Assembly (NCBI RefSeq): GCF_900104035.1
Contig: NZ_FNIT01000003.1
Location: forward strand, 62,001-126,000
Source of the DNA: Aureimonas jatrophae
GTDB taxonomy: Bacteria; Pseudomonadota; Alphaproteobacteria; Rhizobiales; Rhizobiaceae
DNA: 64,000 bases
Direction: 5' to 3'
This document shows positions 1-64,000 of this stretch, one piece after another. Every line of letters starts with the position of its first letter. Position 1 is the first letter of the stretch. The position numbers and the translations under genes were made by a program. The notes beneath the pieces are model-generated. The model worked only from the letters and a program-made list of their open reading frames with translations, made no database searches and was not told the DNA's origin.

Positions 1-1
1 G

Positions 2-781
2 GCCTTCTGCGATCGCATGAACGGCTGGGCGCAAGGCGAGGGGCAGCCGGGCCTCGGCTACATCTTCTGGCGCGAGGAGGCCGGCAAGCTGGAAGGCGCC
101 GGGCCGCTCGCCAAGAACATCGGCGAGGAGCGAACCGAAGCGATCCGCACGCAGCTCGGTCTTGGCGCGGGCGATGCCTGCTTCTTCGTCGCCGGCGTGC
201 CGTCCAAGTTCTATTCCTTCGCCGGCTCGGCGCGTACCCGCGTCGGCGAGGAGCTGAACCTCGTCGACCGTGACCGGTTCGAGCTTGCCTGGATCATCGA
301 CTTCCCGTTCTACGAGTGGGACGAGGACAACAAGAAGGTCGACTTCGCGCATAATCCCTTCTCGATGCCGCAGGGCGGCATCGAAGCGTTGGAGGGTCAG
401 GAGCCGCTGACGATCAAGGCGTTCCAGTACGACATCGTCTGCAACGGCTTCGAGATCGCGAGCGGAGGCATCCGCAACCAGTTGCCCGAAACCATGGTGA
501 AGGCGTTCGAGATCGCCGGCTATACGCGTGCGGACGTCGAGGAACGGTTCGGCGGCCTGTATCGTGCATTCCAGTACGGTGCACCGCCCCATGGTGGCAT
601 GGCGGCGGGCGTCGACCGTATCGTCATGCTCCTGTGCGGCGCCAAGAACCTGCGCGAGATCGCGCTGTTCCCGATGAACCAGCAGGCCCACGACCTCTTG
701 ATGGGTGCTCCGGCTGAGGCGACGCCGGCGCAGCTTCGGGAACTCGGCCTGCGTGCAATCCCACCGGCGCCGAAGGGCTGA
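2..781 (+). CDS. aspS: Aspartyl-tRNA synthetase, C-terminal part (5' truncated by window edge)
   Basis: Charges tRNA with aspartate in the cytoplasm (class II aminoacyl-tRNA synthetase). The reading frame is open from base 2, so the gene begins before the window; about 259 residues remain. What is left is the end of the bacterial GAD insert and the second half of the catalytic core, with the class II motif 3 visible as [15 protein letters not shown] near the end, including the arginine that contacts ATP. The segment [20 protein letters not shown] before it is typical of bacterial AspRS. The family assignment is secure. Whether the enzyme also charges tRNA-Asn, as in bacteria lacking AsnRS, cannot be told from this fragment. 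Confidence 0.95.
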
Positions 782-1022
782 TCTCGCGCCCGCTGCGCTT
801 CCGCACGGGAAGGGTGGCGGGCAGGCCTATGATACTGTTATCAGCAGCCGTGCCGTAGCGGTTTAAGGGGTGTTCATGCTTTCCGTCGGATCGAGGTGAC
901 TGGTCGAACCGTCGGTTAACCGCGTTCGGCATTCACGCAATAGTGGATGCTTCTTTCACTGCGCGGAAAGGTTGACCGTCGAATGATCCGGCTCAAACCG
1001 GACCTATCGAACGGAAAGCCTC

Positions 1023-2465
1023 ATGGACACGCTGATCTCGCGCGCCGAGTGTCCCGTCTATGCCGACCTCGACGGCACACTGATCCGCAGCGACCTCCTT
1101 TGGGAGACGCTGTTCCTGTTCGCGCGGCAGGATCCTCTCCAGTTCTGGCGCGCCTTCGGCTGGCTCGCGCAAGGGAAATCCGTTCTCAAGGACGAACTCG
1201 CGGCGCGCGTCGAGTTCGATGCCAAGAGCCTGCCCTACCGCGAAGAGGTCGTGGCTGCCCTGCAAGCCGAGCGGGAGACGGGACGGCGGATCGTCTTGGC
1301 GACGGCCTCCAACGAGCGGCTGGCCCATGCGGTCGCCGACCATCTCGGCATCTTCGACGAGGTCCTGGCGAGCGATCGCGAGACCAACCTGTCGGCGTCC
1401 CGCAAGCTGGAACGCATCGTCGCGACGTGCGGACCGCAGGGATTCGATTACTTCGGCAACTCGCAGGACGATGTCTGCCTGTTTCGCGAAGCGCGTCAGG
1501 CGACGGTGGTGCAACCGGACCGGGCCGCCACCAACTGGCATGCCGGAGCCGATCCGCATACTCGTCTGATCCGCGACGATGGCCACCCTGCGAAGGCTCT
1601 CGTGAAGGCGCTTCGTCCGCATCAGTGGATGAAGAACGTCCTGGTTTTCGTCCCGATCGTGCTCACGCAGGAATATCTCAACATCGGGTTGTTCCTGGCC
1701 GGCATCCTGGCGTTCGTGTCGTTTTCGTTCGCGGCATCCGCCGTCTACATCGTCAACGACCTCCTAGACCTCTCCGCAGACCGTCGCCACAAGACGAAGC
1801 GCAACCGTCCGTTCGCCTCCGGTCGCGTTCCGATCCCGACAGGTCTTGCGATGGCGGGCGGCCTGCTCGTCGTGTCCTTCGGGATCGCGGCCTTCCTGCC
1901 CGTTGCCTTCATACTGGTGCTCGGCGTCTATCTCGTCGCGACGACGGCCTACTCGTTCGCCTTGAAGCGTATGCTCCTGATCGACGTCCTGACGCTGGCC
2001 GGGCTGTACACAATGCGCATCATCGGCGGCTCCGCCGCCGCTGCGACGCAGGAGTCCTTCTGGCTCCTGGCTTTCTCGATCTTCTTCTTCCTCTCGCTTG
2101 CGCTCGTGAAGCGCTACACCGAACTGGCGGACTTCGGGACGGGCGCGTCTCGCGCGGTGACCGGGCGCGGCTATGTCGACGAGGACATCGAGACGATCGG
2201 CCAGGCCGGCATGGCATCGGGCTTCGCCTCGGTCCTCGTCTTGGCCCTCTACATCGACAGCGCGGAGGTCAACGCGCTCTACAGCCACCCCTATATGATC
2301 TGGCCGCTGTGCCCGCTGGTCCTCTACATCATCGTGCGCATCTGGGTGCTCGCGCGACGGCGCCAGATGAACGAGGATCCCGTGATCTTCATCCTGCGGG
2401 ATTGGCGCTCGCAGATCATGATCGCGGCAGGCGCGCTGATGTTTGCCGGTGCCGCCTATGTCTGA
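1023..2465 (+). CDS. HAD-UbiA fusion: polyprenyl-phosphate phosphoribosyltransferase-like protein
   Basis: 480 residues with two domains. The N-terminus is a HAD phosphatase with the motif DLDGTLIR at about residues 15-22. The C-terminal two thirds is a UbiA-type membrane transferase with the Asp-rich motif NDLLDLSADRRHKTKRNRP near residues 244-263 and many hydrophobic helices. UbiA proteins of this subgroup include decaprenyl-phosphate 5-phosphoribose synthase (Rv3806c type) and NoeC of Azorhizobium. In mycobacteria a separate phosphatase acts after that enzyme, so the fused HAD domain may remove the 5-phosphate (inference). The last 8 bases overlap the next gene, a DprE1-like oxidase, which supports a shared pathway. 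A generic UbiA prenyltransferase is the alternative. Confidence 0.85.
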   Translation: MDTLISRAECPVYADLDGTLIRSDLLWETLFLFARQDPLQFWRAFGWLAQGKSVLKDELAARVEFDAKSLPYREEVVAALQAERETGRRIVLATASNERLAHAVADHLGIFDEVLASDRETNLSASRKLERIVATCGPQGFDYFGNSQDDVCLFREARQATVVQPDRAATNWHAGADPHTRLIRDDGHPAKALVKALRPHQWMKNVLVFVPIVLTQEYLNIGLFLAGILAFVSFSFAASAVYIVNDLLDLSADRRHKTKRNRPFASGRVPIPTGLAMAGGLLVVSFGIAAFLPVAFILVLGVYLVATTAYSFALKRMLLIDVLTLAGLYTMRIIGGSAAAATQESFWLLAFSIFFFLSLALVKRYTELADFGTGASRAVTGRGYVDEDIETIGQAGMASGFASVLVLALYIDSAEVNALYSHPYMIWPLCPLVLYIIVRIWVLARRRQMNEDPVIFILRDWRSQIMIAAGALMFAGAAYV

Positions 2466-3798
2466 GACCTACGACAGCTGGGGACGCCTGGGTCGCCCGC
2501 AAGGGGGGCGGCGGGCGATCCCAGGAGCGGATGGGTTCCCATCGGTTCGTTCGCCGGCAGGACTCCTGCCTCGCGGCAACGGGCGTTCCTACGGCGATAG
2601 CTGCCTGAACGATGCGGGGCTCCTCGTCGACCTGACGGCGCGGAACCGTATCTTCGGCTTCGACGCGGAAACCGGTCTTCTCGACGCGGAACCGGGCGTT
2701 CTTCTTCGGGACGTGACGCGGACCGTGGCGCCGCTGGGATGGTTCCTGCCCGTGACGCCGGGCACACAGTTCGTCACGCTGGGCGGCGCCTTGGCGAACG
2801 ACGTTCATGGCAAGAATCACCATCGTCGCGGCACGTTCGGCACCTGGGTCGAGGATTTCACGCTGGTCCGCTCGGACCGCCTGCCGATGCGCTGTGCCCG
2901 TGACGAGAATAGCGAACTCTTCGCGGCGACGATCGGGGGCATGGGCCTGACGGGAATCGTGACGCGGCTGCGCGTCCGGATGATGCGGGTCGCCTCCAGT
3001 TCGATTCGGCAGGTCACCCATCGCTTCGACCGCCTGGAGGACTACTTCGATCGTGCCGAGGAGGCTGACGAACGTCACGAGTACGCCGTCGCCTGGATCG
3101 ACTCGCTGGCGACGGGTTCGCATTTCGGACGCGGGCATCTCATATGCGGCGACCACGAGGCGGACGGGACCCTGTCGGGCGACGCGAAGCCGGGACGGTT
3201 GAGGGTCCCGTTCACCCCTCCGGTCAGTCCGCTGCGGGGCGTTGCCCTGCGAGCCTTCAACGAACTCTACTATCGCCGTGCGGCGGCCGGGCGCAGCGAG
3301 CGGACGGTCGCCTTCGAGCCGTTCTTCTATCCGCTCGACGGCGTGACGGACTGGAACCGACTCTACGGGCCGCGCGGCCTGCTTCAGCATCAGAGCGTCG
3401 TACCCTATGAGCGAGGAGCGACCGCGGTCCGGGCCCTGATGGAGTGTGCCCACGCGCACGGGCAGGGGTCATTCCTCACGGTTCTCAAACGTTTCGGCGA
3501 TCGTCCGAGCCCGGCGCTTCTGAGCTTCCCGCGTCGTGGCTGGACCCTGACGCTCGACTTCCCGCACCGCGGTTCGCGGACGCTGGATCTCATGGCAGCG
3601 CTGGATCGCATCGCGATCGAGGCGGGTGGTGCCGTGAATCCCTACAAGGACGCGACCATGTCGCCGGACACGTTCGCCGCCTCGTTCCCGGAGTGGCGGC
3701 GGCTCGAGGCATGGCGCGATCCGGCGATCGTGTCGGATAGCTGGCGACGGACCGCGCTGCGTCTTCCGGCGCAGGCAGGGCGTGCCGAAGCGGCCTGA
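2458..3798 (+). CDS. FAD-binding oxidoreductase, DprE1 (decaprenylphosphoryl-ribose 2'-oxidase)-like
   Basis: 446 residues. FAD-binding type 4 fold with RGNGRSYGDS near residues 39-48 and the DprE1-typical stretch GGALANDVHGKNHHRRGTFG near residues 110-129. DprE1 oxidises the 2'-hydroxyl of polyprenyl-phospho-ribose as the first half of epimerisation to the arabinose lipid; an SDR completes it. The start is taken as the ATG at 2458, which overlaps the end of the HAD-UbiA gene; a TTG at 2443 is possible but lies well inside the upstream gene. Linkage to the UbiA-type gene favours the lipid-ribose substrate over other FAD-linked oxidases such as L-gulonolactone oxidase. Substrate is inferred. 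Confidence 0.85.
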   Translation: MSETYDSWGRLGRPQGGRRAIPGADGFPSVRSPAGLLPRGNGRSYGDSCLNDAGLLVDLTARNRIFGFDAETGLLDAEPGVLLRDVTRTVAPLGWFLPVTPGTQFVTLGGALANDVHGKNHHRRGTFGTWVEDFTLVRSDRLPMRCARDENSELFAATIGGMGLTGIVTRLRVRMMRVASSSIRQVTHRFDRLEDYFDRAEEADERHEYAVAWIDSLATGSHFGRGHLICGDHEADGTLSGDAKPGRLRVPFTPPVSPLRGVALRAFNELYYRRAAAGRSERTVAFEPFFYPLDGVTDWNRLYGPRGLLQHQSVVPYERGATAVRALMECAHAHGQGSFLTVLKRFGDRPSPALLSFPRRGWTLTLDFPHRGSRTLDLMAALDRIAIEAGGAVNPYKDATMSPDTFAASFPEWRRLEAWRDPAIVSDSWRRTALRLPAQAGRAEAA

Positions 3799-3909
3799 TA
3801 CCTTTCGTTGACGCTGCGGAACATCAATCGGCTGCCGTTAAGCGAAGCCCAAGAAGCCGCAGGACAGATTGCAGCCCGAAGCGGCGCATGAGGCGCCCGA
3901 GGAGCCGAG

Positions 3910-4356
3910 ATGAGTCGATACATCCCCTTCATCCTCTTCACGGTGTTCACCAACGCCGCGGCACAGATGATGTTGAAATACGGCATGATGCAGCTGGGGC
4001 CGCTCAGCTTCGCCGGCATGAACCCGATCCTGAAGATCCTGCAGATCGTCTTCAGCCCCTTTGTTTTCCTCGGGCTCCTGACCTTCGTCATCTCGATGGC
4101 CTCGCACCTCTTCGTCCTCTCGAAGGTCGAGCTCTCCTACGCCTATCCGTTCCTGTCGCTGGCCTACGTCGTGGTCGCGGTGGCGGCCTGGATGCTGTTC
4201 GGCGAGCAGCTGACGGCGGCCCGCATCGGCGGCATCGCGCTGATCTGCGCGGGCACGGTTCTGATCGCCAAGGGCGGCGGCACGGTGGTGGAAGACCCGG
4301 CCGCTTCTCCGACGCTCGCACACAACACCAACACCACGCAGGGAATCGTTCGATGA
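3910..4356 (+). CDS. Small EamA/SMR-type membrane transporter (ArnE/F-like)
   Basis: 148 residues with four predicted membrane helices (about residues 5-22, 45-65, 77-97, 104-122) and a short polar tail. The layout resembles small multidrug resistance/EamA proteins, including ArnE/ArnF, which flip undecaprenyl-phospho-aminoarabinose. It sits between a lipid-pentose oxidase and an epimerase, so flipping of a lipid-linked sugar is the most economical role (inference). The stop overlaps the start of the next gene (ATGA), a sign of translational coupling. A drug or small-metabolite exporter is the alternative. Confidence 0.75.
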   Translation: MSRYIPFILFTVFTNAAAQMMLKYGMMQLGPLSFAGMNPILKILQIVFSPFVFLGLLTFVISMASHLFVLSKVELSYAYPFLSLAYVVVAVAAWMLFGEQLTAARIGGIALICAGTVLIAKGGGTVVEDPAASPTLAHNTNTTQGIVR

Positions 4357-5366
4357 AGCACATCATCTTCGGTGGCGACGGCTTCGTCGGCCGCCATCTG
4401 GCAGCGCGTCTCGTGGCGGACGGCGAGGACGTGATCGTCGCGGACATCGCCAAGTCGGACCTGCCGCACTACGCCCAGTGCCGCCACATGACGGTCGACG
4501 TCACAGACCCGGCCGCCGTTCGCTCCGTGCCGATGACCGCCGACGACATGGTGTACAACCTGTCGGCCAAGATGCTGTCGCCGCTCCAGGTGCGGGCGAA
4601 GCGTCATGAGTTCTTCTATCCCGTGAACTACGACGGGACGAAGCACATCATGGAGGCCATGCATGCGGCAGGCGCCATGCGCCTCGTCCACTTCACGACC
4701 GACATGATCTACGGCCACACGGTCGTGACCCCGATGACCGAAGACCACCCGGTCGCGCCGCTCGGCGAATACGGAATGTCGAAGCTCGAGACGGAGCACC
4801 TCGCCGCCGAATGGCGCAAGCGTGGCATGCGCATCTCTCTCTTCCGTCCGCGCCTCATCATCGGTCCGGGGCGCCTCGGCATTCTCGAGAAGCTGTTCAA
4901 GCTGGTCGATGCGAACCTGCCGGTTCCGATGATCGGTTCAGGCCGCAATCCCTACCAGTTCATCTCGGTCTTCGACTGCGCGGAGGCCGCGCGCCTCGCC
5001 TGGAAGGCGGGTGTGCCGAACGAGGCCTACAATCTCGGCTCGCTGAACCCGCCGCCCGTACGCAAGCTGCTGGGCGACCTCGTTCGACATGCGGGCTCGC
5101 GTTCGATCCTGCTGCCGACGCCGGCCTGGGCGGTGAAGCAGACGCTGAACCTCCTGGACGCCGTGAACCGTCCGCTGATGGACCCCGAGCAGTATCTCAT
5201 CGCCGACGAGGAATGCGTGCTGGACGTTTCGAAGGGCGCGCGCGACCTCGGCTGGGTGCCGCAGTACCGCGACGAGGACATGCTGATCGCCGCCTACACC
5301 GAATACCGTGCGAAGAAGACGGGTGCAGCCGCGCCGTCGCATGCCTTCGCTGAAGCCGCCGAGTAA
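4353..5366 (+). CDS. NAD-dependent epimerase/dehydratase (extended SDR)
   Basis: 337 residues. Rossmann motif GGDGFVGRHL at about residues 7-16 and the catalytic YGMSK motif in the middle identify an extended short-chain dehydrogenase acting on a sugar or sugar lipid. The start is the ATG at 4353, overlapping the stop of the transporter before it; the frame is open further upstream only by chance in high-GC sequence. It lies 17 bases before an aminotransferase gene. In this cluster it could be the reductase that follows the DprE1-like oxidase, although DprE2 itself is a classical rather than extended SDR, or it could make a nucleotide sugar. Exact substrate unknown. Confidence 0.8.
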   Translation: MKHIIFGGDGFVGRHLAARLVADGEDVIVADIAKSDLPHYAQCRHMTVDVTDPAAVRSVPMTADDMVYNLSAKMLSPLQVRAKRHEFFYPVNYDGTKHIMEAMHAAGAMRLVHFTTDMIYGHTVVTPMTEDHPVAPLGEYGMSKLETEHLAAEWRKRGMRISLFRPRLIIGPGRLGILEKLFKLVDANLPVPMIGSGRNPYQFISVFDCAEAARLAWKAGVPNEAYNLGSLNPPPVRKLLGDLVRHAGSRSILLPTPAWAVKQTLNLLDAVNRPLMDPEQYLIADEECVLDVSKGARDLGWVPQYRDEDMLIAAYTEYRAKKTGAAAPSHAFAEAAE

Positions 5367-5383
5367 GGGAAGGAACCGAACCC

Positions 5384-6838
5384 ATGCTGGATCGCCCCAT
5401 CACCGCATCTCCCTCGCTCGATGCCGCGCCGCGCGTCGGCCCCCCCAAGCCCGACCTGCTGACGGTCGAGGATGCCAAGGCCATGGACGTCGGCACCATG
5501 GCCGACCTCTTCAAGCATCACGTGAACCCCGGCCAGTTTCATTTCATGAAGTTGCTCGGCTTTCATAAGGTGAAGGTCGAGCGCGCCGAGGGCATGTTCT
5601 ACATCGATCAGAACGGCCGCCGCATCCTCGACTTCTTCGGCGGCTTCGGTTCGCTGGCCTTCGGGCACAACCATCCGCGCATCGTCGAGGCGCGCAAGCG
5701 CTTCCAGGACGAGAAGCGGCACGAGATCGCGATCGCCTTCCTGTCGCAGTACGCCTCGGCGCTGGCGAAGAACGTCGCGGCGTGCTCGCCGGGCGAGCTC
5801 GACATGGTGTTTCTGGGCTCCTCGGGCTCCGAGGCCATGGAGGCGGCGATCAAGGTCGCCGAGCGTGCCTCGGGACGCAAGAACTGCAAGATCGTCCATG
5901 CCGAGAACTCCTTTCACGGCAAGACGAAGGGTGTTCTGTCGATCACCGACTCGCCGCTCTACAAGGGCGAGTTCAAGCTCGTCGACAACACCTACCGCGT
6001 CCCGTTCGGCGATCTGGCGGCGCTGACCTCCGTGGTCCGCTCCGATCCGGATGTCGGCGTAGTGGTGCTCGAGACGATCCAGGGCGGAGGCGGCATCATC
6101 GAGGCGCCGACCGAGTACTGGCAAGGCGTTCGCGCGCTGTGCGACCAGCACAAGGTCATCTGGGTCGCCGACGAGGTGCAGTGCGGCTATGGCCGCTCGG
6201 GTCGCTTCTACGCCTTCGAGCACCACGGCGTCGTGCCCGATGTCACCGCGTTGGCCAAGAGCTTCGGCGGCGGCAAGGCCGCGATGGCGGCGATGATCGC
6301 CAAGCGCGACGTCTACATGCGCGCGTATGGCACGCCCAAGACCGCGATGATCCATGCTCATGCCACCTTCGGCGGCATTGGCGAGGGATGCATCACGTCG
6401 ATCGAGGCTCTCAACACGCTCTATGACGAGGATCTCATCGGCAACGCTGAGGTGGTCGGCGCCTACCTGAAGGAACGGCTGCAGGCGATCGCGGAGAAGT
6501 ATCCTTCGATCATCAAGGAGGTGCGCGGTCGCGGCCTGATGGTCGGCCTCGAGTTCCACGACTTCTCGAAGACGCTGCCGTTCGCGCTGCGCCCCGTGGT
6601 GGCACTGCTCGACGACAAGCTGAAGGGGTCGCTGTCGGGCTTCATCGGCGCGTTGCTTCTGAAGGACTACGACTGCCTGGTCGCCTTCACCGAGTACAAC
6701 CGCAACGTCATTCGCCTGGAGCCGCCGCTGATCTGCAGCCACGACAACGTGGACCAGTTCTGCGACGCGCTGGACGACCTGCTTGGCCGCGGCATCGTCT
6801 CGATCGTCAAGGATTTCGTGAAGACCCAGATGGGCTGA
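5384..6838 (+). CDS. Class III PLP-dependent aminotransferase
   Basis: 484 residues, fold type I aminotransferase of the acetylornithine/GABA group. Visible landmarks are GSSGSEAMEAAIK near 145-157, the cofactor-ring contact FHGKT at 178-182, the cofactor aspartate in VADEVQCGYGRSG (D263), and the Schiff-base lysine K292 in ALAKSFGGG. Substrate cannot be read from the sequence. It is the last gene of the run that starts with the HAD-UbiA gene, 17 bases after the epimerase, and a terminator follows, so it probably works in the same pathway, perhaps making an amino sugar or amine. A stand-alone metabolic aminotransferase is possible. Confidence 0.8.
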   Translation: MLDRPITASPSLDAAPRVGPPKPDLLTVEDAKAMDVGTMADLFKHHVNPGQFHFMKLLGFHKVKVERAEGMFYIDQNGRRILDFFGGFGSLAFGHNHPRIVEARKRFQDEKRHEIAIAFLSQYASALAKNVAACSPGELDMVFLGSSGSEAMEAAIKVAERASGRKNCKIVHAENSFHGKTKGVLSITDSPLYKGEFKLVDNTYRVPFGDLAALTSVVRSDPDVGVVVLETIQGGGGIIEAPTEYWQGVRALCDQHKVIWVADEVQCGYGRSGRFYAFEHHGVVPDVTALAKSFGGGKAAMAAMIAKRDVYMRAYGTPKTAMIHAHATFGGIGEGCITSIEALNTLYDEDLIGNAEVVGAYLKERLQAIAEKYPSIIKEVRGRGLMVGLEFHDFSKTLPFALRPVVALLDDKLKGSLSGFIGALLLKDYDCLVAFTEYNRNVIRLEPPLICSHDNVDQFCDALDDLLGRGIVSIVKDFVKTQMG

Positions 6839-6863
6839 GGCCGATCAGAGCCGCCAGAATGAC

Positions 6864-6899
6864 GAAGGGGTCGGTCGGATAGGTCCGGCCCCTTCATGC
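6864..6899. terminator. Bidirectional intrinsic terminator between convergent genes
   Basis: An 11-base stem (6864-6874 with 6885-6895, one G-T pair) lies between the aminotransferase on the plus strand and the membrane protein on the minus strand. Few T residues follow on either side, so its strength is uncertain. Confidence 0.6.
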
Positions 6900-6902
6900 G
6901 TT

Positions 6903-8648
6903 TCAGGACGACGGGCCGAGATCGGCGCGGATATACGCCTGCCAGCACGGCGACAGCTCGATCAGTCGATGACCGGTCAAAGCCGGTTCGTAGATTCGCC
7001 GAAGTGACATGTTGGCGTTTGTCACCGGGCAACGCGGGTAGAGCACGAGATCGGCCTGCTCGACGGCAGCCTTGGTCGCGGCATCGAGGGGCGGGACCGC
7101 TCGGAAGGGGTCCGCACCGATCGCGATCTGTCGGACCGCATCCTTGTCGAGCAGATACGCGAACGGGTTCACGAAATTGAGGTCCATGACCGTTCGGAAG
7201 CGCACGCCATTAGCGGTTTCATAGGCGCGGACCGCATCGACGGCTTCGCTGGCAGCCAGAAGCCACGCGATCTGAAAGTCCATCTCGGAATAAAGCGAGA
7301 AGGTGGGCAGAAGGTCCGCATCCGCGAAGGCCTGGTAGGTCGCGCGCTGGTCGACGTAGCTGCGCAGGAGCGCGTATCCGCGCTCGATGACTTCGGGGCG
7401 CTGCGAGATCTGCGCCAGACCCTTGAGGTTCGCGACCGGCAGGGTCTCGTAACGCATCTGGCCGATCAAGGCCCGCATGCCCTTGTGAGCGACGTTCACG
7501 GCCGGCGGGATGGCGGTTGCGGCGACCAGCGCGAAGACCAGGATCGTTCCGCGATCCGCATAGCGTCCGGAGGCCATCAGAATGGCAAGGAGGACGGGCC
7601 AAACAAAGATGAACCCCTGGCCGCCCGTATTCTGGGTCTCGTAGAAGAGCCCCGCGAAAAGCAGAACGCCGAGCCAGACCGAGTTGCGGTCGAGTACGGC
7701 ATGAAGCGTTGCGAGATTGGGACGCCGAACGGCGGTTAGCGCCAGTTGCAGCGCTGGCCGACGATCGAGCCACAGAAGGGCGATCAGCAGGCAAAGGCCG
7801 GAACCAAAGATTCCGAAATGAATCGAGGCGGCCTGAATGAAGCGGCTGGCAAGCACACCCTCGTTCATCGCGACAAGGGTCGATATGTCACCGAGGTAGG
7901 CTGATACGAGCCCGGACATCGCCTCGATCAGCCCTAGCACCGCGGCGAACGCGACGACGGACATCAGAGCGGTCGACAGGCGCACGCGCCCGGCCGCGAA
8001 GGCAAAGGCGCACAGGAGACCGCCGGTGATGAATCCGGTGATCTTCGACAGGAAAAGCGCGGCACAGCACCAGGCGATCGCGAACAGGAGGACGCGCTGG
8101 CGACGCTCGAACACCAGGGCGACGGTCAGGGCGTAGAGAACCTGCGCGCCCTGGCGATTGTAGATGCCATAGCCGTCAACGCTTGGATAACTTGACGCCT
8201 GTTCGACATTGATCGGGAACAGCACGAACAGCAGGAGCGGAAGAAGCAGCGTGAGGGCGACGCTTCGGGATGACCGGTCGATGCGAGCGAGAACCGGAAG
8301 CATCGGCGGCAGGATCACGAGAAGGTAGGACCACTGCGTGAGCAGCAGCGGTTGCCCGGTCGGGAAGAGGCGCATGCCCGCCGCTTGCATCCAGTATCCC
8401 AAAGGTCCGACCGGCGCGAAGAAGTCGACAGACGGTATCTGACCGTCGAGGACACGGGTTGCGCCATCGATGATGACGTAAAGATCCCAGTACATCGCGC
8501 CGATCGGGACCGACACGCGAAGGCTGAGGAGCAGGGCGCAGCCCAGTAAGACGAGAAGAACAACCCCGAGCGGCGACAGAAGGTGAGCGACCGTCCCTCC
8601 CGTGCGTCGCACGGCCACGCCCTTCGGCGTATCGCTGATCTCGCTCAA
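6903..8648 (-). CDS. Polytopic membrane protein, possible GT-C glycosyltransferase
   Basis: 581 residues with about ten to twelve hydrophobic helices from residue 20 to about 400 and a soluble C-terminal part of about 170 residues. The first large outer loop carries MYWDLY (D55) and the pattern GQIPSVDFFAPVGPLGYW around residues 69-86. An acidic residue in the first loop plus a D-x-x-x-P-V-G-P-L stretch recalls GT-C enzymes such as ArnT, which take sugars from polyprenyl phosphate donors. It is encoded convergently with the lipid-pentose cluster, so it is a candidate transferase for that donor. I do not recognise a specific family, and activity is inference only. Confidence 0.6.
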   Translation of the reverse strand: MSEISDTPKGVAVRRTGGTVAHLLSPLGVVLLVLLGCALLLSLRVSVPIGAMYWDLYVIIDGATRVLDGQIPSVDFFAPVGPLGYWMQAAGMRLFPTGQPLLLTQWSYLLVILPPMLPVLARIDRSSRSVALTLLLPLLLFVLFPINVEQASSYPSVDGYGIYNRQGAQVLYALTVALVFERRQRVLLFAIAWCCAALFLSKITGFITGGLLCAFAFAAGRVRLSTALMSVVAFAAVLGLIEAMSGLVSAYLGDISTLVAMNEGVLASRFIQAASIHFGIFGSGLCLLIALLWLDRRPALQLALTAVRRPNLATLHAVLDRNSVWLGVLLFAGLFYETQNTGGQGFIFVWPVLLAILMASGRYADRGTILVFALVAATAIPPAVNVAHKGMRALIGQMRYETLPVANLKGLAQISQRPEVIERGYALLRSYVDQRATYQAFADADLLPTFSLYSEMDFQIAWLLAASEAVDAVRAYETANGVRFRTVMDLNFVNPFAYLLDKDAVRQIAIGADPFRAVPPLDAATKAAVEQADLVLYPRCPVTNANMSLRRIYEPALTGHRLIELSPCWQAYIRADLGPSS

Positions 8649-8858
8649 TTCCAGCTCCCGTCCGGCGCGTCGCTGCGCCCGGGGCCGAACCGTCGGTGAC
8701 CGGCGCGGCGGTCGCCTGCGGCCGCGAAGCGCATGGATGGCTCCGGGTCCGGGGCTTGTTAGCGTTCCGAAGTTGCGCGAGGGTTGTGGTCCTGACGCTG
8801 ACGCGCCTGCGTGACGGCTCGATGGCCGGATGCGCGGCTCCGAATGGAGAACGGGCCC

Positions 8859-9671
8859 ATGCGCATGCTGATCGCCGCCCTTGCCTTATCGTCGATCTCG
8901 GCGTTCGCAGCGCAAGCTGCCGACACGCCCGTCGATGTCGAACTCGTTCTAGCGGTTGACGTGTCCTGGTCGATGGATCGGGGCGAGCAGGAAATTCAGA
9001 GGGCTGGCTACGTTGCAGCGTTGCGCAGCCCAGAGGTCCAGAAGGCGATCCTGGAGGGCGGCTACGGCCGCATTGCGGTCGCCTATGTCGAGTGGGCAGG
9101 AGACTCCGCTCAGAACGTGGTCGTTCCCTGGACGATGATCGACTCGAAGGAGGCAGCCGAAGCCTTTGCCTATCGTTTGTCCGTCGAGGAGCCGGATCGC
9201 GAGCGTCGCACGTCGATCTCCGCGGCCATCGATTTCGTTGTTCCGATGTTCGACGACAACGGCTTCGAGGGGATGCGTCGGGTCATCGATATCTCGGGTG
9301 ACGGTCCGAACAATCAGGGGCGCCCCGTCTTGGCCGCGCGAAGCGCTGCCCTGGAGCGCGGTATCACCATCAACGGCTTGCCGCTCATGACGTCGGGTGA
9401 GGGCGATCCCATGGGGCGCTGGGGTTCGATCGCGAACCTCGATCGCTACTATGCGGACTGCGTGATCGGCGGTCCCGGAGCCTTCGTGATTCCGGTCAAC
9501 GAGTGGTCGCAGTTTCCGGAAGCTGTTCGCCGGAAGCTGGTGCTGGAACTGGCGGACGTCTGGCCGACGCGCGAGAGCCCGGAAGCGTCGCCCGTGCTGC
9601 GTATTGCAGCATCGAACGCCTCGGACTGCCTGGTTGGGGAAGCGATGTGGCAGCGCCGCTACGACCGCTGA
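8859..9671 (+). CDS. DUF1194 protein with von Willebrand A domain, secreted
   Basis: 270 residues. An N-terminal signal peptide (about residues 1-22, ending AQA) precedes a vWA-like domain with a metal-ion site motif DVSWSM shortly after the mature start, and the DISGDGPNNQG stretch typical of DUF1194. Such proteins are exported alphaproteobacterial proteins of unknown function. The start at 8859 is chosen because GGAG lies nine bases upstream and it gives a clean signal peptide; ATGs at 8811 and 8844 would add an unlikely polar leader. It stands alone, convergent with the YbhN-like gene, five bases apart. Confidence 0.85.
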   Translation: MRMLIAALALSSISAFAAQAADTPVDVELVLAVDVSWSMDRGEQEIQRAGYVAALRSPEVQKAILEGGYGRIAVAYVEWAGDSAQNVVVPWTMIDSKEAAEAFAYRLSVEEPDRERRTSISAAIDFVVPMFDDNGFEGMRRVIDISGDGPNNQGRPVLAARSAALERGITINGLPLMTSGEGDPMGRWGSIANLDRYYADCVIGGPGAFVIPVNEWSQFPEAVRRKLVLELADVWPTRESPEASPVLRIAASNASDCLVGEAMWQRRYDR

Positions 9672-9675
9672 CGCG

Positions 9676-10635
9676 TTAGACCTCGGACCGCGTGGGTGAA
9701 CGGGTTTCCGCACCCCGGCGTCGCATCGCCCCTTGCTCGAACACCAGAACCATCAGGATTGCGAACGCGAAGGGAACGAGGAGGTAGAGAATTCGGAACA
9801 CGAGAAGGGCCGCCAACACGTCCGTCTCCGCCATATCCGACAGGCCCGCGAGAAACGTGACCTCCAGTACCCCGAGACCGCCCGGCGCGTGGGAGATCAA
9901 AGCCAGCGAGAAGGAGATGACGAAGATCGCCAACACCGTGACGAAGCCGGGATTTCCGGCTGCCGGCAGCGCGAAGTAGATGATGGCGGCGGCTGCCACG
10001 ATCTCGAGCGGCGCCGCCACGAGCTGACGCAGAACGACGTCGCGCTTGGGATATTGCAGCTGGAATTTGCCAATATGTCGAGGTGGTAGCCCGCGAAGGC
10101 TCCCGTAGACGTAGAGAGTCAGAGCGGCGACAATCGCCAGGGCGACGGCGACCGGGACAATCTGCGGCACGTCGAAGTAGCGCTGAACGATCGACGGGTT
10201 TATCAGCAGCGACGCTGCGGTGACGATCAGAACGCCTAAACCGAAGGTGAACGAACAGAAGGCGATCAGCAGCGCGATCTCCGATCCGCGCAGTCCCTTG
10301 GATGAATACGCTCGATAGCGAACGACGGCGCCAGAGAAGACCGAAGCACCGATATTATGCGACAGCGCATACGTCGTGAACGAGGTCGCCGCGACGAAGG
10401 GCATCGAGATGCGACGCCCCACATGCCGCAGGGCCAACCGGTCATAATAGGCGAGCATGACGTAGGCGAGGGCGGCCGACAGGATCGATCCGGTCCACTG
10501 CCCGGCGCTGATCGCGGTGAAACTCGACCAGATATCTTCCAGAGATAGGCCGCGGACCTCGCGGTAGAGGAGCCAGCAGGAAACGATGACGGCGAGACCG
10601 CCGATCACCGGCCAAATGGCATCCTTCATCTTCAT
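9676..10635 (-). CDS. UPF0104/YbhN-family lysylphosphatidylglycerol synthetase-like membrane protein
   Basis: 319 residues with about eight membrane helices. The family resembles the flippase half of MprF (lysyl-PG synthase TM region), shown by the pattern SHNIGASVFSGAVVRYRAYS and the loop SHAPGGLGVLEVTFL near residue 250. No aminoacyl transferase domain is present, so lysyl transfer is not expected; these proteins are thought to move lipids or lipid-linked molecules. GGAAGG seven bases before the ATG supports the start. It is monocistronic as far as can be seen. Confidence 0.85.
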   Translation of the reverse strand: MKMKDAIWPVIGGLAVIVSCWLLYREVRGLSLEDIWSSFTAISAGQWTGSILSAALAYVMLAYYDRLALRHVGRRISMPFVAATSFTTYALSHNIGASVFSGAVVRYRAYSSKGLRGSEIALLIAFCSFTFGLGVLIVTAASLLINPSIVQRYFDVPQIVPVAVALAIVAALTLYVYGSLRGLPPRHIGKFQLQYPKRDVVLRQLVAAPLEIVAAAAIIYFALPAAGNPGFVTVLAIFVISFSLALISHAPGGLGVLEVTFLAGLSDMAETDVLAALLVFRILYLLVPFAFAILMVLVFEQGAMRRRGAETRSPTRSEV

Positions 10636-10960
10636 GCGGCGTCCTTCCCATTCACGGGATCACTTCGATCGGGTTCGGGGCGCAGTCCCGCACCTTCGGC
10701 ACGGTGGCCCGTACATAGCCATTCAAGGCGACGCGCGAAAGAACACGAAACCGTTTGTCCGGAACGTGTTGCCGGTCGTGCGATCCGTTCTGATCTGCGG
10801 GTCTGACATATCGGGCCAGCCATCTCGGGACAGATGATCTTCAGCGTTCGGCATATGACCGATCGATCGGGAACGATCGATTTTCGTGGGAACCGCCGGA
10901 ACCAAATGCCGCACCGTGCCGTTCTTCGGCCGCATTCTCGACCTCTCGGAGTTCTTGGTC
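10636..10960. other. Intergenic region, 325 bases, no gene seen
   Basis: Lies between the YbhN-like gene (minus) and the entericidin gene (plus), so it should contain both promoters. Short open frames here have no recognisable protein signature or ribosome binding site. I see no structured RNA or repeat in it. Confidence 0.5.
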
Positions 10961-11110
10961 ATGATCCGTCGTATGCCTGCCGTCATCGTCGCTCTTACGG
11001 CCGTCATGGCCCTTTCGGCGTGTGCCAACACCGTGCGCGGCGTCGGTCGCGACGTTGGTAACACCGTCGAGGCAACCGGGCAGGCGGCGCGCGATATCGC
11101 TCCGCGCTGA
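10961..11110 (+). CDS. Entericidin A/B-family small lipoprotein
   Basis: 49 residues. A hydrophobic signal ending in the lipobox LSAC (Cys at residue 20) is followed by ANTVRGVGRDVGNTVEATG, which matches entericidin EcnA/EcnB proteins, small outer-membrane lipoproteins of the stationary-phase antidote/toxin type. GGAG sits nine bases before the ATG at 10961; a longer frame from 10886 lacks a signal sequence at its start and is rejected. Only one entericidin is present rather than the EcnA/EcnB pair of enterobacteria. A strong terminator follows. Confidence 0.9.
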   Translation: MIRRMPAVIVALTAVMALSACANTVRGVGRDVGNTVEATGQAARDIAPR

Positions 11111-11135
11111 TCGCAACAGGTTCTTGCAGACGAGG

Positions 11136-11169
11136 AAAAGGCGGTCGAGCATTCGGCCGCCTTTTTTGT
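11136..11169 (+). terminator. Rho-independent terminator after the entericidin gene
   Basis: Perfect nine-base stem, AAAAGGCGG (11136-11144) with CCGCCTTTT (11157-11165), twelve-base loop, followed by T residues to 11167. Confidence 0.9.
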
Positions 11170-11252
11170 TTGGTTTAGGGGGGCGCACAGGGGGGCAAGG
11201 TGATCTTGTGCACAGGGTTGCAGACGCTTCCCCGAGCGTTGTGTCTCCGCTT

Positions 11253-11588
11253 CTACCAGCGCAACCCCGACAGGACTTGAGCGATGTCCGTGCGACGGAA
11301 AGGTTTTCCGACGCAACGCACGTTTCGAAAGCGCGCGGGCAGGCCGTGGCGGTTTCCGGTCACGAAGCAAAAGGGGATCCTGCGATCCGCCAACCGGTCC
11401 GCGACCGGAAGGGAGGTTGTCCCGTACAGGTCGAGATCGAGCAACGCGAAGTCGACGTCCGCTTGGGAGAAGCTCATACCCTCGTTCAAGGTCCTGGCCC
11501 AAACGCAGTCGGCATCTGTGCTTTCGGACACGATGTCCTCGAGGTCCATCGCGATCAACGGTTCGTCTTCGACAATCAGAACACGCAT
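11253..11588 (-). CDS. Single-domain response regulator (receiver only)
   Basis: 111 residues, only a CheY-like receiver domain. The acidic pocket is VEDE at residues 7-10, the phosphoacceptor is D51 in FALLDLDL, the switch threonine is T77 in FVTG, and the conserved lysine is K95 in GKPF. It is slightly shorter than usual. There is no output domain, so it acts through protein contact or as a phosphate shuttle. No kinase is adjacent; the nearest is at about 21-22 kb. The divergent context gives no partner. Confidence 0.9.
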   Translation of the reverse strand: MRVLIVEDEPLIAMDLEDIVSESTDADCVWARTLNEGMSFSQADVDFALLDLDLYGTTSLPVADRLADRRIPFCFVTGNRHGLPARFRNVRCVGKPFRRTDIAQVLSGLRW

Positions 11589-11706
11589 CGGCCAGTCCCT
11601 CAGGTTCCCAGGGACACAACGAAACGCGCACGCTTATGTTCGATTTACATCAAATGCGAATGGTTGTTTCGAGTGGCATGGTTTCTGCCGAGTAAAAAAG
11701 CGGTGT

Positions 11707-13692
11707 TCAAATGGCGACCGCGACAGCTGACTGCGGCTCCATCCCGGACTGAGCGTTCGCGGCGAAGTTTCGCAGCATCGTATCCGCTACGCGGTCGGCG
11801 GGCATGGGCTTGCCGAAGTAGTATCCCTGCAACTGGTCGCATCCCAGTCGTGACAGGACGTCGGACTGTTCCCGGGTCTCGACGCCTTCAGTCGTCACCT
11901 TCATGCCCATGTGATGACCCATGGCGATGATCGTTTCGAGGATGCGCTCGATGTTGGGCTCGCCGTCGTTGAATGCGGCCATGAAGGATTGGTCGATCTT
12001 CAGCTTGTCGAACGGGAAGCGCCAGAGGTAGCCGAGCGAAGAGTAACCCGTTCCGAAGTCGTCCATCGCAATGGAGATGCCGAGCGCCTTGATGTCCTGC
12101 AACTGACGCAGGACCGTGTCACGGCGATCGAGCAACAAGGACTCGACCACCTCGATCTCGAGGCGATGTCCGGCGATGCCGGCATTCGCCAAGGCATCCT
12201 CGATGATCGGAAGGAGGTCGTCTTCCGCGAACTGGACCGCCGACAGATTCACCGAAACGAAGAGCGGCTCGGGCCAGAGGGCGATCTGGCGAGTCGCCTC
12301 GCGCAGGACCCAGTTCCCGATCTCCTTGATCAGCCCTCTTGCCTCCGCAATCGGGATGAAGACCGATGGAGGAATATAGCCGCCCGCTCCATCTGGGAGG
12401 CGGATCAAGGCCTCGAAACCGAGGGCGGTACCCTGCCTTGCCGAGACGATCGGTTGGTAGAAAAGTTCAAACCCGTCCTCAGCCAGGGCTGTTCGCACCA
12501 TCCGTTCGACCGTTCGGCGCCGGTGCGCTTCCTCGTCCATGCCTGGGTCGAACAGGACGTAGTTTCCAAGCTTGTGGCTCTTGTGGACCGTCAGGGCGAG
12601 TTCCGCGTGCCGAACGACTTCGTCGAAGGTTCGCCCATGATCGGGCGTCGACGCCGCACCGATGCAGATGCGGGGCTGCAGAGTATGGCCGTCGATGACG
12701 ACGTCCTGTTCCAACGCATGCTTCAGGCGCACGGCCAACCCATCGATCTCCGCAAGGGTCGTGGTGCGCCGCTGCAGGAGGACGAAGTCGTCCGGGCCGA
12801 TGCGAGCCGCGAGGTCTCCGACGTCCGGCATCGTCCGCAGGCGATTGGCGAGAGTCCGCAGCAGTTCGTCGCCGGTCGGCTGCCCGAGCGAGTTGTTGAT
12901 GTCGCCCAGGTTCTGAAGGTCCACGAAGAAGACCGTGAGGCGCTCGCGCGTCGCGCGTGCCGTCGCGAGGATGCGGTCGGCTTCCTCCTGTACCCGCTTG
13001 CGGTTGAGAAGCCCGGTCAAGGCGTCGTGGTTTGCGAGGAACTGGATGCGCTCATCGGCTTGCTCGATCCGCCGCTTGCGCTGGATGTAGATCAGGGCCG
13101 GGATGCCGGTCGCGGTCAAAAGAATGCCGACGAGAACGGCGGCTGCGATGCCGAGGACCCGGACGTAGCTGCCGTACGCGCGGCCGCTGTCGGGCATGAC
13201 GCCGAGGAAGCCGATGCGTTGGCCGTCGCGCTGCAGCGGAAGGATCACGACATAGTCGCCGGTCGCACGCTTCTCCAGCGCGACCCATGAGCCGTCTCGC
13301 CGGACATAGTCGTCGGCCAGCCGGTCGCCGGTCACGGTTCCGCCCGGACGATTGCGCAGGAGCCACTCGTAGCGGATGGAACGGGGCGAGAAGACCTCCG
13401 TGCCGCGATCATCGAAGATCGTGAAGTTCGCGATACCGGAGGCGGCCGATATGTCGCGGACCGCGGTTTCGATATCAGCTTCGCGCGAAACGCCGGTGAG
13501 AAGGGCGTCGAGCGCCGTCTGGTTTCCGGTCAGGTAGCTGGCGAAGCGCGTCGCCGCTCGCTCGGCGTCCGCTTCCATCAGCTTGTCGACGGATCGCTCG
13601 GCTAGAAAGACGCTCGCGCATGCAACGGTCGCGAGGACGATCGCCCCGCCCATCGTCGTCATCATGTACGAGCGAATTGCTTTGAGTTTCAT
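11707..13692 (-). CDS. Membrane GGDEF-EAL protein, probable c-di-GMP phosphodiesterase
   Basis: 661 residues. One membrane helix near the N-terminus (about 10-32), a periplasmic sensor of about 140 residues, a second helix (about 178-202), then GGDEF and EAL domains. The GGDEF signature is IGPDDF, with the second glycine replaced by proline and Glu by Asp, so cyclase activity is unlikely. The EAL domain keeps the key parts: EALIRL, the NLS motif, DDFGTGYSS, KIDQSF and EGVET. The protein should therefore degrade c-di-GMP, with the GGDEF domain possibly binding GTP as a regulator. GGGAGGGG nine bases upstream supports the ATG at 13692. Monocistronic. Confidence 0.92.
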   Translation of the reverse strand: MKLKAIRSYMMTTMGGAIVLATVACASVFLAERSVDKLMEADAERAATRFASYLTGNQTALDALLTGVSREADIETAVRDISAASGIANFTIFDDRGTEVFSPRSIRYEWLLRNRPGGTVTGDRLADDYVRRDGSWVALEKRATGDYVVILPLQRDGQRIGFLGVMPDSGRAYGSYVRVLGIAAAVLVGILLTATGIPALIYIQRKRRIEQADERIQFLANHDALTGLLNRKRVQEEADRILATARATRERLTVFFVDLQNLGDINNSLGQPTGDELLRTLANRLRTMPDVGDLAARIGPDDFVLLQRRTTTLAEIDGLAVRLKHALEQDVVIDGHTLQPRICIGAASTPDHGRTFDEVVRHAELALTVHKSHKLGNYVLFDPGMDEEAHRRRTVERMVRTALAEDGFELFYQPIVSARQGTALGFEALIRLPDGAGGYIPPSVFIPIAEARGLIKEIGNWVLREATRQIALWPEPLFVSVNLSAVQFAEDDLLPIIEDALANAGIAGHRLEIEVVESLLLDRRDTVLRQLQDIKALGISIAMDDFGTGYSSLGYLWRFPFDKLKIDQSFMAAFNDGEPNIERILETIIAMGHHMGMKVTTEGVETREQSDVLSRLGCDQLQGYYFGKPMPADRVADTMLRNFAANAQSGMEPQSAVAVAI

Positions 13693-13739
13693 CGCATATG
13701 GCCCCTCCCGGCAACCATAGGCGGCGGACCGTTAACAAG

Positions 13740-14684
13740 TCAGTTCACGGCGCGAGCGGGCGGGTCGATCTGCCAGCGTCTGTGGAACCACATCCATTGT
13801 TCGGGATGCTCCCGCACCCACGCCTCGACGACGTCGTTCAGCAGCTGACACGTCGCATCGATGTCAATGTCTCCGCTCGGGTCCCGTGGAAGCTCGAGTT
13901 TCGGCTTCAGTTCCAAGCGATAGCGTCCGTCGGGAAGTCGGATCGAGCGAGCGGGATGAACGTCGCAATCGAACTGACGAGCCAGCTTGGCGAGAAGCGG
14001 ATTCGTGCGGCAAGGGCGACCGAAGAACGTGCCAAGCCGGCCCTTCGCAAACTTCTGATCGACGAGCATGCCGACATGTCCGCCGCGTTGGAGAACGCCG
14101 GCGAGCGCCCAAGCCGCACCCGCCTTGGACGGAACGAGCTTGCCGCTGTTCGTGCGGCGCGTACGCTGCACCTCACGCGCGATGTAGCGATTGTTCGGCT
14201 GCCGGAAGAGGGCGGTGACCTCTAGACCGAACGTTGCGGCGCAGATGGGCAGGAGCTCGAAGCAGCCCGAATGCGCGGTAAAGAAGATCGTCGGGCGCGT
14301 GCTGTCGCGCAGGGCCTCGAAGATCTCGATCCCTTCGACCTCAATACGCCCGGTACCAGCCGGCTGCGATGGATCGAAGTCGAACAAAGCATCTAGGAAG
14401 ACATATTCGGCGGCAACTCGCCCCATCTGGCCCCAGTTCGAAACGGCCGTCGCCTGGATCCAAGCGTCGCTACGGTCCGGATAGGCAGCCCTCAGATTGG
14501 CGACCGCGAGCCGGTGTCGCGGCGTCCAGGGACCGATCCAGCGGGCGAGACGATCCGCCAGCGCCAGCCCACGCTCCGCCGGAAAGCGGCGCAGCAACGC
14601 GAGGATGGCGAATAGGACCTGCGCGACGAGGTAATTCCGTGCCTTCTTCTGGAGCTTCCAAGCCCGCGCGAGCCGCTGGTTCAT
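13740..14684 (-). CDS. lpxXL: Lipid A very-long-chain acyltransferase LpxXL (LpxL/HtrB family)
   Basis: 314 residues. LpxL-type acyltransferase with the HX4E catalytic motif HSGCFE (H138, E143), a hydrophobic N-terminal anchor near 18-32, and the C-terminal RRW segment. In rhizobia and Brucella, LpxXL moves a 27-hydroxyoctacosanoyl-type chain from AcpXL onto lipid A. Here it is the last gene of the acpXL-fabF2-fabF1-adh-lpxXL run and overlaps the adh stop codon (ATGA), which supports this member of the family over the housekeeping LpxL/LpxM. Inner membrane, cytoplasmic face. Confidence 0.92.
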   Translation of the reverse strand: MNQRLARAWKLQKKARNYLVAQVLFAILALLRRFPAERGLALADRLARWIGPWTPRHRLAVANLRAAYPDRSDAWIQATAVSNWGQMGRVAAEYVFLDALFDFDPSQPAGTGRIEVEGIEIFEALRDSTRPTIFFTAHSGCFELLPICAATFGLEVTALFRQPNNRYIAREVQRTRRTNSGKLVPSKAGAAWALAGVLQRGGHVGMLVDQKFAKGRLGTFFGRPCRTNPLLAKLARQFDCDVHPARSIRLPDGRYRLELKPKLELPRDPSGDIDIDATCQLLNDVVEAWVREHPEQWMWFHRRWQIDPPARAVN

Positions 14685-15733
14685 GCTGCGGCCCGCAGCT
14701 CCTCCTGATCCAGTCGAAGCAGAATCTTACCGAAGACCTGACGCCCCTCCATCCGGCTCAAGGCAACACCGATCTCGCCGAAGTCGACCTGCGTATCGAC
14801 GACCGGGCGAACCAGACCGCGGGCCATCTTCTGCATCGCGTCGGCCATGTTTTCCATGCGGCATCCGAAGGAACCGATCAGGCGCAGCTGCTGCTGGAAC
14901 AGCATCATGAGGTTGACCTGCGTCGACACACCCGACGTCGAACCGCATGTCACCAGACGCCCACCACGGCGCATGCACAGCATCGAACCGGCGAACGTAT
15001 CGGCGCCGACATGCTCGAACACGACATCGACACCGCGCTTTCGGGTCAGCTTGCGGACGGCACCTTCGAAACGATCCGTGCGATAGTTGATCACATGATC
15101 CGCGCCGAGCGCGCGCGCGGGTTCTATCTTCTCGTCGGAGCCGACCGTCGCGATTACGGTCGCACCGTGCCGCTTCGCAAGCTGAATGGCTGCGGTTCCG
15201 ATGCCCGACCCGCCAGCGTGAACGAGGATCGTCTCGCCGGGCTCGAGCTTGGCGTTGTCGAACAGCATGTGCTCGACCGTGCCGAACGTCACCGGCGCCA
15301 ACGCGGCACCGATCGCGTCGCAGCCCGGTGGGGCGGGGACGAGCAGCCGGGCCGGCAGATTGATGCGCTCCTGGGCGAACCCGTCGAGGTGAAAGCCGTG
15401 AACGCCGCCCACATGTTCGCAAAGGTTGTCGGCACCGGCGCGGCACGCCTTGCAGAGACCGCAAGTTCGCGCGCCATAGATCGAGACCAGTTGGCCGGGA
15501 ACAAGACCACTGGTTCCTTCGCCCAGGCGCTCGACAACGCCCGATGCCTCCGCGCCGATCGTCAAGGGCAGTTTGCGCTTGGCGAACGCCATGCCGCGCC
15601 AGCCCCAGACGTCGATATGGTTGAGAGCGACCACCGAGATGCGAACAGTGACCTCGCCCGGTCCGGGCGCGCCCGGCTCTTCGATTTCGACGAGCCGCAG
15701 GTCCTTGTCGGCTATGAGTTGCAGTGCGCGCAT
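14681..15733 (-). CDS. Zinc-binding dehydrogenase/quinone reductase-like enzyme of the VLCFA cluster
   Basis: 350 residues, medium-chain dehydrogenase/reductase. Shows the GroES-like N-terminal half, a structural-zinc type cysteine group (CGLCKACRAGADNLC), and the cofactor motif HAGGSGIGTAAIQLAK. In the rhizobial acpXL clusters an adh-type gene at this position is thought to serve as ketoacyl or enoyl reductase during elongation of the very long acyl chain. The start at 15733 follows the fabF1 stop by 40 bases; an upstream extension to 15946 would run into fabF1 and is rejected. Overlaps lpxXL by four bases. Confidence 0.88.
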   Translation of the reverse strand: MRALQLIADKDLRLVEIEEPGAPGPGEVTVRISVVALNHIDVWGWRGMAFAKRKLPLTIGAEASGVVERLGEGTSGLVPGQLVSIYGARTCGLCKACRAGADNLCEHVGGVHGFHLDGFAQERINLPARLLVPAPPGCDAIGAALAPVTFGTVEHMLFDNAKLEPGETILVHAGGSGIGTAAIQLAKRHGATVIATVGSDEKIEPARALGADHVINYRTDRFEGAVRKLTRKRGVDVVFEHVGADTFAGSMLCMRRGGRLVTCGSTSGVSTQVNLMMLFQQQLRLIGSFGCRMENMADAMQKMARGLVRPVVDTQVDFGEIGVALSRMEGRQVFGKILLRLDQEELRAAA

Positions 15734-15773
15734 GTTGGTCAAACCTTGGCTTCGCTCGGGCTCGGGCTCGGTA

Positions 15774-17060
15774 TCAGGCGCGCGGTTCGCGCCCGAGAAC
15801 CAGCGATACGTTCTGTCCGCCGAACCCGAAGGAGTTCGACAGCACGGCCGAAACGTCGGCGGATCGTGCCGTATGCGGCACCGTATCGAGCGGAATAGCG
15901 GGGTCGGGTTGGTCGTAGTTGATGGTCGGCGGCAGAACGCCCTCACGCATCGCCAGGATCGAGATCACCGCTTCGATGGCGCCGGCCGCCGTCAGCGTAT
16001 GTCCGATCATGGACTTCGAGGACGAGATGGGGGTGTGCTGGATGTTCTCGCCGAACACGGCGGCAAGGCCCGAATATTCCATCCGGTCGTTTTCCGGCGT
16101 CGAGGTGCCGTGAGCGTTGATGTACCCGATGTCCTCCGGACGCAGACCCGCGTCGGCCAGACCGGCCCGAAGCGTCGCGATGATCGGCGATCCGTCAGGC
16201 TTGGAGCGAGTGCGGTGGAAGTCATCCGCCTTCTCGCCCACCCCCAGGAGAACGCCGAGCACGGTCGCGCCTCGTGCCCGCGCCGCCGACAGCGATTCGA
16301 GAACCAACGCACCGGCGCCTTCCGCCATGACGAAACCGTCGCGGTCTCGCGAGAAGGGCTTGGAAGCGCGCTCCGGTACGGCATTCTGCGTCGAAAGAGC
16401 GGACAGAAGCGAGAAGCGGATCAACGCTTCGGCACCGACCGATCCGTCGGTGCCAATAGCGATGCAGCGCTCGGTCTCTCCGCGTCGGATGGCCTCGACG
16501 CCGAGCTGGATCGCGCTGGCACCCGAGGCGCAAGCGGTGGAAAGCGTCACCGGAAGGCCGCGCGTCCCGAGCTCATCGGACAGTCGCTCCGAGATGCCGC
16601 CGAACAGAGTGAGGTCGTAGATCGACTGCGACCGATTGGAGCGCGCCAGATCGAGCAGGCGATCATAGCCTGCCTCTTCGCGAGCCTCGCCGGGTAGCCC
16701 ATCGAGATAAAGCCGTTGCGACCACTCCAGTTCGATCGGGGGCGCCGCGAGGAACAGGGGACCCGCGAAATCCCCGTCCGGTAGACCGGACTGCTGGATT
16801 GCCTCACGACCGGCAGCCTCGGCGAGCGCATAGGAGAGATCGATGCCACTCCACGGCTCGACGTTCATGAAGTCGACGGTGCCAGCGATCGTCGTGCGAA
16901 GATTGTCGGTCGGAAACCGCGTGATCGTATGAATGCCCGAGCGACCGGCGGTCAGAGCCGTCCAGTTGTCCGCAACACCGCGGCCCAACGATGTGACGAG
17001 GCCGACGCCGGTCACGGCGACGACGGGACGACCGAGATGATCCAGATCGCTGCTAGGCAT
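15774..17060 (-). CDS. Beta-ketoacyl-ACP synthase of the VLCFA cluster (FabF1XL), catalytic subunit
   Basis: 428 residues with the full FabF triad: C177 in STACASG, H317 in NAHGTST and H354 in MIGHTLTAAG. It should elongate the acyl chain carried on AcpXL. Two starts are possible: ATG at 17060, used here, or GTG at 17081, which would overlap the fabF2 stop (GTGA) and add seven residues. Its neighbour fabF2 is a catalytically dead paralogue, so the two may form a heterodimer like the KS/chain-length-factor pair of type II polyketide synthases (inference). Confidence 0.93.
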   Translation of the reverse strand: MPSSDLDHLGRPVVAVTGVGLVTSLGRGVADNWTALTAGRSGIHTITRFPTDNLRTTIAGTVDFMNVEPWSGIDLSYALAEAAGREAIQQSGLPDGDFAGPLFLAAPPIELEWSQRLYLDGLPGEAREEAGYDRLLDLARSNRSQSIYDLTLFGGISERLSDELGTRGLPVTLSTACASGASAIQLGVEAIRRGETERCIAIGTDGSVGAEALIRFSLLSALSTQNAVPERASKPFSRDRDGFVMAEGAGALVLESLSAARARGATVLGVLLGVGEKADDFHRTRSKPDGSPIIATLRAGLADAGLRPEDIGYINAHGTSTPENDRMEYSGLAAVFGENIQHTPISSSKSMIGHTLTAAGAIEAVISILAMREGVLPPTINYDQPDPAIPLDTVPHTARSADVSAVLSNSFGFGGQNVSLVLGREPRA

Positions 17061-17077
17061 AACCGTCTCTTGTTTCC

Positions 17078-18274
17078 TCACGCCGCAGTGGACTCGAGGA
17101 CGCAGACGCCCTCGCCACGCCGATGACCGTGACTCGTGACGACGACCGAACGCGGCGCGAAGGACGCCGGTCGCTCCTCGCCTCCGCCGGCGGGCGCCGG
17201 AAGGATGCCGTGCGCGAGACAGATTGCACCCAACGCAATCGACGCCGGAAACTGCGCCTCGAAACCGTGCCCCACCAGGTTCGCGACCGCTCGGACCGGC
17301 GCGCTTCCCAGACGAGGGAACAAGGCCTGCGTCTCCCGCAGCATGTCGTCCGCAAGGCCGGTCGCGCCGGACAGCACCAGCGCATCGTCACCGTCGACAC
17401 CGCTGGCCTCGACCATGGCGCCGAGCCGTTCGCTCATGGCATCCGGCCGACCGCGATCCCCCGCGACGAAGCGGACCACGCCATAGGCCGTGGCGCCACG
17501 CTCTCGCGCGCTGTCCGCAGACTCCAGAACCAGAAACGCCCCCATGCTTCCCGGCACGATACCGCCGGCATCACCCCGTCGCTCGGAAACCGGTTGCCAT
17601 CCGTTGCGCGGAAGCAGACCCGCCAGTTCGTAGTTCAAGAGAAGATCCTTGCGCTCGGCGGAGAAGGCGCCGCCGACCAGGCAGATACGGCTCTGACCAG
17701 CGCGCACGCGTGCCGCGGCGACCTGGACGGCGGAAACGCCGGCCCCTTCCTCACCCATGAACGTGCGCGAGGAGCCCGTCACCTTGTGAACGATCGAGAT
17801 ATTGCCGGCCATCAGGTTCGAAAGCTGGGCGAGAAACAGGGTCGGACGCAGTTCGCTCGACAGGAGCTCGTTGATGAGCGGACGCGGGTCATCGACTCCG
17901 CGAGCCCGCGCCATCACCAGCGCATCGACAGACGGGTCACGCTCACCGCCACCAGCAGCGACGATCATGTCGATTCCCGAGCGCACGCTTTCGTCAACTG
18001 GTATCGCGGCATCGTCCAGCGCTAGACCTGCCGTGTAGACACCGATCTTCTGCCAGGTCTCCATCTGCCGCTGGTCGCCCTTCTTGGCGATCTGCCGGCT
18101 CCAGTCGATCTCTGGCAGCGGATGGACGAGGTAGGGCGCGAAGCGATCGGCCTCGATGCGAGGCTGCGGTGTCGCCCGATCCCGCAAACGCGACACATGC
18201 GCTTCGACACCCTCACCGAGCGACGATACGAGGCCAACCCCCGTGATCAGCACCGTATGCAGGGCGTCCGGCAT
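17078..18274 (-). CDS. Ketoacyl synthase-like protein lacking catalytic Cys (FabF2XL, chain-length-factor-like)
   Basis: 398 residues, thiolase fold aligned along its length to the neighbouring FabF1, but without the active site. Where FabF1 has STACASGASAIQ this protein has MGEEGAGVSAVQ, placing Glu (E176) at the cysteine position. The first catalytic His region reads LSGATGL instead of NAHGTST, and only the second His survives in LVGHGFEA. It cannot condense acyl chains by itself and probably partners FabF1 to set chain length. It lies 72 bases after acpXL in the same direction, where other rhizobia carry fabZ. Confidence 0.88.
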   Translation of the reverse strand: MPDALHTVLITGVGLVSSLGEGVEAHVSRLRDRATPQPRIEADRFAPYLVHPLPEIDWSRQIAKKGDQRQMETWQKIGVYTAGLALDDAAIPVDESVRSGIDMIVAAGGGERDPSVDALVMARARGVDDPRPLINELLSSELRPTLFLAQLSNLMAGNISIVHKVTGSSRTFMGEEGAGVSAVQVAAARVRAGQSRICLVGGAFSAERKDLLLNYELAGLLPRNGWQPVSERRGDAGGIVPGSMGAFLVLESADSARERGATAYGVVRFVAGDRGRPDAMSERLGAMVEASGVDGDDALVLSGATGLADDMLRETQALFPRLGSAPVRAVANLVGHGFEAQFPASIALGAICLAHGILPAPAGGGEERPASFAPRSVVVTSHGHRRGEGVCVLESTAA

Positions 18275-18346
18275 GACAATTCCGTTTCCAAAACGACCGC
18301 GAGCGTTGCGAAGCGCGGTCTTCCGTTGCTCGGCGCGGCGGCTGCC

Positions 18347-18628
18347 TCAGGCGGCCTTAGCCGCACGCAGCTCGTCGATCTTTGCGACGAGGTTCTTCAT
18401 GACGAAGTATTCTTCGGTGCTGGCCTGACCGTCGTTGACGCGCTGCGTCCAGGTTTCCAGCGGGATCTTGATGCCGAACTCCTTGTCGATCGCAAAGACG
18501 ATATCCAGAAAGTCGAGGGAATCGATGCCGAGGTCGTCGATCGTATGGCTCTCGGGCGTGATCTGGCTGCGATCGATTTCGCTGGTTTCGGAGATGATGT
18601 CGGCCACGCGGTCGAAGGTTGAAGACAA
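18347..18628 (-). CDS. acpXL: Acyl carrier protein AcpXL
   Basis: 93 residues, longer than housekeeping AcpP. The phosphopantetheine serine is S37 in [10 protein letters not shown], and the segment [14 protein letters not shown] is characteristic of AcpXL, the special carrier for the C28-type hydroxy fatty acid of rhizobial lipid A. It begins with TTG at 18628, supported by GAGG eight bases upstream and by the family N-terminus (xxTFDxVADII). It is the first gene of the minus-strand run to lpxXL and is divergent from dusA. Confidence 0.95.
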
Positions 18629-18798
18629 GACGCGTACCTCGTAGATGCGGAAGATCGGTTGAAGAGGCAGCGTATAGGCAATCCCTCGGCTTTTGCAAAG
18701 CAGGCCGAACCGTCCGAACTTTTGGCCGGACTGTTTCCACGGCGGGAGCCTCGAACCGTTCCTGCCTGCGACTTGGCGAGAAAGGGTCGAACCCGACC

Positions 18799-19821
18799 AT
18801 GACGGCGACCACCCGCGATAGGATATCCCTTTACCAAGCCGGCATGCCGGTCTTTGCCGTTGCCCCCATGATCGATTGGACGGATCGGCATTGCCGGATG
18901 CTGCACCGGCTGCTTGCGCCCGACGCGCTCCTTTATACGGAGATGGTGGTGGCAGACGCGGTGCTGCATGGAGACCAAGATCGGATCCTTGGTTTCCACC
19001 CGGCAGAGCATCCGGTCGCCTTGCAACTCGGTGGTTCCGATCCCCAGAAGCTCGCTCGCGCCGCCGCGATCGGTGCCGAGATGGGGTATGACGAGATCAA
19101 CCTCAACGTCGGTTGCCCTTCGGACCGCGTCCAGTCGGGGGCCTTTGGAGCCTGCCTGATGCGGGAGCCGAGGCTTGTTGGCGCATGCCTGCGCGCGATG
19201 CGGGACGCCGTCGACGTGCCGGTCACCGTGAAGTGCCGGATCGGCGTCGACGAACAGGATCCGGGGCCAGCCTTGGACGCCCTCGCGGACGAGGCTGTCG
19301 AGGCCGGCGCCACGGCGATCTGGGTCCATGCGCGCAAGGCATGGCTGCAGGGTTTGAGCCCCAAGGAGAATCGAGAGATCCCGCCGCTCGACTACGATCG
19401 AGTCTACGCGCTGAAGCGACGCCTTCCAAACGTCTTCGTCGGCCTGAATGGCGGCCTGACCAGCGTTGCGGCCGGAGCCGCCCAACTCGACCGGGTTGAT
19501 GGCGTGATGCTGGGACGCGCCGCCTATGGACAGCCCGACGACTTGCGCAACGTCTCGCCGTTGATCGCGAGGACAGATCGCCGACCGATCGGAGACGCCG
19601 AGTTGATCGAGGCCATGATGGCTTACGCGGACAGCCATATCCAACGCGGTGGCCGCCTCGGCCAGGTAACGCGCCACATGACGTCACTTTTCACCGGCCG
19701 CCCCGGCGCAAGGCGCTGGCGTCAAATTCTATCGGAGGAGGGGGCGCGCCCCGGCGCGGACGTCCAAGTGCTTGCCAGGGCTTTTGCCGAGGTGCAGCCG
19801 ATCGAGACGGTCGCGGCCTGA
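18799..19821 (+). CDS. dusA: tRNA-dihydrouridine synthase A
   Basis: 340 residues, FMN-dependent TIM barrel that reduces uridine in the D-loop of tRNA. The DusA-type N-terminus [12 protein letters not shown], the catalytic cysteine region [21 protein letters not shown] and [16 protein letters not shown] are all present. The ATG at 18799 is used because sequence before it lacks similarity to the family. Divergent from acpXL and convergent with the aspartic protease gene, whose stop lies five bases away. Confidence 0.95.
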
Positions 19822-19825
19822 CCAT

Positions 19826-20524
19826 CTACTCCGTCAGGATCAGTCGGTTGCCACGAAACTCGACGGAACGGAACGTATCGAGGAAGCTCAGACCCAGAAG
19901 GCCGATGCCGAGGTCTTGATCGACGATAACGGCCGAGACGTTGCGTCGTTCGATCCCGCCCACCGACAAGCGATCGATGCGAACACCGGCCGCCTGCGCA
20001 ACGCCGTTGGCGGTCCGAATGGGCGTTCCGTAGTGCAGCGTATCGACGGGAATACCGGCGCGGGCCGCTGATGCCTGATCGAGGGCGACGACGCTGGCAC
20101 CCGTGTCTGCGACGAAGCGAAGGGTGACGCCATTAACGGACGCGTCGACATGGAACTGTCCATCGCCCGACCGTTCCACGGAGATGCGTCTGTCGCCGGC
20201 TTCGCCGGTGGTGGACGTGCGTCCGGGCTGAAGAGCCGACAACATCCGATCACCGACGAACCGGAGTTCCGGACCGAAGACGTACAGCGCGGTCACGACG
20301 GCAAAAGCAGCCAACCACGTGCCGGCGGAGAGAGCTGCGCTGACCCAGCGTCCGCGGGCGGAGCGAAGAACGCCGGCGCCGATCACAGCGGCGAGCACAC
20401 CGCCGTACAGGAGACCTGCGAAGTCCCCGTCGGGGATGCCCAACAAGGGCGCTCCGCCGAGAACGAGGAACGCGCCACCAACGACCAGAACCGCGAGGAG
20501 AATGCCAAAAGGGCCGAACGTCAT
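19826..20524 (-). CDS. TIGR02281-type retropepsin-like aspartic protease, membrane anchored
   Basis: 232 residues. Three hydrophobic segments (about 5-25, 35-55, 65-85) precede a soluble domain with the aspartic protease signature FVADTGAS around residues 137-144. One active-site Asp per chain means it must work as a dimer. The family is common in alphaproteobacteria and resembles the PerP cell-cycle protease group; target unknown. The start is the ATG at 20524. Monocistronic, convergent with dusA. Confidence 0.85.
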   Translation of the reverse strand: MTFGPFGILLAVLVVGGAFLVLGGAPLLGIPDGDFAGLLYGGVLAAVIGAGVLRSARGRWVSAALSAGTWLAAFAVVTALYVFGPELRFVGDRMLSALQPGRTSTTGEAGDRRISVERSGDGQFHVDASVNGVTLRFVADTGASVVALDQASAARAGIPVDTLHYGTPIRTANGVAQAAGVRIDRLSVGGIERRNVSAVIVDQDLGIGLLGLSFLDTFRSVEFRGNRLILTE

Positions 20525-20775
20525 GCGAACCGCGTCACGAGCAGGCTTCGCCTCGCAAACGATCGAGAACCGAACGTTGCTCGGCTTCGCCCATCGTGGA
20601 CCACCGCGTGATCTCCGAGATCGTCCGTCGACACGCGAGACAAACGTCCCCTTTGGGTGACAGGCGACATTCGCGCCGACAGGGCGAGGGGACGGTCAAT
20701 CGTCATGCTTTCCTAGTTGGGTGTCGCTGTCGCGGGTCGCAACGACAAGGGATAGCCCTCACGCAAACGCGACCG

Positions 20776-22272
20776 TCAGCCCAGCTCCGTCATCGCCGGC
20801 ATCACTTCCAACACCCGGGAATGTGGAAAGATCGCGATCGCCTCGGTTCCCTTGCCCACGGCGGAATGAAGTTCGAACGTGCCGTTGTGTAGTTCGACTA
20901 GAGCGCGGACAATGGGGAGACCGAGGCCGGTACCCTGTTCGGCACTCTTGATCGCCGCAGCGCCTTGTCCGAACGAGGACAGGACGATCGGGATCTCGTG
21001 CGACGGTATACCGGGACCGGTATCGCGAATCGACACGTATTGGCCGCCGCCGGCCGTCCAGCCGACCCGCAACAGGATGCGCCCGTTGGGCGGCGTGAAC
21101 TTCACCGCGTTGGACAAGAGGTTCAGGGTGACCTGCCGAAGGGATCTCGGATCGCCCCATAACTGGGGGAGGTCGCGCTCGAACTCACCGACCAACGAGA
21201 TATTCTTGGCATCGGCTTTGAGCTGGACGAAGGCGATCGACGCCTCGGCGACGGTCACCAGATCCACGGGCTCTTCGTTCAGCGTGTAGCGTCCGGCCTC
21301 GATACGGGAGAGGTCCAGGATCTCGTTGATCAGATCCAGGAGGTGCTGGCCCGACGTATGGATATCGCCGACATACTCCTTGTAGGTCGGGTTGCCGAGC
21401 GGTCCGAGGATCTCCTTCATGATCACCTCGGAGAAGCCGAGGATGGCATTGAGGGGCGTGCGGAGTTCGTGGCTCATGGTCGCGAGGAAGCGAGACTTCG
21501 CCAAGCTTGCTTCCTCGGCGCGTGCTCTTGCCTCGTCGAAGTGCGTTCGGGCGATCTCGACCTCGGCGACCAGTTGCTCCCGCTGCACCTGATGGTGCAG
21601 CGCGTCGATCGACGAGCGGCGAAACCGGTGGGCGGCCAGACCGAGTGCTGCGACCAAGAGCAGTGTCGCCGTCTCGAAGACATCCGACGGGAACACGGCG
21701 CCGTCGGCCAACGAGACAGCGGACGCCGCCGCCAGGGGCACGAGGCCCGACGCGACCGCATGTGCCAGGTGCGCGGCGAGAAACGCAACGCCGATCGCCC
21801 AAACGAGACCGAGCACGAAGCGAGCACCGTCGCCGATGCCGGGCACGCACGTGCCGCAATCCGGGCCCAGCGTCCAAGCGATCAGGGGAAGACCCATGAC
21901 TGCCAGCGCGAACTGGAACAAACGCGGCCAGCGTCCGATCGAGGGTTGCAGAGCCGGTCGTGCGTGGAAGAGGACGAGGGCTGCCAGCGAAGGAAGAAGG
22001 CTCGCCACGCCGACGGCGAGCCAACGCAGCGGCAGGGTTCCGGTGTCGTTCCATTGCACGAGGCAAACCAGCACGAGCAAGGTGATGTGCAGCATCGCCA
22101 GCAGCGGAACGCTCGCGACATGCCGCCCCAGCAGATCCTGTTCGATACTCGGGGGGAGCCCTTCGCTCGAGACGAGGCGTTCGCGTGCCAAGCGCAACGT
22201 TCGGCCGACGTCGCCTCCGGCATCAGAACCGTTCAGGGTCGTCGAAAGAGGGGGCGGGGCGGCGAATGACAT
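20776..22272 (-). CDS. Membrane sensor histidine kinase
   Basis: 498 residues. About six hydrophobic helices in residues 55-215, a coiled-coil linker (about 222-262), then HisKA with FLATMSHELRTPLNAIL (phospho-His) and a HATPase domain with the N box NLLSNAVKFT, the DTGPGI box and GTGLGL. No receiver or PAS domain is seen. The N-terminal membrane module is not one I can name. No response regulator is adjacent; the kinase core resembles PleC/PdhS-like kinases of alphaproteobacteria. Divergent from the uracil-DNA-glycosylase-like gene. Confidence 0.9.
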   Translation of the reverse strand: MSFAAPPPLSTTLNGSDAGGDVGRTLRLARERLVSSEGLPPSIEQDLLGRHVASVPLLAMLHITLLVLVCLVQWNDTGTLPLRWLAVGVASLLPSLAALVLFHARPALQPSIGRWPRLFQFALAVMGLPLIAWTLGPDCGTCVPGIGDGARFVLGLVWAIGVAFLAAHLAHAVASGLVPLAAASAVSLADGAVFPSDVFETATLLLVAALGLAAHRFRRSSIDALHHQVQREQLVAEVEIARTHFDEARARAEEASLAKSRFLATMSHELRTPLNAILGFSEVIMKEILGPLGNPTYKEYVGDIHTSGQHLLDLINEILDLSRIEAGRYTLNEEPVDLVTVAEASIAFVQLKADAKNISLVGEFERDLPQLWGDPRSLRQVTLNLLSNAVKFTPPNGRILLRVGWTAGGGQYVSIRDTGPGIPSHEIPIVLSSFGQGAAAIKSAEQGTGLGLPIVRALVELHNGTFELHSAVGKGTEAIAIFPHSRVLEVMPAMTELG

Positions 22273-22437
22273 CGAGAGCGGCGGAACTCGATCCGGAACA
22301 CGGTTTGGGCCGCTTCATCATGTTGCGGAAAGCTTAAGGAATTGGCTTAAGAAACGCACAAAGCCACGCTGAACTGCGAGACCAAACCCCTGTCTTCCGA
22401 GGATGCAGACCGAAGCGATGGCGCGAGACGTTCTGCC

Positions 22438-23052
22438 TTGGTCGGCTTGAGTGCGCGGATCCGCGCCTGCCGCATCTGCCGAGACGCGCCGATGGGCGAA
22501 GCCTTGGAACCGGAACCCAACCCGATCCTGGTTCTCTCTGCGACAGCGCGCATCTGCATCGCCGGTCAGGCACCGGGCGTTCGGGCCGACCGATCCGGCG
22601 TCCCGTTCTCGGACCCCTCCGGTGACCGGTTGCGGGACTGGATGGGGATCGGTCCGGAGGTCTTCTACGACGCCAGCCGAATCGCGATCGTGCCCATGGG
22701 GTTCTGCTTCCCGGGCCTCGATCGCCATGGCGGTGATCGCCCGCCGCGCCGCGAGTGCCGGCTGACGTGGCACGACCAGGTCTTTCAGAGTCTCGATTCG
22801 CTTGAGCTGGTCCTCATGGTCGGCGGATACGCCCAGACCTGGCATGCGCGCCGGGCAGGCGTCGGCCTGCCGTCCGGGGGCGTCGGGCCGGCGGTCTCGG
22901 CCTGGCGCAACGCCGCGTTTCGGGACGCGACGCCACAACTCCTGCCCCTACCGCACCCTTCCTGGCGCAACAACGCATGGCTGAAGCGCAACCCATGGTT
23001 TGAACGCGAACTGTTGCCGGACTTGCGGACGCGCGTGGCGCAACTGACGTGA
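22438..23052 (+). CDS. Uracil-DNA glycosylase superfamily protein
   Basis: 204 residues. An N-terminal RACRIC stretch, the catalytic-region motif IAGQAPGVRA followed by GVPFSDPSGDRLRDWMG, and the C-terminal DNA-binding motif PLPHPSWRN place it in the UDG superfamily. It is shorter than the four-cysteine Fe-S families 4 and 5 and shows only two clustered cysteines, so an Fe-S cluster is doubtful. Start is TTG at 22438 or TTG at 22447; an ATG at 22492 would cut the CRIC motif. It ends 50 bases before the Lrp-type regulator on the same strand. Confidence 0.82.
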   Translation: MVGLSARIRACRICRDAPMGEALEPEPNPILVLSATARICIAGQAPGVRADRSGVPFSDPSGDRLRDWMGIGPEVFYDASRIAIVPMGFCFPGLDRHGGDRPPRRECRLTWHDQVFQSLDSLELVLMVGGYAQTWHARRAGVGLPSGGVGPAVSAWRNAAFRDATPQLLPLPHPSWRNNAWLKRNPWFERELLPDLRTRVAQLT

Positions 23053-23102
23053 CGCTTCCACAGGACCTGATACAAGGCCGTGTGTTGACGGGGAACGACG
23101 GA

Positions 23103-23588
23103 ATGGATCGGTTGGATAAGAAGATCCTGCGCCTGCTGCAGGAGGACTCGACCCTGGCGGTGGCTGACGTTGCCAAGCGCGTGGGCTTGTCGACCACGCC
23201 GTGCTGGCGTCGGATCCAGAAGCTCGAAGAGGAGGGCGTCATCCGGCGGCGCGTCGCGGTGCTGGATCCGACGAAGATCAACGCACGTGTGACCGTTTTC
23301 GTATCCGTTCGCACCGCGACCCACTCGGTCGAGTGGCTGAAGCGCTTCTCCGAGGTCGTGTCGGAGTTCGACGAGGTGGTCGAGTTCTACCGTATGAGCG
23401 GCGACGTCGACTACCTCCTGAGGGTCGTCGTGCCCGACATCGCGGCCTATGACGCTTTCTACAAGCGACTGATCGCTCGTATCGAAATCCGGGACGTTTC
23501 GTCATCCTTCGCGATGGAACAGATCAAGTACACGACGGAACTGCCGTTGGACTACATGATCTTGGAAAAGGGCGACCGGGACGCCTGA
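23103..23588 (+). CDS. Lrp/AsnC-family transcriptional regulator
   Basis: 161 residues. Winged helix-turn-helix at the N-terminus (LDKKILRLLQEDSTLAVADV, with recognition helix region STTPCWRRIQKLEEEGVI) followed by the RAM ligand-binding domain ending in an FAMEQIKYTTELPL stretch typical of the family. The start at 23103 gives the usual MDRLDKKIL beginning. It binds amino acids and controls amino acid genes in other bacteria; the target here is unknown. Convergent with the HIBADH-family gene. Confidence 0.92.
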   Translation: MDRLDKKILRLLQEDSTLAVADVAKRVGLSTTPCWRRIQKLEEEGVIRRRVAVLDPTKINARVTVFVSVRTATHSVEWLKRFSEVVSEFDEVVEFYRMSGDVDYLLRVVVPDIAAYDAFYKRLIARIEIRDVSSSFAMEQIKYTTELPLDYMILEKGDRDA

Positions 23589-23610
23589 CGCCACCGGTCG
23601 CTGAGCGCTT

Positions 23611-24477
23611 CTAGCGTGTGAGGCGTGCGAGGAGCGACGACGTATCCCAGCGTCGCCCGCCCATTGTCTCGACCTCGGCATAGAACTGGTCGACCAGAGC
23701 GGTGACGGGCAGCTTGGCGCCGTTGCGCCGAGCTTCCTCCAGACAAATTCCCAAGTCCTTCCGCATCCACTCGACCGCGAAGCCGAAGTCGTATCGGCCT
23801 TCCGCCATGGACTTGTGTCGGTTCTCCATCTGCCAAGAACCGGCGGCTCCCTTCGAGATGACATCGACCACATTGCCCAGATCGAGTCCCGCCTGCTGGC
23901 CGAAGTGCAAGGCTTCGGCGAGGCCCTCGACCAGGCCGGCGATGCAGATCTGGTTCATCATCTTGGCCAACTGTCCACTTCCGGCGGGACCCATGAGGCC
24001 GACCATCCGTGCGTAGCTATCCAGCACCGGGCGGACCGTTTCAAACGTGTCGGCACCGCCCCCCACCATGACGGTGAGAACGCCATTCTGCGCGCCCGCT
24101 TGTCCGCCCGAGACGGGGGCATCGAGGAACCGGCCGTTCTTGGCGGTCACCGCCTCGTCGAGCTCGCGCGCGAGCGTCGCGGAGGCCGTCGTGTGATCGA
24201 CCAGGATGGCTTGTGGGGACAGGCCTGCTAGGATGCCGTCGTCGCCGTAGACCACCCCGCGAACGTCGTCATCGTTGCCGACGCACATGAAGACGACATC
24301 GGCTTGCATCGCCGCTTCGCGCGGCGAATGGGCGACACGGCCGCGATGCTCCGAAGCCCAGGACTGCGCCTTGGCGGCGGTCCGATTGTAGACAGCGACG
24401 TCGTGTCCGCCTTTGCCGGCGAGATGTCCTGCCATGGGATACCCCATGACGCCCAAGCCCACGAATGCGACCTTCAT
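23611..24477 (-). CDS. NAD(P)-dependent beta-hydroxyacid dehydrogenase (HIBADH family)
   Basis: 288 residues. Rossmann motif FVGLGVMGYPMA at the N-terminus, substrate motif DAPVSGGQAGAQNG in the middle and the catalytic lysine in GSGQLAKMMNQ. The family includes 3-hydroxyisobutyrate dehydrogenase, tartronate semialdehyde reductase and GlxR-type enzymes; substrate cannot be fixed. ATG at 24477 has GGAGGG six bases before it; an earlier GTG would add six residues. Monocistronic, divergent from the TetR gene. Confidence 0.9.
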   Translation of the reverse strand: MKVAFVGLGVMGYPMAGHLAGKGGHDVAVYNRTAAKAQSWASEHRGRVAHSPREAAMQADVVFMCVGNDDDVRGVVYGDDGILAGLSPQAILVDHTTASATLARELDEAVTAKNGRFLDAPVSGGQAGAQNGVLTVMVGGGADTFETVRPVLDSYARMVGLMGPAGSGQLAKMMNQICIAGLVEGLAEALHFGQQAGLDLGNVVDVISKGAAGSWQMENRHKSMAEGRYDFGFAVEWMRKDLGICLEEARRNGAKLPVTALVDQFYAEVETMGGRRWDTSSLLARLTR

Positions 24478-24661
24478 CGATTTCCCTCCGCCCACGCGTT
24501 CTCGACTGCGCTAGCAGGTTCGCCGACCTGCGCGATAGGGGGCGTCGACGCCAAGATCCGCTTCGACCGTGAGATGCCGAAAGCGTCTATCTGTGCCTGA
24601 ACCGAATCGGCTCCATTGCCGTTGCGGCAAGTAGCTGTCGTCAGTGTAGGGGCGTTTGGGA

Positions 24662-25462
24662 ATGCCGCTCGGAACTTCGTCGTCGCGACGTCCCCCTAGG
24701 CCGAGAGGGCGACCGGCAAAGAACTCCGAAGCGGACGTGTCTCGACGAATCGTCGAGATAGCCGAAGAACGCTTTCTCACCGACGGGTTCGACGCAACGA
24801 GCATGGAAGCGATCGCCATCGAGGCTGGCATCTCGAAGCGCACCCTTTACGCCCGGTTCCGCTCGAAACCACTCCTCCTTCAGGCTGTCGCAGACCACCT
24901 CTTCGACCCGTCCCGAAGTGAGTTCACCCGCTACCATGAACGCACCGATCCGCCTGAGACGGTGTTGCGCGACATGGCGCATCACATGCACCGACGTGTG
25001 CTGATGCCGTTTAGCATCGCCGTCTACCGCCTCGTCGTGTCGCAGTCCCAGAGACACCGGGACGATGCTGGAATGATGCTCGGCGGAGAGCGCTACCTCG
25101 TGCCCCTCGTCACGGCGTTGGCCTTCCAGTTCCGGCGCGGCGCAGAACAAGGAACGATCACCGATCGCTGGGAGCCAAACCTCCTGGCCGAACAGTTTCT
25201 CGAGGCGGTGTGCGCATGGGACCTGCGACGTCTCGTCTTCGGACACGAGTTGCCGCAGCGATCCGAGATCAATCAGGCACTGGTCGATCAGCGGTTCGAG
25301 CTCTTCTTCGCCGGCCTGCGGCCCTTAGAGGGTGCGTCTATCGTTGCAGATGGCGGGTCGCGCGACGCTCGATCCAGTCCGTCAGATGCCGCAGCACTTC
25401 AACCAGCACCAGATAGAAAACGGCGGCCCAAATGTATGTCTGAAAGTCGAAGGTCTTACTGA
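24662..25462 (+). CDS. TetR-family transcriptional regulator
   Basis: 266 residues. The basic leader (RRPPRPRGRPAKNSE) is followed by a TetR helix-turn-helix with TSMEAIAIEAGISKRTLYARF around residues 50-70 and an all-helical ligand domain to about residue 225. The last 40 residues, after FFAGLRPLEG, are polar and lie on top of the end of the permease gene on the other strand (125 bases shared), so the tail may be a recent extension. Starts at ATG 24662; TTG at 24656 is possible. Target unknown. Confidence 0.85.
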   Translation: MPLGTSSSRRPPRPRGRPAKNSEADVSRRIVEIAEERFLTDGFDATSMEAIAIEAGISKRTLYARFRSKPLLLQAVADHLFDPSRSEFTRYHERTDPPETVLRDMAHHMHRRVLMPFSIAVYRLVVSQSQRHRDDAGMMLGGERYLVPLVTALAFQFRRGAEQGTITDRWEPNLLAEQFLEAVCAWDLRRLVFGHELPQRSEINQALVDQRFELFFAGLRPLEGASIVADGGSRDARSSPSDAAALQPAPDRKRRPKCMSESRRSY

Positions 25463-26135
25463 ACGCGCGACGGGTTTCGCCGAAGAGATCGAACACCGTG
25501 ATGATCGCAACCACGGCCGAGGTCTTAATCATCAGAATGAGTTCGTTGGCGTAAGGCCTCAACGCGACGATCAAGGCCTGCGGCAGGATGATGCGGCGGA
25601 GCGTCGTCGCCTTTGAAAGCGCGAGCGACTTCGCCCCTTCCCACTGTCCGGCCGGAACGCTCTCGATGGCGCCCCGAAGGATCTCGGCCTGATACGCCGC
25701 GGTGTTCAGTGTCATGGCGAGGATCGCGCAGTACCAGGCCTCCCGGAAGAACCACCACAGGCCCACCATCTCGATCTCCGCCCGGAACGAGCCGAGACCA
25801 TAGTAGATCAGGAAGATCTGCGCGAGGAAGGGCGTGCCTCGGAAGAAGGTCACATAGACACCGCTCATGCCGCGAGCGATTCGGTTCGACGATAGGCGCC
25901 CGGCCGCCAGCGGAACCGAAAGAAGCGCACCAAGCGTGTAGGAGATCGCGACCAGCGTGATCGTGACGCGCAGCCCGCTAAGGTACGCGGGTCCGTATGC
26001 CGCGATGAAGGATGGGTTGAAGACGGATACGAGATAGACGACGAGCGCCACCCCGCCTGCGACCCAGATGCCAAGGATCGAGAGACCGAGAAGGCCCGGC
26101 TTCGAACGCATTTGTGAGGGAGCCGTAGATGTCAT
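25338..26135 (-). CDS. Polar amino acid ABC transporter permease (HisM type)
   Basis: 265 residues, about five membrane helices, with the transporter-coupling EAA-like loop at GQWEGAKSLALSKATTLRRI, where it docks on an ATPase. Starts at ATG 26135, overlapping the stop of the HisQ-type gene (ATGA). Together with it and the binding protein upstream it forms an importer for a polar or basic amino acid. The 3' end overlaps the convergent TetR gene. No ATPase gene lies nearby. Confidence 0.92.
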   Translation of the reverse strand: MTSTAPSQMRSKPGLLGLSILGIWVAGGVALVVYLVSVFNPSFIAAYGPAYLSGLRVTITLVAISYTLGALLSVPLAAGRLSSNRIARGMSGVYVTFFRGTPFLAQIFLIYYGLGSFRAEIEMVGLWWFFREAWYCAILAMTLNTAAYQAEILRGAIESVPAGQWEGAKSLALSKATTLRRIILPQALIVALRPYANELILMIKTSAVVAIITVFDLFGETRRAFSKTFDFQTYIWAAVFYLVLVEVLRHLTDWIERRATRHLQR

Positions 26136-26839
26136 CGCACCGCCTCTCCACGTCGCGCCCAATTCTCGATACGCCGAACGACCGAGAGCGAGACGAACGT
26201 CAGAAGCAGGTAGAGCACGCATGCCAGTGCGAAGAACAAGAACTGTTCCCTCGTGACGCGGGCCGCGACACCGGTCTGCCGCAGAATGTCGGCAAGACCG
26301 ATCACCGATACGAGCGAGGTATCCTTGAGAAGGTTGAGCCACACGTTCGTCAGGCCCGGCAGGCTGATCCGGACGAGTTGGGGAAAGATGACGAGGCGCA
26401 AAATCGACAGACGAGACAGGCCGAGCGCACGACCGCCCTCCCACTGCCCAGTCGGGATCGCCTGGAACGCGGACAGGAAGACCTCGCTGGCATAGGCCGC
26501 GAAGACGATGCCGAGCCCGATCATGCCGGCGACGAAGCTGGACAGGAGGACCTGCTGGAGGCCGACAGCCCCGGTCATGAGGTTGAGGACGTTCTGCCCG
26601 CCATAGAAGACGAGAAAGAGCGTCAGCAACTCGGGCAGGCCACGGAACAGGGTCGTGTAGATCTGCGCGGCAAGACGCAAGGCCGGATCGGCGCTTCGTT
26701 TCGCAACCGCCAGCGCGAAGCCGAGACCGAGACCGAAGGGAAGGGTTGCGATGGCGAGCGCAGCCGTGACCAGCACGCCGGAGGCGATCTCGTCACCCCA
26801 TCCCGTATCGCCGAAGCTGAGAAGCTGAAGGAAATTCAT
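26132..26839 (-). CDS. Polar amino acid ABC transporter permease (HisQ type)
   Basis: 235 residues with about five membrane helices and the EAA-like coupling loop GQWEGGRALGLSRLSILRLV. Residues such as YTTLFRGLPELLTLFLVFYG near the start are typical of HisQ/OccQ permeases. ATG at 26839 matches the family length; a longer open frame to 27238 overlaps the binding-protein gene and is rejected. Pairs with the HisM-type protein. Confidence 0.92.
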   Translation of the reverse strand: MNFLQLLSFGDTGWGDEIASGVLVTAALAIATLPFGLGLGFALAVAKRSADPALRLAAQIYTTLFRGLPELLTLFLVFYGGQNVLNLMTGAVGLQQVLLSSFVAGMIGLGIVFAAYASEVFLSAFQAIPTGQWEGGRALGLSRLSILRLVIFPQLVRISLPGLTNVWLNLLKDTSLVSVIGLADILRQTGVAARVTREQFLFFALACVLYLLLTFVSLSVVRRIENWARRGEAVR

Positions 26840-27024
26840 GGTCAGGCGGTCCGGCGCAGGCACGCGGCCGTCCCGCACCACGGAACGGCTGGGGCGGCCT
26901 GCGCGTGGCACAGGACGCCCCGACGTGTCGAGTCCGGGGGCGGCCGATCGCTCGGGATCCGCCGCCCGTATGCCTCGCCGCGCCGCAGTTCGCTCGTGTG
27001 CACCTGCGGCGCGTCCCTGGTGTC

Positions 27025-27822
27025 TTACTGGCCGTATACGTCGAACTTGAAGTACTTGTCCTGGATCGTCTTGTAGGTGCCGTCCGCTCGGATCGCGACG
27101 ATCGCGTCGTCGAACATCTTCTTCAGCTTCTCGTCGCCCTTGCGGAGAGCGATGCCAGCGCCACGCCCGTAGATCTGCTCGCTCGGAGGAAGCGAGCCAA
27201 GAACCTTGCAGCATGCGCCTTCCGGGCTGTCGATCCACTGCGACAGAACGACGATGTCGTCCGAGACAGCGTCGAGACGACCGTTCTCGATATCAAGCTT
27301 GTACTCTTCGGCGGTCGGGTAGACCCGGACGTCGGCGTCCGGGAAATAGGTCTCGACGGCCTGCGAGTGGGTGGTCGAACCCTGGACGCCGATCGTCTTG
27401 CCCGACAGCGATGCGGCTGTCGTGTCCGCGATCGCCGAATCCTTCGGCACGGCCAGCGCGCCCGGCGTGTTGTAGTACTTGTTGGTGAAGAGAACCTGCT
27501 TCTCGCGTTCCGGCGTAATCGACATCGACGCGATCACCGCATCGAAGCGATCGTTCTGCAGGGCCGGGATCATTCCGTCCCAATCATTGGTCACGAAGGT
27601 GCAGGTCACCTTCATCTGCTGGCAGAGCGCGTTCGCGATATCGATATCGAAGCCTTGCAACTTGCCGGAGGCATCCAGAAAGTTGAACGGCGGGTACGCG
27701 CCTTCCGAGCCGATGCGAACCTCGGTCCATGTCTTGTCGGCATCGCCGCTTTGCGCCGCCGCGACGCCGGCGAGCGCCGACAGGGCGGCTGCGGTCAGGA
27801 GAAGGGTCTTGAAGGTTCGCAT
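27025..27822 (-). CDS. Polar amino acid ABC transporter, periplasmic binding protein (HisJ/ArgT/OccT type)
   Basis: 265 residues. A signal peptide (residues 1-23, ending VAAAQ) precedes a two-lobe solute-binding domain: RIGSEGAYPPFNFLD at the mature start, GFDIDIANALC, DWDGMIPALQ, and FDAVIASMSITPEREKQV. Ligand is probably lysine, arginine, ornithine or an opine-like compound. First gene of the importer, 185 bases before the HisQ-type permease; that gap is long for an operon and may hold a processing site. No ATPase in the window pairs with it. Confidence 0.93.
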   Translation of the reverse strand: MRTFKTLLLTAAALSALAGVAAAQSGDADKTWTEVRIGSEGAYPPFNFLDASGKLQGFDIDIANALCQQMKVTCTFVTNDWDGMIPALQNDRFDAVIASMSITPEREKQVLFTNKYYNTPGALAVPKDSAIADTTAASLSGKTIGVQGSTTHSQAVETYFPDADVRVYPTAEEYKLDIENGRLDAVSDDIVVLSQWIDSPEGACCKVLGSLPPSEQIYGRGAGIALRKGDEKLKKMFDDAIVAIRADGTYKTIQDKYFKFDVYGQ

Positions 27823-27952
27823 GAAAGGATCATTCCTTGGGAGACGGCAGAGACTTCGCGGCACCGAGCAGGGGCCTTCGAAACGAGCATGCCCATAAAC
27901 GCAGCGATACTGCCGGTTTCACGACGAGGCGCAAGGGCCGCGATGACGGGAA

Positions 27953-28579
27953 TTAGCGGTTTCCGTAAACTGCCACATGATGGCGAGCACGCTCGATGTC
28001 GCTTGGCGTGTTAATGTTGAAGAACGGATCCCCGTCGGGCGCATCGTCCATGTCCGGGAAATCCACGACAACGTGCGGCACGACACCGATCGCGGAGCGC
28101 AGCGAACGCTCGGGAGCGTCGTCGATCTGCGCGATCGCTTCCGAGGTCCACAATGCAAACGTCGGTATCCAGTTGGTTCGGTGACTGGCTACGGCGACGC
28201 CGTCGGGCGGTACGCGGGCGCTCAAGGATGCAACAACGTCTCGGGGAAAGAAGGGCGTGTCGGCCGCTGCCGTCATGAGAAGGAAGGACGACAGCCCTTT
28301 CGTGGCTTCGACATGACGCGCGGTCGATACGACACCGTTCAACGGGCCGTGGAACGAGCCACCCGCGTCTGCAACGAATGTCCAGCGCGGATCGACCTGT
28401 TCGAGGCTGGATGCTACCGACACGACGATCTCATCGACTTGCGGCTGGAGACGCTCGATCGCCCGGACAAGCAGGGACCGGTCGCCGAGGGCGAGCAGCG
28501 GCTTGGGGCGCTCTGCGTTCATGCGCGCGCCTCGACCGCCTGCGAGAACCACGCCGATGACGGGACGCCTTCGATTCAC
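27953..28579 (-). CDS. mobA: Molybdenum cofactor guanylyltransferase
   Basis: 208 residues. Nucleotidyltransferase fold with the N-terminal GTP site VVLAGGRGARMNAERPKPLL and ADTPFFP in the middle. Adds GMP to molybdopterin to make the bis-MGD form of the cofactor. The common signature has G after RM and this protein has N, a small change. GTG start at 28579 overlaps the DMT-transporter stop (GTGA). MoaA, another cofactor enzyme, lies two genes upstream on the same strand. Confidence 0.88.
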   Translation of the reverse strand: MNRRRPVIGVVLAGGRGARMNAERPKPLLALGDRSLLVRAIERLQPQVDEIVVSVASSLEQVDPRWTFVADAGGSFHGPLNGVVSTARHVEATKGLSSFLLMTAAADTPFFPRDVVASLSARVPPDGVAVASHRTNWIPTFALWTSEAIAQIDDAPERSLRSAIGVVPHVVVDFPDMDDAPDGDPFFNINTPSDIERARHHVAVYGNR

Positions 28580-29508
28580 GGTACCTCGGCTTCTGCAGCG
28601 GTCTTGATGCCCCGTCGGGTCTCGCGGCGAATCATGTAGGCACCGCTTGCGACCACGATGGCGGAGCCGAGAAGCGCGGAAGGCTGGGGTATCTCAGCGA
28701 ATATGACGATGCCCAGAACGAACGCCGACAGGAGAACGGTGTAGCGGAATGGGGCAACGAAGCTCATGTCGCCCATGCGCACGGCCAAGACGATCAGAAC
28801 GTAGCCGACGCCGACGGCAACGGCTGCAACCGCCAGCATAGCCCAGAGCGAGCCGGTCATCGGTTGCCAACCAGCCACCGGAAGCCAAGCGAAGCCGGTC
28901 AGGCATACCGCCCCAGCCGTTATGCAGGCGACGTGCAGGGACGGAATCGAGCTCGGCATGGCGCGTGTCACGAGATCTCGTACGGCCGCCGCGAGGACCG
29001 AAAGAACCACCCAGACGGCGTAGATGTTGAACCCCTCGCTGTCCGGTCGAACGATGACCAGCACGCCGAGAAATCCAGTCGCGATCGCACACCAACGTCG
29101 CCATCCGACCTGCTCGCGCAGGAAGATGGCGGCCAGAAGGGTGATCGTGAGCGGAAGCGCCTGGAAAATCGCCGTCGTGTTGGCGAGCGGCATGTGACGC
29201 AGCGCGGAAATGTAGGCGATCGTCGTGGCGATGTCGGCCAAGGCTCGGCACATCACGGCCGGATGGAACGCATGCCGGATCGGAAGAAGCGCGCCAAACC
29301 ACAAGGCCAGCGCAACCAGAAGGGTTGTCGTCATGACGCCCCGGAGCGCCATGATCTGGGCGGTCTCGATAGAGCCCGACGAGAGCTTCACGAGCGCGTC
29401 GTTGACCGCGAACGCCGCTTGCGATGCCACCATGAGAGCGGCGGCGCGTATGTTGTTGGCTGCCGCCGAAGGCGACGTGGCAGGCGACTTCAAGCGAAAC
29501 TTCCCCAA
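28576..29508 (-). CDS. DMT-superfamily (EamA) transporter
   Basis: 310 residues with ten membrane helices in two EamA repeats, from about residue 20 to 295. Typical lines are AAFAVNDALVKLSSG in the first repeat and VAPFRYTVLLSAFVLG in the second. Substrate unknown; the group includes exporters of amino acids and riboflavin-type compounds. No ATG lies early enough to keep the first helix, so a TTG start at 29508 (or 29493) is taken. Coupled to mobA by overlap. Confidence 0.85.
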   Translation of the reverse strand: MGKFRLKSPATSPSAAANNIRAAALMVASQAAFAVNDALVKLSSGSIETAQIMALRGVMTTTLLVALALWFGALLPIRHAFHPAVMCRALADIATTIAYISALRHMPLANTTAIFQALPLTITLLAAIFLREQVGWRRWCAIATGFLGVLVIVRPDSEGFNIYAVWVVLSVLAAAVRDLVTRAMPSSIPSLHVACITAGAVCLTGFAWLPVAGWQPMTGSLWAMLAVAAVAVGVGYVLIVLAVRMGDMSFVAPFRYTVLLSAFVLGIVIFAEIPQPSALLGSAIVVASGAYMIRRETRRGIKTAAEAEVP

Positions 29509-29595
29509 CGGGCGCGATGGGGAAGGCCTTAGGATGCTTGAGGATACGAAGCCAGCGCCGTTTGGTCGACTGGCTCCGAATCCCGAACGCTATCC

Positions 29596-29823
29596 TCAGT
29601 AGTAGCCGCGGCGGCCCGAGTTGCGGCCGATCACGGCACCCGCGGTACCACCGGCCACGCCACCGATGACCGCGCCCGTTCCGCCACCCACTGCGTTGCC
29701 GACGACCGCACCGCCGGCGCCGCCGATCAAGGCTCCGCCCACGGTCCGCTCGGACGTGGTGCATCCTGTCGAGATCAACATGACGGCACCCAAGGCGAGG
29801 GCAGGCTTCCAGACAGACTTCAT
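29596..29823 (-). CDS. Glycine-zipper lipoprotein (17-kDa antigen-like, small)
   Basis: 75 residues. Lipoprotein signal with lipobox STGC, then a glycine-zipper segment full of GG/GxxxG repeats (ALIGGAGGAVVGNAVGGGTG and following) that should insert in the outer membrane. GGGGAAG lies about seven bases before the ATG at 29823. Lies between moaA and the DMT transporter on the same strand, with gaps of about 85 bases on each side. Function unknown. Confidence 0.85.
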   Translation of the reverse strand: MKSVWKPALALGAVMLISTGCTTSERTVGGALIGGAGGAVVGNAVGGGTGAVIGGVAGGTAGAVIGRNSGRRGYY

Positions 29824-29906
29824 GATCGACTTCCCCACAGATACACCCGCGTCACTCGCGGTGCGTCGCCAACGCTCGACGCGCCCGGTCGTTCCAACGC
29901 CACAGC

Positions 29907-30944
29907 CTAGCCGCCGGTCACGCTCATGTGTCGCGATACAGACGGGCGCCGCGTTGCGCGATCGATCACGAAGTCATGACCTTTCGGCTTGCGGGCGATC
30001 GCGGAGTCGATCGCGCGGTGAAGCGCCTCGTCGCCTTCGGAACCGCGCACCACGGCCCGGAGATCCGCGGCATCCTCCTGGCCGAGGCACATGTAGAGCG
30101 TGCCGGTGCACGTCAGCCGCACCCGGTTGCAACTTTCGCAGAAGTTATGGGTCATCGGCGTGATGAAGCCGAGGCGACCGCCTGTCTCGGCGATCGTGAC
30201 GTAGCGCGCCGGTCCGCCCGTGCGGTGCGCCGACTCGCGCAGCGTCCAGCGCTCGGCGAGCCGGGCGCGTACGAGATCGAGGGGAAGGTAGCGGTCGGTT
30301 CGGTCCTCGTCGATCTCGCCCATCGGCATGGTCTCGATCACGGTCATCTCATGACCCTCGCCATGCGCCCAGGCGACCATGTCGGCGAGTTCGAACTCGT
30401 TGAAACCCTTCAGTGCGACTGCGTTGATCTTGATCAGGATACCGGCTCGACGCGCAGCCTCGATACCTTCTAAAACCCGGGCCAGATCGCCGCGCCGTGT
30501 GATCGCGCGGAACTTCTCGGGGTCTAGCGTGTCGAGAGACACGTTCAGGCGTTTCACGCCGCAATCCGCCAGTTCCGATGCATAGCGGACGAGCTGCGAA
30601 CCGTTCGTGGTCATCGTCAGCTCTCCCAGCCGACCGGTCGCGAGATGCCTGGAAAGCGAGCGAACGAGTTGCATCAGGTCGCGCCGCACCAACGGTTCGC
30701 CGCCGGTCAGGCGCAGTCGTCGGACACCACGCTCTATGAAGGCGCTCGCGATACGGTCGAGTTCCTCAAGTGTCAGAAGATCGCGTTTGGGCAGAAACTG
30801 CATGGTTTCGGACATGCAGTAGGTGCAACGGAAGTCGCAGCGGTCCGTCACCGAGATGCGAAGGTACGAGATGGCGCGCCCGAAGGGATCGATGATCGGG
30901 GCGGCGTGTGTGCTGATCGGCGCGGATCGGTCGAGTAGATTCAT
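29907..30944 (-). CDS. moaA: GTP 3',8-cyclase
   Basis: 345 residues. Radical SAM enzyme that starts molybdopterin synthesis from GTP. The N-terminal cluster motif is CDFRCTYC (C36, C40, C43), the C-terminal cluster motif is [18 protein letters not shown], and the chain ends in GG, the double glycine needed for activity in the family. Start at ATG 30944; the frame is open much further upstream, but that part would cover the promoter and start of the divergent DUF971 gene. No other moa gene is adjacent. Confidence 0.95.
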
Positions 30945-31046
30945 GGACCGTCGACGCGCGACGGCGTCGTCCTTTTCTTTCAATTCGGGACTGAATGTGG
31001 AAGGTGCATAGGGAGGGGTCAAGCAAAGCGTCTCAGGGAGATCAAG

Positions 31047-31421
31047 ATGCCGTCCACGGACCAGGATCGCGCACCCGCGCAGATCCGCGTTTCGCCCGAT
31101 CGACGGACCTTGACCGTGGTTCATGGCGACGGCGCGCTGGATCGGTTTCCCGCTGAACTGTTGCGCGTCCTGTCTCCCTCCGCCGAGGTTCAGGGTCACT
31201 CACCCGAACAACGCGTCACGGTTGGCGGCAAGCGGGATGTCGCGATCCGCGACGTCCAGCCGGTGGGACGCTACGCGATACGGATCGTGTTCGATGACGG
31301 GCACGACACCGGTCTCTATACCTGGCGCTATCTGTCAACGCTCGGCGTCGAGCAGGACGCTCGATGGAGCGCCTACCTCAACGAACTTTCGCTGAAGGGA
31401 CTTCGCCGAGATCCGAACTGA
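31047..31421 (+). CDS. DUF971 (gamma-butyrobetaine hydroxylase-like N-terminal) protein
   Basis: 124 residues. Contains the DUF971 fold, seen from [17 protein letters not shown] through [21 protein letters not shown]. This domain is also found at the N-terminus of gamma-butyrobetaine hydroxylases, and as a single-domain protein it is often found near iron-sulfur or cofactor genes. AGGGAG about nine bases before the ATG supports the start. Divergent from moaA. Function unknown. Confidence 0.88.
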
Positions 31422-31428
31422 CGCCCGA

Positions 31429-32187
31429 TCAAGCGTTGGCCGGCTTTATCGAAGGCTGGGGAACGAAGCCGGGGAGGTTGTCGAAGGCGGCCTTCAACGA
31501 GTCGGACCAGCCGTCCGAAATCATGCGGAAGTAAGGGTCGCGCTGGTCGAAACGCTGGCGGTACCCTGCGGTCAGCGCATCGGTCTCGTAGAGTTGCAGA
31601 TCGATCGGTAGCCCGACCGAAAGGTTGGATTTGATGGTCGAATCGAACGAAACGAGCAGAAGCTTCACGGCGTCTTCCATGCGCATCGCCGGGTCATAGG
31701 TCCTCACGATGATCGGCCGTCCGTACTTGTGCTCGCCGATCTGGAAGAACGGGTTGTCGGGACCGGCCTCGATGAAGTTGCCTTCCGGATAGATCATGAA
31801 GAGGCGAGGCCGTCCGCCCTTGATCTGACCGCCGAGGATGAACGAGCCGAGGAACCGGCTTTCCGCATTCGGACCCCCTTCCGCCGTATAGGAAATGACC
31901 TCGCGCAGCGTTTCACCGACCAGCTTCGCGGTTTGAAACATCGAGGGTTGCTTCATGAAATTGCCTCGACGCTCCGCCGGAAGGATGCCGCGCTCTTCCA
32001 GAAGCGAAATCGTCGATTGGGTCGTGGCCAGGTTGCCCGCCGACAGAAGGCAGACGAAGCGGTCTCCCGGCGCACTCCAGGACCGCAGTTTCGTGACGAC
32101 CGAAATGTTGTCGACGCCTGCGTTCGTCCGCGTATCGGACATGAACACGATGCCTCGATCGAGAAGCATTCCGACGCAGTAGGTCAT
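31429..32187 (-). CDS. Anbu proteasome-like peptidase
   Basis: 252 residues. Begins MTYCVGMLLDRGIVFMSDTRT, so the second residue is the Ntn-hydrolase threonine exposed when Met is removed. The rest matches the bacterial Anbu (ancestral beta subunit) family, a relative of HslV and proteasome beta subunits that forms open-ring assemblies. The ATG at 32187 has GGAGAG upstream and gives the correct N-terminus; an earlier GTG at 32262 would bury the threonine. Third gene of the ATP-grasp/alpha-E/Anbu run. Substrates unknown. Confidence 0.93.
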   Translation of the reverse strand: MTYCVGMLLDRGIVFMSDTRTNAGVDNISVVTKLRSWSAPGDRFVCLLSAGNLATTQSTISLLEERGILPAERRGNFMKQPSMFQTAKLVGETLREVISYTAEGGPNAESRFLGSFILGGQIKGGRPRLFMIYPEGNFIEAGPDNPFFQIGEHKYGRPIIVRTYDPAMRMEDAVKLLLVSFDSTIKSNLSVGLPIDLQLYETDALTAGYRQRFDQRDPYFRMISDGWSDSLKAAFDNLPGFVPQPSIKPANA

Positions 32188-32317
32188 GGGTCCGGTCTCT
32201 CCAAGCGGCCAGCGTCTCGGCCTGCGCGCCTGCTTATCGCGCGAGGCTGGAACAGACCACAAGACGTTGCGGTGTGCCGTTCGCTCGCGGGTACGGCGAC
32301 GATCCCAGCCCGAGTGC

Positions 32318-33259
32318 CTACGAGAAGAAGCTGTAGGAACGGGCGATCTCGTTGGACAGACGATTTCCGTCGACGATCAGGTCCTCCAGAAACTCGTGCA
32401 GTCCTGCGTCGATGATCTCCTTCACGCCGCGCGACTCGAGCCGGGCCGCCGTCTCGCGCGCCAGGCAATGGCACTCGTGCTCGGTACCGTAGGCTTTAGC
32501 CAGGTAGTCGAGGCTGTCGTTGATGCAGCGGTACGAGTAGCTGAGCGAGCGCGGCATGCGCCGGTTGAGGACGAGAAAGTCGATGATGTCCGCGGCTCGG
32601 AACTCCGGCTCGTACTCCCATGCGTAGGACCGTAGAGCCGAGACCGATCGCAGGAGGGAGCCCCACTGGTAGTTGTCCAACGAGGAGCCGACCGAGGAGT
32701 GGTCCGGCAGCAGAACCCAGTATTTGACGTCGAGAATGCGAGCCGTGTTGTCGGCGCGTTCCAGGAACGTGCCGAGATTGCAGAAATCGAAGATCTCGTT
32801 GCGCAGCATGGTGCCGTAGAACGCGCCGCGAATCAGCGCGGTGCGGGCCTTCACAAGGTCGAGAACGGCGGGAAGGTCGTCGACGGGGCGGGCAAAGCGC
32901 GAACGCAGGATGATCCAGCTCTCGTTGAGCGCTTCCCATGTCTCGCGCGTCAACGCGGTTCGCACCATGCGCCCATTCGAGCGCGCGACGCCGATCGAGG
33001 ACAGGATCGACGACGGGTTATCGAGGTCGCGGACCATGAAGTCGATGATGCGTTCGGGCGCGAAGTCATCGTACTTGGCGAGATACTGTGTCTCGATGCC
33101 CGCCGAGACGAGCACCGATTGCCACTCTTCCGGCTGTCCGATCAGGTTCGTGAGCGAGAGACGCAGGCCGGCGTCGAGGAGGCGGGCCGTGTTTTCCGCC
33201 CTCTCGATGTAGCGTTGCATCCAGAAGAGACCGTTGGCAGTGCGTCCAAGAAGCGGCAT
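32318..33259 (-). CDS. Alpha-E domain protein of the Anbu operon
   Basis: 313 residues, almost all helical, starting MPLLGRTANGLFWMQRYIERAEN, the standard signature of the alpha-E family. These proteins travel with circularly permuted ATP-grasp proteins, transglutaminase-like proteins and Anbu. Biochemical role unknown, perhaps in making a peptide bond or processing a small protein. 58 bases after the ATP-grasp gene and 130 before the Anbu gene. Confidence 0.93.
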   Translation of the reverse strand: MPLLGRTANGLFWMQRYIERAENTARLLDAGLRLSLTNLIGQPEEWQSVLVSAGIETQYLAKYDDFAPERIIDFMVRDLDNPSSILSSIGVARSNGRMVRTALTRETWEALNESWIILRSRFARPVDDLPAVLDLVKARTALIRGAFYGTMLRNEIFDFCNLGTFLERADNTARILDVKYWVLLPDHSSVGSSLDNYQWGSLLRSVSALRSYAWEYEPEFRAADIIDFLVLNRRMPRSLSYSYRCINDSLDYLAKAYGTEHECHCLARETAARLESRGVKEIIDAGLHEFLEDLIVDGNRLSNEIARSYSFFS

Positions 33260-33317
33260 GAGGTCGGCAGTAGCCTCCGAGGATGGGGAAAGGGCGGATC
33301 TGGACGCGTCGGCTGCG

Positions 33318-34730
33318 TCAGTCCTCGAGCACCCAGGTATCCTTGGTGCCGCCGCCTTGGCTGGAGTTGACCACGAGAGATCCCTGCTTGAGCGCGACGC
33401 GCGTCAGGCCGCCGGGAATGATCTTGACGATGTCGCTGACCAGCACGAAGGGGCGTAGATCGACGTGCCGGGGCGCCAGACCCGCCTCGGTCAGGATCGG
33501 CACGGTCGAGAGCGCCAGTGTCGGCTGCGCAATGTAGTTGCCGGGGCGCTCGCGGAGCTTGGCGGCGAACGCCTCGCGCTCAGCTTTGGACGCAGCAGGA
33601 CCGACGAGCATCCCGTAGCCACCCGAACCGTGCACTTCCTTCACGACGAGTTCGTGGAGATTGTCGAGAACGTGCGCCAGACTGTCGGCCTCGGCGCATC
33701 GGAACGTCGGCACGTTCTCGAGGATGGCGGGACGGCCCGTGTAGAACTCGACGATCGCCGGCATGTAGGAATAGATCGCCTTGTCGTCGGCAATACCGGT
33801 GCCCGGCGCGTTCGCGATGGTGATGCCACCCGACCGATAAACGTCCATGATTCCGGGCACGCCCAACATAGAGTCCGGCCGGAAGGCGAGGGGGTCGAGA
33901 TAGGCGTCGTCGACCCGGCGGTAGAGGACGTCGATCGGCAGGTAGCCTTCCGTCGTTCGCATCGCGATGCGACCGTCGATCAGCTTGAGGTCCGAGCCCT
34001 CGACGAGTTCGACGCCCATCTGGTCCGCCAGGAAAGCGTGCTCATAGTAGGCGGAGTTGTGGATGCCCGGGGTCAGGATCGCGACGCGCGGCGACCCCGA
34101 GCACGCGGACGGCGCGACGGCTGACAGCGATCTGCGCAGGTGACCGGGATAGGTTTCGACGGGGCGAACCCGGTTTTGCGCGAAGAGTTCGGGAAACATC
34201 TGCATCATCGTTTCCCGGTTCTCGATCATGTAGGACACGCCGGACGGGGTCCGCGCGTTGTCTTCCAGGACGTAGAACTGGTTTTCGGCGGTGCGCACGA
34301 TGTCGACACCGATGATGTGCGTATAAACGCCGCCCGGAGGTCGGAACCCCACCATTTGCGGCAGGAACGCCTCGTTGTTCTCGATGAGGCGGCTGGGAAC
34401 GACCCCGGCGCGCACGATCTCCTGATCGTGGTAGATATCGTCGAGAAAGGCGTTCAGCGCCTTGACCCGTTGCTCGATCCCTTCGGCAAGCCGACCCCAT
34501 TCGGACCCAGAGATGATGCGCGGCACGATGTCGAACGGGATCAGACGCTCCGCGGCCTCCTGCTCGCCGTAGACGTTGAAGGTGATGCCGGTTCGACGGA
34601 AGAAGCTTTCGGCCTCCGTTGCCTTCTGGGCCAGGGTTTGTGGGACCTGTTGCGCATACCAGGAGTGGAAGCGGCTATAGGGCGCTCGCACGTCCTTATC
34701 GGACACCAGCATCTCGTCGAACCCGCTCAA
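33318..34730 (-). CDS. Circularly permuted ATP-grasp protein of the Anbu operon
   Basis: 470 residues. Matches the circularly permuted ATP-grasp type 2 family: FYVLEDNARTPSGVSYMIENR, GTGIADDKAIYSYMPAI, VVKEVHGSGGYGMLVGP and ALSTVP, giving ATP-binding acidic and glycine residues. Predicted to form amide bonds. The start is a TTG at 34730 with GGAAGG seven bases upstream, giving the family N-terminus SGFDEML; the frame stays open to 35804 but that extension lies under the SorC gene and is non-coding. First gene of the three-gene run. Confidence 0.92.
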   Translation of the reverse strand: MSGFDEMLVSDKDVRAPYSRFHSWYAQQVPQTLAQKATEAESFFRRTGITFNVYGEQEAAERLIPFDIVPRIISGSEWGRLAEGIEQRVKALNAFLDDIYHDQEIVRAGVVPSRLIENNEAFLPQMVGFRPPGGVYTHIIGVDIVRTAENQFYVLEDNARTPSGVSYMIENRETMMQMFPELFAQNRVRPVETYPGHLRRSLSAVAPSACSGSPRVAILTPGIHNSAYYEHAFLADQMGVELVEGSDLKLIDGRIAMRTTEGYLPIDVLYRRVDDAYLDPLAFRPDSMLGVPGIMDVYRSGGITIANAPGTGIADDKAIYSYMPAIVEFYTGRPAILENVPTFRCAEADSLAHVLDNLHELVVKEVHGSGGYGMLVGPAASKAEREAFAAKLRERPGNYIAQPTLALSTVPILTEAGLAPRHVDLRPFVLVSDIVKIIPGGLTRVALKQGSLVVNSSQGGGTKDTWVLED

Positions 34731-34907
34731 GCCCCGTCCTTCCAAATTGTTGCCCTGCGGGAATGATGCGCGAATTGACCGTCTTGCCAAGCGTTTTCCG
34801 TCGCCTGGACGCTCACGACGCTCGAATCGGTGGACGGGCGAATGCGCGCTTGCATGCGGGTCACTCCCTCGCCCATCTTGCCCGCCCGCAGGGCCGGGGA
34901 GGGAACG

Positions 34908-35927
34908 ATGGCCAAAACGAGGGAGGAGCCGGCAAACCGGCTCGATATGGCGGCGCGTGCCGGCTGGCTCTACTATGTCGCCGGCAATACGCAGGACGAG
35001 ATCGCCGCCAAGCTTGGATTGTCGCGTCAGGCGGCTCAACGGCTGGTCTCCTTGTCCATGTCGTCGGGGCTCGTGCGCGTGCGCATCGAGCATCCGGTCG
35101 CCGAGACGCTGGAGCTCGGGCGCTCCTTGGCGGACCGCTTTGGCCTGGATGGCGTGGAGGTCGCTCTGGCCGATCCGTCGAAGCCGTCGCTGGCCGGAAT
35201 TGCCTCGGCTTGCGCTGCCCGTCTGGAACGCGAGCTGCAGCGCACGGAACCCCTTGTGATCGGCGTCGGGACTGGTCGCAGTCTTCGCTCGGCGGTCGAG
35301 CAGATGTCGCCGATGCGCTGTCCGCAGCACCGGATCGTGTCGCTGACCGGCAGCATCGCGCCGGATGGGACGGCGGCCGTCTATAACGTCATCTTCTCTT
35401 TGGCGGACAAGATCGAGGCGGCCCATTACCCGATGCCGCTCCCGGTCGTCGCGCCATCGCCGCACGAGCGCACCGTCTTGCGTGAACAAGCGATGCTGCG
35501 CTCGCTCCATGAACTGGCTCGATGTCCCGACCTTGCCTTCGTCGGCGTCGGCGAGATGGGTCCTCGTGCCCCGCTCCTGGCCGATCGCTTCATCTCCGCC
35601 GAAGAATGCGCCGAGGTGATCGAGCTCGGCGCGGTCGGCGAGATCATCGGCTGGATCTTCGACCGGAATGGGCGCGTCATCGATTGCGCACTGACGCGCC
35701 GCGTCCTCAGCGCTCCGCTGCCGTTTCCAGACACAACGCGCGTCGTAGCGGTCGCGGCGGGCGCGTCCAAGGTCGACGCGATTCTGGGAGCGCTTCGTGG
35801 TCACCTCGTTGATGAACTCATTACCGACGAGGAGACGGCGCGCCTCCTGTTGGAAGCGGGTTCCGACGCAGACGGAACAGACGCTCCGAAGGGTCTTGCC
35901 AAGAAATCCGCGCCGGGAAAGATATAG
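34908..35927 (+). CDS. SorC-family sugar-binding transcriptional regulator
   Basis: 339 residues. N-terminal helix-turn-helix (NTQDEIAAKLGLSRQAAQRL) followed by a SorC-type sugar-binding domain with GVGTGRSLRSAVEQM and the LTGSIAPDG stretch. A strong ribosome binding site (GGGGAGGGA) precedes the ATG at 34908. It sits directly upstream of a polyol-type ABC transporter on the same strand, as in rhizobial smo/mtl loci, so it should control that operon in response to a sugar alcohol or its phosphate (inference). Confidence 0.92.
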   Translation: MAKTREEPANRLDMAARAGWLYYVAGNTQDEIAAKLGLSRQAAQRLVSLSMSSGLVRVRIEHPVAETLELGRSLADRFGLDGVEVALADPSKPSLAGIASACAARLERELQRTEPLVIGVGTGRSLRSAVEQMSPMRCPQHRIVSLTGSIAPDGTAAVYNVIFSLADKIEAAHYPMPLPVVAPSPHERTVLREQAMLRSLHELARCPDLAFVGVGEMGPRAPLLADRFISAEECAEVIELGAVGEIIGWIFDRNGRVIDCALTRRVLSAPLPFPDTTRVVAVAAGASKVDAILGALRGHLVDELITDEETARLLLEAGSDADGTDAPKGLAKKSAPGKI

Positions 35928-35974
35928 CGCAGCGGGCCTTGATCACGGCGCGTGCACTGCGGCACGAGAATCGT

Positions 35975-36040
35975 TTGACAAGACTCCGGCATCGGTGGGA
36001 ATTTGCCCGGACACCGGGTATTTGCCCGTTACTGGGCTTT
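35975..36040 (+). promoter_or_regulatory. Promoter and twin-repeat operator of the polyol transporter operon
   Basis: A consensus TTGACA -35 box at 35975-35980 is followed 18 bases later by GAATTT (35999-36004). Two copies of ATTTGCCCG start at 36001 and 36020, each followed by an inverted GGG(C/T) half, so each unit is an imperfect palindrome 19 bases apart. The spacing of nearly two helical turns suits binding by an oligomeric SorC regulator. Confidence 0.55.
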
Positions 36041-36052
36041 GGGAGGCTCTTC

Positions 36053-37372
36053 ATGAACTACCGCGCATGGGTGGCGGGCGCCATCTCCTTCTCAGCGCTG
36101 GCGACCGCACCGGCACTGGCGCAGACGACGCTCACGATCGGCACCGTGAACAACAACGACATGATCCGCATGCAGGGTCTGACGTCGGAGTTCACGAAGC
36201 AGCACCCCGACATCTCGGTCAACTGGGTGACCCTGGAAGAGAACGTGCTGCGTCAGCGCGTGACCACCGACATCGCGACGAAGGGTGGTCAGTTCGATAT
36301 CATGACGATCGGCACCTACGAGGTTCCGATTTGGTCGAAGCAGCAGTGGCTGGCACCGCTGAGCAACCTCGGCGCCGAATACAACGCCGACGACCTGCTG
36401 CCTCCGATCCGCGCCGCTCTCTCGACCGACGGAACGCTCTACGCCGCTTCGTTCTACGCGGAAAGCGTCATGACGCTGTACCGCAAGGATCTGCTGGAGA
36501 AGGCTGGGCTGACGATGCCCGAGAAGCCGACCTGGGACTTCATCTCGCAGGCTGCCGAGAAGATGACCGACAAGAACGCGGGCGTCTACGGCATCTGCCT
36601 GCGCGGTAAGCCGGGCTGGGGCGAGAACATGGCGTTCCTCGGCAATATGGCCCGTGAGTTCGGCGCCAACTACTTCGACGCCAACTGGAAGCCGCAGTTC
36701 GAGTCGGAAGGCTGGAAGAAGGCCGTCACGCTCTACGTCGATCTGATGACGAAGTACGGCCCTCCGGGCGCGGCCTCGAACGGCTTCAACGAGAACCTGT
36801 CGCTGTTCGGGCAGGGCAAGTGCGGCATGTGGATGGATGCCACCGTCGCCGCCTCGTTCGTGACCGACCCGAAGCAGAGCCAGGTTCCCGACAAGGTTGG
36901 CTTCGCGCCCGCCCCTTGCGGAACGGACAACTGCCCGAACGAGGGTGCGAACTGGTTGTGGGCTTGGTCGCTCGCGATCCCAGCCTCGTCGCAGAAGAAA
37001 GAGGCGGCCGAGACCTTCATCTCCTGGGCGACGTCCAAGGCCTACGCCGACCTCGTCGCGTCCAAGGAGGGCTGGGCCAACGTACCTCCGGGCACGCGGA
37101 CTTCGCTCTATCAGAACCCGGAATATACCAAGGCTGCGCCGTTCGCCGAGCAGACCCTGGCGGCAATCAACCGCGCCGACCCGTCGATGGGACCTGAGAA
37201 GCCCTATGTCGGTCTGCAGTTCGCTGCCATTCCCGAGTTCCAGGGTCTCGGCACTGCCGTCGGCCAGGTGATGGCGGCTGCACTGTCCGGGCAGCAGACG
37301 GTCGATCAGGCTCTTGCTGCCGCGCAGGCCCAGGCCACCCGCGAGATGACTCGCGCGGGTTACATCAAGTAG
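36053..37372 (+). CDS. smoE: Polyol (sorbitol/mannitol-type) ABC transporter, binding protein
   Basis: 439 residues. Signal peptide to about residue 23 (PALAQ), then an extracellular solute-binding protein family 1 domain with QFDIMTIGTYEVPIWSKQQW, GTLYAASFYAES, WLWAWSLAIPASS and a C-terminal KPYVGLQFAAIPEFQ, all close to SmoE/MtlE-type polyol-binding proteins. GGAGG lies before the ATG at 36053. First gene of the smoEFGK-type operon behind the SorC regulator. Actual ligand is inferred as a sugar alcohol. Confidence 0.9.
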   Translation: MNYRAWVAGAISFSALATAPALAQTTLTIGTVNNNDMIRMQGLTSEFTKQHPDISVNWVTLEENVLRQRVTTDIATKGGQFDIMTIGTYEVPIWSKQQWLAPLSNLGAEYNADDLLPPIRAALSTDGTLYAASFYAESVMTLYRKDLLEKAGLTMPEKPTWDFISQAAEKMTDKNAGVYGICLRGKPGWGENMAFLGNMAREFGANYFDANWKPQFESEGWKKAVTLYVDLMTKYGPPGAASNGFNENLSLFGQGKCGMWMDATVAASFVTDPKQSQVPDKVGFAPAPCGTDNCPNEGANWLWAWSLAIPASSQKKEAAETFISWATSKAYADLVASKEGWANVPPGTRTSLYQNPEYTKAAPFAEQTLAAINRADPSMGPEKPYVGLQFAAIPEFQGLGTAVGQVMAAALSGQQTVDQALAAAQAQATREMTRAGYIK

Positions 37373-37385
37373 GTTCGGATCCCGT

Positions 37386-37417
37386 CCCTCCGGGTGCTTT
37401 TGTAGGCATCCGGAGGG
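37386..37417 (+). promoter_or_regulatory. Intercistronic hairpin after the binding-protein gene
   Basis: Twelve-base stem (37386-37397 with 37406-37417, one G-T pair) and an eight-base loop, with no run of T after it. It lies between the binding-protein and permease genes, as is common for mRNA-stabilising hairpins that raise binding-protein yield. Confidence 0.65.
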
Positions 37418-37561
37418 ATCATTCGCGCCGCGTGTCAGCTGACGCGTCGTCCCGTTCCCTTCGTTTCTTCGAGACTGCCAGAACGCGTCGGCTTTCCGGC
37501 GCGGGAGTCCCGTTTGACCGCTGCCGGTCCCCTCGGGCCGCCGCCTTTCCGGATCGAGTCC

Positions 37562-38425
37562 ATGGCGACCACCCATACGAAGTCCGCCGCACGTGCCATG
37601 ATGGCGCCATCCGTCATCGCGCTCTTCATCTGGATGATCGTCCCGCTGGTCCTGACGATCTATTTCTCGACGTTGCGATACGGGTTCTACAATCCCGAGA
37701 CGCCCTTCGTCGGCTTCGAGAACTACCAGTACTTTCTGACCGACCCGCGCTTCTTCAGCGCGTTCCAGAACACCCTGATCTTGGTTGCCGGCGTTCTGGC
37801 GATCACGGTGATCGGCGGCACGCTGATCGCTCTGTTGCTGGATCAGGAGTTCTTCGGTCAGTCACCCGTCCGTCTTTTGGTACTCGCGCCCTTCTTCGTC
37901 ATGCCGACCGTGGCGGCTCTGGTGTGGAAGAACATGATGATGAACCCGGTCTATGGTGTGATCGGGCAGGGGTTGAATGCGATCGGAATGCCCTCGATCA
38001 ACTGGCTGACGGACTACCCGCTGCTGTCGATCATCATCATCGTCGCGTGGATCTGGCTTCCCTTCGCGACGCTAATTCTTCTCACGTCGCTGCAATCGCT
38101 GTCGGAGGATCAGAAGGAGGCGGCCGAGATGGACGGCGCGAAGCCGCTGTCGATCTTCTTCTACATCACGCTTCCGCATATGAAGCGCGCGATCACAATC
38201 GTGATCCTGATCCAGACGATCTTCCTTCTGTCGGTCTACGCCGAAATCTTCGTCACGACCGGTGGCGGTACCTCATCGTCGAACCTGCCGTTCCTGATCG
38301 CTTCGATCATCTCGCTGGAAGGCGATGTCGGTACAGCGTCGGCAGGCGGTATCGTCGCGGTCATTCTGGCGAACCTCGTATCGATCGTGCTCGTCCGCTT
38401 CGTCGGCAAGAACCTGGAGGCCTGA
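37562..38425 (+). CDS. smoF: Polyol ABC transporter permease (SmoF type)
   Basis: 287 residues, six membrane helices, with the EAA loop EAAEMDGAKPLSIFFYITLP that contacts the ATPase. Closely resembles SmoF/MtlF-type permeases of the MalF family. ATG at 37562 is used; a TTG at 37514 would add sixteen residues. Four bases separate its stop from the next permease gene. Confidence 0.9.
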   Translation: MATTHTKSAARAMMAPSVIALFIWMIVPLVLTIYFSTLRYGFYNPETPFVGFENYQYFLTDPRFFSAFQNTLILVAGVLAITVIGGTLIALLLDQEFFGQSPVRLLVLAPFFVMPTVAALVWKNMMMNPVYGVIGQGLNAIGMPSINWLTDYPLLSIIIIVAWIWLPFATLILLTSLQSLSEDQKEAAEMDGAKPLSIFFYITLPHMKRAITIVILIQTIFLLSVYAEIFVTTGGGTSSSNLPFLIASIISLEGDVGTASAGGIVAVILANLVSIVLVRFVGKNLEA

Positions 38426-38429
38426 GCCC

Positions 38430-39260
38430 ATGTCGCGTCGCGTCTCGCCCGGCCGCAAGATCGGTATGACCGTCCTCGCCTGGGCGGTCGGGCTCCTGAT
38501 CTTCTTTCCGATCCTTTGGACGATCCTGACCTCGTTCAAGACCGAACTCGACGCGATCGCGATCCCGCCGAAGTTCCTGTTCTTCGACTGGACAACCGAG
38601 AACTACGTCGCGATCCAGGAGCAGCGGAACTACTTCTCGTTCCTTCTGAACTCGATCTACCTCTCGCTCGGCTCGACGGCGTTGGGTCTTCTCTTCGCGA
38701 TCCCCGCCGCTTGGGCCATGGCCTTCTCGCCGACGCCCCGCACCAAGGACGTTCTCCTTTGGATGCTGTCGACGAAGATGATGCCGGCGGTCGGCGCCTT
38801 GGTGCCGATCACGATCCTGTTCCGGAACTTCGGACTGCTCGACAGCCGCTTCGGCTTGATCGTCATCCTGTTCCTGATCAACCTGCCGATCATGGTCTGG
38901 ATGCTCTACACCTACTTCAAGGAGATCCCCGGCGAGATCCTGGAGGCGGCGCGTATGGACGGGGCGAACCTGCGCCAGGAGCTCTTTCGTGTCCTGGCGC
39001 CGATGGCCGTACCGGGCATCGCATCGACGATCCTTCTCAACGTCATCCTGGCTTGGAACGAGGCCTTCTGGACGCTCCTGCTCACCACCACCAACGCGGC
39101 CCCATTGTCGGCCTTCATCGCCTCTTTCTCCAGTCCGCAGGGCAACTTCTACGCAAAGCTCTCCGCCGCCTCGACGCTCGCCATCGCCCCTATTCTCATT
39201 ATCGGGTGGTTCTCGCAGAAGCAGCTCGTGCGCGGCTTGACCTTCGGCGCCGTGAAATGA
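38430..39260 (+). CDS. smoG: Polyol ABC transporter permease (SmoG type)
   Basis: 276 residues, six membrane helices, MalG-type permease with the EAA loop [20 protein letters not shown]. Pairs with the SmoF-type protein to form the channel. Starts at ATG 38430, immediately after the previous stop. Confidence 0.92.
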
Positions 39261-39285
39261 CCCGTCTCGCAAAGGAAACGCGTAC

Positions 39286-40287
39286 ATGAGTGCGATCCAA
39301 CTCCAGAAGGTGCGCAAGACCTTTGGCGACGCCGTGATCATCCCTGGCATCGACCTCGACATCCGGGACGGCGAATTCGTGGTCTTCGTCGGACCATCCG
39401 GCTGCGGAAAGTCGACGCTTCTGCGGCTGATCGCAGGGCTAGAAGACGTGTCGGGCGGCAAGATCGTGATCGACGGCCGCGATGTGACCGAGGCGCCTCC
39501 CGCCAAGCGGGGATTGGCCATGGTGTTCCAGTCCTACGCGCTCTATCCGCACATGACCGTTGCGGCCAATATCGGCTTTCCGCTGAAGATGGCGAACATG
39601 CCGAAGGACGAAATTGACCGGAAGGTGAAGGCCGCGGCCGCGACGCTCAACCTTACCGACTACCTTCAGCGACGTCCCCGCGAGCTGTCCGGCGGTCAGC
39701 GTCAGCGCGTCGCGATCGGCCGCGCGATCGTGCGTGAACCGAAGGGCTTCCTGTTCGATGAGCCCTTGTCGAACCTCGACGCCGCCTTGCGCGTCAACAT
39801 GCGCCTCGAGCTTTCGGAGCTGCATCAGCAGCTCAAGACGACGATGATCTACGTCACGCACGATCAGGTCGAAGCGATGACCATGGCCGACAAGATCGTC
39901 GTGCTGAACCGGGGAAACATCGAACAGGTCGGCTCGCCGCTCGAACTCTACGCTCGTCCGGCCAACCTTTTCGTCGCCGGCTTTATCGGCTCTCCGAAGA
40001 TGAACTTCCTGAAGGGAGAGTACGCGGCTCGTGCCGGGGCCGCGACCATGGGCATTCGTCCGGAGCACCTGGCGCTCTCCACGTCGGGCGGCGAGCTGCG
40101 CGGGACCGCTGGCGTATCCGAGCATCTCGGTTCCGACACATTCGTGCACGTGAAGCTCGACAACGGTGAACAGGTGACCGCCCGCTCACCCGGCGATTTC
40201 CGGGTGGGTCATGGAGATACCGTCTTCCTGACGCCGGAGCCCGGACGCCTTCACCGCTTCGACGACAAGGGGCTCAGCGTCCACTGA
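39286..40287 (+). CDS. smoK: Polyol ABC transporter ATPase (SmoK/UgpC/MalK type)
   Basis: 333 residues. Walker [10 protein letters not shown] at 36-44, Q loop in [12 protein letters not shown], signature [14 protein letters not shown], Walker [12 protein letters not shown] and switch His in THDQVEA, then a C-terminal TOBE regulatory domain. Drives uptake through the two permeases upstream. Last gene of the operon; the polyol dehydrogenases that usually follow in rhizobial smo operons are not here, and rfbC comes next. Confidence 0.93.
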
Positions 40288-40470
40288 TAGGGGAGGGCTC
40301 CAAACAGGAGTTCCTGACATCCGGGAGCGGAGCGTCGACGTAGCCGAAGCGCGGGACGCTTGAGCCCGCCCGTTCCATGCGATAGGCCCTGCGCGGAAAC
40401 CGCCGGTCCGGGCCAGCAAGTCCGGTCGGCATCGCGCGGCTTGTCCGCTCATCCCGAGGTATTGCGACGA

Positions 40471-41046
40471 ATGCTGGACGTACGGCAGCTGGACATTCCA
40501 GAGGTTCTCGAGATCAAGCCACGCAAGTTCGGGGATGATCGCGGCTTCTTCTCCGAGACCTTCAACCGGGACCGGCTGCGTGACAACGGCATCGATCTCG
40601 ACTGGATGCAGGACAACCAGTCCTACTCCGCCGAGGCGGGCACGCTGCGCGGTCTTCACTACCAGGAACCGCCCTTCGCGCAGGACAAGCTCGTGCGAGT
40701 GTTGCGTGGGCGGATACTCGACGTCGCCGTCGATATCCGCAACGGCTCGCCCAGCTTCGGCCAATGGGTCTCGCTCGAACTGTCGGCGGACCTGTTCAAT
40801 CAGATCCTGGTGCCGAAGGGTTTCGCGCACGGCTTCCTGACGCTCGAGCCGGACACCGAAGTCTTCTACAAGGTGACGGCGCGCTATAGTGGCGAACACG
40901 ACCGGTCAATCCGGTTCGATGACCCGGCGATCGGTATCGACTGGCCGCTCGGTGGCCGCCAACCGGTCCTTTCAGCCAAGGACGCCGCCGCGCCGACGCT
41001 GGAGGAGGCCGAGACGCCCTTCACCTTCGAGGAGGCCAGCCGATGA
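40471..41046 (+). CDS. rfbC: dTDP-4-dehydrorhamnose 3,5-epimerase
   Basis: 191 residues. Cupin epimerase with [14 protein letters not shown], the catalytic His in GTLRGLHYQ, and [12 protein letters not shown]. Third step to dTDP-L-rhamnose. Starts at ATG 40471. Overlaps rfbB (ATGA) and heads the run rfbC-rfbB-rfbD-rgpF-like. Confidence 0.95.
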
Positions 41047-42113
41047 AGATCCTCGTCACCGGCGGCGCCGGCTTCATCGGGTCCGCGGTCTGTCGCCACC
41101 TGATCGCCGATACCGACCATTCGGTCGTCAACCTCGACAAGCTGACCTACGCGGCGACGCTTGGCTCGGTGGCTCCGATCGAGGAGAACCCGCGCTATCG
41201 GTTTGCGCGCGGGGACATTCTCGACCGGCGTTTCGTCTCCGAGTTGCTGGACGCAGAGAAGCCGGACGCCGTGATGCATCTCGCGGCCGAGAGCCACGTC
41301 GACCGGTCGATCGACGGTCCGGGCGACTTCATCCAGACCAATATCGTCGGTACCTACGAGCTTCTGGAATCCGTGCGCGCCTATTGGGCGAAGCTTCCGG
41401 ACAGCCGGAAGGCGAATTTCCGCTTCCATCACATCTCGACCGACGAGGTATACGGCGACCTGCCGCTCGACGACAGCCTCTTCACCGAGGACACGCCCTA
41501 CGCTCCGTCCTCGCCCTACTCGGCGTCGAAGGCCGCGTCCGATCATCTCGCGATGGCCTGGTTCCACACCTACCATCTGCCGGTCGTCCTCTCGAACTGC
41601 TCCAACAACTACGGCCCGTTCCACTTCCCCGAAAAGCTCATCCCGCTGATGATCCTCAACGGCCTGGAAGGTCGCCGCTTGCCGGTCTACGGACGCGGCG
41701 AGAACGTCCGCGACTGGCTGTATGTCGGCGACCATGCCAAGGCGCTGGCGCTCGTCGCCACCAAGGGCGTACCCGGACGATCCTACAACATCGGCGGGCG
41801 CAACGAGCGCTCGAACCTGACCGTCGTCGAAACGATCTGCGACACTCTCGATCGCCTCGCGCCACCGCTCAATACCGGTCCGCGCCGCCAGCTCATCGAC
41901 TTCGTGACGGACCGTCCCGGGCATGACCTGCGGTACGCGATCGACGCCACCCGCATCGAGACCGAGCTGGGTTGGCGCGCGGAAGAGACGTTCGATACGG
42001 GCTTGGAGAAGACGATCCGCTGGTATCTCGACAACGAGAGCTGGTGGCGTCCGATCCGTGAGAAGCGCTATTCCGGAGAGCGGCTCGGCTCGAAGACGGC
42101 GGAAAAGGTCTGA
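41043..42113 (+). CDS. rfbB: dTDP-glucose 4,6-dehydratase
   Basis: 356 residues, extended SDR. NAD motif GGAGFIGSA near the N-terminus, catalytic TDEVYGD and the YSASK motif, and [20 protein letters not shown], a signature of RmlB. Second step of dTDP-rhamnose synthesis. Translationally coupled to rfbC; rfbD follows after four bases. Confidence 0.96.
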
Positions 42114-42117
42114 CCCG

Positions 42118-43002
42118 ATGCGCATTCTGGTCACCGGGCGCGAGGGACAGGTCGCTCAGGCGCTGGTCGCCTTGAATGGGAACAGCGCCGAGGTCGTCGC
42201 TGTCGGACGGCCCGATCTCGACATCACGCAGGCGCAGTCCGTCCGCGGTATCGTGGCGGAGCTGAAGCCCGATATCGTGGTCAACGCCGCTGCCTATACG
42301 GCCGTGGACCGAGCCGAGAGCGACGAGGCCTTGGCCTTCCTGGTGAACCGGGACGGCGCGCGCAACGTCGCAACCGTCGCTGTTGAGTATGGCCTTCCGG
42401 TCATCCACATCTCGACCGACTACGTGTTCGATGGCCTCGGCATGGAACGTTACCGGGAGGACGATCCGACCGGCCCGCAAGGGGTTTACGGCCGGTCGAA
42501 GCTCGAGGGTGAGCGCGCGGTTGCCGCGGCCAACCCCGCTCATGCGATCCTGCGCACCGCGTGGGTGTACGGACCGTTCGGGCAAAACTTCCTGAAGACG
42601 ATGCTACGACTGGCCGGCGACCGCGATGTCGTCCGTGTGGTTGGGGATCAGCACGGGACGCCGACCTACGCTCCCGATATCGCCGAGGGCATCCTGGCGG
42701 TCGCGCATCGGCTCCAAGCCCGAGATCCGAACGCGCAGGGAATCTTTCATATGGTCGCGGACGGAGAGACGACGTGGGCGGGGTTCGCTGAAGAGATCTT
42801 CGCTCGCTCCGCCGAGCGGGGCGGTCCGTCGGCGCAAGTCGAACCGATCAGCACCCGCGAGTATCCCACACCTGCCAAGCGGCCGGCCAACTCGCGGCTC
42901 GACACGGCTCGCTTCGTCCGTGATATCGGGCACCGGTTGCCGGACTGGCGCTCGGGGGTCGTTCGCTGCCTTGATGCCTTGGAGAGAGCGTCCGCACGAT
43001 GA
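42118..43002 (+). CDS. rfbD: dTDP-4-dehydrorhamnose reductase
   Basis: 294 residues. NADPH motif GREGQVAQAL, DYVFDG and the active-site YGRSKLEGE are typical of RmlD. Final reduction to dTDP-L-rhamnose. ATG at 42118, stop overlapping the RgpF-like gene. Confidence 0.95.
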   Translation: MRILVTGREGQVAQALVALNGNSAEVVAVGRPDLDITQAQSVRGIVAELKPDIVVNAAAYTAVDRAESDEALAFLVNRDGARNVATVAVEYGLPVIHISTDYVFDGLGMERYREDDPTGPQGVYGRSKLEGERAVAAANPAHAILRTAWVYGPFGQNFLKTMLRLAGDRDVVRVVGDQHGTPTYAPDIAEGILAVAHRLQARDPNAQGIFHMVADGETTWAGFAEEIFARSAERGGPSAQVEPISTREYPTPAKRPANSRLDTARFVRDIGHRLPDWRSGVVRCLDALERASAR

Positions 43003-43931
43003 CGGACCCCGGCGTGCCGGTCGTCATCGTCCACGTTCATTACGCGGACGTCTGGGCGGACATGGCGCGCGAGATCGCGACCGCCTTCGATCGACCATTC
43101 GGTCTCGTCATCACATGCCGCGATGATGGCATCGCGCTGGCCGAGGTTCGGTCGCCTCATCTGGTTTTTGCGCGTCGGCTCCGCACGGAAAATCGTGGTC
43201 GCGATGTTCTGCCGTTCCTGCACGCTTTACGTGAGATGGGCGATGGTTTCGAACTCGGACTGAAGCTCCATACCAAGCGTTCCAAACACCGGGCCGACGG
43301 TGAGGACTGGCGTCGGTACATGATGGACTCGCTTCTCGGCGGCGAGGGGGGCACGCCAGCCGCGCTGCGCCTGATGGAGCGTGACCATGAGTTGGGCCTG
43401 GTTGCACCGCTGGCGCATCTATTGCCGTTGGAAGGCCGGATCGCCCTCAACCGGCGTGCCATGCGCCGCGTTGCCGACCGGATGGATATCCCGCTCGACT
43501 TCGAGGAACTGACCCGGAAACGCTTCGCTGCCGGCTCCATGTTCTGGTTTCGGCGCAAGGCGTTGCGTCCCTTTGCTAAAACCGTACTCGACGACCTTTT
43601 TCCCAAGGAGAAGGGTCAGCTTGATGGAACGGCAGCCCATGCGGTGGAGAGGCTTTTCGCGCTCGTCTGCGAGCGCTCAGGCTACTGGGTTACGGCCGCC
43701 GAGGCTCTTCCGGATCTGCTGGCAGCTCCGCAGCTCGACGCGGCAACTCGGACGGCGCTCACCGAATCAGCGGTTGCCAGAACGTCCAACCCTTTCGCAC
43801 TGCCGATCAGCCGCTTCTGGGGACGGCACCCCTACCTTCTCCTGGCGGCGCACCATGCCTATGTGCGGACACCGCGGCCCGTCTGGCGCATTGCGCGCCA
43901 GCTCCTTCGACGCTTTACGCTCGACCGCTGA
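42999..43931 (+). CDS. RgpF-like rhamnan synthesis protein F family glycosyltransferase
   Basis: 310 residues. Contains the family lines VVIVHVHYADVWADM, ENRGRDVLPFLHAL, FELGLKLHTKRSKHR and a later GSMFWFRRKAL, as in rhamnosyltransferases and other proteins built on the RgpF domain. With dTDP-L-rhamnose genes directly upstream and ATGA coupling, it is probably a rhamnosyltransferase for an O-antigen, capsule or similar glycan. Ends inside the stop region of the convergent aminotransferase gene (17 bases shared). Confidence 0.82.
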   Translation: MTDPGVPVVIVHVHYADVWADMAREIATAFDRPFGLVITCRDDGIALAEVRSPHLVFARRLRTENRGRDVLPFLHALREMGDGFELGLKLHTKRSKHRADGEDWRRYMMDSLLGGEGGTPAALRLMERDHELGLVAPLAHLLPLEGRIALNRRAMRRVADRMDIPLDFEELTRKRFAAGSMFWFRRKALRPFAKTVLDDLFPKEKGQLDGTAAHAVERLFALVCERSGYWVTAAEALPDLLAAPQLDAATRTALTESAVARTSNPFALPISRFWGRHPYLLLAAHHAYVRTPRPVWRIARQLLRRFTLDR

Positions 43932-45090
43932 TCGGCGTCTCAGCCACCGCGCGGTTGAGGACGTCGAGCGACTCACGAACTGCATCGATGATGCGATCCT
44001 GTGTGGCTTCGTCGAGATACGCGTGCATCGGCAGGCTGACGACGTCCCGGCACAAAGCCTCCGTCACCGGCAGCCCGTTGCCGCCGACCGGCCAATGACG
44101 GTAGGCCGTCTGCTGATGCAGGCCCTTGCCGTAGTAGATGACGGTGGGAACGCCGCGTTCTCGCATCGCAACTGTGAACGTGTCGCGTTGGCCGCCCGGA
44201 ATGCGGACGGTGTACTGCGCCCACGTCGAAACGACGTTGTCATCGATCGTCTGTGGCAGGACGAGCCCATCCAGACGCTCGTGGTAGCGCCGGGCGATAC
44301 GTGTGCGGGCTTCGATCTCGTCCGGGAAAATCGCGAGCTTCTCGACCAGTACGGCTGCCTGGAACGTATCGAGCCGTGCCGTCAGACCCAGACGCACGTT
44401 GTCGTACTTGTCGGTGCCCTGACCATGAATGCGAATCGATCGCAGGATCGCGGCAAGGTCGGCGTCGTCGGTCTGCATCGCTCCGCCGTCACCCCAGCAG
44501 CCCAGCGGCTTCGCCGGATAAAAACTGGTGGCGACCACATCGGCGAAGGCGCCGGCCTGCCGACCATCGCGTGTCGAACCGAAACCCTGGGCCGCATCCG
44601 AAATCAACTTCAGCCCGAACTCATCCGCGACGGCCCGGATCGGTGCATAGTCCGCGATTTGTCCGAACAGGTCGACGGCGATGATGGCCCGCGGCACAAG
44701 CTCGCCACGCCGCACGATCTCTTCGACACTTTGGCGAAGATGGGCGGGATCGAGGTTGAAGGTCCCGGGCAGGACATCGACAAAGACAGGCGTCGCACCG
44801 ACGAGACCCACGACCTCCGCGGTCGCCGCGAAGGTGAAGCTCGGCACGAAGACCGCGTCGCCCGCGCCGATGCCCCAAGCCATGAGCGGCATGACAAGTG
44901 CGTCCGTGCCCGAGCCGCAGGTGACGGTCTCGCGCGCGCCCGTGAACACGCCGAGCGCCGACTCGAGCTCAGCCACATCGGGACCCATGATGAAGGCGCC
45001 CTGATCCATGATTCGCCCAAGCCGCGCCTCGACGGCGGGACGCACGCGGTCGCGCTGCGTAGCAAGATCGATGAACGGGATCGGGGTCAT
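43915..45090 (-). CDS. DegT/DnrJ/EryC1-family sugar aminotransferase
   Basis: 391 residues. PLP-dependent aminotransferase of nucleotide-linked keto sugars. The PLP lysine is in TSFYPAKPLGCWGDGGA, the nucleotide-sugar site includes GSGTDALVMPL, and the usual FxDLATQRDRVRPAVE start is present. Could aminate a UDP-3-keto-hexuronic acid (WlbE/WbpE) or a dTDP-keto-6-deoxyhexose; the neighbouring rfbB would supply the precursor of the latter. ATG at 45090 with GGAG upstream. Downstream of the GT4 gene on the same strand. Confidence 0.9.
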   Translation of the reverse strand: MTPIPFIDLATQRDRVRPAVEARLGRIMDQGAFIMGPDVAELESALGVFTGARETVTCGSGTDALVMPLMAWGIGAGDAVFVPSFTFAATAEVVGLVGATPVFVDVLPGTFNLDPAHLRQSVEEIVRRGELVPRAIIAVDLFGQIADYAPIRAVADEFGLKLISDAAQGFGSTRDGRQAGAFADVVATSFYPAKPLGCWGDGGAMQTDDADLAAILRSIRIHGQGTDKYDNVRLGLTARLDTFQAAVLVEKLAIFPDEIEARTRIARRYHERLDGLVLPQTIDDNVVSTWAQYTVRIPGGQRDTFTVAMRERGVPTVIYYGKGLHQQTAYRHWPVGGNGLPVTEALCRDVVSLPMHAYLDEATQDRIIDAVRESLDVLNRAVAETPISGRA

Positions 45091-45173
45091 GGGCGGAGGC
45101 TCCGGACGCGGCAGTTTCGGCAAGGGCTATCGGTTTCGGGTGCGAAAGCAACCCGTTGCCGTTACCGGGCCGT

Positions 45174-46340
45174 TCACGATTGGCGCGTTGTCCGCCAGTC
45201 TTCGTGAGCGTCCAGCCGATCCTCGAGCAGTTCCTTGTAGAGCACTGAGAGCGCCGCCATGACGTCTCGCTCGGTGTATCCATCTCGAACGCGCTCGGCC
45301 GCAGCGGCGCCCATCCGGTGGACGAGTTCCCGTGAGGCCGCCAACCGCTCGATGGCGGCCGCCAGTCCCTCGATGTCGTCCACCGGACGAACGAAGCCGT
45401 CGAGGCCATCGCGTACGAACGAGCGACAGCCGGGAACATCGGTGGTCAGGTTGAGCCGACCGCATGCCGCGGACTCGAGCAGCGTGCGCGGAAGGCCCTC
45501 GCCGCCGCGAGAGGGCAGGATCGCCGCGTCGTGCGTTGCCCAGACCGAGACGACATCGCGCGTTGCGCCATGAAAGCGAACGCCGGGGCGTCGGCCCCAC
45601 TCCTCAAGCGTCGTTTGGGCGATCGAGCGTGGATTGGAGGGATCAGGCGCCCCGTAGAGGTCGAGTTCGACGTCGACTCCCTTCCGACGTGCGAGCGATA
45701 CGGCCTCAACCGCGGTATCGACGCCTTTCGACCAAAGCATGCGCGAAACCAGCGCAAGGCGAAGCGGCCCGTCGCCCAGCGGCGACTGAACGGGCAGGGC
45801 ATCCGGGTCTATGCCCGCCCCACCGACGAAACGGCAGTTCTTGTCTGCTGGGTCGAAACCCAGCACGAGAGGGTCATCACGATTCTCGAATAGGAAGACC
45901 GTTCGCGACGATCTCAACGGGCCACGCAACAAGGTCCGGAGTATCAAACGGCCGAGCCTTCCCTTCGCGTCGCGTCGAGCCCCGATGAGGCCCAGGCCCG
46001 TCGGTGCGAAGACGCGGCGCTCGATGCCCGCCGCGCGAGCCGCCGCGCCGCCTGTCAGGATCGACTTCAACGCGATGCAATGCACGAGATCGGGCTTTTC
46101 GGTCACCAGGACGTTGCGCATGGTGCGAACGGTGCGAAGCAAGGCGTGAGGGTTGAGACTTCGTCGCTCCGCTTCCACCGCCCGAACACGAGCGCCGGTT
46201 GCCTCGATGATCGCGGCATGGTCCCGAACACGCGTCACGACCATGACATCCAGCCCCATCTCGCGCGCAGCGCGTGCCATGGGCAGGAAGTGCGAGGCGA
46301 AGAACCAGTCCTCGGTGACGACAAAGGCAATCTTGGGCAT
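45174..46340 (-). CDS. Family 4 glycosyltransferase (PglA-like)
   Basis: 388 residues, GT-B fold. N-terminal FVVTEDWFFASHFLPMARAA and MRNVLVTEKPDLVHCIALK, and the C-terminal donor-binding EX7E region LPSRGGEGLPRTLLESAACG. Resembles GT4 enzymes that transfer HexNAc-type sugars to lipid-linked acceptors. With the aminotransferase gene 83 bases downstream it forms a small glycan pair. ATG at 46340. Confidence 0.9.
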   Translation of the reverse strand: MPKIAFVVTEDWFFASHFLPMARAAREMGLDVMVVTRVRDHAAIIEATGARVRAVEAERRSLNPHALLRTVRTMRNVLVTEKPDLVHCIALKSILTGGAAARAAGIERRVFAPTGLGLIGARRDAKGRLGRLILRTLLRGPLRSSRTVFLFENRDDPLVLGFDPADKNCRFVGGAGIDPDALPVQSPLGDGPLRLALVSRMLWSKGVDTAVEAVSLARRKGVDVELDLYGAPDPSNPRSIAQTTLEEWGRRPGVRFHGATRDVVSVWATHDAAILPSRGGEGLPRTLLESAACGRLNLTTDVPGCRSFVRDGLDGFVRPVDDIEGLAAAIERLAASRELVHRMGAAAAERVRDGYTERDVMAALSVLYKELLEDRLDAHEDWRTTRQS

Positions 46341-46430
46341 GGTGGCGTGTATCGATGCTGACGCGTGACCCCGCAAGGGTCTTGTCGCGCCAGCGGTCTC
46401 TGCCTCACACGCGAGGTGAGGCTGTCCTCC

Positions 46431-46934
46431 TCAACCTGCTGTTTCCGCGAGCTCGATGGCCCGCGTTCCGGTTAGGTCGCGTTGGCAGATCAGCGTGGCC
46501 GACGTCCGGATCGTGCCGTCCTTCCAGTAGGCGAAAACGCGGTCGCACTCGGCATCGCGATAGGCGATCCAAGCGCGCTGAGCGCTCTTGAGCGTGGAAA
46601 CGATGTCGGTTTCGTAGTTGGCGGAGAGTTCGCGATCCTTCTCTTCAGCTGCCTTCAGGGCAGCCTGATAGTTGCGGTTGAGGATCGTGTCCCACGCCGC
46701 TCGTTCGGTCTCGAGACAGGCGTCGGTCGCCATCGTGGACACCGCGCCCGGAAGCGCCATGCAGCTCTCCGTTGCCTTGCCAAGGCAGCTCCGCGGCTCG
46801 TCACCAGCTGCCGCGATGCAGCTTTCGACGCTCCGCAACGTCTCGGCTTCGCTGGGACCGAAGTCCTGCGCAACGGCGAGCGGGCTCAAACCAAGTAGGA
46901 CGAGAAGGGAGAGGAATGCGACGCGCGTCGCCAT
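46431..46934 (-). CDS. LprI-like lysozyme inhibitor (DUF1311) protein
   Basis: 167 residues. Signal peptide to about residue 22 (PLAVAQ), then a four-cysteine DUF1311 domain: ESCIAAAGDEPRSC, CMALPG, CLETERAAWD and ECDRVFAYWKDGT. The family includes LprI, a lysozyme inhibitor of mycobacteria. Periplasmic. Its start is 76 bases from the divergent tspO gene. Confidence 0.85.
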   Translation of the reverse strand: MATRVAFLSLLVLLGLSPLAVAQDFGPSEAETLRSVESCIAAAGDEPRSCLGKATESCMALPGAVSTMATDACLETERAAWDTILNRNYQAALKAAEEKDRELSANYETDIVSTLKSAQRAWIAYRDAECDRVFAYWKDGTIRTSATLICQRDLTGTRAIELAETAG

Positions 46935-47010
46935 GGCGGGTTGGTTCCTTCGTAGAGCCGGACTAAACGAACGGAACGCTATCCTTCCGTTTGGTCGGGG
47001 ACAATCTGCC

Positions 47011-47469
47011 GTGTCGCTTCTTGCGTTCCTTGTTTTATCGGCGGCCGTCGCCTCGACCGGCATCATCTTCAAACCGGGTGTCTGGTATCGGGGTCTGAAG
47101 AAGCCTGCCTGGACACCGCCGAACCGCGCGTTCCCGATCGTCTGGTCGATCCTCTACATCCTGATCGCGATCAGTGGGTGGCTCGTCTGGCGACAGCAGG
47201 GGTTGAGCTGGCCGTTTCTGATCTTCGCTGCGCAACTCGTCGCTAATCTCCTGTGGTCCTGGCTCTTCTTCGGACGGCGTCGCCCGGACCTGGCGTTCGC
47301 AGATATCGTCGTGCTCTGGATCTTGGTGGCCGCCAACATTGCGGCATTCGCCCCGATCAGCGCGACGGCAGCCTGGTTGCTCGTGCCGTATCTCGTTTGG
47401 GTGAGCGTTGCGGTGGCGCTCAATCTTTCGGTATGGCGCCTCAATCGAGATCGCGGGGTCTTCGCCTGA
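47011..47469 (+). CDS. tspO: TspO/MBR family tryptophan-rich sensory protein
   Basis: 152 residues, five membrane helices. LKKPAWTPPNRAFPIVWSIL and NLLWSWLFFGRRRPDLAF are TspO landmarks; the protein binds tetrapyrroles or cholesterol-like ligands in the membrane. The start is a GTG at 47011 with GGGG upstream, giving the usual short N-terminus; an ATG at 46933 would overlap the divergent LprI-like gene and add a soluble leader. Regulatory role in oxygen or porphyrin response in other alphaproteobacteria. Confidence 0.88.
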   Translation: MSLLAFLVLSAAVASTGIIFKPGVWYRGLKKPAWTPPNRAFPIVWSILYILIAISGWLVWRQQGLSWPFLIFAAQLVANLLWSWLFFGRRRPDLAFADIVVLWILVAANIAAFAPISATAAWLLVPYLVWVSVAVALNLSVWRLNRDRGVFA

Positions 47470-47543
47470 CCGCGCCGCTTGACGCCTCTGGTCGCGTCCG
47501 TCACACCCCCGGCGCCGCGCACGGCGCGAAAGGGAACCCCGAC

Positions 47544-48308
47544 ATGAGCTTTGCCATCTACCCGAGCCTTGAGGGACGTTCCGTGTTCGTCACCGGCGGT
47601 GCGTCGGGGATCGGTGCCGACATCGTCCGCGCGTTTGCCGCGCAAGGCTCGCGCGTCGGCTTTGTTGATCTGGACGAAGCCCGGGCCACGGCACTCGTCA
47701 ATGAAATCGAGGCGACCGGGAAGGGCATGGTCGCCTTCGAGCCTTGCGACCTGCGCGATATCGACGCCTTGCGCGATGCCCTCGGTCGGTTGCGTGAGCG
47801 CGTGGGACCGGCCGATGTTCTCGTCAACAACGCCGCCCGTGACGATCGCCACGGATGGCAGGACGTCACGCCCGACTACTACGATGAGCGCATCGCCACG
47901 AATCTGAGACACATGTTCTTCGCGACCCAAGCGGTTGCCCCGGACATGATCGCCCGTAACCGCGGCTCGATCGTCAATCTCGGTTCGAACTCCTGGTGGG
48001 AGGCCGGCGGCGGTATGCCCGTCTACACGACGGCCAAGGCGGCCGTTCACGGCATGACGCGCTCGTTCGCACGCGATCTCGGACCGCATCGTATCCGCGT
48101 TAACACCGTGGTGCCGGGTTGGGTGATGACCGAGCGACAGAAGGAGCTTTGGGTAACGCCCGAAGCTCTCGACCGGACATTGGCTCGCCAGTGCATTCCA
48201 GTACCGATCGAGCCTGTGTATCTCGCGCGGATGGTTCTGTTCCTGGCGTCCGACGATGCCGCCATGTGCACGGCCAACAACTACATGGTGGAAGCGGGCT
48301 CGATCTGA
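47544..48308 (+). CDS. XylB-like sugar 1-dehydrogenase (classical SDR)
   Basis: 254 residues. NAD motif TGGASGIGAD, catalytic NLGSNSWWEAG and YTTAK. Many positions match, as I recall it, the D-xylose 1-dehydrogenase of Caulobacter: AIYPSLEG start, DDRHGWQDVT, YYDERIATNLRHM and LARMVLFLASDDAAMCT. It would oxidise a pentose to its lactone in the Weimberg-type route. No lactonase, dehydratase or aldehyde dehydrogenase of that pathway is beside it. ATG at 47544. Confidence 0.85.
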   Translation: MSFAIYPSLEGRSVFVTGGASGIGADIVRAFAAQGSRVGFVDLDEARATALVNEIEATGKGMVAFEPCDLRDIDALRDALGRLRERVGPADVLVNNAARDDRHGWQDVTPDYYDERIATNLRHMFFATQAVAPDMIARNRGSIVNLGSNSWWEAGGGMPVYTTAKAAVHGMTRSFARDLGPHRIRVNTVVPGWVMTERQKELWVTPEALDRTLARQCIPVPIEPVYLARMVLFLASDDAAMCTANNYMVEAGSI

Positions 48309-48369
48309 CCGCGGTCGGCCTTCTCCCGGCTGCTGTCGTGTCTTCGCTACCGGACACCGCACCGATCCG

Positions 48370-48397
48370 CTAAGGCGAACCGTTCGTTCCGCCTTAG
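48370..48397 (+). promoter_or_regulatory. Hairpin before purU
   Basis: Stem of eight perfect pairs (CTAAGGCG with CGCCTTAG) extended by a GAAC/GTTC segment with one bulge, ending 18 bases before the purU GTG. No T run follows. May be the end of the dehydrogenase transcript or a leader structure. Confidence 0.45.
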
Positions 48398-48415
48398 CCA
48401 GGGAGCCGCACGCCC

Positions 48416-49282
48416 GTGCCCACGCCCGAAGACTTCATTCTATCCCTGTCATGCCCGAACCGTCCGGGTATCGTCGCGGCCGTATCACGGCACCTGTTCG
48501 ACAACGGGGCCGACATTCGTGAGGCGGCTCAGTTCGATGATCCCGAGACGGGACGCTTCTTCATGCGCGTGCGCTTTGCCATCGTTCAGGCGGTGGTGAC
48601 GGTGGATAGTCTGACCAAGGGCTTCGAAACCATCGCAGACCGTTTCGGGATGGATTGGCGTGTCTCATCGAGCGCGAAACGGCAGAAGGTGCTGATTCTC
48701 GTCTCACGCTTCGATCATTGCCTGGCCGATCTTCTCTACCGGTGGCGGATCGGCGAGTTGGCCATGGACATCGTCGGCATCGCGGCGAACTACCCGCGCG
48801 AGACCTACGGGCACCACGATTTCGACGGCATCCCCTTTCATTACCTTCCGGTGACGCGCGACACGAAGCGTGAGCAGGAGGCCCGCATTCTCGCGATCGT
48901 CGAGGAAACGGGTGCCGACCTCGTCGTTCTCGCTCGTTACATGCAGATTCTGTCGGACGAGATGTCCGCGGCACTGTCGGGTCGCTGCATCAATATCCAC
49001 CATTCCTTCCTGCCGGGCTTCAAGGGTGCCAAGCCCTATCACCAGGCCCATCTGCGAGGCGTGAAGTTGATTGGCGCAACCGCTCACTATGTCACGGCCG
49101 ATCTCGATGAGGGGCCGATCATTGAGCAGGATGTCGAGCGCATCTCGCATCAGGATGCGCCCGACGACCTCGTCCGCAAGGGGCGCGATATCGAACGACG
49201 GGTCCTGTCGCGAGCGATCGCATGGCATCTCGATAATCGCGTTATCCTGAACGGCGACAAGACCGTCGTCTTCCGCGACTGA
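48416..49282 (+). CDS. purU: Formyltetrahydrofolate deformylase
   Basis: 288 residues. An N-terminal ACT domain ([21 protein letters not shown]) and a C-terminal formyltransferase-type domain with [20 protein letters not shown] and [17 protein letters not shown]. Releases formate from 10-formyl-THF, balancing one-carbon units and purine formate supply. GTG start at 48416. Its stop is 41 bases before the CtrA-type box of minC. Confidence 0.95.
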
Positions 49283-49323
49283 TCCGCAACGGTTCCCTTT
49301 CGGCGCCCACCATCGGGTACGAA

Positions 49324-49338
49324 TTAACCCTCGGTTAA
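49324..49338 (+). promoter_or_regulatory. CtrA-type binding site upstream of minC
   Basis: TTAA, seven bases, TTAA at 49324-49338: an exact match to the CtrA half-site spacing, 40 bases before the minC ATG. In Sinorhizobium CtrA is reported to repress min genes. Confidence 0.65.
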
Positions 49339-49378
49339 GCCTGAGGGTGTTCAGTCGGTCATCAACGAAGCCTTAACG

Positions 49379-50122
49379 ATGATGACCGAAACCTTAACCT
49401 CCCGTAAAGCGGTCCGCCTGCGTGGTCGCTCCTTCCTGGCTCTGGTGCTGTCGCCGGAACTTCCGTTCCGCGACTGGCTGGCCCAGCTGGACGATCTCGC
49501 GCGGCGATCCACCGGCTTCTTCCTAGGCCGTCCGATCGTTCTGGACGTGAGCGGCCTACCGATCACCCGTGAGCAGCTGGCTGATCTGCTGGCTGAACTT
49601 ACGAAGCGGAACGTCCGCGTCATGGGCATCGAAGGTGCCCTGCCGTCGATCCTCGGACCCGGCATGCCGCCTGAGATGAAGGGCGGGCGCAACGCACCCG
49701 ACATCGAGGTACCGGAAGCGAACGCCGCGCCAGCAGCCGCGAAGCCTGCAACCGACACCGTACAGGCGCGCTTTGCGATGCCGGCGCCGACGCCCTCGCT
49801 GCTGATCGAGACACCTGTCCGCTCCGGTCAGTCGATCATCTTCCCGGAAGGCGATGTCACGATTCTCGGCTCGATCTCGTCGGGCGCCGAGGTGATCGCT
49901 GGGGGCTCGATCCATGTGTACGGCGCCCTGCGTGGGCGCGCGCTCGCCGGATCCAGCGGCAACGAGAACGCGCGCATCTTCTGCCGCAAGCTTGAGGCCG
50001 AACTCATCGCCATCGACGGTCTCTACAAGACCGCCGAGGACATCGATCCCAAGGTTTTCGGACAGCCGGTGCACGCCTGGCTGGACGACACCGTTCTGAA
50101 GACCGTGGTCCTGCCCGCATGA
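49379..50122 (+). CDS. minC: Septum site-determining protein MinC
   Basis: 247 residues. N-terminal FtsZ-interacting domain (PEL/FRDWLAQ region) and a C-terminal beta-helix from about residue 140 with VRSGQSIIFPEGDVTILGSI, SGAEVIAGGSIHVYGALRG and CRKLEAELIAIDG. Blocks Z-ring formation away from mid-cell with MinD. ATG at 49379 (49382 also possible). First gene of the minCDE run and probably under CtrA control. Confidence 0.95.
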   Translation: MMTETLTSRKAVRLRGRSFLALVLSPELPFRDWLAQLDDLARRSTGFFLGRPIVLDVSGLPITREQLADLLAELTKRNVRVMGIEGALPSILGPGMPPEMKGGRNAPDIEVPEANAAPAAAKPATDTVQARFAMPAPTPSLLIETPVRSGQSIIFPEGDVTILGSISSGAEVIAGGSIHVYGALRGRALAGSSGNENARIFCRKLEAELIAIDGLYKTAEDIDPKVFGQPVHAWLDDTVLKTVVLPA

Positions 50123-50200
50123 TGCGGCGGAGGATACGCGGCGTGCAACTCAGGCAGCCCGAGCGTCTGGGCCTCGACAACAAGGGAAGGAATGGCCTCC

Positions 50201-51019
50201 ATGGCTGAAGTGATGGTTGTGACATCGGGCAAGGGAGGCGTCGGCAAGACGACCTCGACCGCAGCATTGGGTGCGGCGTTGGCCCAGGCCGGCCAGAAGG
50301 TCGTCGTGGTCGACTTTGACGTCGGACTGCGCAATCTCGACCTCGTCATGGGTGCCGAGCGTCGCGTCGTGTATGACCTCATCAACGTCGTGCAGGGCGA
50401 TGCCAATCTGAATCAGGCGCTGATCCGCGACAAGCGCGTCGACACGCTGTGCCTGCTGCCGGCCTCCCAGACCCGCGACAAGGACAACCTCACGCAGGAC
50501 GGCGTCGACCGTGTGATGGATCAACTCCGCGCGCAGTTCGACTGGGTCATCTGCGACAGCCCGGCCGGGATCGAGCGCGGTGCGACTCTCGCCATGCGCC
50601 ACGCCGATCTCGCGGTTGTCGTCACCAACCCGGAGGTCTCCTCCGTGCGCGACTCGGACCGCATCATCGGCCTGCTCGACTCGAAGACTCTGCGTGCCGA
50701 AAGCGGCAACCGTATCGAGAAGCACCTGCTTCTCACACGCTACGACGCCGCGCGGGCCGAGCGTGGCGACATGCTGAAGATCGACGACGTTCTCGAGATC
50801 CTGTCGATCCCGCTGCTCGGGATCGTCCCGGAGAGCCCGGAAGTGCTGCGCGCGTCGAACCTGGGGACGCCGGTGACCCTGAGCGACGCGCAGAGCGCGC
50901 CCGCACGTGCCTATGCCGACGCAGCCCGCCGTCTGATGGGTCAGACCATTCCGATGACCGTGCCGGCCGATCGCAGCAAGGGACTCCTTAACAAGTTCTT
51001 CGGCCGGAGGGCTGCATGA
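50201..51019 (+). CDS. minD: Septum site-determining protein MinD
   Basis: 272 residues. Deviant Walker A KGGVGKTT at 11-18, switch [17 protein letters not shown], and a C-terminal membrane-targeting helix GLLNKFFGR. ATPase that recruits MinC to the membrane and is driven by MinE. ATG at 50201 gives correct spacing to GGAAGG; ATG at 50192 adds three residues. Overlaps minE (ATGA). Confidence 0.96.
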
Positions 51020-51294
51020 ACCTTTTCAACCTTTTCCAGAAGCGGTCCGCCGCTTCGTCCAGTGCGCCGGCAGCGCGCGAACGCCTTCAGGTACTGCTCG
51101 CCCATGAACGAGCGGAGATCGGTCAGGCGGATCTCGTATCGGTCCTGCGCGAGGAGATCCTCGCGGTCATCGCCAAGCACGTTCCCGTGAATCGGGACAA
51201 GGTGAAGGTGAAGATGGATCGCGGCGATCAGATCTCGATGCTCGAGGTCGATATCGAGCTGCCGCAGATCGCAGGCGCGGCTCTCGCCCATTAG
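51016..51294 (+). CDS. minE: Cell division topological specificity factor MinE
   Basis: 92 residues. N-terminal MinD-interacting segment ([15 protein letters not shown]) and C-terminal topological domain with [21 protein letters not shown]. Sets oscillation of MinCD. Coupled to minD. Confidence 0.95.
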
Positions 51295-51377
51295 CCATCG
51301 GCGGCGTCTTGACGCCGCCGTCGTCGTGCCGCTTGGGCGATCTCCCACCCGGCGGCGCCTTTCCCAAGGAGAAGCAT

Positions 51378-51542
51378 ATGAGCCGAGCCGAACTCCTGGT
51401 CCGCCTTCAGCGCGTGCAGGACATGCCGCAGATGCAGGGTCGCAACATTCGCTCCGTCGCGGCCATCCTGTCGATCGACGCGCTTCAGAAGCATGTCGAA
51501 GTCTGCGAGGCGCAAGCCGAGAAGGCGGCCCTCAAGCAGTAG
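51378..51542 (+). CDS. Small hypothetical protein after minE
   Basis: 54 residues, MSRAELLVRLQRVQDMPQMQ onward, mostly helical and charged, no membrane segment or known domain. A strong ribosome binding site AAGGAG lies seven bases before the ATG and a strong terminator follows, so it is probably real. It lies 83 bases after minE in the same direction and may be transcribed with it. Function unknown. Confidence 0.7.
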   Translation: MSRAELLVRLQRVQDMPQMQGRNIRSVAAILSIDALQKHVEVCEAQAEKAALKQ

Positions 51543-51561
51543 GAAACCCAGACCCCGTGAG

Positions 51562-51601
51562 AAGGGCCGCCGCTTCCCGGCAGGAAGCGGCGGCCCTTTT
51601 T
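51562..51601 (+). terminator. Strong intrinsic terminator after the minCDE region
   Basis: Sixteen-base stem (51562-51577 with 51583-51598), five-base loop, then a T run to 51601. Ends the min transcript and also separates it from the convergent osmoprotectant gene. Confidence 0.95.
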
Positions 51602-51618
51602 GATGAAGCGTCGACGCT

Positions 51619-52533
51619 TTAGCGCAAAAGGTTGTTGCTGGTCAGGAAGTCCTCCGCGACCGCCCGCGCGGGTTCACCGCCCACCTGCACGCGACCGTTC
51701 AGATCTTGCAGCGTTTCAAGATCCAGCTTCTCGAAGATCGGCTTCAAGACGTCGGCGATCTTCGGGTTGGCCTGCAGAACCGCTTCGCGCACGATCGGGG
51801 TCGGCTGGTAGATCGGCTGAACGTTCTTGTCGTCATCGAGGACCTTAAGGCCGGATGGCGCGATGCCGCCGTCGGTCCCATAGACCATAGCGGTGTTGAC
51901 ACCGCTCGTTCCTTGCGCCGCCGCAGCGATGGTCGCCGCCGTGTCGCCGCCTGACAGCGTCAGCAGCTGCTCGGGCTTCAGCGTGAACTGGTAGGTCGTC
52001 TGGAATGCGGGCAGAGCGGAGGGCGAGTTGACGAACTCGGCTGAGGCAGCGAGCTTGGCGTCGCCCCCACCTGCGACCCAGCGCCCGAAATCGCTCAGCG
52101 ACGTCAGCTTGTTCGCTGTCGCGACGTCGTCGCGAACCGCCATGCCCCAGGTGTTGTTGGCGCTTGCGGGCGTCAACCAGACGATCTTGTTGGCCTCGTA
52201 GTCGAGCTTCTTGGCTTCTTCATAAGCGGCCGCCGCGTCCTTCCAGATCGGAGCGTCCGCCTTGTTGAAAAAGAATGCCGCGTTGCCCGTGTACTCGGGA
52301 TAGATATCGATTTCACCGGCCGTGATCGCCTGACGCATCACGGGCGTGCCGCCGAGTTGCAGGCGGTCCGTTGTCTCGATTCCGGCGTTCTGGAGGGCCA
52401 GCAACATGATGTTGCCGATGACGCCGCCTTCCGTATCAATCTTCGAGGAAACGACCACAGGCGCCGCGAATGCGGACCCAGCGAGCAGGACGCCCGTCAG
52501 GGCGGCTGAGAGGAAGGTTGGCAAACGCGGCAC
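51619..52533 (-). CDS. Osmoprotectant (glycine betaine/choline-type) ABC binding protein, orphan
   Basis: 304 residues. Signal peptide to about residue 23 (AFAA), then a ProX/OsmF-type binding domain: VVSSKIDTEGGVIGNIM, EIDIYPEYTGNAAFFF, and VNSPSALPAFQTTYQF. Ligand pocket aromatics point to a quaternary amine. GTG start at 52533 has AGGAG eight bases upstream. No permease or ATPase lies beside it, so it either feeds a distant transporter or its operon is split. Confidence 0.88.
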   Translation of the reverse strand: MPRLPTFLSAALTGVLLAGSAFAAPVVVSSKIDTEGGVIGNIMLLALQNAGIETTDRLQLGGTPVMRQAITAGEIDIYPEYTGNAAFFFNKADAPIWKDAAAAYEEAKKLDYEANKIVWLTPASANNTWGMAVRDDVATANKLTSLSDFGRWVAGGGDAKLAASAEFVNSPSALPAFQTTYQFTLKPEQLLTLSGGDTAATIAAAAQGTSGVNTAMVYGTDGGIAPSGLKVLDDDKNVQPIYQPTPIVREAVLQANPKIADVLKPIFEKLDLETLQDLNGRVQVGGEPARAVAEDFLTSNNLLR

Positions 52534-52755
52534 GAGCGATCTCCTGAGATTGAATCGACGCTATGATGTCGATCCAGAGGCGGCAATCCTGCGTTAATCC
52601 ACTAATTTCGCAAGGCGTTTTTGCCGATTCGACGCGTGCGGCGACAGGACGTGGAAGGCGAAACGTCGAATTCGTTAAATTTCTTTGAACTTCAAGGGAA
52701 CCAACTTCACGTTCGTTCGTATCACGAGCTTGCGGCAACAAGCTGGGGGACGGTG

Positions 52756-52932
52756 ATGACCGCTTCCGAAATCGTGACGGCCTTCGAGGCTGGCTTCATC
52801 ACGGAAAACGAGGCTACGGAGCAGGGGATGGTGGAGACGCTCGACGATCTCTACTCGCGTCTCTCGCGCGAGCGGACCTACCGTTCGCATGCCTCCAGCC
52901 GACATGGCGATCTGCAGCGCCGCCACGGCTAG
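52756..52932 (+). CDS. Small hypothetical protein
   Basis: 58 residues, beginning MTASEIVTAFEAGFITENEA, polar with a basic tail. A G-rich ribosome-binding stretch lies before the ATG, and an AT-rich region (52585-52700) with promoter-like sequence precedes it. No domain recognised; coding is likely but not certain. Confidence 0.5.
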   Translation: MTASEIVTAFEAGFITENEATEQGMVETLDDLYSRLSRERTYRSHASSRHGDLQRRHG

Positions 52933-53032
52933 GTTTCACGGCAGGGTCGCGTTGCTGGCGGCTTGATCGAGCGCGGCGTTACTCATAACCACGGCATCAG
53001 GAATTTCCTCCCGTGCCGGATTGTGGGCCTGT

Positions 53033-53767
53033 ATGACCGTCTTGTCCGTCAATGTGAATGCGGTGGCGATGCTGCGCAATCGTCGCGATTTGCCATGGCC
53101 CGACCTCACCCATATCGGTCGCCTTGCCTTGCAGGCAGGGGCTGGAGGACTGACGGTTCATCCTCGGCCTGATCAGCGTCACGTGCGTTTCACGGACCTT
53201 CCGATGCTGCGCGAACTCATCGACGAGTTTCCGGGCGCGGAGTTCAACATCGAAGGTTATCCGACCGAGCAGTTCCTGCTGTTGTGCGAGGATGCGCGGG
53301 CGGATCAGGTCACGCTGGTCCCGGACGATCCATCGCAGGCCACATCGGATCACGGCTGGGATTTTGCAGCGTCGCGTTCCTTGCTGGCGCCGATCATTGA
53401 TCGCCTGCGTGCTCGAGGCATCCGAGTTTCGCTGTTCGCTGATCCTTCGCCCATCGGCCTTGATCTGATCGCGGATTTGGGAGCTGAGCGGATCGAGCTT
53501 TATACCGGCCCGTACGGCGCGACCTATGCGAATGCCGAGGCGCGACGTCGCGAGCTCGAGCGGCTTCGCGAAACCGCCGAACGGGCGTTCGCGCTCGGAC
53601 TGGATACGAACGCTGGCCACGACCTGACTGTCGAAAATCTGCCCGCTTTGAAGCAGGCCGTGCCGCGTCTCGCAGAAGTCTCGATAGGCCACGCCTTGAC
53701 GGCCGACGCGCTGGAGTTCGGCATGGAGGAGACGGTTCGTCGCTTCCACGCGGCCTTGGCGTCGTGA
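53033..53767 (+). CDS. pdxJ: Pyridoxine 5'-phosphate synthase
   Basis: 244 residues, TIM barrel of the DXP-dependent vitamin B6 pathway. [15 protein letters not shown] at the start, [24 protein letters not shown] and a C-terminal [20 protein letters not shown] match PdxJ, including the conserved His and Glu residues. The stop overlaps the start of the CysC-type gene (GTGA), an odd partner for a B6 gene. Confidence 0.95.
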
Positions 53768-55242
53768 CCCAAGCTCGACGCCTGCATGTCACCGTCGTCG
53801 GCGACGGGCGGGGGATTGAGAGCGCCCTTGACGCCTGTGTCGTGGTACCAGCCTCCGAGGTAAACGAGGACCGTACGGCTGATTGCGTCATCCTCCTCTC
53901 GCCGACGCTCCCGGACATCGCGGCAGCGCGGCGGCTGGCATCGTCCGGAGCGCCGACCGCGGTGCTCATCGACGATGCAGCAGCCAGTAGGAATCAGGAC
54001 TTAGCTGGCTTGGGGTTCCGGGACGTCCGATATGCGACGGTTGCGTCGCTGCCGACCATATTGGCGCAGATCGCGGCAGCCAACACGTCCGGACGCCTGC
54101 GTGCGATCGTTCGAGCGGCTGACTCCGGAACGCAGTTCGAGGTCGTCGTGGCGAGCGGAAGCGTGCGGCAAGACGATCTGATCTGCGAAGCACGAGATGG
54201 CCTTGAGGCTCGCGTCGAGAGCGTGGTTGATCTGGGCGAGGGCTCTGTGCGGATCCAACTCGACCGCGCGATCCGCTGTGACGTCGGCGATCTTCTCTGC
54301 CACCCATCCGAGCGACCCGAGGTTGCCGATCAGTTCTCGGCGCGGCTGACCTGGCATGACGGGCATCCGCTGATCGCGGGCCGCTCCTACCGGTTCGTGG
54401 TCGGCGAAAAGATCGTGGCCGGCAGCGTCACCACGATCAAGCACCGCATCGAACCCGACATGGCGGGACCGCTTGCCGCCCGCACCCTGCAAAGGGGTGA
54501 AACCGGATCCGTGAACATCTCGCTGCGCCGACCAGTCGCGTTCGACCTGTCCGAGGGTAGCGGACAGCTGCGCCGCCTTCGTGTGCTGGACGCAGTGAAC
54601 GATCTGAAGCTCGGTACCGGTACGCTCAGTTTCGCGTTGCGACGGGCGTCCAACATCCATTGGCAAAGTGTCACGGTCTCCAAGACGCAGCGTGCTGCGA
54701 TCAAGCAACAGAAGCCCGTGCTGGTGTGGTTCACCGGATTGTCCGGATCGGGCAAGTCGACCATCGCCAATCTGCTCGAGTCCCGCCTGCTGGCGGAGGG
54801 CTGCCACACCTACCTTCTCGATGGTGACAACGTCAGGCACGGTCTCAACCGGGATCTCGGGTTCACCGACGCCGACCGCGTCGAGAACATCCGGCGTGTC
54901 GGTGAGATCGCGAAGTTGATGGTGGATGCGGGATTGATCGTTCTAGCATCGTTCATCTCTCCGTTCGAGGCCGAACGAGCGCTGGCACGGGAACTGCTCG
55001 GCGAGGGGGAGTTCGTCGAGGTGTTCGTCGATGCGCCGCTCGCCGTCGCCGAGGAGCGGGATCCCAAGGGGCTCTATCGACGGGCTCGTCGTGGCGAGTT
55101 GCGCAACTTCACGGGCATCGACAGCCCCTACGAGCGTCCCGGCAACCCTGAGATCCGGCTCGATACCGCGACGACACCGGCCGAAGCGCTGGCACAGCAA
55201 GTCTTCGACTACCTGGCGAAACGCGGGCATCTCGCGTTGTAG
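53764..55242 (+). CDS. APS kinase (CysC) fused to CysN barrel domains with a reduced, P-loop-less GTPase-like N-terminus
   Basis: 492 residues. Residues about 325-485 are a full adenylylsulfate kinase: P-loop GLSGSGKST near 324-332, [11 protein letters not shown], and [13 protein letters not shown], making PAPS from APS. Residues about 112-320 match domains II and III of CysN, including RPVAFD and [12 protein letters not shown] just before the kinase, as in bifunctional CysNC/NodQ. But the N-terminal ~110 residues replace a GTPase of about 230 residues: TADCVILL and [10 protein letters not shown] look like surviving strands, while the P-loop position reads [12 protein letters not shown] without GK(S/T). 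GTP use is therefore unlikely. Possibly supplies PAPS for glycan sulfation; the next genes are for polysaccharide export. Confidence 0.85.
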
Positions 55243-55316
55243 GCGCCGGTAGCGCATTCCGGCGGCTGCCGATATAAGCCGACCGAACCGCAATCGGATC
55301 AGGAAGCGTCGGAGAC

Positions 55317-56183
55317 ATGAAGGGTATCGTACTGGCCGGTGGCAGCGGGACGCGGTTGCATCCCATGACCTTGACCGCGTCGAAGCAACTGCTGCCGGTC
55401 TACGACAAGCCGATGATCTACTATCCGCTGACGACGCTCATGCTCGCCGGTGTTCGCGACATCCTGATCATTTCCACCCCTCACGACCTCCCGCGCTTCC
55501 GGGACCTTCTGGGTTCGGGCGAAGATTGGGGCGTTCGCTTCACCTATGCCGAGCAGCCAAGCCCCGATGGCCTGGCACAGGCCTACCTGATCGGCGAAGA
55601 GTTCGTTGCGGGCGAGAGTTCCGTGCTGATCCTCGGCGACAACCTGTTCTACGGTCACGGTCTGCCGGAGCTTCTGTCGCGAGCCGCGGATCGTCCGACT
55701 GGTGCCAGCGTCTTCGCCTACCATGTCGCCGATCCGGAGCGTTACGGCATCGTCGCCTTCGACAAGGATGGACGCGCGCTGTCGATCGAGGAGAAGCCTG
55801 AGAAGCCGGCCTCGAGCTGGGCGGTTACAGGGCTCTACTTCTATGACGGTCGGGCCTCGACCCTGGCCCGGAGCCTCAAGCCATCGCCTCGCGGCGAGCT
55901 CGAGATCACGGATCTGAACCGTATCTATCTCGAAGAAGGCAGCCTCAACGTCGAGACGATGGGCCGAGGCTTCGCCTGGCTCGACACGGGAACGCCCGAC
56001 TCCCTTCTCGAGGCTGCGGAGTTCGTGCGGACGCTGGAACACCGCCAGGGTTTCAAGATCGCCTGTCCCGAGGAGGTCGCGTTCCAGAAGGGTTTCATCG
56101 ACGCTCAGCAGCTTCTGTTGCTCGGCAAGCGTTTGGGGAAGAGCACCTACGGCCGCTACCTCCAGCGGATCGCGGAGAACTGA
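55317..56183 (+). CDS. rfbA: Glucose-1-phosphate thymidylyltransferase
   Basis: 288 residues. N-terminal [31 protein letters not shown] and [14 protein letters not shown] are RmlA signatures. Makes dTDP-glucose, first step to dTDP-L-rhamnose; the remaining enzymes RfbC, RfbB and RfbD lie at 40.5-43 kb. ATG at 55317. Followed after two bases by the exporter permease, so probably co-transcribed. Confidence 0.96.
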
Positions 56184-56185
56184 CA

Positions 56186-56983
56186 ATGAATCGGCGTGCC
56201 CGGCTCGCAGCCGGTTTGGCGGACCTGCGAGCCGGTGTCCGGCGGCGCGAGCTCTGGCTCTATCTCGGCTGGCGCGACGTCCAGAAGCATTATCGTCGTT
56301 CGGTGCTGGGTCCGTTCTGGCTGACGCTGTCCATGGGCATCATGGTGGCGGGGCTCGGGGTCCTTTATTCGCAGATCTTCAACATGGAGATCGCGACGTA
56401 TTTGCCCTTCCTGGCCCTCGGATTCATCCTTTGGGGACTGATCGGAACATCGATCACCAACGCCTGTACGGTGTTCACGTCCGCAGCGAGTTCTGTCCGG
56501 CAGATCCATATGCCGCTGAGCATCTACGTGTTCCAGTTCGCCTGGTCGCAGCTGATCACCTTCGCCCATAATTTCGTCATCTATATCGCGGTCGCGCTCA
56601 TCTTCTCGATCAAGCCGTCGTGGACGACGCTTCTGGTGTTTCCGGCAATCGCCCTGTTCACGCTGAACGCGATCTTCTGCGCCATGATCCTCGGACCGCT
56701 CTGCGCAAGGTTCCGCGACATTCCGCTGATCGTCGCCAGCTTGATCCAGGTCGCGTTCTTCATGACGCCGGTTCTTTGGAGCGCGGAGCAGATCCCGCAG
56801 CGCGCTCACTTCGTGAACCTCAACCCGTTCTATCATTTCATCGAGATCGCCCGCGAACCGCTTCTTGGCGAGCCGATCAGCCTCCTGCACTGGCTCGTGG
56901 CGCTCGTCCTGACCGCGAGCCTCGGAACGGTTTCTTTCCTCTTCTACGCGCGCTTTCGCTCGCGCGTTGCCTATTGGGCCTGA
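56186..56983 (+). CDS. Polysaccharide ABC exporter permease (Wzm/KpsM family)
   Basis: 265 residues, six membrane helices. RRSVLGPFWLTLSMGIMVAGL and the C-terminal LNPFYHFIEIAREPLLG are typical of ABC-2 O-antigen and capsule export permeases. Forms the channel with the ATPase that follows six bases later. The cargo is likely an O-antigen or other surface glycan containing rhamnose. Confidence 0.92.
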   Translation: MNRRARLAAGLADLRAGVRRRELWLYLGWRDVQKHYRRSVLGPFWLTLSMGIMVAGLGVLYSQIFNMEIATYLPFLALGFILWGLIGTSITNACTVFTSAASSVRQIHMPLSIYVFQFAWSQLITFAHNFVIYIAVALIFSIKPSWTTLLVFPAIALFTLNAIFCAMILGPLCARFRDIPLIVASLIQVAFFMTPVLWSAEQIPQRAHFVNLNPFYHFIEIAREPLLGEPISLLHWLVALVLTASLGTVSFLFYARFRSRVAYWA

Positions 56984-56988
56984 CGAGC

Positions 56989-57750
56989 ATGGCAAGCGTT
57001 CTCTTCGAGGATGTCGTCGTCGATATCCCGATCTTCGACGCGAGCAGCCGTTCGCTGAAGAACAATGTCCTGGCAGCCGCGACAGGGGGGCAGATCCGAC
57101 CGCGGGAAGGGCGTGGCAAGGTGTCGATCCGGGCCATAGACCGCATGTCGCTGCAGTTCGACCACGGCGAGCGGATCGGTTTGATCGGGCATAACGGTGC
57201 CGGAAAGTCGACGATTCTACGCGTCATCTCGGGCATCTACGAGCCGACAGGCGGACGCGTGAGCGTCGAGGGCGATGTCGCGGCCATGTTCGACATCGGG
57301 TTCGGCATGGATCCGGAGGCGACCGGATGGGAGAACATCACCCTACGGGGGATGCTTCTGGGTTATTCGCGCCGTGAGATCGAGCGGCGGGCTCCGCAGA
57401 TCGCGGCCGAGACGGGGCTCGGCGAGTTCCTCGACATGCCGCTGCGAACCTATAGCGCCGGCATGGCGACCCGCCTGGCCTTTGCGGTCTCGACGTCGAT
57501 TCGTCCCGAGATCCTTCTGATCGATGAGGGCATCGGCGCCGGCGATGCGGCCTTCATCGAGCAGGCTCAGCAACGCCTGCGAACCTTCATCGGTGAAGCC
57601 GGGCTTCTCGTCATGGCGTCGCATTCCAACTCGTTGCTGCGCGAATGGTGCCGGACCGGGCTCTGGTTGGAGCATGGGCGCATTCGTATGCGCGGTGCCA
57701 TATCCGAGGTCATCTCGGCCTATGAGGCGCACGTCGCCGCATCCGCTTGA
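56989..57750 (+). CDS. Polysaccharide ABC exporter ATPase (Wzt/KpsT family, short form)
   Basis: 253 residues. Walker A GHNGAGKST at 67-75, ATPase signature YSAGMATRLAFAV, Walker B EILLIDEGIGAGD and switch His in MASHSN. The first 45 residues (DVVVDIPIFDASSRSLKNN) are typical of Wzt. It lacks the C-terminal carbohydrate-binding domain of long Wzt proteins, so recognition of a terminal cap is unlikely, and export may be coupled to chain growth. ATG at 56989. Confidence 0.92.
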   Translation: MASVLFEDVVVDIPIFDASSRSLKNNVLAAATGGQIRPREGRGKVSIRAIDRMSLQFDHGERIGLIGHNGAGKSTILRVISGIYEPTGGRVSVEGDVAAMFDIGFGMDPEATGWENITLRGMLLGYSRREIERRAPQIAAETGLGEFLDMPLRTYSAGMATRLAFAVSTSIRPEILLIDEGIGAGDAAFIEQAQQRLRTFIGEAGLLVMASHSNSLLREWCRTGLWLEHGRIRMRGAISEVISAYEAHVAASA

Positions 57751-57809
57751 ACCATTCGGGAACGAGACATGGCGGGCGCCTAGCGATGCGGGAGCCCGCA
57801 GCGTCTAAT

Positions 57810-57840
57810 GAACGATCGGGGACTTCGCCCTCGTTCCTTT
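57810..57840 (+). terminator. Possible terminator after the rfbA-wzm-wzt run
   Basis: Stem GAACGA and GGG on one side (57810-57820, two-base bulge) with CCC and TCGTTC on the other (57828-57836), then CTTTG. Weak T tract. Confidence 0.45.
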
Positions 57841-57873
57841 GTCCGCTGCAAGAGTCTGGAAGTTGTCAGAGAA

Positions 57874-57948
57874 TGGTGGGCGCGACAGGGATCGAACCTG
57901 TGACCCCCTCGGTGTGAACGAGGTGCTCTCCCGCTGAGCTACGCGCCC
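57874..57948 (-). tRNA. tRNA-Val (CAC)
   Basis: 75 bases with encoded CCA. The reverse strand folds as a full cloverleaf: seven-base acceptor stem, D arm GCTC/GAGC, anticodon stem CCTCG/CGAGG with loop TTCACAC (anticodon CAC), and T arm ACAGG/CCTGT with loop TTCGATC. Reads GUG codons. Confidence 0.98.
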
Positions 57949-58012
57949 TTGCGACCGGTGCGCCGTGGCGCCCGTCGGGTAGAAGGGTGTTTAGGCAAAA
58001 GGCCGCGTCCCG

Positions 58013-58753
58013 TCAATCGGCCGACACGGTTTCGATAAGACGCAAGAGCGTAGAAGCGTCGATCTCGCTGAAGCGGGAAACGACGAGGTCCGCCTTTTCA
58101 TGGGCCGCCGGACACGGATCGTATCCGAAATCGACGAGTACGGACCGCAGACCGGCACGACGGGCGGCTTCCATGTCCGTATCCGTGTCACCGACCATGA
58201 TGCTGACAGGCGCAGATCCACCCGCAAGCGAGACCGTCCCGAGAAGGTGCACGGGATCGGGCTTGCGTCCAGCGAACGTATCGCTGCCACAGATCGCCGA
58301 AAAATAACCTGCGATCTGCAGCTCGACCAGGAGGCGCCGAGCCAGCGCTTCCATCTTGTTGGTGCAGATGGCAAGTTTGAAGCCGGCCCCGCGCAGCCGC
58401 TCCAGTGCGTCCACCGCTCCGGAAAACGGCATGGACGCGTCCGCGATATGGGCGTTGTAGCGGTCGAGAAAGCGCGGCAACTGGTTAGTGAGGCAGGTCT
58501 CGTCCGCCGTGATGCCAGCCGCGCTGAAGCCGAGCTGCAAGATGGCGCGCGCGCCCCGCCCGGCATGTGGACGAACCGCATCAACGTCCAAGCTCGGTAG
58601 TCCTGCCTCCGCCAGACAGTAGTTGAGCGCGCCCGTCAGATCCGGCGCCGTATCGACGAGCGTGCCATCGAGATCAAACACGACAAGGGGTGTCGCATCC
58701 CGTGGGATCGGATCGAAGGTGGCGGAATGGATCCGGGGAGGCTGAGCGTTCAT
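58013..58753 (-). CDS. gph: Phosphoglycolate phosphatase (HAD family)
   Basis: 246 residues. HAD motifs: VVFDLDGTLVDTAPD (nucleophile Asp), ICTNK, a lysine in GRKPDP and VGDTDTDMEAA. Removes phosphate from 2-phosphoglycolate arising from DNA repair or oxygenation. A longer leader of about 20 residues precedes motif I. Next to rpiA in the opposite direction, an order usual in rhizobia. Confidence 0.9.
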   Translation of the reverse strand: MNAQPPRIHSATFDPIPRDATPLVVFDLDGTLVDTAPDLTGALNYCLAEAGLPSLDVDAVRPHAGRGARAILQLGFSAAGITADETCLTNQLPRFLDRYNAHIADASMPFSGAVDALERLRGAGFKLAICTNKMEALARRLLVELQIAGYFSAICGSDTFAGRKPDPVHLLGTVSLAGGSAPVSIMVGDTDTDMEAARRAGLRSVLVDFGYDPCPAAHEKADLVVSRFSEIDASTLLRLIETVSAD

Positions 58754-58954
58754 CTAGGGCGACTTTGGCCGGGACGGTCGACGAATCAAGCCGCTGCAGG
58801 CACAGCCGTCCCCATTCCGGTTCGAGCGACGCAACAGGGCAACACGGGACCGGATGGTGCCGCGTGAATGGTTTCCAAGCCGTTTCGAGCGTCGCCGTTT
58901 CCTTCTGTCCGAAGGCGTCGTAAGGGCGGGGTGCCGGATAGGGAGGTTGGGTTG

Positions 58955-59653
58955 ATGGATGCGGCGGAAGGAAAGCGGCGGGCGGCGGCGGCGGCGCTGG
59001 CAGAGGTCCAGGCGGGCATGCGCCTCGGCATCGGTACCGGATCGACCGCGGAAGCTTTCATCCACCTGCTTGCGGTTCGCGTCAGAGACGAGGGACTGCG
59101 CGTTGTGGGCGTGCCGACCTCCGAGCGGACCGCTGCGTTGTGTCGCGACCTCGGCGTGCCGCTGACGACGCTCGACGAACTGCCGGAACTCGATCTCACG
59201 ATCGACGGCGCCGACGAGATCGACGGTGCGTTGCGTCTCGTCAAAGGCGGCGGAGGAGCCCTGCTGCGCGAAAAGATCGTCGCGGCTAGTTCGGCCCGTA
59301 TGATCGTGATCGCCGACGGCAGCAAGACCGTCGAGGCCCTTGGCGCATTCCCGTTGCCGATCGAGATCAATCCGTTCGGTGCGGTCGCCACGCGTCTGCA
59401 GATCGAAAAGGCGGCCTCGCGCCTCGGTCTCAACGGGCCGTTGGCGTTGCGCAGGCGTGACGATCGTCCCTTCGTGACGGACGGTGGCCACCACATTTTG
59501 GACGCATCATTTGGCCGTATTCCCGATCCAGAAGCGCTGTCCGCGTCCCTGCATGCCGTTCCTGGCGTCGTCGAGCACGGGCTATTCATCGGAATGGCCA
59601 CGGCGGCCGTGATCGCGCGCGGCGAGGACATCGAAGTTCGAGGGGCGCTGTAG
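58955..59653 (+). CDS. rpiA: Ribose-5-phosphate isomerase A
   Basis: 232 residues. [24 protein letters not shown] and [13 protein letters not shown] are the substrate-binding loops of RpiA. Interconverts ribose-5-P and ribulose-5-P in the pentose phosphate pathway, the source of PRPP for the UbiA-type enzyme at 1-2.5 kb. GGGAGG eight bases before ATG 58955 fixes the start. Confidence 0.95.
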
Positions 59654-59737
59654 CGTCCGGGGCTTGCGACGACGCGCGGAGTTTGGCACCTGCAGCCCGA
59701 ACGACCGCCGGTCGGTTTGAACGAGGAAGAGATCTCA

Positions 59738-60259
59738 ATGGTCAGCACTAGCTTGCGTCGTGGGATGCTTCCCATCGCCGCCGCCGTTCTTTGGTTCGCG
59801 ACGCCTGCGATGGCTCAGGACATCAGTCCCGCCCATCTGGCGGCGGCCCGCGAGGCGGTCGATGCGATCGACGCCACGGAGCAGTTCGATCAGATCCTTC
59901 TGAACGCCGCGACGCAGATCAAGGCCGAACTGATCGTCAACAACCCGAACCTCCAGAACGAAATCTCCAACATGGTGGACGAGAACGCCCTGGCGCTCGC
60001 CCCGCGGCGCGGCGATCTGGAGAACGAGGTGGCTCGCATCTATGCCAAGCTCTTCACCGAGCAGGAACTGCGCGAGATCGGGCAGTTCTATCAGTCCGAG
60101 GCGGGCCGCAAGCTGATCTCGCAGGGACCCGCGGCCTCGCGCGACATGATGCAGGCGGCCGACGTCTGGTCGAACGGCATCGTCCGCGATCTGCGCAACA
60201 GCGCTCAGCAGGGCATGCGGCGTTTGGCGCCCCCGGCCGAGGCCAGCAGCGCACAGTGA
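59738..60259 (+). CDS. DUF2059 secreted protein
   Basis: 173 residues. Signal peptide to about residue 27 (PAMAQ), then a helical domain with VARIYAKLFTEQELREIGQF and SEAGRKLI typical of DUF2059. Conserved between rpiA and gor in rhizobia; function unknown, likely periplasmic. ATG at 59738 with GAGGAAGAG upstream. Confidence 0.88.
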   Translation: MVSTSLRRGMLPIAAAVLWFATPAMAQDISPAHLAAAREAVDAIDATEQFDQILLNAATQIKAELIVNNPNLQNEISNMVDENALALAPRRGDLENEVARIYAKLFTEQELREIGQFYQSEAGRKLISQGPAASRDMMQAADVWSNGIVRDLRNSAQQGMRRLAPPAEASSAQ

Positions 60260-60288
60260 CGATGGGCGGTTACGCTCTATAGATACAG

Positions 60289-60314
60289 AGGCGGCCGCAA
60301 CGGCCGCCTTTTTC
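60289..60314 (+). terminator. Intrinsic terminator between the DUF2059 gene and gor
   Basis: Nine-base stem AGGCGGCCG (60289-60297) with CGGCCGCCT (60301-60309), three-base loop and T run. It ends only about 20 bases before the gor GTG. Confidence 0.85.
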
Positions 60315-60333
60315 GTGTTGGGGACTGAAAACC

Positions 60334-61734
60334 GTGGCGTCGAGCGAATACGACTACGATTTTTTCGTGATCGGTGGTGGTTCGGGCGGTGTCAGGGCCG
60401 CCCGGCGCGCCGCCGCGCTCGGCCTGCGAGTCGGCATCACGGAGGAGTATCGCTATGGCGGCACGTGCGTCATTCGCGGATGCGTACCCAAGAAGATCAT
60501 GGTCTACGCCTCTCGCTTCTCGGAGGAGTTCGAGGACGCGTCGTCCTTCGGATGGAGCGTCGGCGAGACCCGTTTCGACTGGTCGGCGCTGATCGCTGCG
60601 AAGGACAAGGAGATCGCACGGCTGGAGTCCATCTACCGTGCAAACCTGGAGAAGGCGGGCGCCGAGGTCCTGGAGGGGCGAGCCGTTCTGGAAGGCGCGA
60701 ACCGCGTTCGACTTCTGGCACAGGACCGCGTCGTTACCGCGGAGCGCATCCTCCTTGCGGTCGGAGGACGCGCCGATGCCTTCGCCACCATGCCCGGTGC
60801 CGAGCATTGCATCACGTCGAACGAGGCCTTCCACCTGGAGGCGCTCCCGCAGGACATTGCCATTCTCGGCGGCGGATACATCGCGGTCGAGTTCGCCAAT
60901 ATCTTCCACGGTCTCGGGTCCAAGGTGACCTTGGTGATGCGGGGAGACAAGCTTCTCAAAGGCTTCGAGGAGGATCTTCGAACCGAACTGCAAGAGCAGA
61001 TGATCGCCAAGGGCATCACGGTGAGGACGAGTGACACGTTCACCGCAGTCACGATGGCCGAGAACGGGCGAATGGCGGTTGCCTTGCAGAGCGGCGAGCA
61101 ACTCATCGTCGACCAGGCCATGCTGGCCGTGGGCCGGAAGCCCAACACGATCGATCTCGGCTGCGACCAAGCAGGCGTCGAACTGGACGACAAGGGCGCA
61201 ATCCGGATCGACGACTACTCGCGCACGACAGCCTCCGGCGTCTTCGCTATCGGCGATTGCACGGATCGTCTGCAGCTGACGCCGGTCGCGATCCACGAGG
61301 CGATGTGCCTCATAGATACCGAGTTCATGAATCGTCCGACGAAGCCGGACCTCGACTTCGTGCCAACCGCCGTCTTCTCGCAACCGGAACTTGGAACGGT
61401 CGGTTTGACGGAAGCGGAAGCTATCAAGCGCTTCGGGGACATCGACGTCTTCCGAGCCCGCTTCAAGCCGCTCAAGCATACGGTGACGGGGCGTGAGGAG
61501 CGCACCCTGATGAAGCTCGTCGTCGCAGCCGATGGTGGACGCGTCGTGGGCGCCCACGTCCTCGGGGGAGACGCGGGTGAGTTGGCGCAGATACTGGGGA
61601 TCTGTGTGAAGGCCGAGCTGACCAAGGATGCCTTCGATCGAACCATGGCCGTGCACCCGACGGCTGCGGAGGAACTGGTCACGCTTTACGAGCCGAGCTA
61701 CCGCATTCGAGGTGGGCAGCGGGTCGAGGGTTGA
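60334..61734 (+). CDS. gor: Glutathione-disulfide reductase
   Basis: 466 residues. FAD motif VIGGGSGGVRAAR, redox pair in GGTCVIRGCVPKK (C45, C50), NADPH motif GGGYIAVEFANIF with a downstream Arg in MRGDKLL that favours NADPH, and the C-terminal base AVHPTAAEE. Keeps glutathione reduced. GTG start at 60334 follows a terminator by about 20 bases, so its promoter may overlap the DUF2059 gene or the hairpin may be only partial. Confidence 0.95.
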   Translation: MASSEYDYDFFVIGGGSGGVRAARRAAALGLRVGITEEYRYGGTCVIRGCVPKKIMVYASRFSEEFEDASSFGWSVGETRFDWSALIAAKDKEIARLESIYRANLEKAGAEVLEGRAVLEGANRVRLLAQDRVVTAERILLAVGGRADAFATMPGAEHCITSNEAFHLEALPQDIAILGGGYIAVEFANIFHGLGSKVTLVMRGDKLLKGFEEDLRTELQEQMIAKGITVRTSDTFTAVTMAENGRMAVALQSGEQLIVDQAMLAVGRKPNTIDLGCDQAGVELDDKGAIRIDDYSRTTASGVFAIGDCTDRLQLTPVAIHEAMCLIDTEFMNRPTKPDLDFVPTAVFSQPELGTVGLTEAEAIKRFGDIDVFRARFKPLKHTVTGREERTLMKLVVAADGGRVVGAHVLGGDAGELAQILGICVKAELTKDAFDRTMAVHPTAAEELVTLYEPSYRIRGGQRVEG

Positions 61735-61871
61735 CGCCGGCTCGCGCGCTCGGGTGACAAGCTACGGACTTCCTGCTTATAAGCCGCGCATCGTTCGCTC
61801 CGACGGGCGGCCGGGCCATTCCTTCGCCGGTCGAACGTCCGGAGGCCGCATGGCGCGGCGAAGGAGGTCAC

Positions 61872-63251
61872 ATGGTCAAGGATTGGAATCCCACAAGCTG
61901 GCGCGCGAAGCCTATCCAGCAGGTTCCGGCCTATCCTGATCTCAATGCGTTGGCCGAAACCGAAAGGCGTCTTGCGTCCTTTCCGCCGCTGGTATTTGCA
62001 GGTGAGGCGCGCAAGCTGAAGCGGGCGCTTGGTGATGTTGCGGAAGGACGCGGCTTCCTTCTGCAAGGCGGCGACTGCGCGGAGAGCTTCGCCGAGCACG
62101 GTGCCGACAACATCCGCGACTTCTTCCGCGCCTTCCTTCAGATGGCCGTGGTTCTGACGTTCGCCGCGTCCTCGCCGGTGGTGAAGGTCGGTCGTATCGC
62201 CGGCCAGTTCGCCAAGCCGCGCTCGTCTGGCGACGAGACCAAGAACGGCGTGATCTTGCCGTCCTACCGGGGCGACATCATCAACGGCATCGAGTTCGAC
62301 GAGGCGTCGCGCATTCCCGCACCCGAGCGGCAGGAGATGGCGTATCGCCAGTCGGCGGCGACGCTCAACCTGTTGCGGGCCTTCGCGCAGGGCGGCTATG
62401 CGAACCTCGATAATGTCCACCAGTGGATGCTCGGCTTCGTGTCCGGCAGTCCGCAGGCCGAGCGCTACGGCCAGCTCGCCGATCGCATCTCCGAGACCAT
62501 GAACTTCATGCGTGCGATCGGCATCAACTCCGAGTCGCATCCGTCGCTCCGCGAGACCGACTTCTTCACGAGCCACGAGGCGCTTCTCCTGGGTTACGAG
62601 GAGGCTTTGACGCGCGTCGATTCCACAAGCGGTGAATGGTACGCGACGTCCGGACACATGATCTGGATCGGCGATCGAACCCGTCAGATCGACCACGCTC
62701 ACGTCGAGTACTGTCGCGGCATTCGCAACCCGATCGGCCTGAAGTGCGGGCCGTCGCTGGCTGGGGATGACCTTCTGCGGCTGATCGATGTGCTCAACCC
62801 CTCGAACGAGGCGGGACGCCTGACGCTGATCACGCGGTTCGGCCACGAGAAGGCGGGCGAGCATCTGCCACGTCTCGTGCGAGCCGTGGAGCGGGAGGGG
62901 CGCAAGGTCGTCTGGTCGTGCGATCCGATGCACGGCAATACGATCACCGTGAACGACTACAAGACCCGTCCTTTCGAGCGCATTCTTGCAGAGGTCGAGA
63001 CCTTCTTTGACGTGCACCGGGCCGAGGGCACCCACGCGGGCGGCATTCACATCGAGATGACCGGCAAGGACGTCACGGAGTGCACGGGCGGTGCGCGTCC
63101 CGTTTTGGCCGAAGACTTGTCGGATCGCTATCACACGCATTGCGACCCCCGGCTGAATGCCAATCAGGCGTTGGAACTCGCGTTCCTTGTCGCCGAGCGC
63201 ATCAAGAAGGAGCAGGAAGCCCGGCCGCCGCGGCAGGTCGTGAACTTCTAG
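61872..63251 (+). CDS. Class II 3-deoxy-7-phosphoheptulonate synthase (DAHP synthase)
   Basis: 459 residues, class II (plant-type) enzyme of the first step of the shikimate pathway. [51 protein letters not shown] and [12 protein letters not shown] are class II landmarks with metal and PEP ligands. Full ribosome binding site AAGGAGG before ATG 61872. Monocistronic. Confidence 0.96.
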
Positions 63252-63278
63252 AACACAACAGCCAGCTGCGATGTCGGA

Positions 63279-63316
63279 GAGGGGCGGGCCATTGCGGCTC
63301 CGCCCTTTCCCGTTTT
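63279..63316. terminator. Possible terminator between DAHP synthase and DedA genes
   Basis: Stem AGGGGCGG (63280-63287) with CCGCCCTT (63300-63307), loop of twelve, short T stretch. Convergent position. Confidence 0.5.
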
Positions 63317-63331
63317 CGGGCGGGCGACCGC

Positions 63332-63976
63332 TTACTCGCCGCCGCGCTTGCCCGGCTGACGGGACGGCGCGAGGTCCTCGTCGCACCGGTCGCGTCGGAA
63401 CAGCCGATCGCGTAGCAACGATCCGCCCTGCTGCCACATGATGAAGGCGACGAGCAGGACGAGCAGCACGCCGACGATCACCATCACCCAGTGCTCCATT
63501 TGCTCGAGTCGCGCGAAGACGCCGGTGATGGAATACCCGAACACGTAGCCGATCGTCGTGAACAGGCCCGCCCAGATAAAGGCGCCGATCGCATTCAGGA
63601 CGAGGAAGCGACGAACGCTGATCGACGACAGTCCGAGAGCGATGAGGCCTGGGACGCGCAGACCGTAAACATAGCGGTTCACGATCACGAAGTAGGCCTG
63701 GAAGCGGTCCACGAGGCGTAGCGCCTTCGCGAACTTGGGCTTCTTCGTCCAGCGCCGGACCCAGCGGCTATCGGAGAAGTATCGCGAGAACAGAAAGACC
63801 GCGAGATCGCCGCAGAACGATCCGATCAACGCCAGCGTGGCCATCAACTGCCACGGATAGGTGCCGCGATAGGCCAGGAATCCGCCGATGATCGCGAAGA
63901 CCTCGCCCTCGAAGAACGTTCCGATGAAGACGATGATCGGACCGAACCGGTCGATCAGGCCGAGAATTTCATACAC
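63332..63976 (-). CDS. DedA/VTT-family membrane protein
   Basis: 214 residues with about five hydrophobic segments. PIIVFIGTFFEGEVFAIIGGF, the F(F)xR/RYxP-like RYVYGLRVPGLIALG and a C-terminal helix are DedA traits; members flip phospholipids or undecaprenyl phosphate. A GTG start at 63976 has GGAG six bases upstream; TTG at 63988 or a start beyond the window edge cannot be excluded. Convergent with the DAHP synthase gene. Confidence 0.85.
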   Translation of the reverse strand: MYEILGLIDRFGPIIVFIGTFFEGEVFAIIGGFLAYRGTYPWQLMATLALIGSFCGDLAVFLFSRYFSDSRWVRRWTKKPKFAKALRLVDRFQAYFVIVNRYVYGLRVPGLIALGLSSISVRRFLVLNAIGAFIWAGLFTTIGYVFGYSITGVFARLEQMEHWVMVIVGVLLVLLVAFIMWQQGGSLLRDRLFRRDRCDEDLAPSRQPGKRGGE

Positions 63977-64000
63977 GCGCGACTCCAAAAAGCGCTGCCC

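Follow-up and report, generated by a model that had tools for sequence, protein, structure and literature searches.

A CysNC-derived protein with intact APS kinase motifs and an eroded CysN part in Aureimonas

The window analyzed here, a stretch of 64 kb from Aureimonas jatrophae, encodes a protein that a sequence-only reading had taken for a relic of CysNC, in which an APS kinase and CysN beta barrels follow a shrunken GTPase part. The locus raises the question of whether such a protein is an artefact, a decaying enzyme, or an enzyme with a role of its own, and which step of sulfate activation it may still serve.

Domain architecture and genomic neighborhood of the window gene

Profile and structure comparisons supported the reading as a CysNC relic (Table 1). 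The Pfam family APS_kinase (PF01583) matched residues 318-467 with an E value of 3.5e-67 (score of 225.6 against a cut-off of 21.1), and the APS kinase model TIGR00455 scored 254.8 bits, above its cut-off of 138.7. All six motifs checked, drawn from what we take to be the P-loop and substrate motifs of APS kinases, were present, namely, GLSGSGKST at 325, [10 protein letters not shown] at 353, [12 protein letters not shown] at 367, SFISPF at 396, DPKGLY at 433, and FTGIDSPYE at 449. As had been read from the letters, these intact motifs stand behind CysN barrel domains II and III. The EF1A-C-like domain III family (PF22594) matched residues 190-274 (E 2e-8; 35 bits against a cut-off of 27), the NCBIfam CysNC profile NF004035 aligned its positions 258-630 (of 632) with residues 124-488, and the CysN structure 1zun_B aligned with residues 125-276. 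These matches indicate that both barrels and the kinase are present, and that the GTPase part of the CysNC profile is unmatched. The total scores were 391.7 bits for NF004035 and 67.2 bits for the CysN model TIGR02034, under the respective cut-offs of 715 and 336.1. Pfam GTP_EFTU_D2 had no match in the window protein, and the assignment of domain II is based on the NF004035 and 1zun_B alignments.

Table 1. Coordinates of the eroded CysNC gene, its protein regions and the adjoining genes in the window
Feature	Coordinates	Strand	Basis or remark
Eroded CysNC, whole gene (492 aa; APS kinase plus CysN remnant)	53764..55242	+	ORF list, Pfam and NCBIfam profiles
Residues 1-112, remnant at the G-domain position, without P-loop	53764..54099	+	Boundary set in this study; predicted beta-alpha alternation
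Residues 113-188, CysN domain II (beta barrel), strongly diverged	54100..54327	+	Boundary set in this study; NF004035 from residue 124, 1zun_B 125-276
Residues 189-292, CysN domain III (beta barrel), moderately conserved	54328..54639	+	Boundary set in this study; PF22594 190-274
Residues 293-492, APS kinase domain, P-loop GLSGSGKST at 325 and [43 protein letters not shown] motifs	54640..55242	+	PF01583, TIGR00455
pdxJ	53021..53767	+	Stop overlaps the GTG start of the eroded CysNC gene, likewise in AU4
rmlA/rfbA, glucose-1-phosphate thymidylyltransferase	55317..56183	+	TIGR01207, above cut-off
ABC-2 polysaccharide export permease, Wzm type	56186..56983	+	NF050109, below cut-off
ABC polysaccharide export ATPase, Wzt type	57010..57750	+	NF050108, below cut-off

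According to alignment-based boundaries, 112 residues precede domain II in the window protein, whereas L128-L131, the intact relatives within the genus, have about 255. In agreement with the earlier reading, this shortened part contains no P-loop: none was found in frame ahead of domain II, and no CysN-type P-loop occurred in the three coding-strand frames over the 900 nt upstream of domain II, part of which is occupied by pdxJ. Residues 1-113 were without any Pfam match at an E value of 0.01. The weak traces of a G domain that had been claimed for the first 110 residues did not reach significance. Aligned with hhalign, the N-termini of the window protein and its counterpart in Aureimonas sp. 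AU4 gave E values of 0.51 against intact G domains and of 0.11 against the degenerate G domains of sister proteins. Shuffled sequences equaled the real scores against the intact and degenerate profiles in 54 and 93 of 500 cases, respectively, for the window N-terminus and in 89 and 133 of 500 for that of AU4; since shuffling yields such scores, the traces are not evidence of ancestry.

The AlphaFold2 model of the window protein, computed from 14 aligned sequences, had a pLDDT of 80.7 and a pTM of 0.76, with residues 297-304 and, in the kinase, 355-364 under a pLDDT of 50. Ahead of the barrels it predicts strand 8-12, helix 30-35, strand 41-45, helix 49-62, strand 65-69, helix 73-81, strand 88-91, and helix 96-108, a beta-alpha layer that would fit a G domain devoid of edge strands 2 and 3, the P-loop helix, and the switches. 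With intact CysNC as 10 of the 14 aligned sequences, this model is biased in its N-terminal part, and a single-sequence model of the N-terminal piece (pLDDT 59) kept the pattern only in part. The best Foldseek match of the full model was 1zun_B (E 2.3e-20), with 393 alignment columns against a chain of 394 residues. Considering their position, the sister proteins and tree described below, and the predicted fold, residues 1-112 appear to descend from the CysN G domain.

The overlap between the pdxJ stop codon and the GTG start codon suggests translational coupling. About 10 kb from the window gene lie genes for a dTDP-sugar isomerase, an NDP-sugar dehydratase, an RgpF-like protein, and a glycosyltransferase. 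AU4 carries its own copy (L003) with the same layout and 66% identity over residues 1-490, placed in the same order of pdxJ, gene, and rfbA, with export ABC genes downstream and an identical start/stop overlap. Locus L118 (genome G212) had match figures equal to those of L003.

Several other features of the window were recorded. A small frame before pdxJ (52621-52932, + strand) had only weak Pfam matches, and its last ~50 residues seem, by eye, to be repeated in AU4 (L003, ~6990-7170). On the minus strand, positions 13740-18628 hold frames that read like a lipid A acyltransferase, two ketosynthases, and an acyl carrier protein, a set that resembles very-long-chain fatty acid lipid A loci. The third-position GC content of the called genes in 40360-57750 ranged from 0.66 to 0.86, as compared with 0.84-0.94 around the cysH, cysD, and cysN genes on contig C4 of the same genome; other window genes are also low, and this may be a regional trait.

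Eroded CysNC proteins in Aureimonas and other Rhizobiaceae

In the family search, 143 of 199 genomes matched, and loci were classified from among the matches listed. Because erosion is invisible from the length of the open frame (882 aa in L022), only retrieved loci were classified, and the number of eroded genes outside the genus is a lower bound. The starts of the eroded proteins were picked by us from ATG and GTG codons, and some rows of alignments A3 and A5 start upstream of the true gene start. In the genus sample of 21 genomes, 12 matched at an E value of 1e-10 or better; eroded CysNC was present in 11 of the 21, and the match in G209 covered the kinase part only. Four of the 11 genomes (G205, G208, G210, and G211) additionally contain an intact CysNC.

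The 11 Aureimonas forms comprise seven with a degenerate G domain, two with a short remnant, and two with none. By alignment-based boundaries, ~150-190 residues precede domain II in the first group (L017, L022, L093, L121, L122, L124, and L125), whereas L119 and L126 begin at most about 20 residues from domain II. The profile of the seven degenerate proteins and L153 matched intact G domains with an hhalign probability of 98.5 and an E value of 3.9e-15 over 135 columns. None of the seven has a P-loop. In the alignment of the degenerate G domains, the P-loop is replaced or missing, a deletion extends from there toward switch II, and the DTPGHE and NKxD motifs are replaced. Across the order, raw matches to the degenerate profile occurred in 372 of 397 genomes, and the profile thus does not separate eroded from intact proteins.

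Eroded forms were also found outside the genus. L153 (G065; 1501-3165, + strand), from another Rhizobiaceae genus, is a CysNC whose G domain is degenerate and whose neighbor is a CysQ-like gene, and L206 and L207, from two genomes of one genus (G034 and G132), consist of CysN domain III and the APS kinase, with neither G domain nor domain II (336 aa in L206). The sequence-only reading knew of no described protein with such a layout. Our searches of open-licence PMC papers likewise turned up no description of a CysNC without GTPase, but the layout is not unique, as its relatives form a graded series.

Other loci were considered and not counted as eroded. L154 (G057) is a probable frameshift, with an intact P-loop in its N-terminal frame and the rest in another frame, and in L043 a P-loop was found in another frame. 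L155, L157, L208, L209, L004, L008, and L061 are all cut off by a contig end; in L156, a base directly before the match is unread (X in the translation); and the matches of L127, L158, and L159 are confined to the kinase part. The short rows G086:C115, G107:C19, and G024:C1 were left out of the classification. Two neighborhoods may be mentioned here. L206 (1751-2761, - strand) and L207 lie behind a CysQ-like gene, with an NDP-sugar epimerase in the vicinity, as well as a frame without Pfam match that resembles an O-antigen ligase by eye. In L158 (genome G045; 751-2351), a kinase-only CysC frame directly follows a frame that looks by eye like a sulfotransferase.

To place these losses, trees were calculated from domains II, III, and kinase (75 rows) and, by the careful method, from domain III and kinase (70 rows); the latter includes L209 (G150) as a partial relative of L153. 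The 11 eroded Aureimonas proteins formed one group in both trees (99/98 in the domain III-kinase tree). L153 and the partial L209 were placed beside the intact CysNC of G004 (99/90), and L206/L207 formed a long branch that joins the tree at a weakly supported fork (86/47). For the 15 eroded rows of the domain III-kinase tree, three changes are needed, of which the starred branches force two, and a topology with a single change was seen in 0% of 200 bootstrap trees. An earlier AU test with 12 eroded rows did not reject a single clade (p 0.074). Taken together, these phylogenies make two or three separate losses likely, and two further Rhizobiaceae lineages seem to have eroded separately, one of them down to domain III and kinase.

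cysD, sulfur assimilation, and the use of PAPS

In all 69 intact CysNC loci with at least 900 nt of upstream sequence (a subset of the 101 intact loci), cysD was located immediately upstream on the same strand, as it was in four of four further intact Aureimonas loci (73 of 73 in total). No cysD was found in the retrieved stretch of any of the 14 eroded loci (the 11 from Aureimonas, L153, L206, and L207). For the window gene, the earlier statement that CysD is not adjacent extends to the whole 64-kb window, in which tblastn at an E value of 1e-10 detected neither a cysD-like nor a cysQ-like gene. The loci tested are thus split cleanly by upstream cysD, the intact ones being non-independent, as many are from Mesorhizobium and some represent the same genome in two collections; this split makes it possible to read from genomes that the CysN half depends on its partner. 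At an E value of 0.001, PF01507 had no match in G034, G132, G065, and G150, whereas G000 and 14 control genomes matched, which indicates that the four genomes have no CysD. A separate observation concerns L116 (4547-7991; C14:42663-43352 of its own genome), where a third PF01507 protein adjoins an SMC-like ATPase frame, the two resembling a DndC/DndD pair of DNA phosphorothioation.

A cysQ or CysQ-like gene was found directly upstream in 12 of the 14 eroded loci, the exceptions being the window and AU4. Its identity was confirmed by TIGR01331 in three Aureimonas loci and by PF00459 only in L153 and L206. The nine cysQ-linked Aureimonas loci all have a WbaP-like sugar-phosphate transferase in front. 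Linkage to cysQ is not special to eroded loci, since 37 of the 60 intact loci for which 1500 nt were available on either side had cysQ within 1 kb.

A search for a full cysDN elsewhere in the window genome returned cysH, cysD, and cysN together on contig C4. The CysH protein scored 248.6, over the APS-reductase cut-off of 235.3, and contains a CC...CAPC pattern, which we take to mark an iron-sulfur APS reductase. With a CysH of this type, cysteine synthesis should be independent of PAPS. A single match to PF01583, the window gene itself, was found in this genome.

A candidate consumer of PAPS is an Stf0-type sulfotransferase (C23:817950-818642; PF09037, E 1.6e-67), the only sulfotransferase detected in the window genome by four Pfam families (PF13469, PF00685, PF09037, and PF03567) and encoded on a different contig from the window gene. 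It scored 104 bits with the trehalose 2-sulfotransferase model, under the cut-off of 400. The Sinorhizobium meliloti LPS sulfotransferase LpsS has been assigned to the Stf0 family (PMC12445080). The tether between PAPS synthesis and a glycan sulfotransferase that the sequence-only reading raised as a possibility is hypothetical. The adjoining rmlA and Wzm/Wzt-type exporter genes, together with the nine sister loci that combine cysQ with a WbaP-like transferase, make a link of the window gene to polysaccharides plausible.

Among the 11 Aureimonas genomes in which an eroded CysNC was found, six (G202, G079, G207, G212, which is the counterpart of AU4, G213, and G214) had no match to the same four families; none of the control genomes for this search matched PF03567 or PF09037, though PF09037 matched G000. 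Four of the five eroded-gene genomes with sulfotransferase matches are those with an additional intact CysNC, and some of their sulfotransferases are encoded near the intact CysNC and not near the eroded gene. The six genomes may therefore employ other sulfotransferase families or use PAPS in another way. The eroded CysNC points to an unrecognized use of PAPS in Aureimonas, probably glycan sulfation.

Selection on the CysN part, function, and comparison with known systems

The regions of the eroded proteins differ largely in conservation. Between the window protein and AU4, identity rises from 39% (N-terminal part) over 48% (II) and 68% (III) to 89% (kinase), whereas intact CysNC pairs are far more even, as illustrated by L128-L129 (70, 76, 77, and 79%). 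The median distance ratios of eroded Aureimonas pairs were 5.31 for II/kinase and 3.33 for III/kinase (52 of 55 pairs; three with a kinase distance of 0.05 or less were dropped), as compared with 1.35 and 1.51 for intact pairs (91 of 91). In L121-L022, the eroded pair with dN/dS values (Nei-Gojobori) in all four regions, these decreased from 0.51 (N) to 0.32 (II), 0.22 (III), and 0.05 (kinase). For window-AU4 and several other pairs, differences by codon position take the place of dN/dS. In window-AU4, the ratio of changes at positions 1 and 2 over position 3 was 0.66 for N and 0.16 for the kinase; it dropped in the order N, II, III, kinase in four of five eroded pairs, whereas two intact pairs showed 0.07-0.19 in all regions. 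In every region of the open frame, third positions carry most of the change. As judged from these sequence comparisons, the kinase is under strong selection and the CysN part under weaker selection; the residual constraint on domain III, and to a lesser extent on II, means that the CysN part may not be purely vestigial.

We consider it probable that the window protein is an APS kinase descended from a CysNC/NodQ fusion and that it supplies PAPS for sulfation, with APS from the cysHDN genes on C4. In this scenario, the fusion would have lost its co-encoded CysD partner, and the CysN half, no longer serving a GTP-driven ATP sulfurylase, would have eroded from the N-terminus. P-loop and switches would have disappeared, leaving a remnant of ~110 residues and barrels II and III before the kinase. 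The separate assimilatory CysD-CysN encoded on C4 would supply APS, which the window protein, by its motifs a putative APS kinase, would phosphorylate to PAPS. As PAPS should be dispensable for cysteine, it would most likely feed the sulfation of surface polysaccharide or lipid through a sulfotransferase such as the Stf0-family protein on C23. The window protein presumably has neither GTPase nor sulfurylase activity; the order of events, the use of PAPS for sulfation, and its acceptor are those that we infer. What speaks against this explanation is above all the lack of matches to the four sulfotransferase families in six of the 11 Aureimonas genomes, and also that the window and AU4 loci are devoid of the cysQ present at the other 12 eroded loci.

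The same gradient bears on a different proposal, namely, that the CysN part has been retained as a scaffold, a pseudo-GTPase with a function, in which domain III, with II, sets dimerization, stability, or docking to a sulfotransferase or glycan assembly enzyme; the protein would then be repurposed, not dying. It accords with the presence of domain III in every eroded form classified, even in L206 and L207 where G domain and domain II are gone, with the higher identity of III than of II and N in eroded pairs and the codon-position ratios of four of the five pairs, and with the occurrence of the eroded form in about half (11 of 21) of the genus sample. However, domain III is in any case the last CysN domain to go if erosion proceeds from the 5' end, the ratio of III in L119-L126 (0.65; kinase, 0.28) is no lower than that of II (0.62), N and II are far less constrained than the kinase, and kinase proteins without domain III occur in relatives. 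We therefore regard this proposal as improbable.

The suggestion that the protein may bind CysD-type partners fared worse. It would take the form of a GTP-independent, PAPS-synthesizing complex in which barrels II and III hold the CysD encoded on C4, and cysD is indeed present in the genome and the barrels persist in part. However, residues specific to EF-Tu/CysN that surround switch I and II lie next to the CysD contacts in the CysND complex (PMC5770160), and both switches are missing here; domain II is only 33-34% identical to that of two intact CysNC; none of the 14 eroded loci has a cysD beside it; the CysD on C4 is paired with a complete CysN of its own; and the eroded form is kept in the four genomes of other lineages that have no PF01507 match. 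The loss of both switches and the presence of a dedicated CysN make such a partnership quite unlikely. A pseudogene, frameshift, or assembly artefact, for which the lack of a recognizable domain in the N-terminal part could be cited, is barely credible, as AU4 shares architecture and synteny, no CysN-type P-loop lies in the three coding-strand frames over 900 nt upstream of domain II, the frame is open with change mostly at third positions in every region, and the kinase is 89% identical to that of AU4 with its motifs intact.

A broader and speculative generalization, on which we would not rely at present, is that a novel type of APS kinase arises from CysNC whenever CysD is lost, as has recurred, and that barrel III (with II and the pseudo-GTPase where present) would be a functional module for dimerization, docking, or PAPS channeling to a polysaccharide sulfotransferase. 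If true, an elongation-factor-like body would have been convergently repurposed as a kinase scaffold.

With CysNC/NodQ (NF004035), the window protein shares both barrels followed by the APS kinase, arranged alike, and its kinase is 69% and 71% identical to those of the intact CysNC L128 and L012; it differs in the absence of the P-loop, DTPGHE, the NKxD sequence, and an adjacent cysD. It has the checked motifs in common with CysC/APS kinases (TIGR00455, PF01583), but is longer by ~290 residues at the N-terminus, a stretch whose domains II and III derive from CysN. Stand-alone CysN (C4; 1ZUN chain B of Pseudomonas syringae) has a complete GTPase and no kinase. Another APS kinase fusion, the 500-aa "adenylyl-sulfate kinase" of PDB 23vk_A, also has its kinase at the C-terminus (325-498), and its N-terminal half did not match the first 317 residues of the window protein. 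The closest relatives are the nine sister eroded CysNC (L017 from A. flava, L022, L093, L119, L121, L122, L124, L125, and L126), which group with the window protein and AU4 and have no P-loop; seven have a longer degenerate G domain and two none, and all are cysQ-linked, unlike the window gene. The window protein is a genuine CysNC variant of a kind that seems to have arisen more than once, and the most fitting description is that of an APS kinase whose CysN body is eroding: the descendant of a two-step enzyme for the universal sulfate donor that lost its GTP-driven first half and kept the last step. The comparisons suggest that loss of the first half recurred, following loss of the neighboring partner gene. 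From full CysNC through degenerate G domain, remnant, and absence of the G domain to domain III plus kinase, the family offers a natural step-by-step dismantling of a GTPase-sulfurylase-kinase, and "bifunctional sulfurylase/kinase" is the wrong name for its eroded members.
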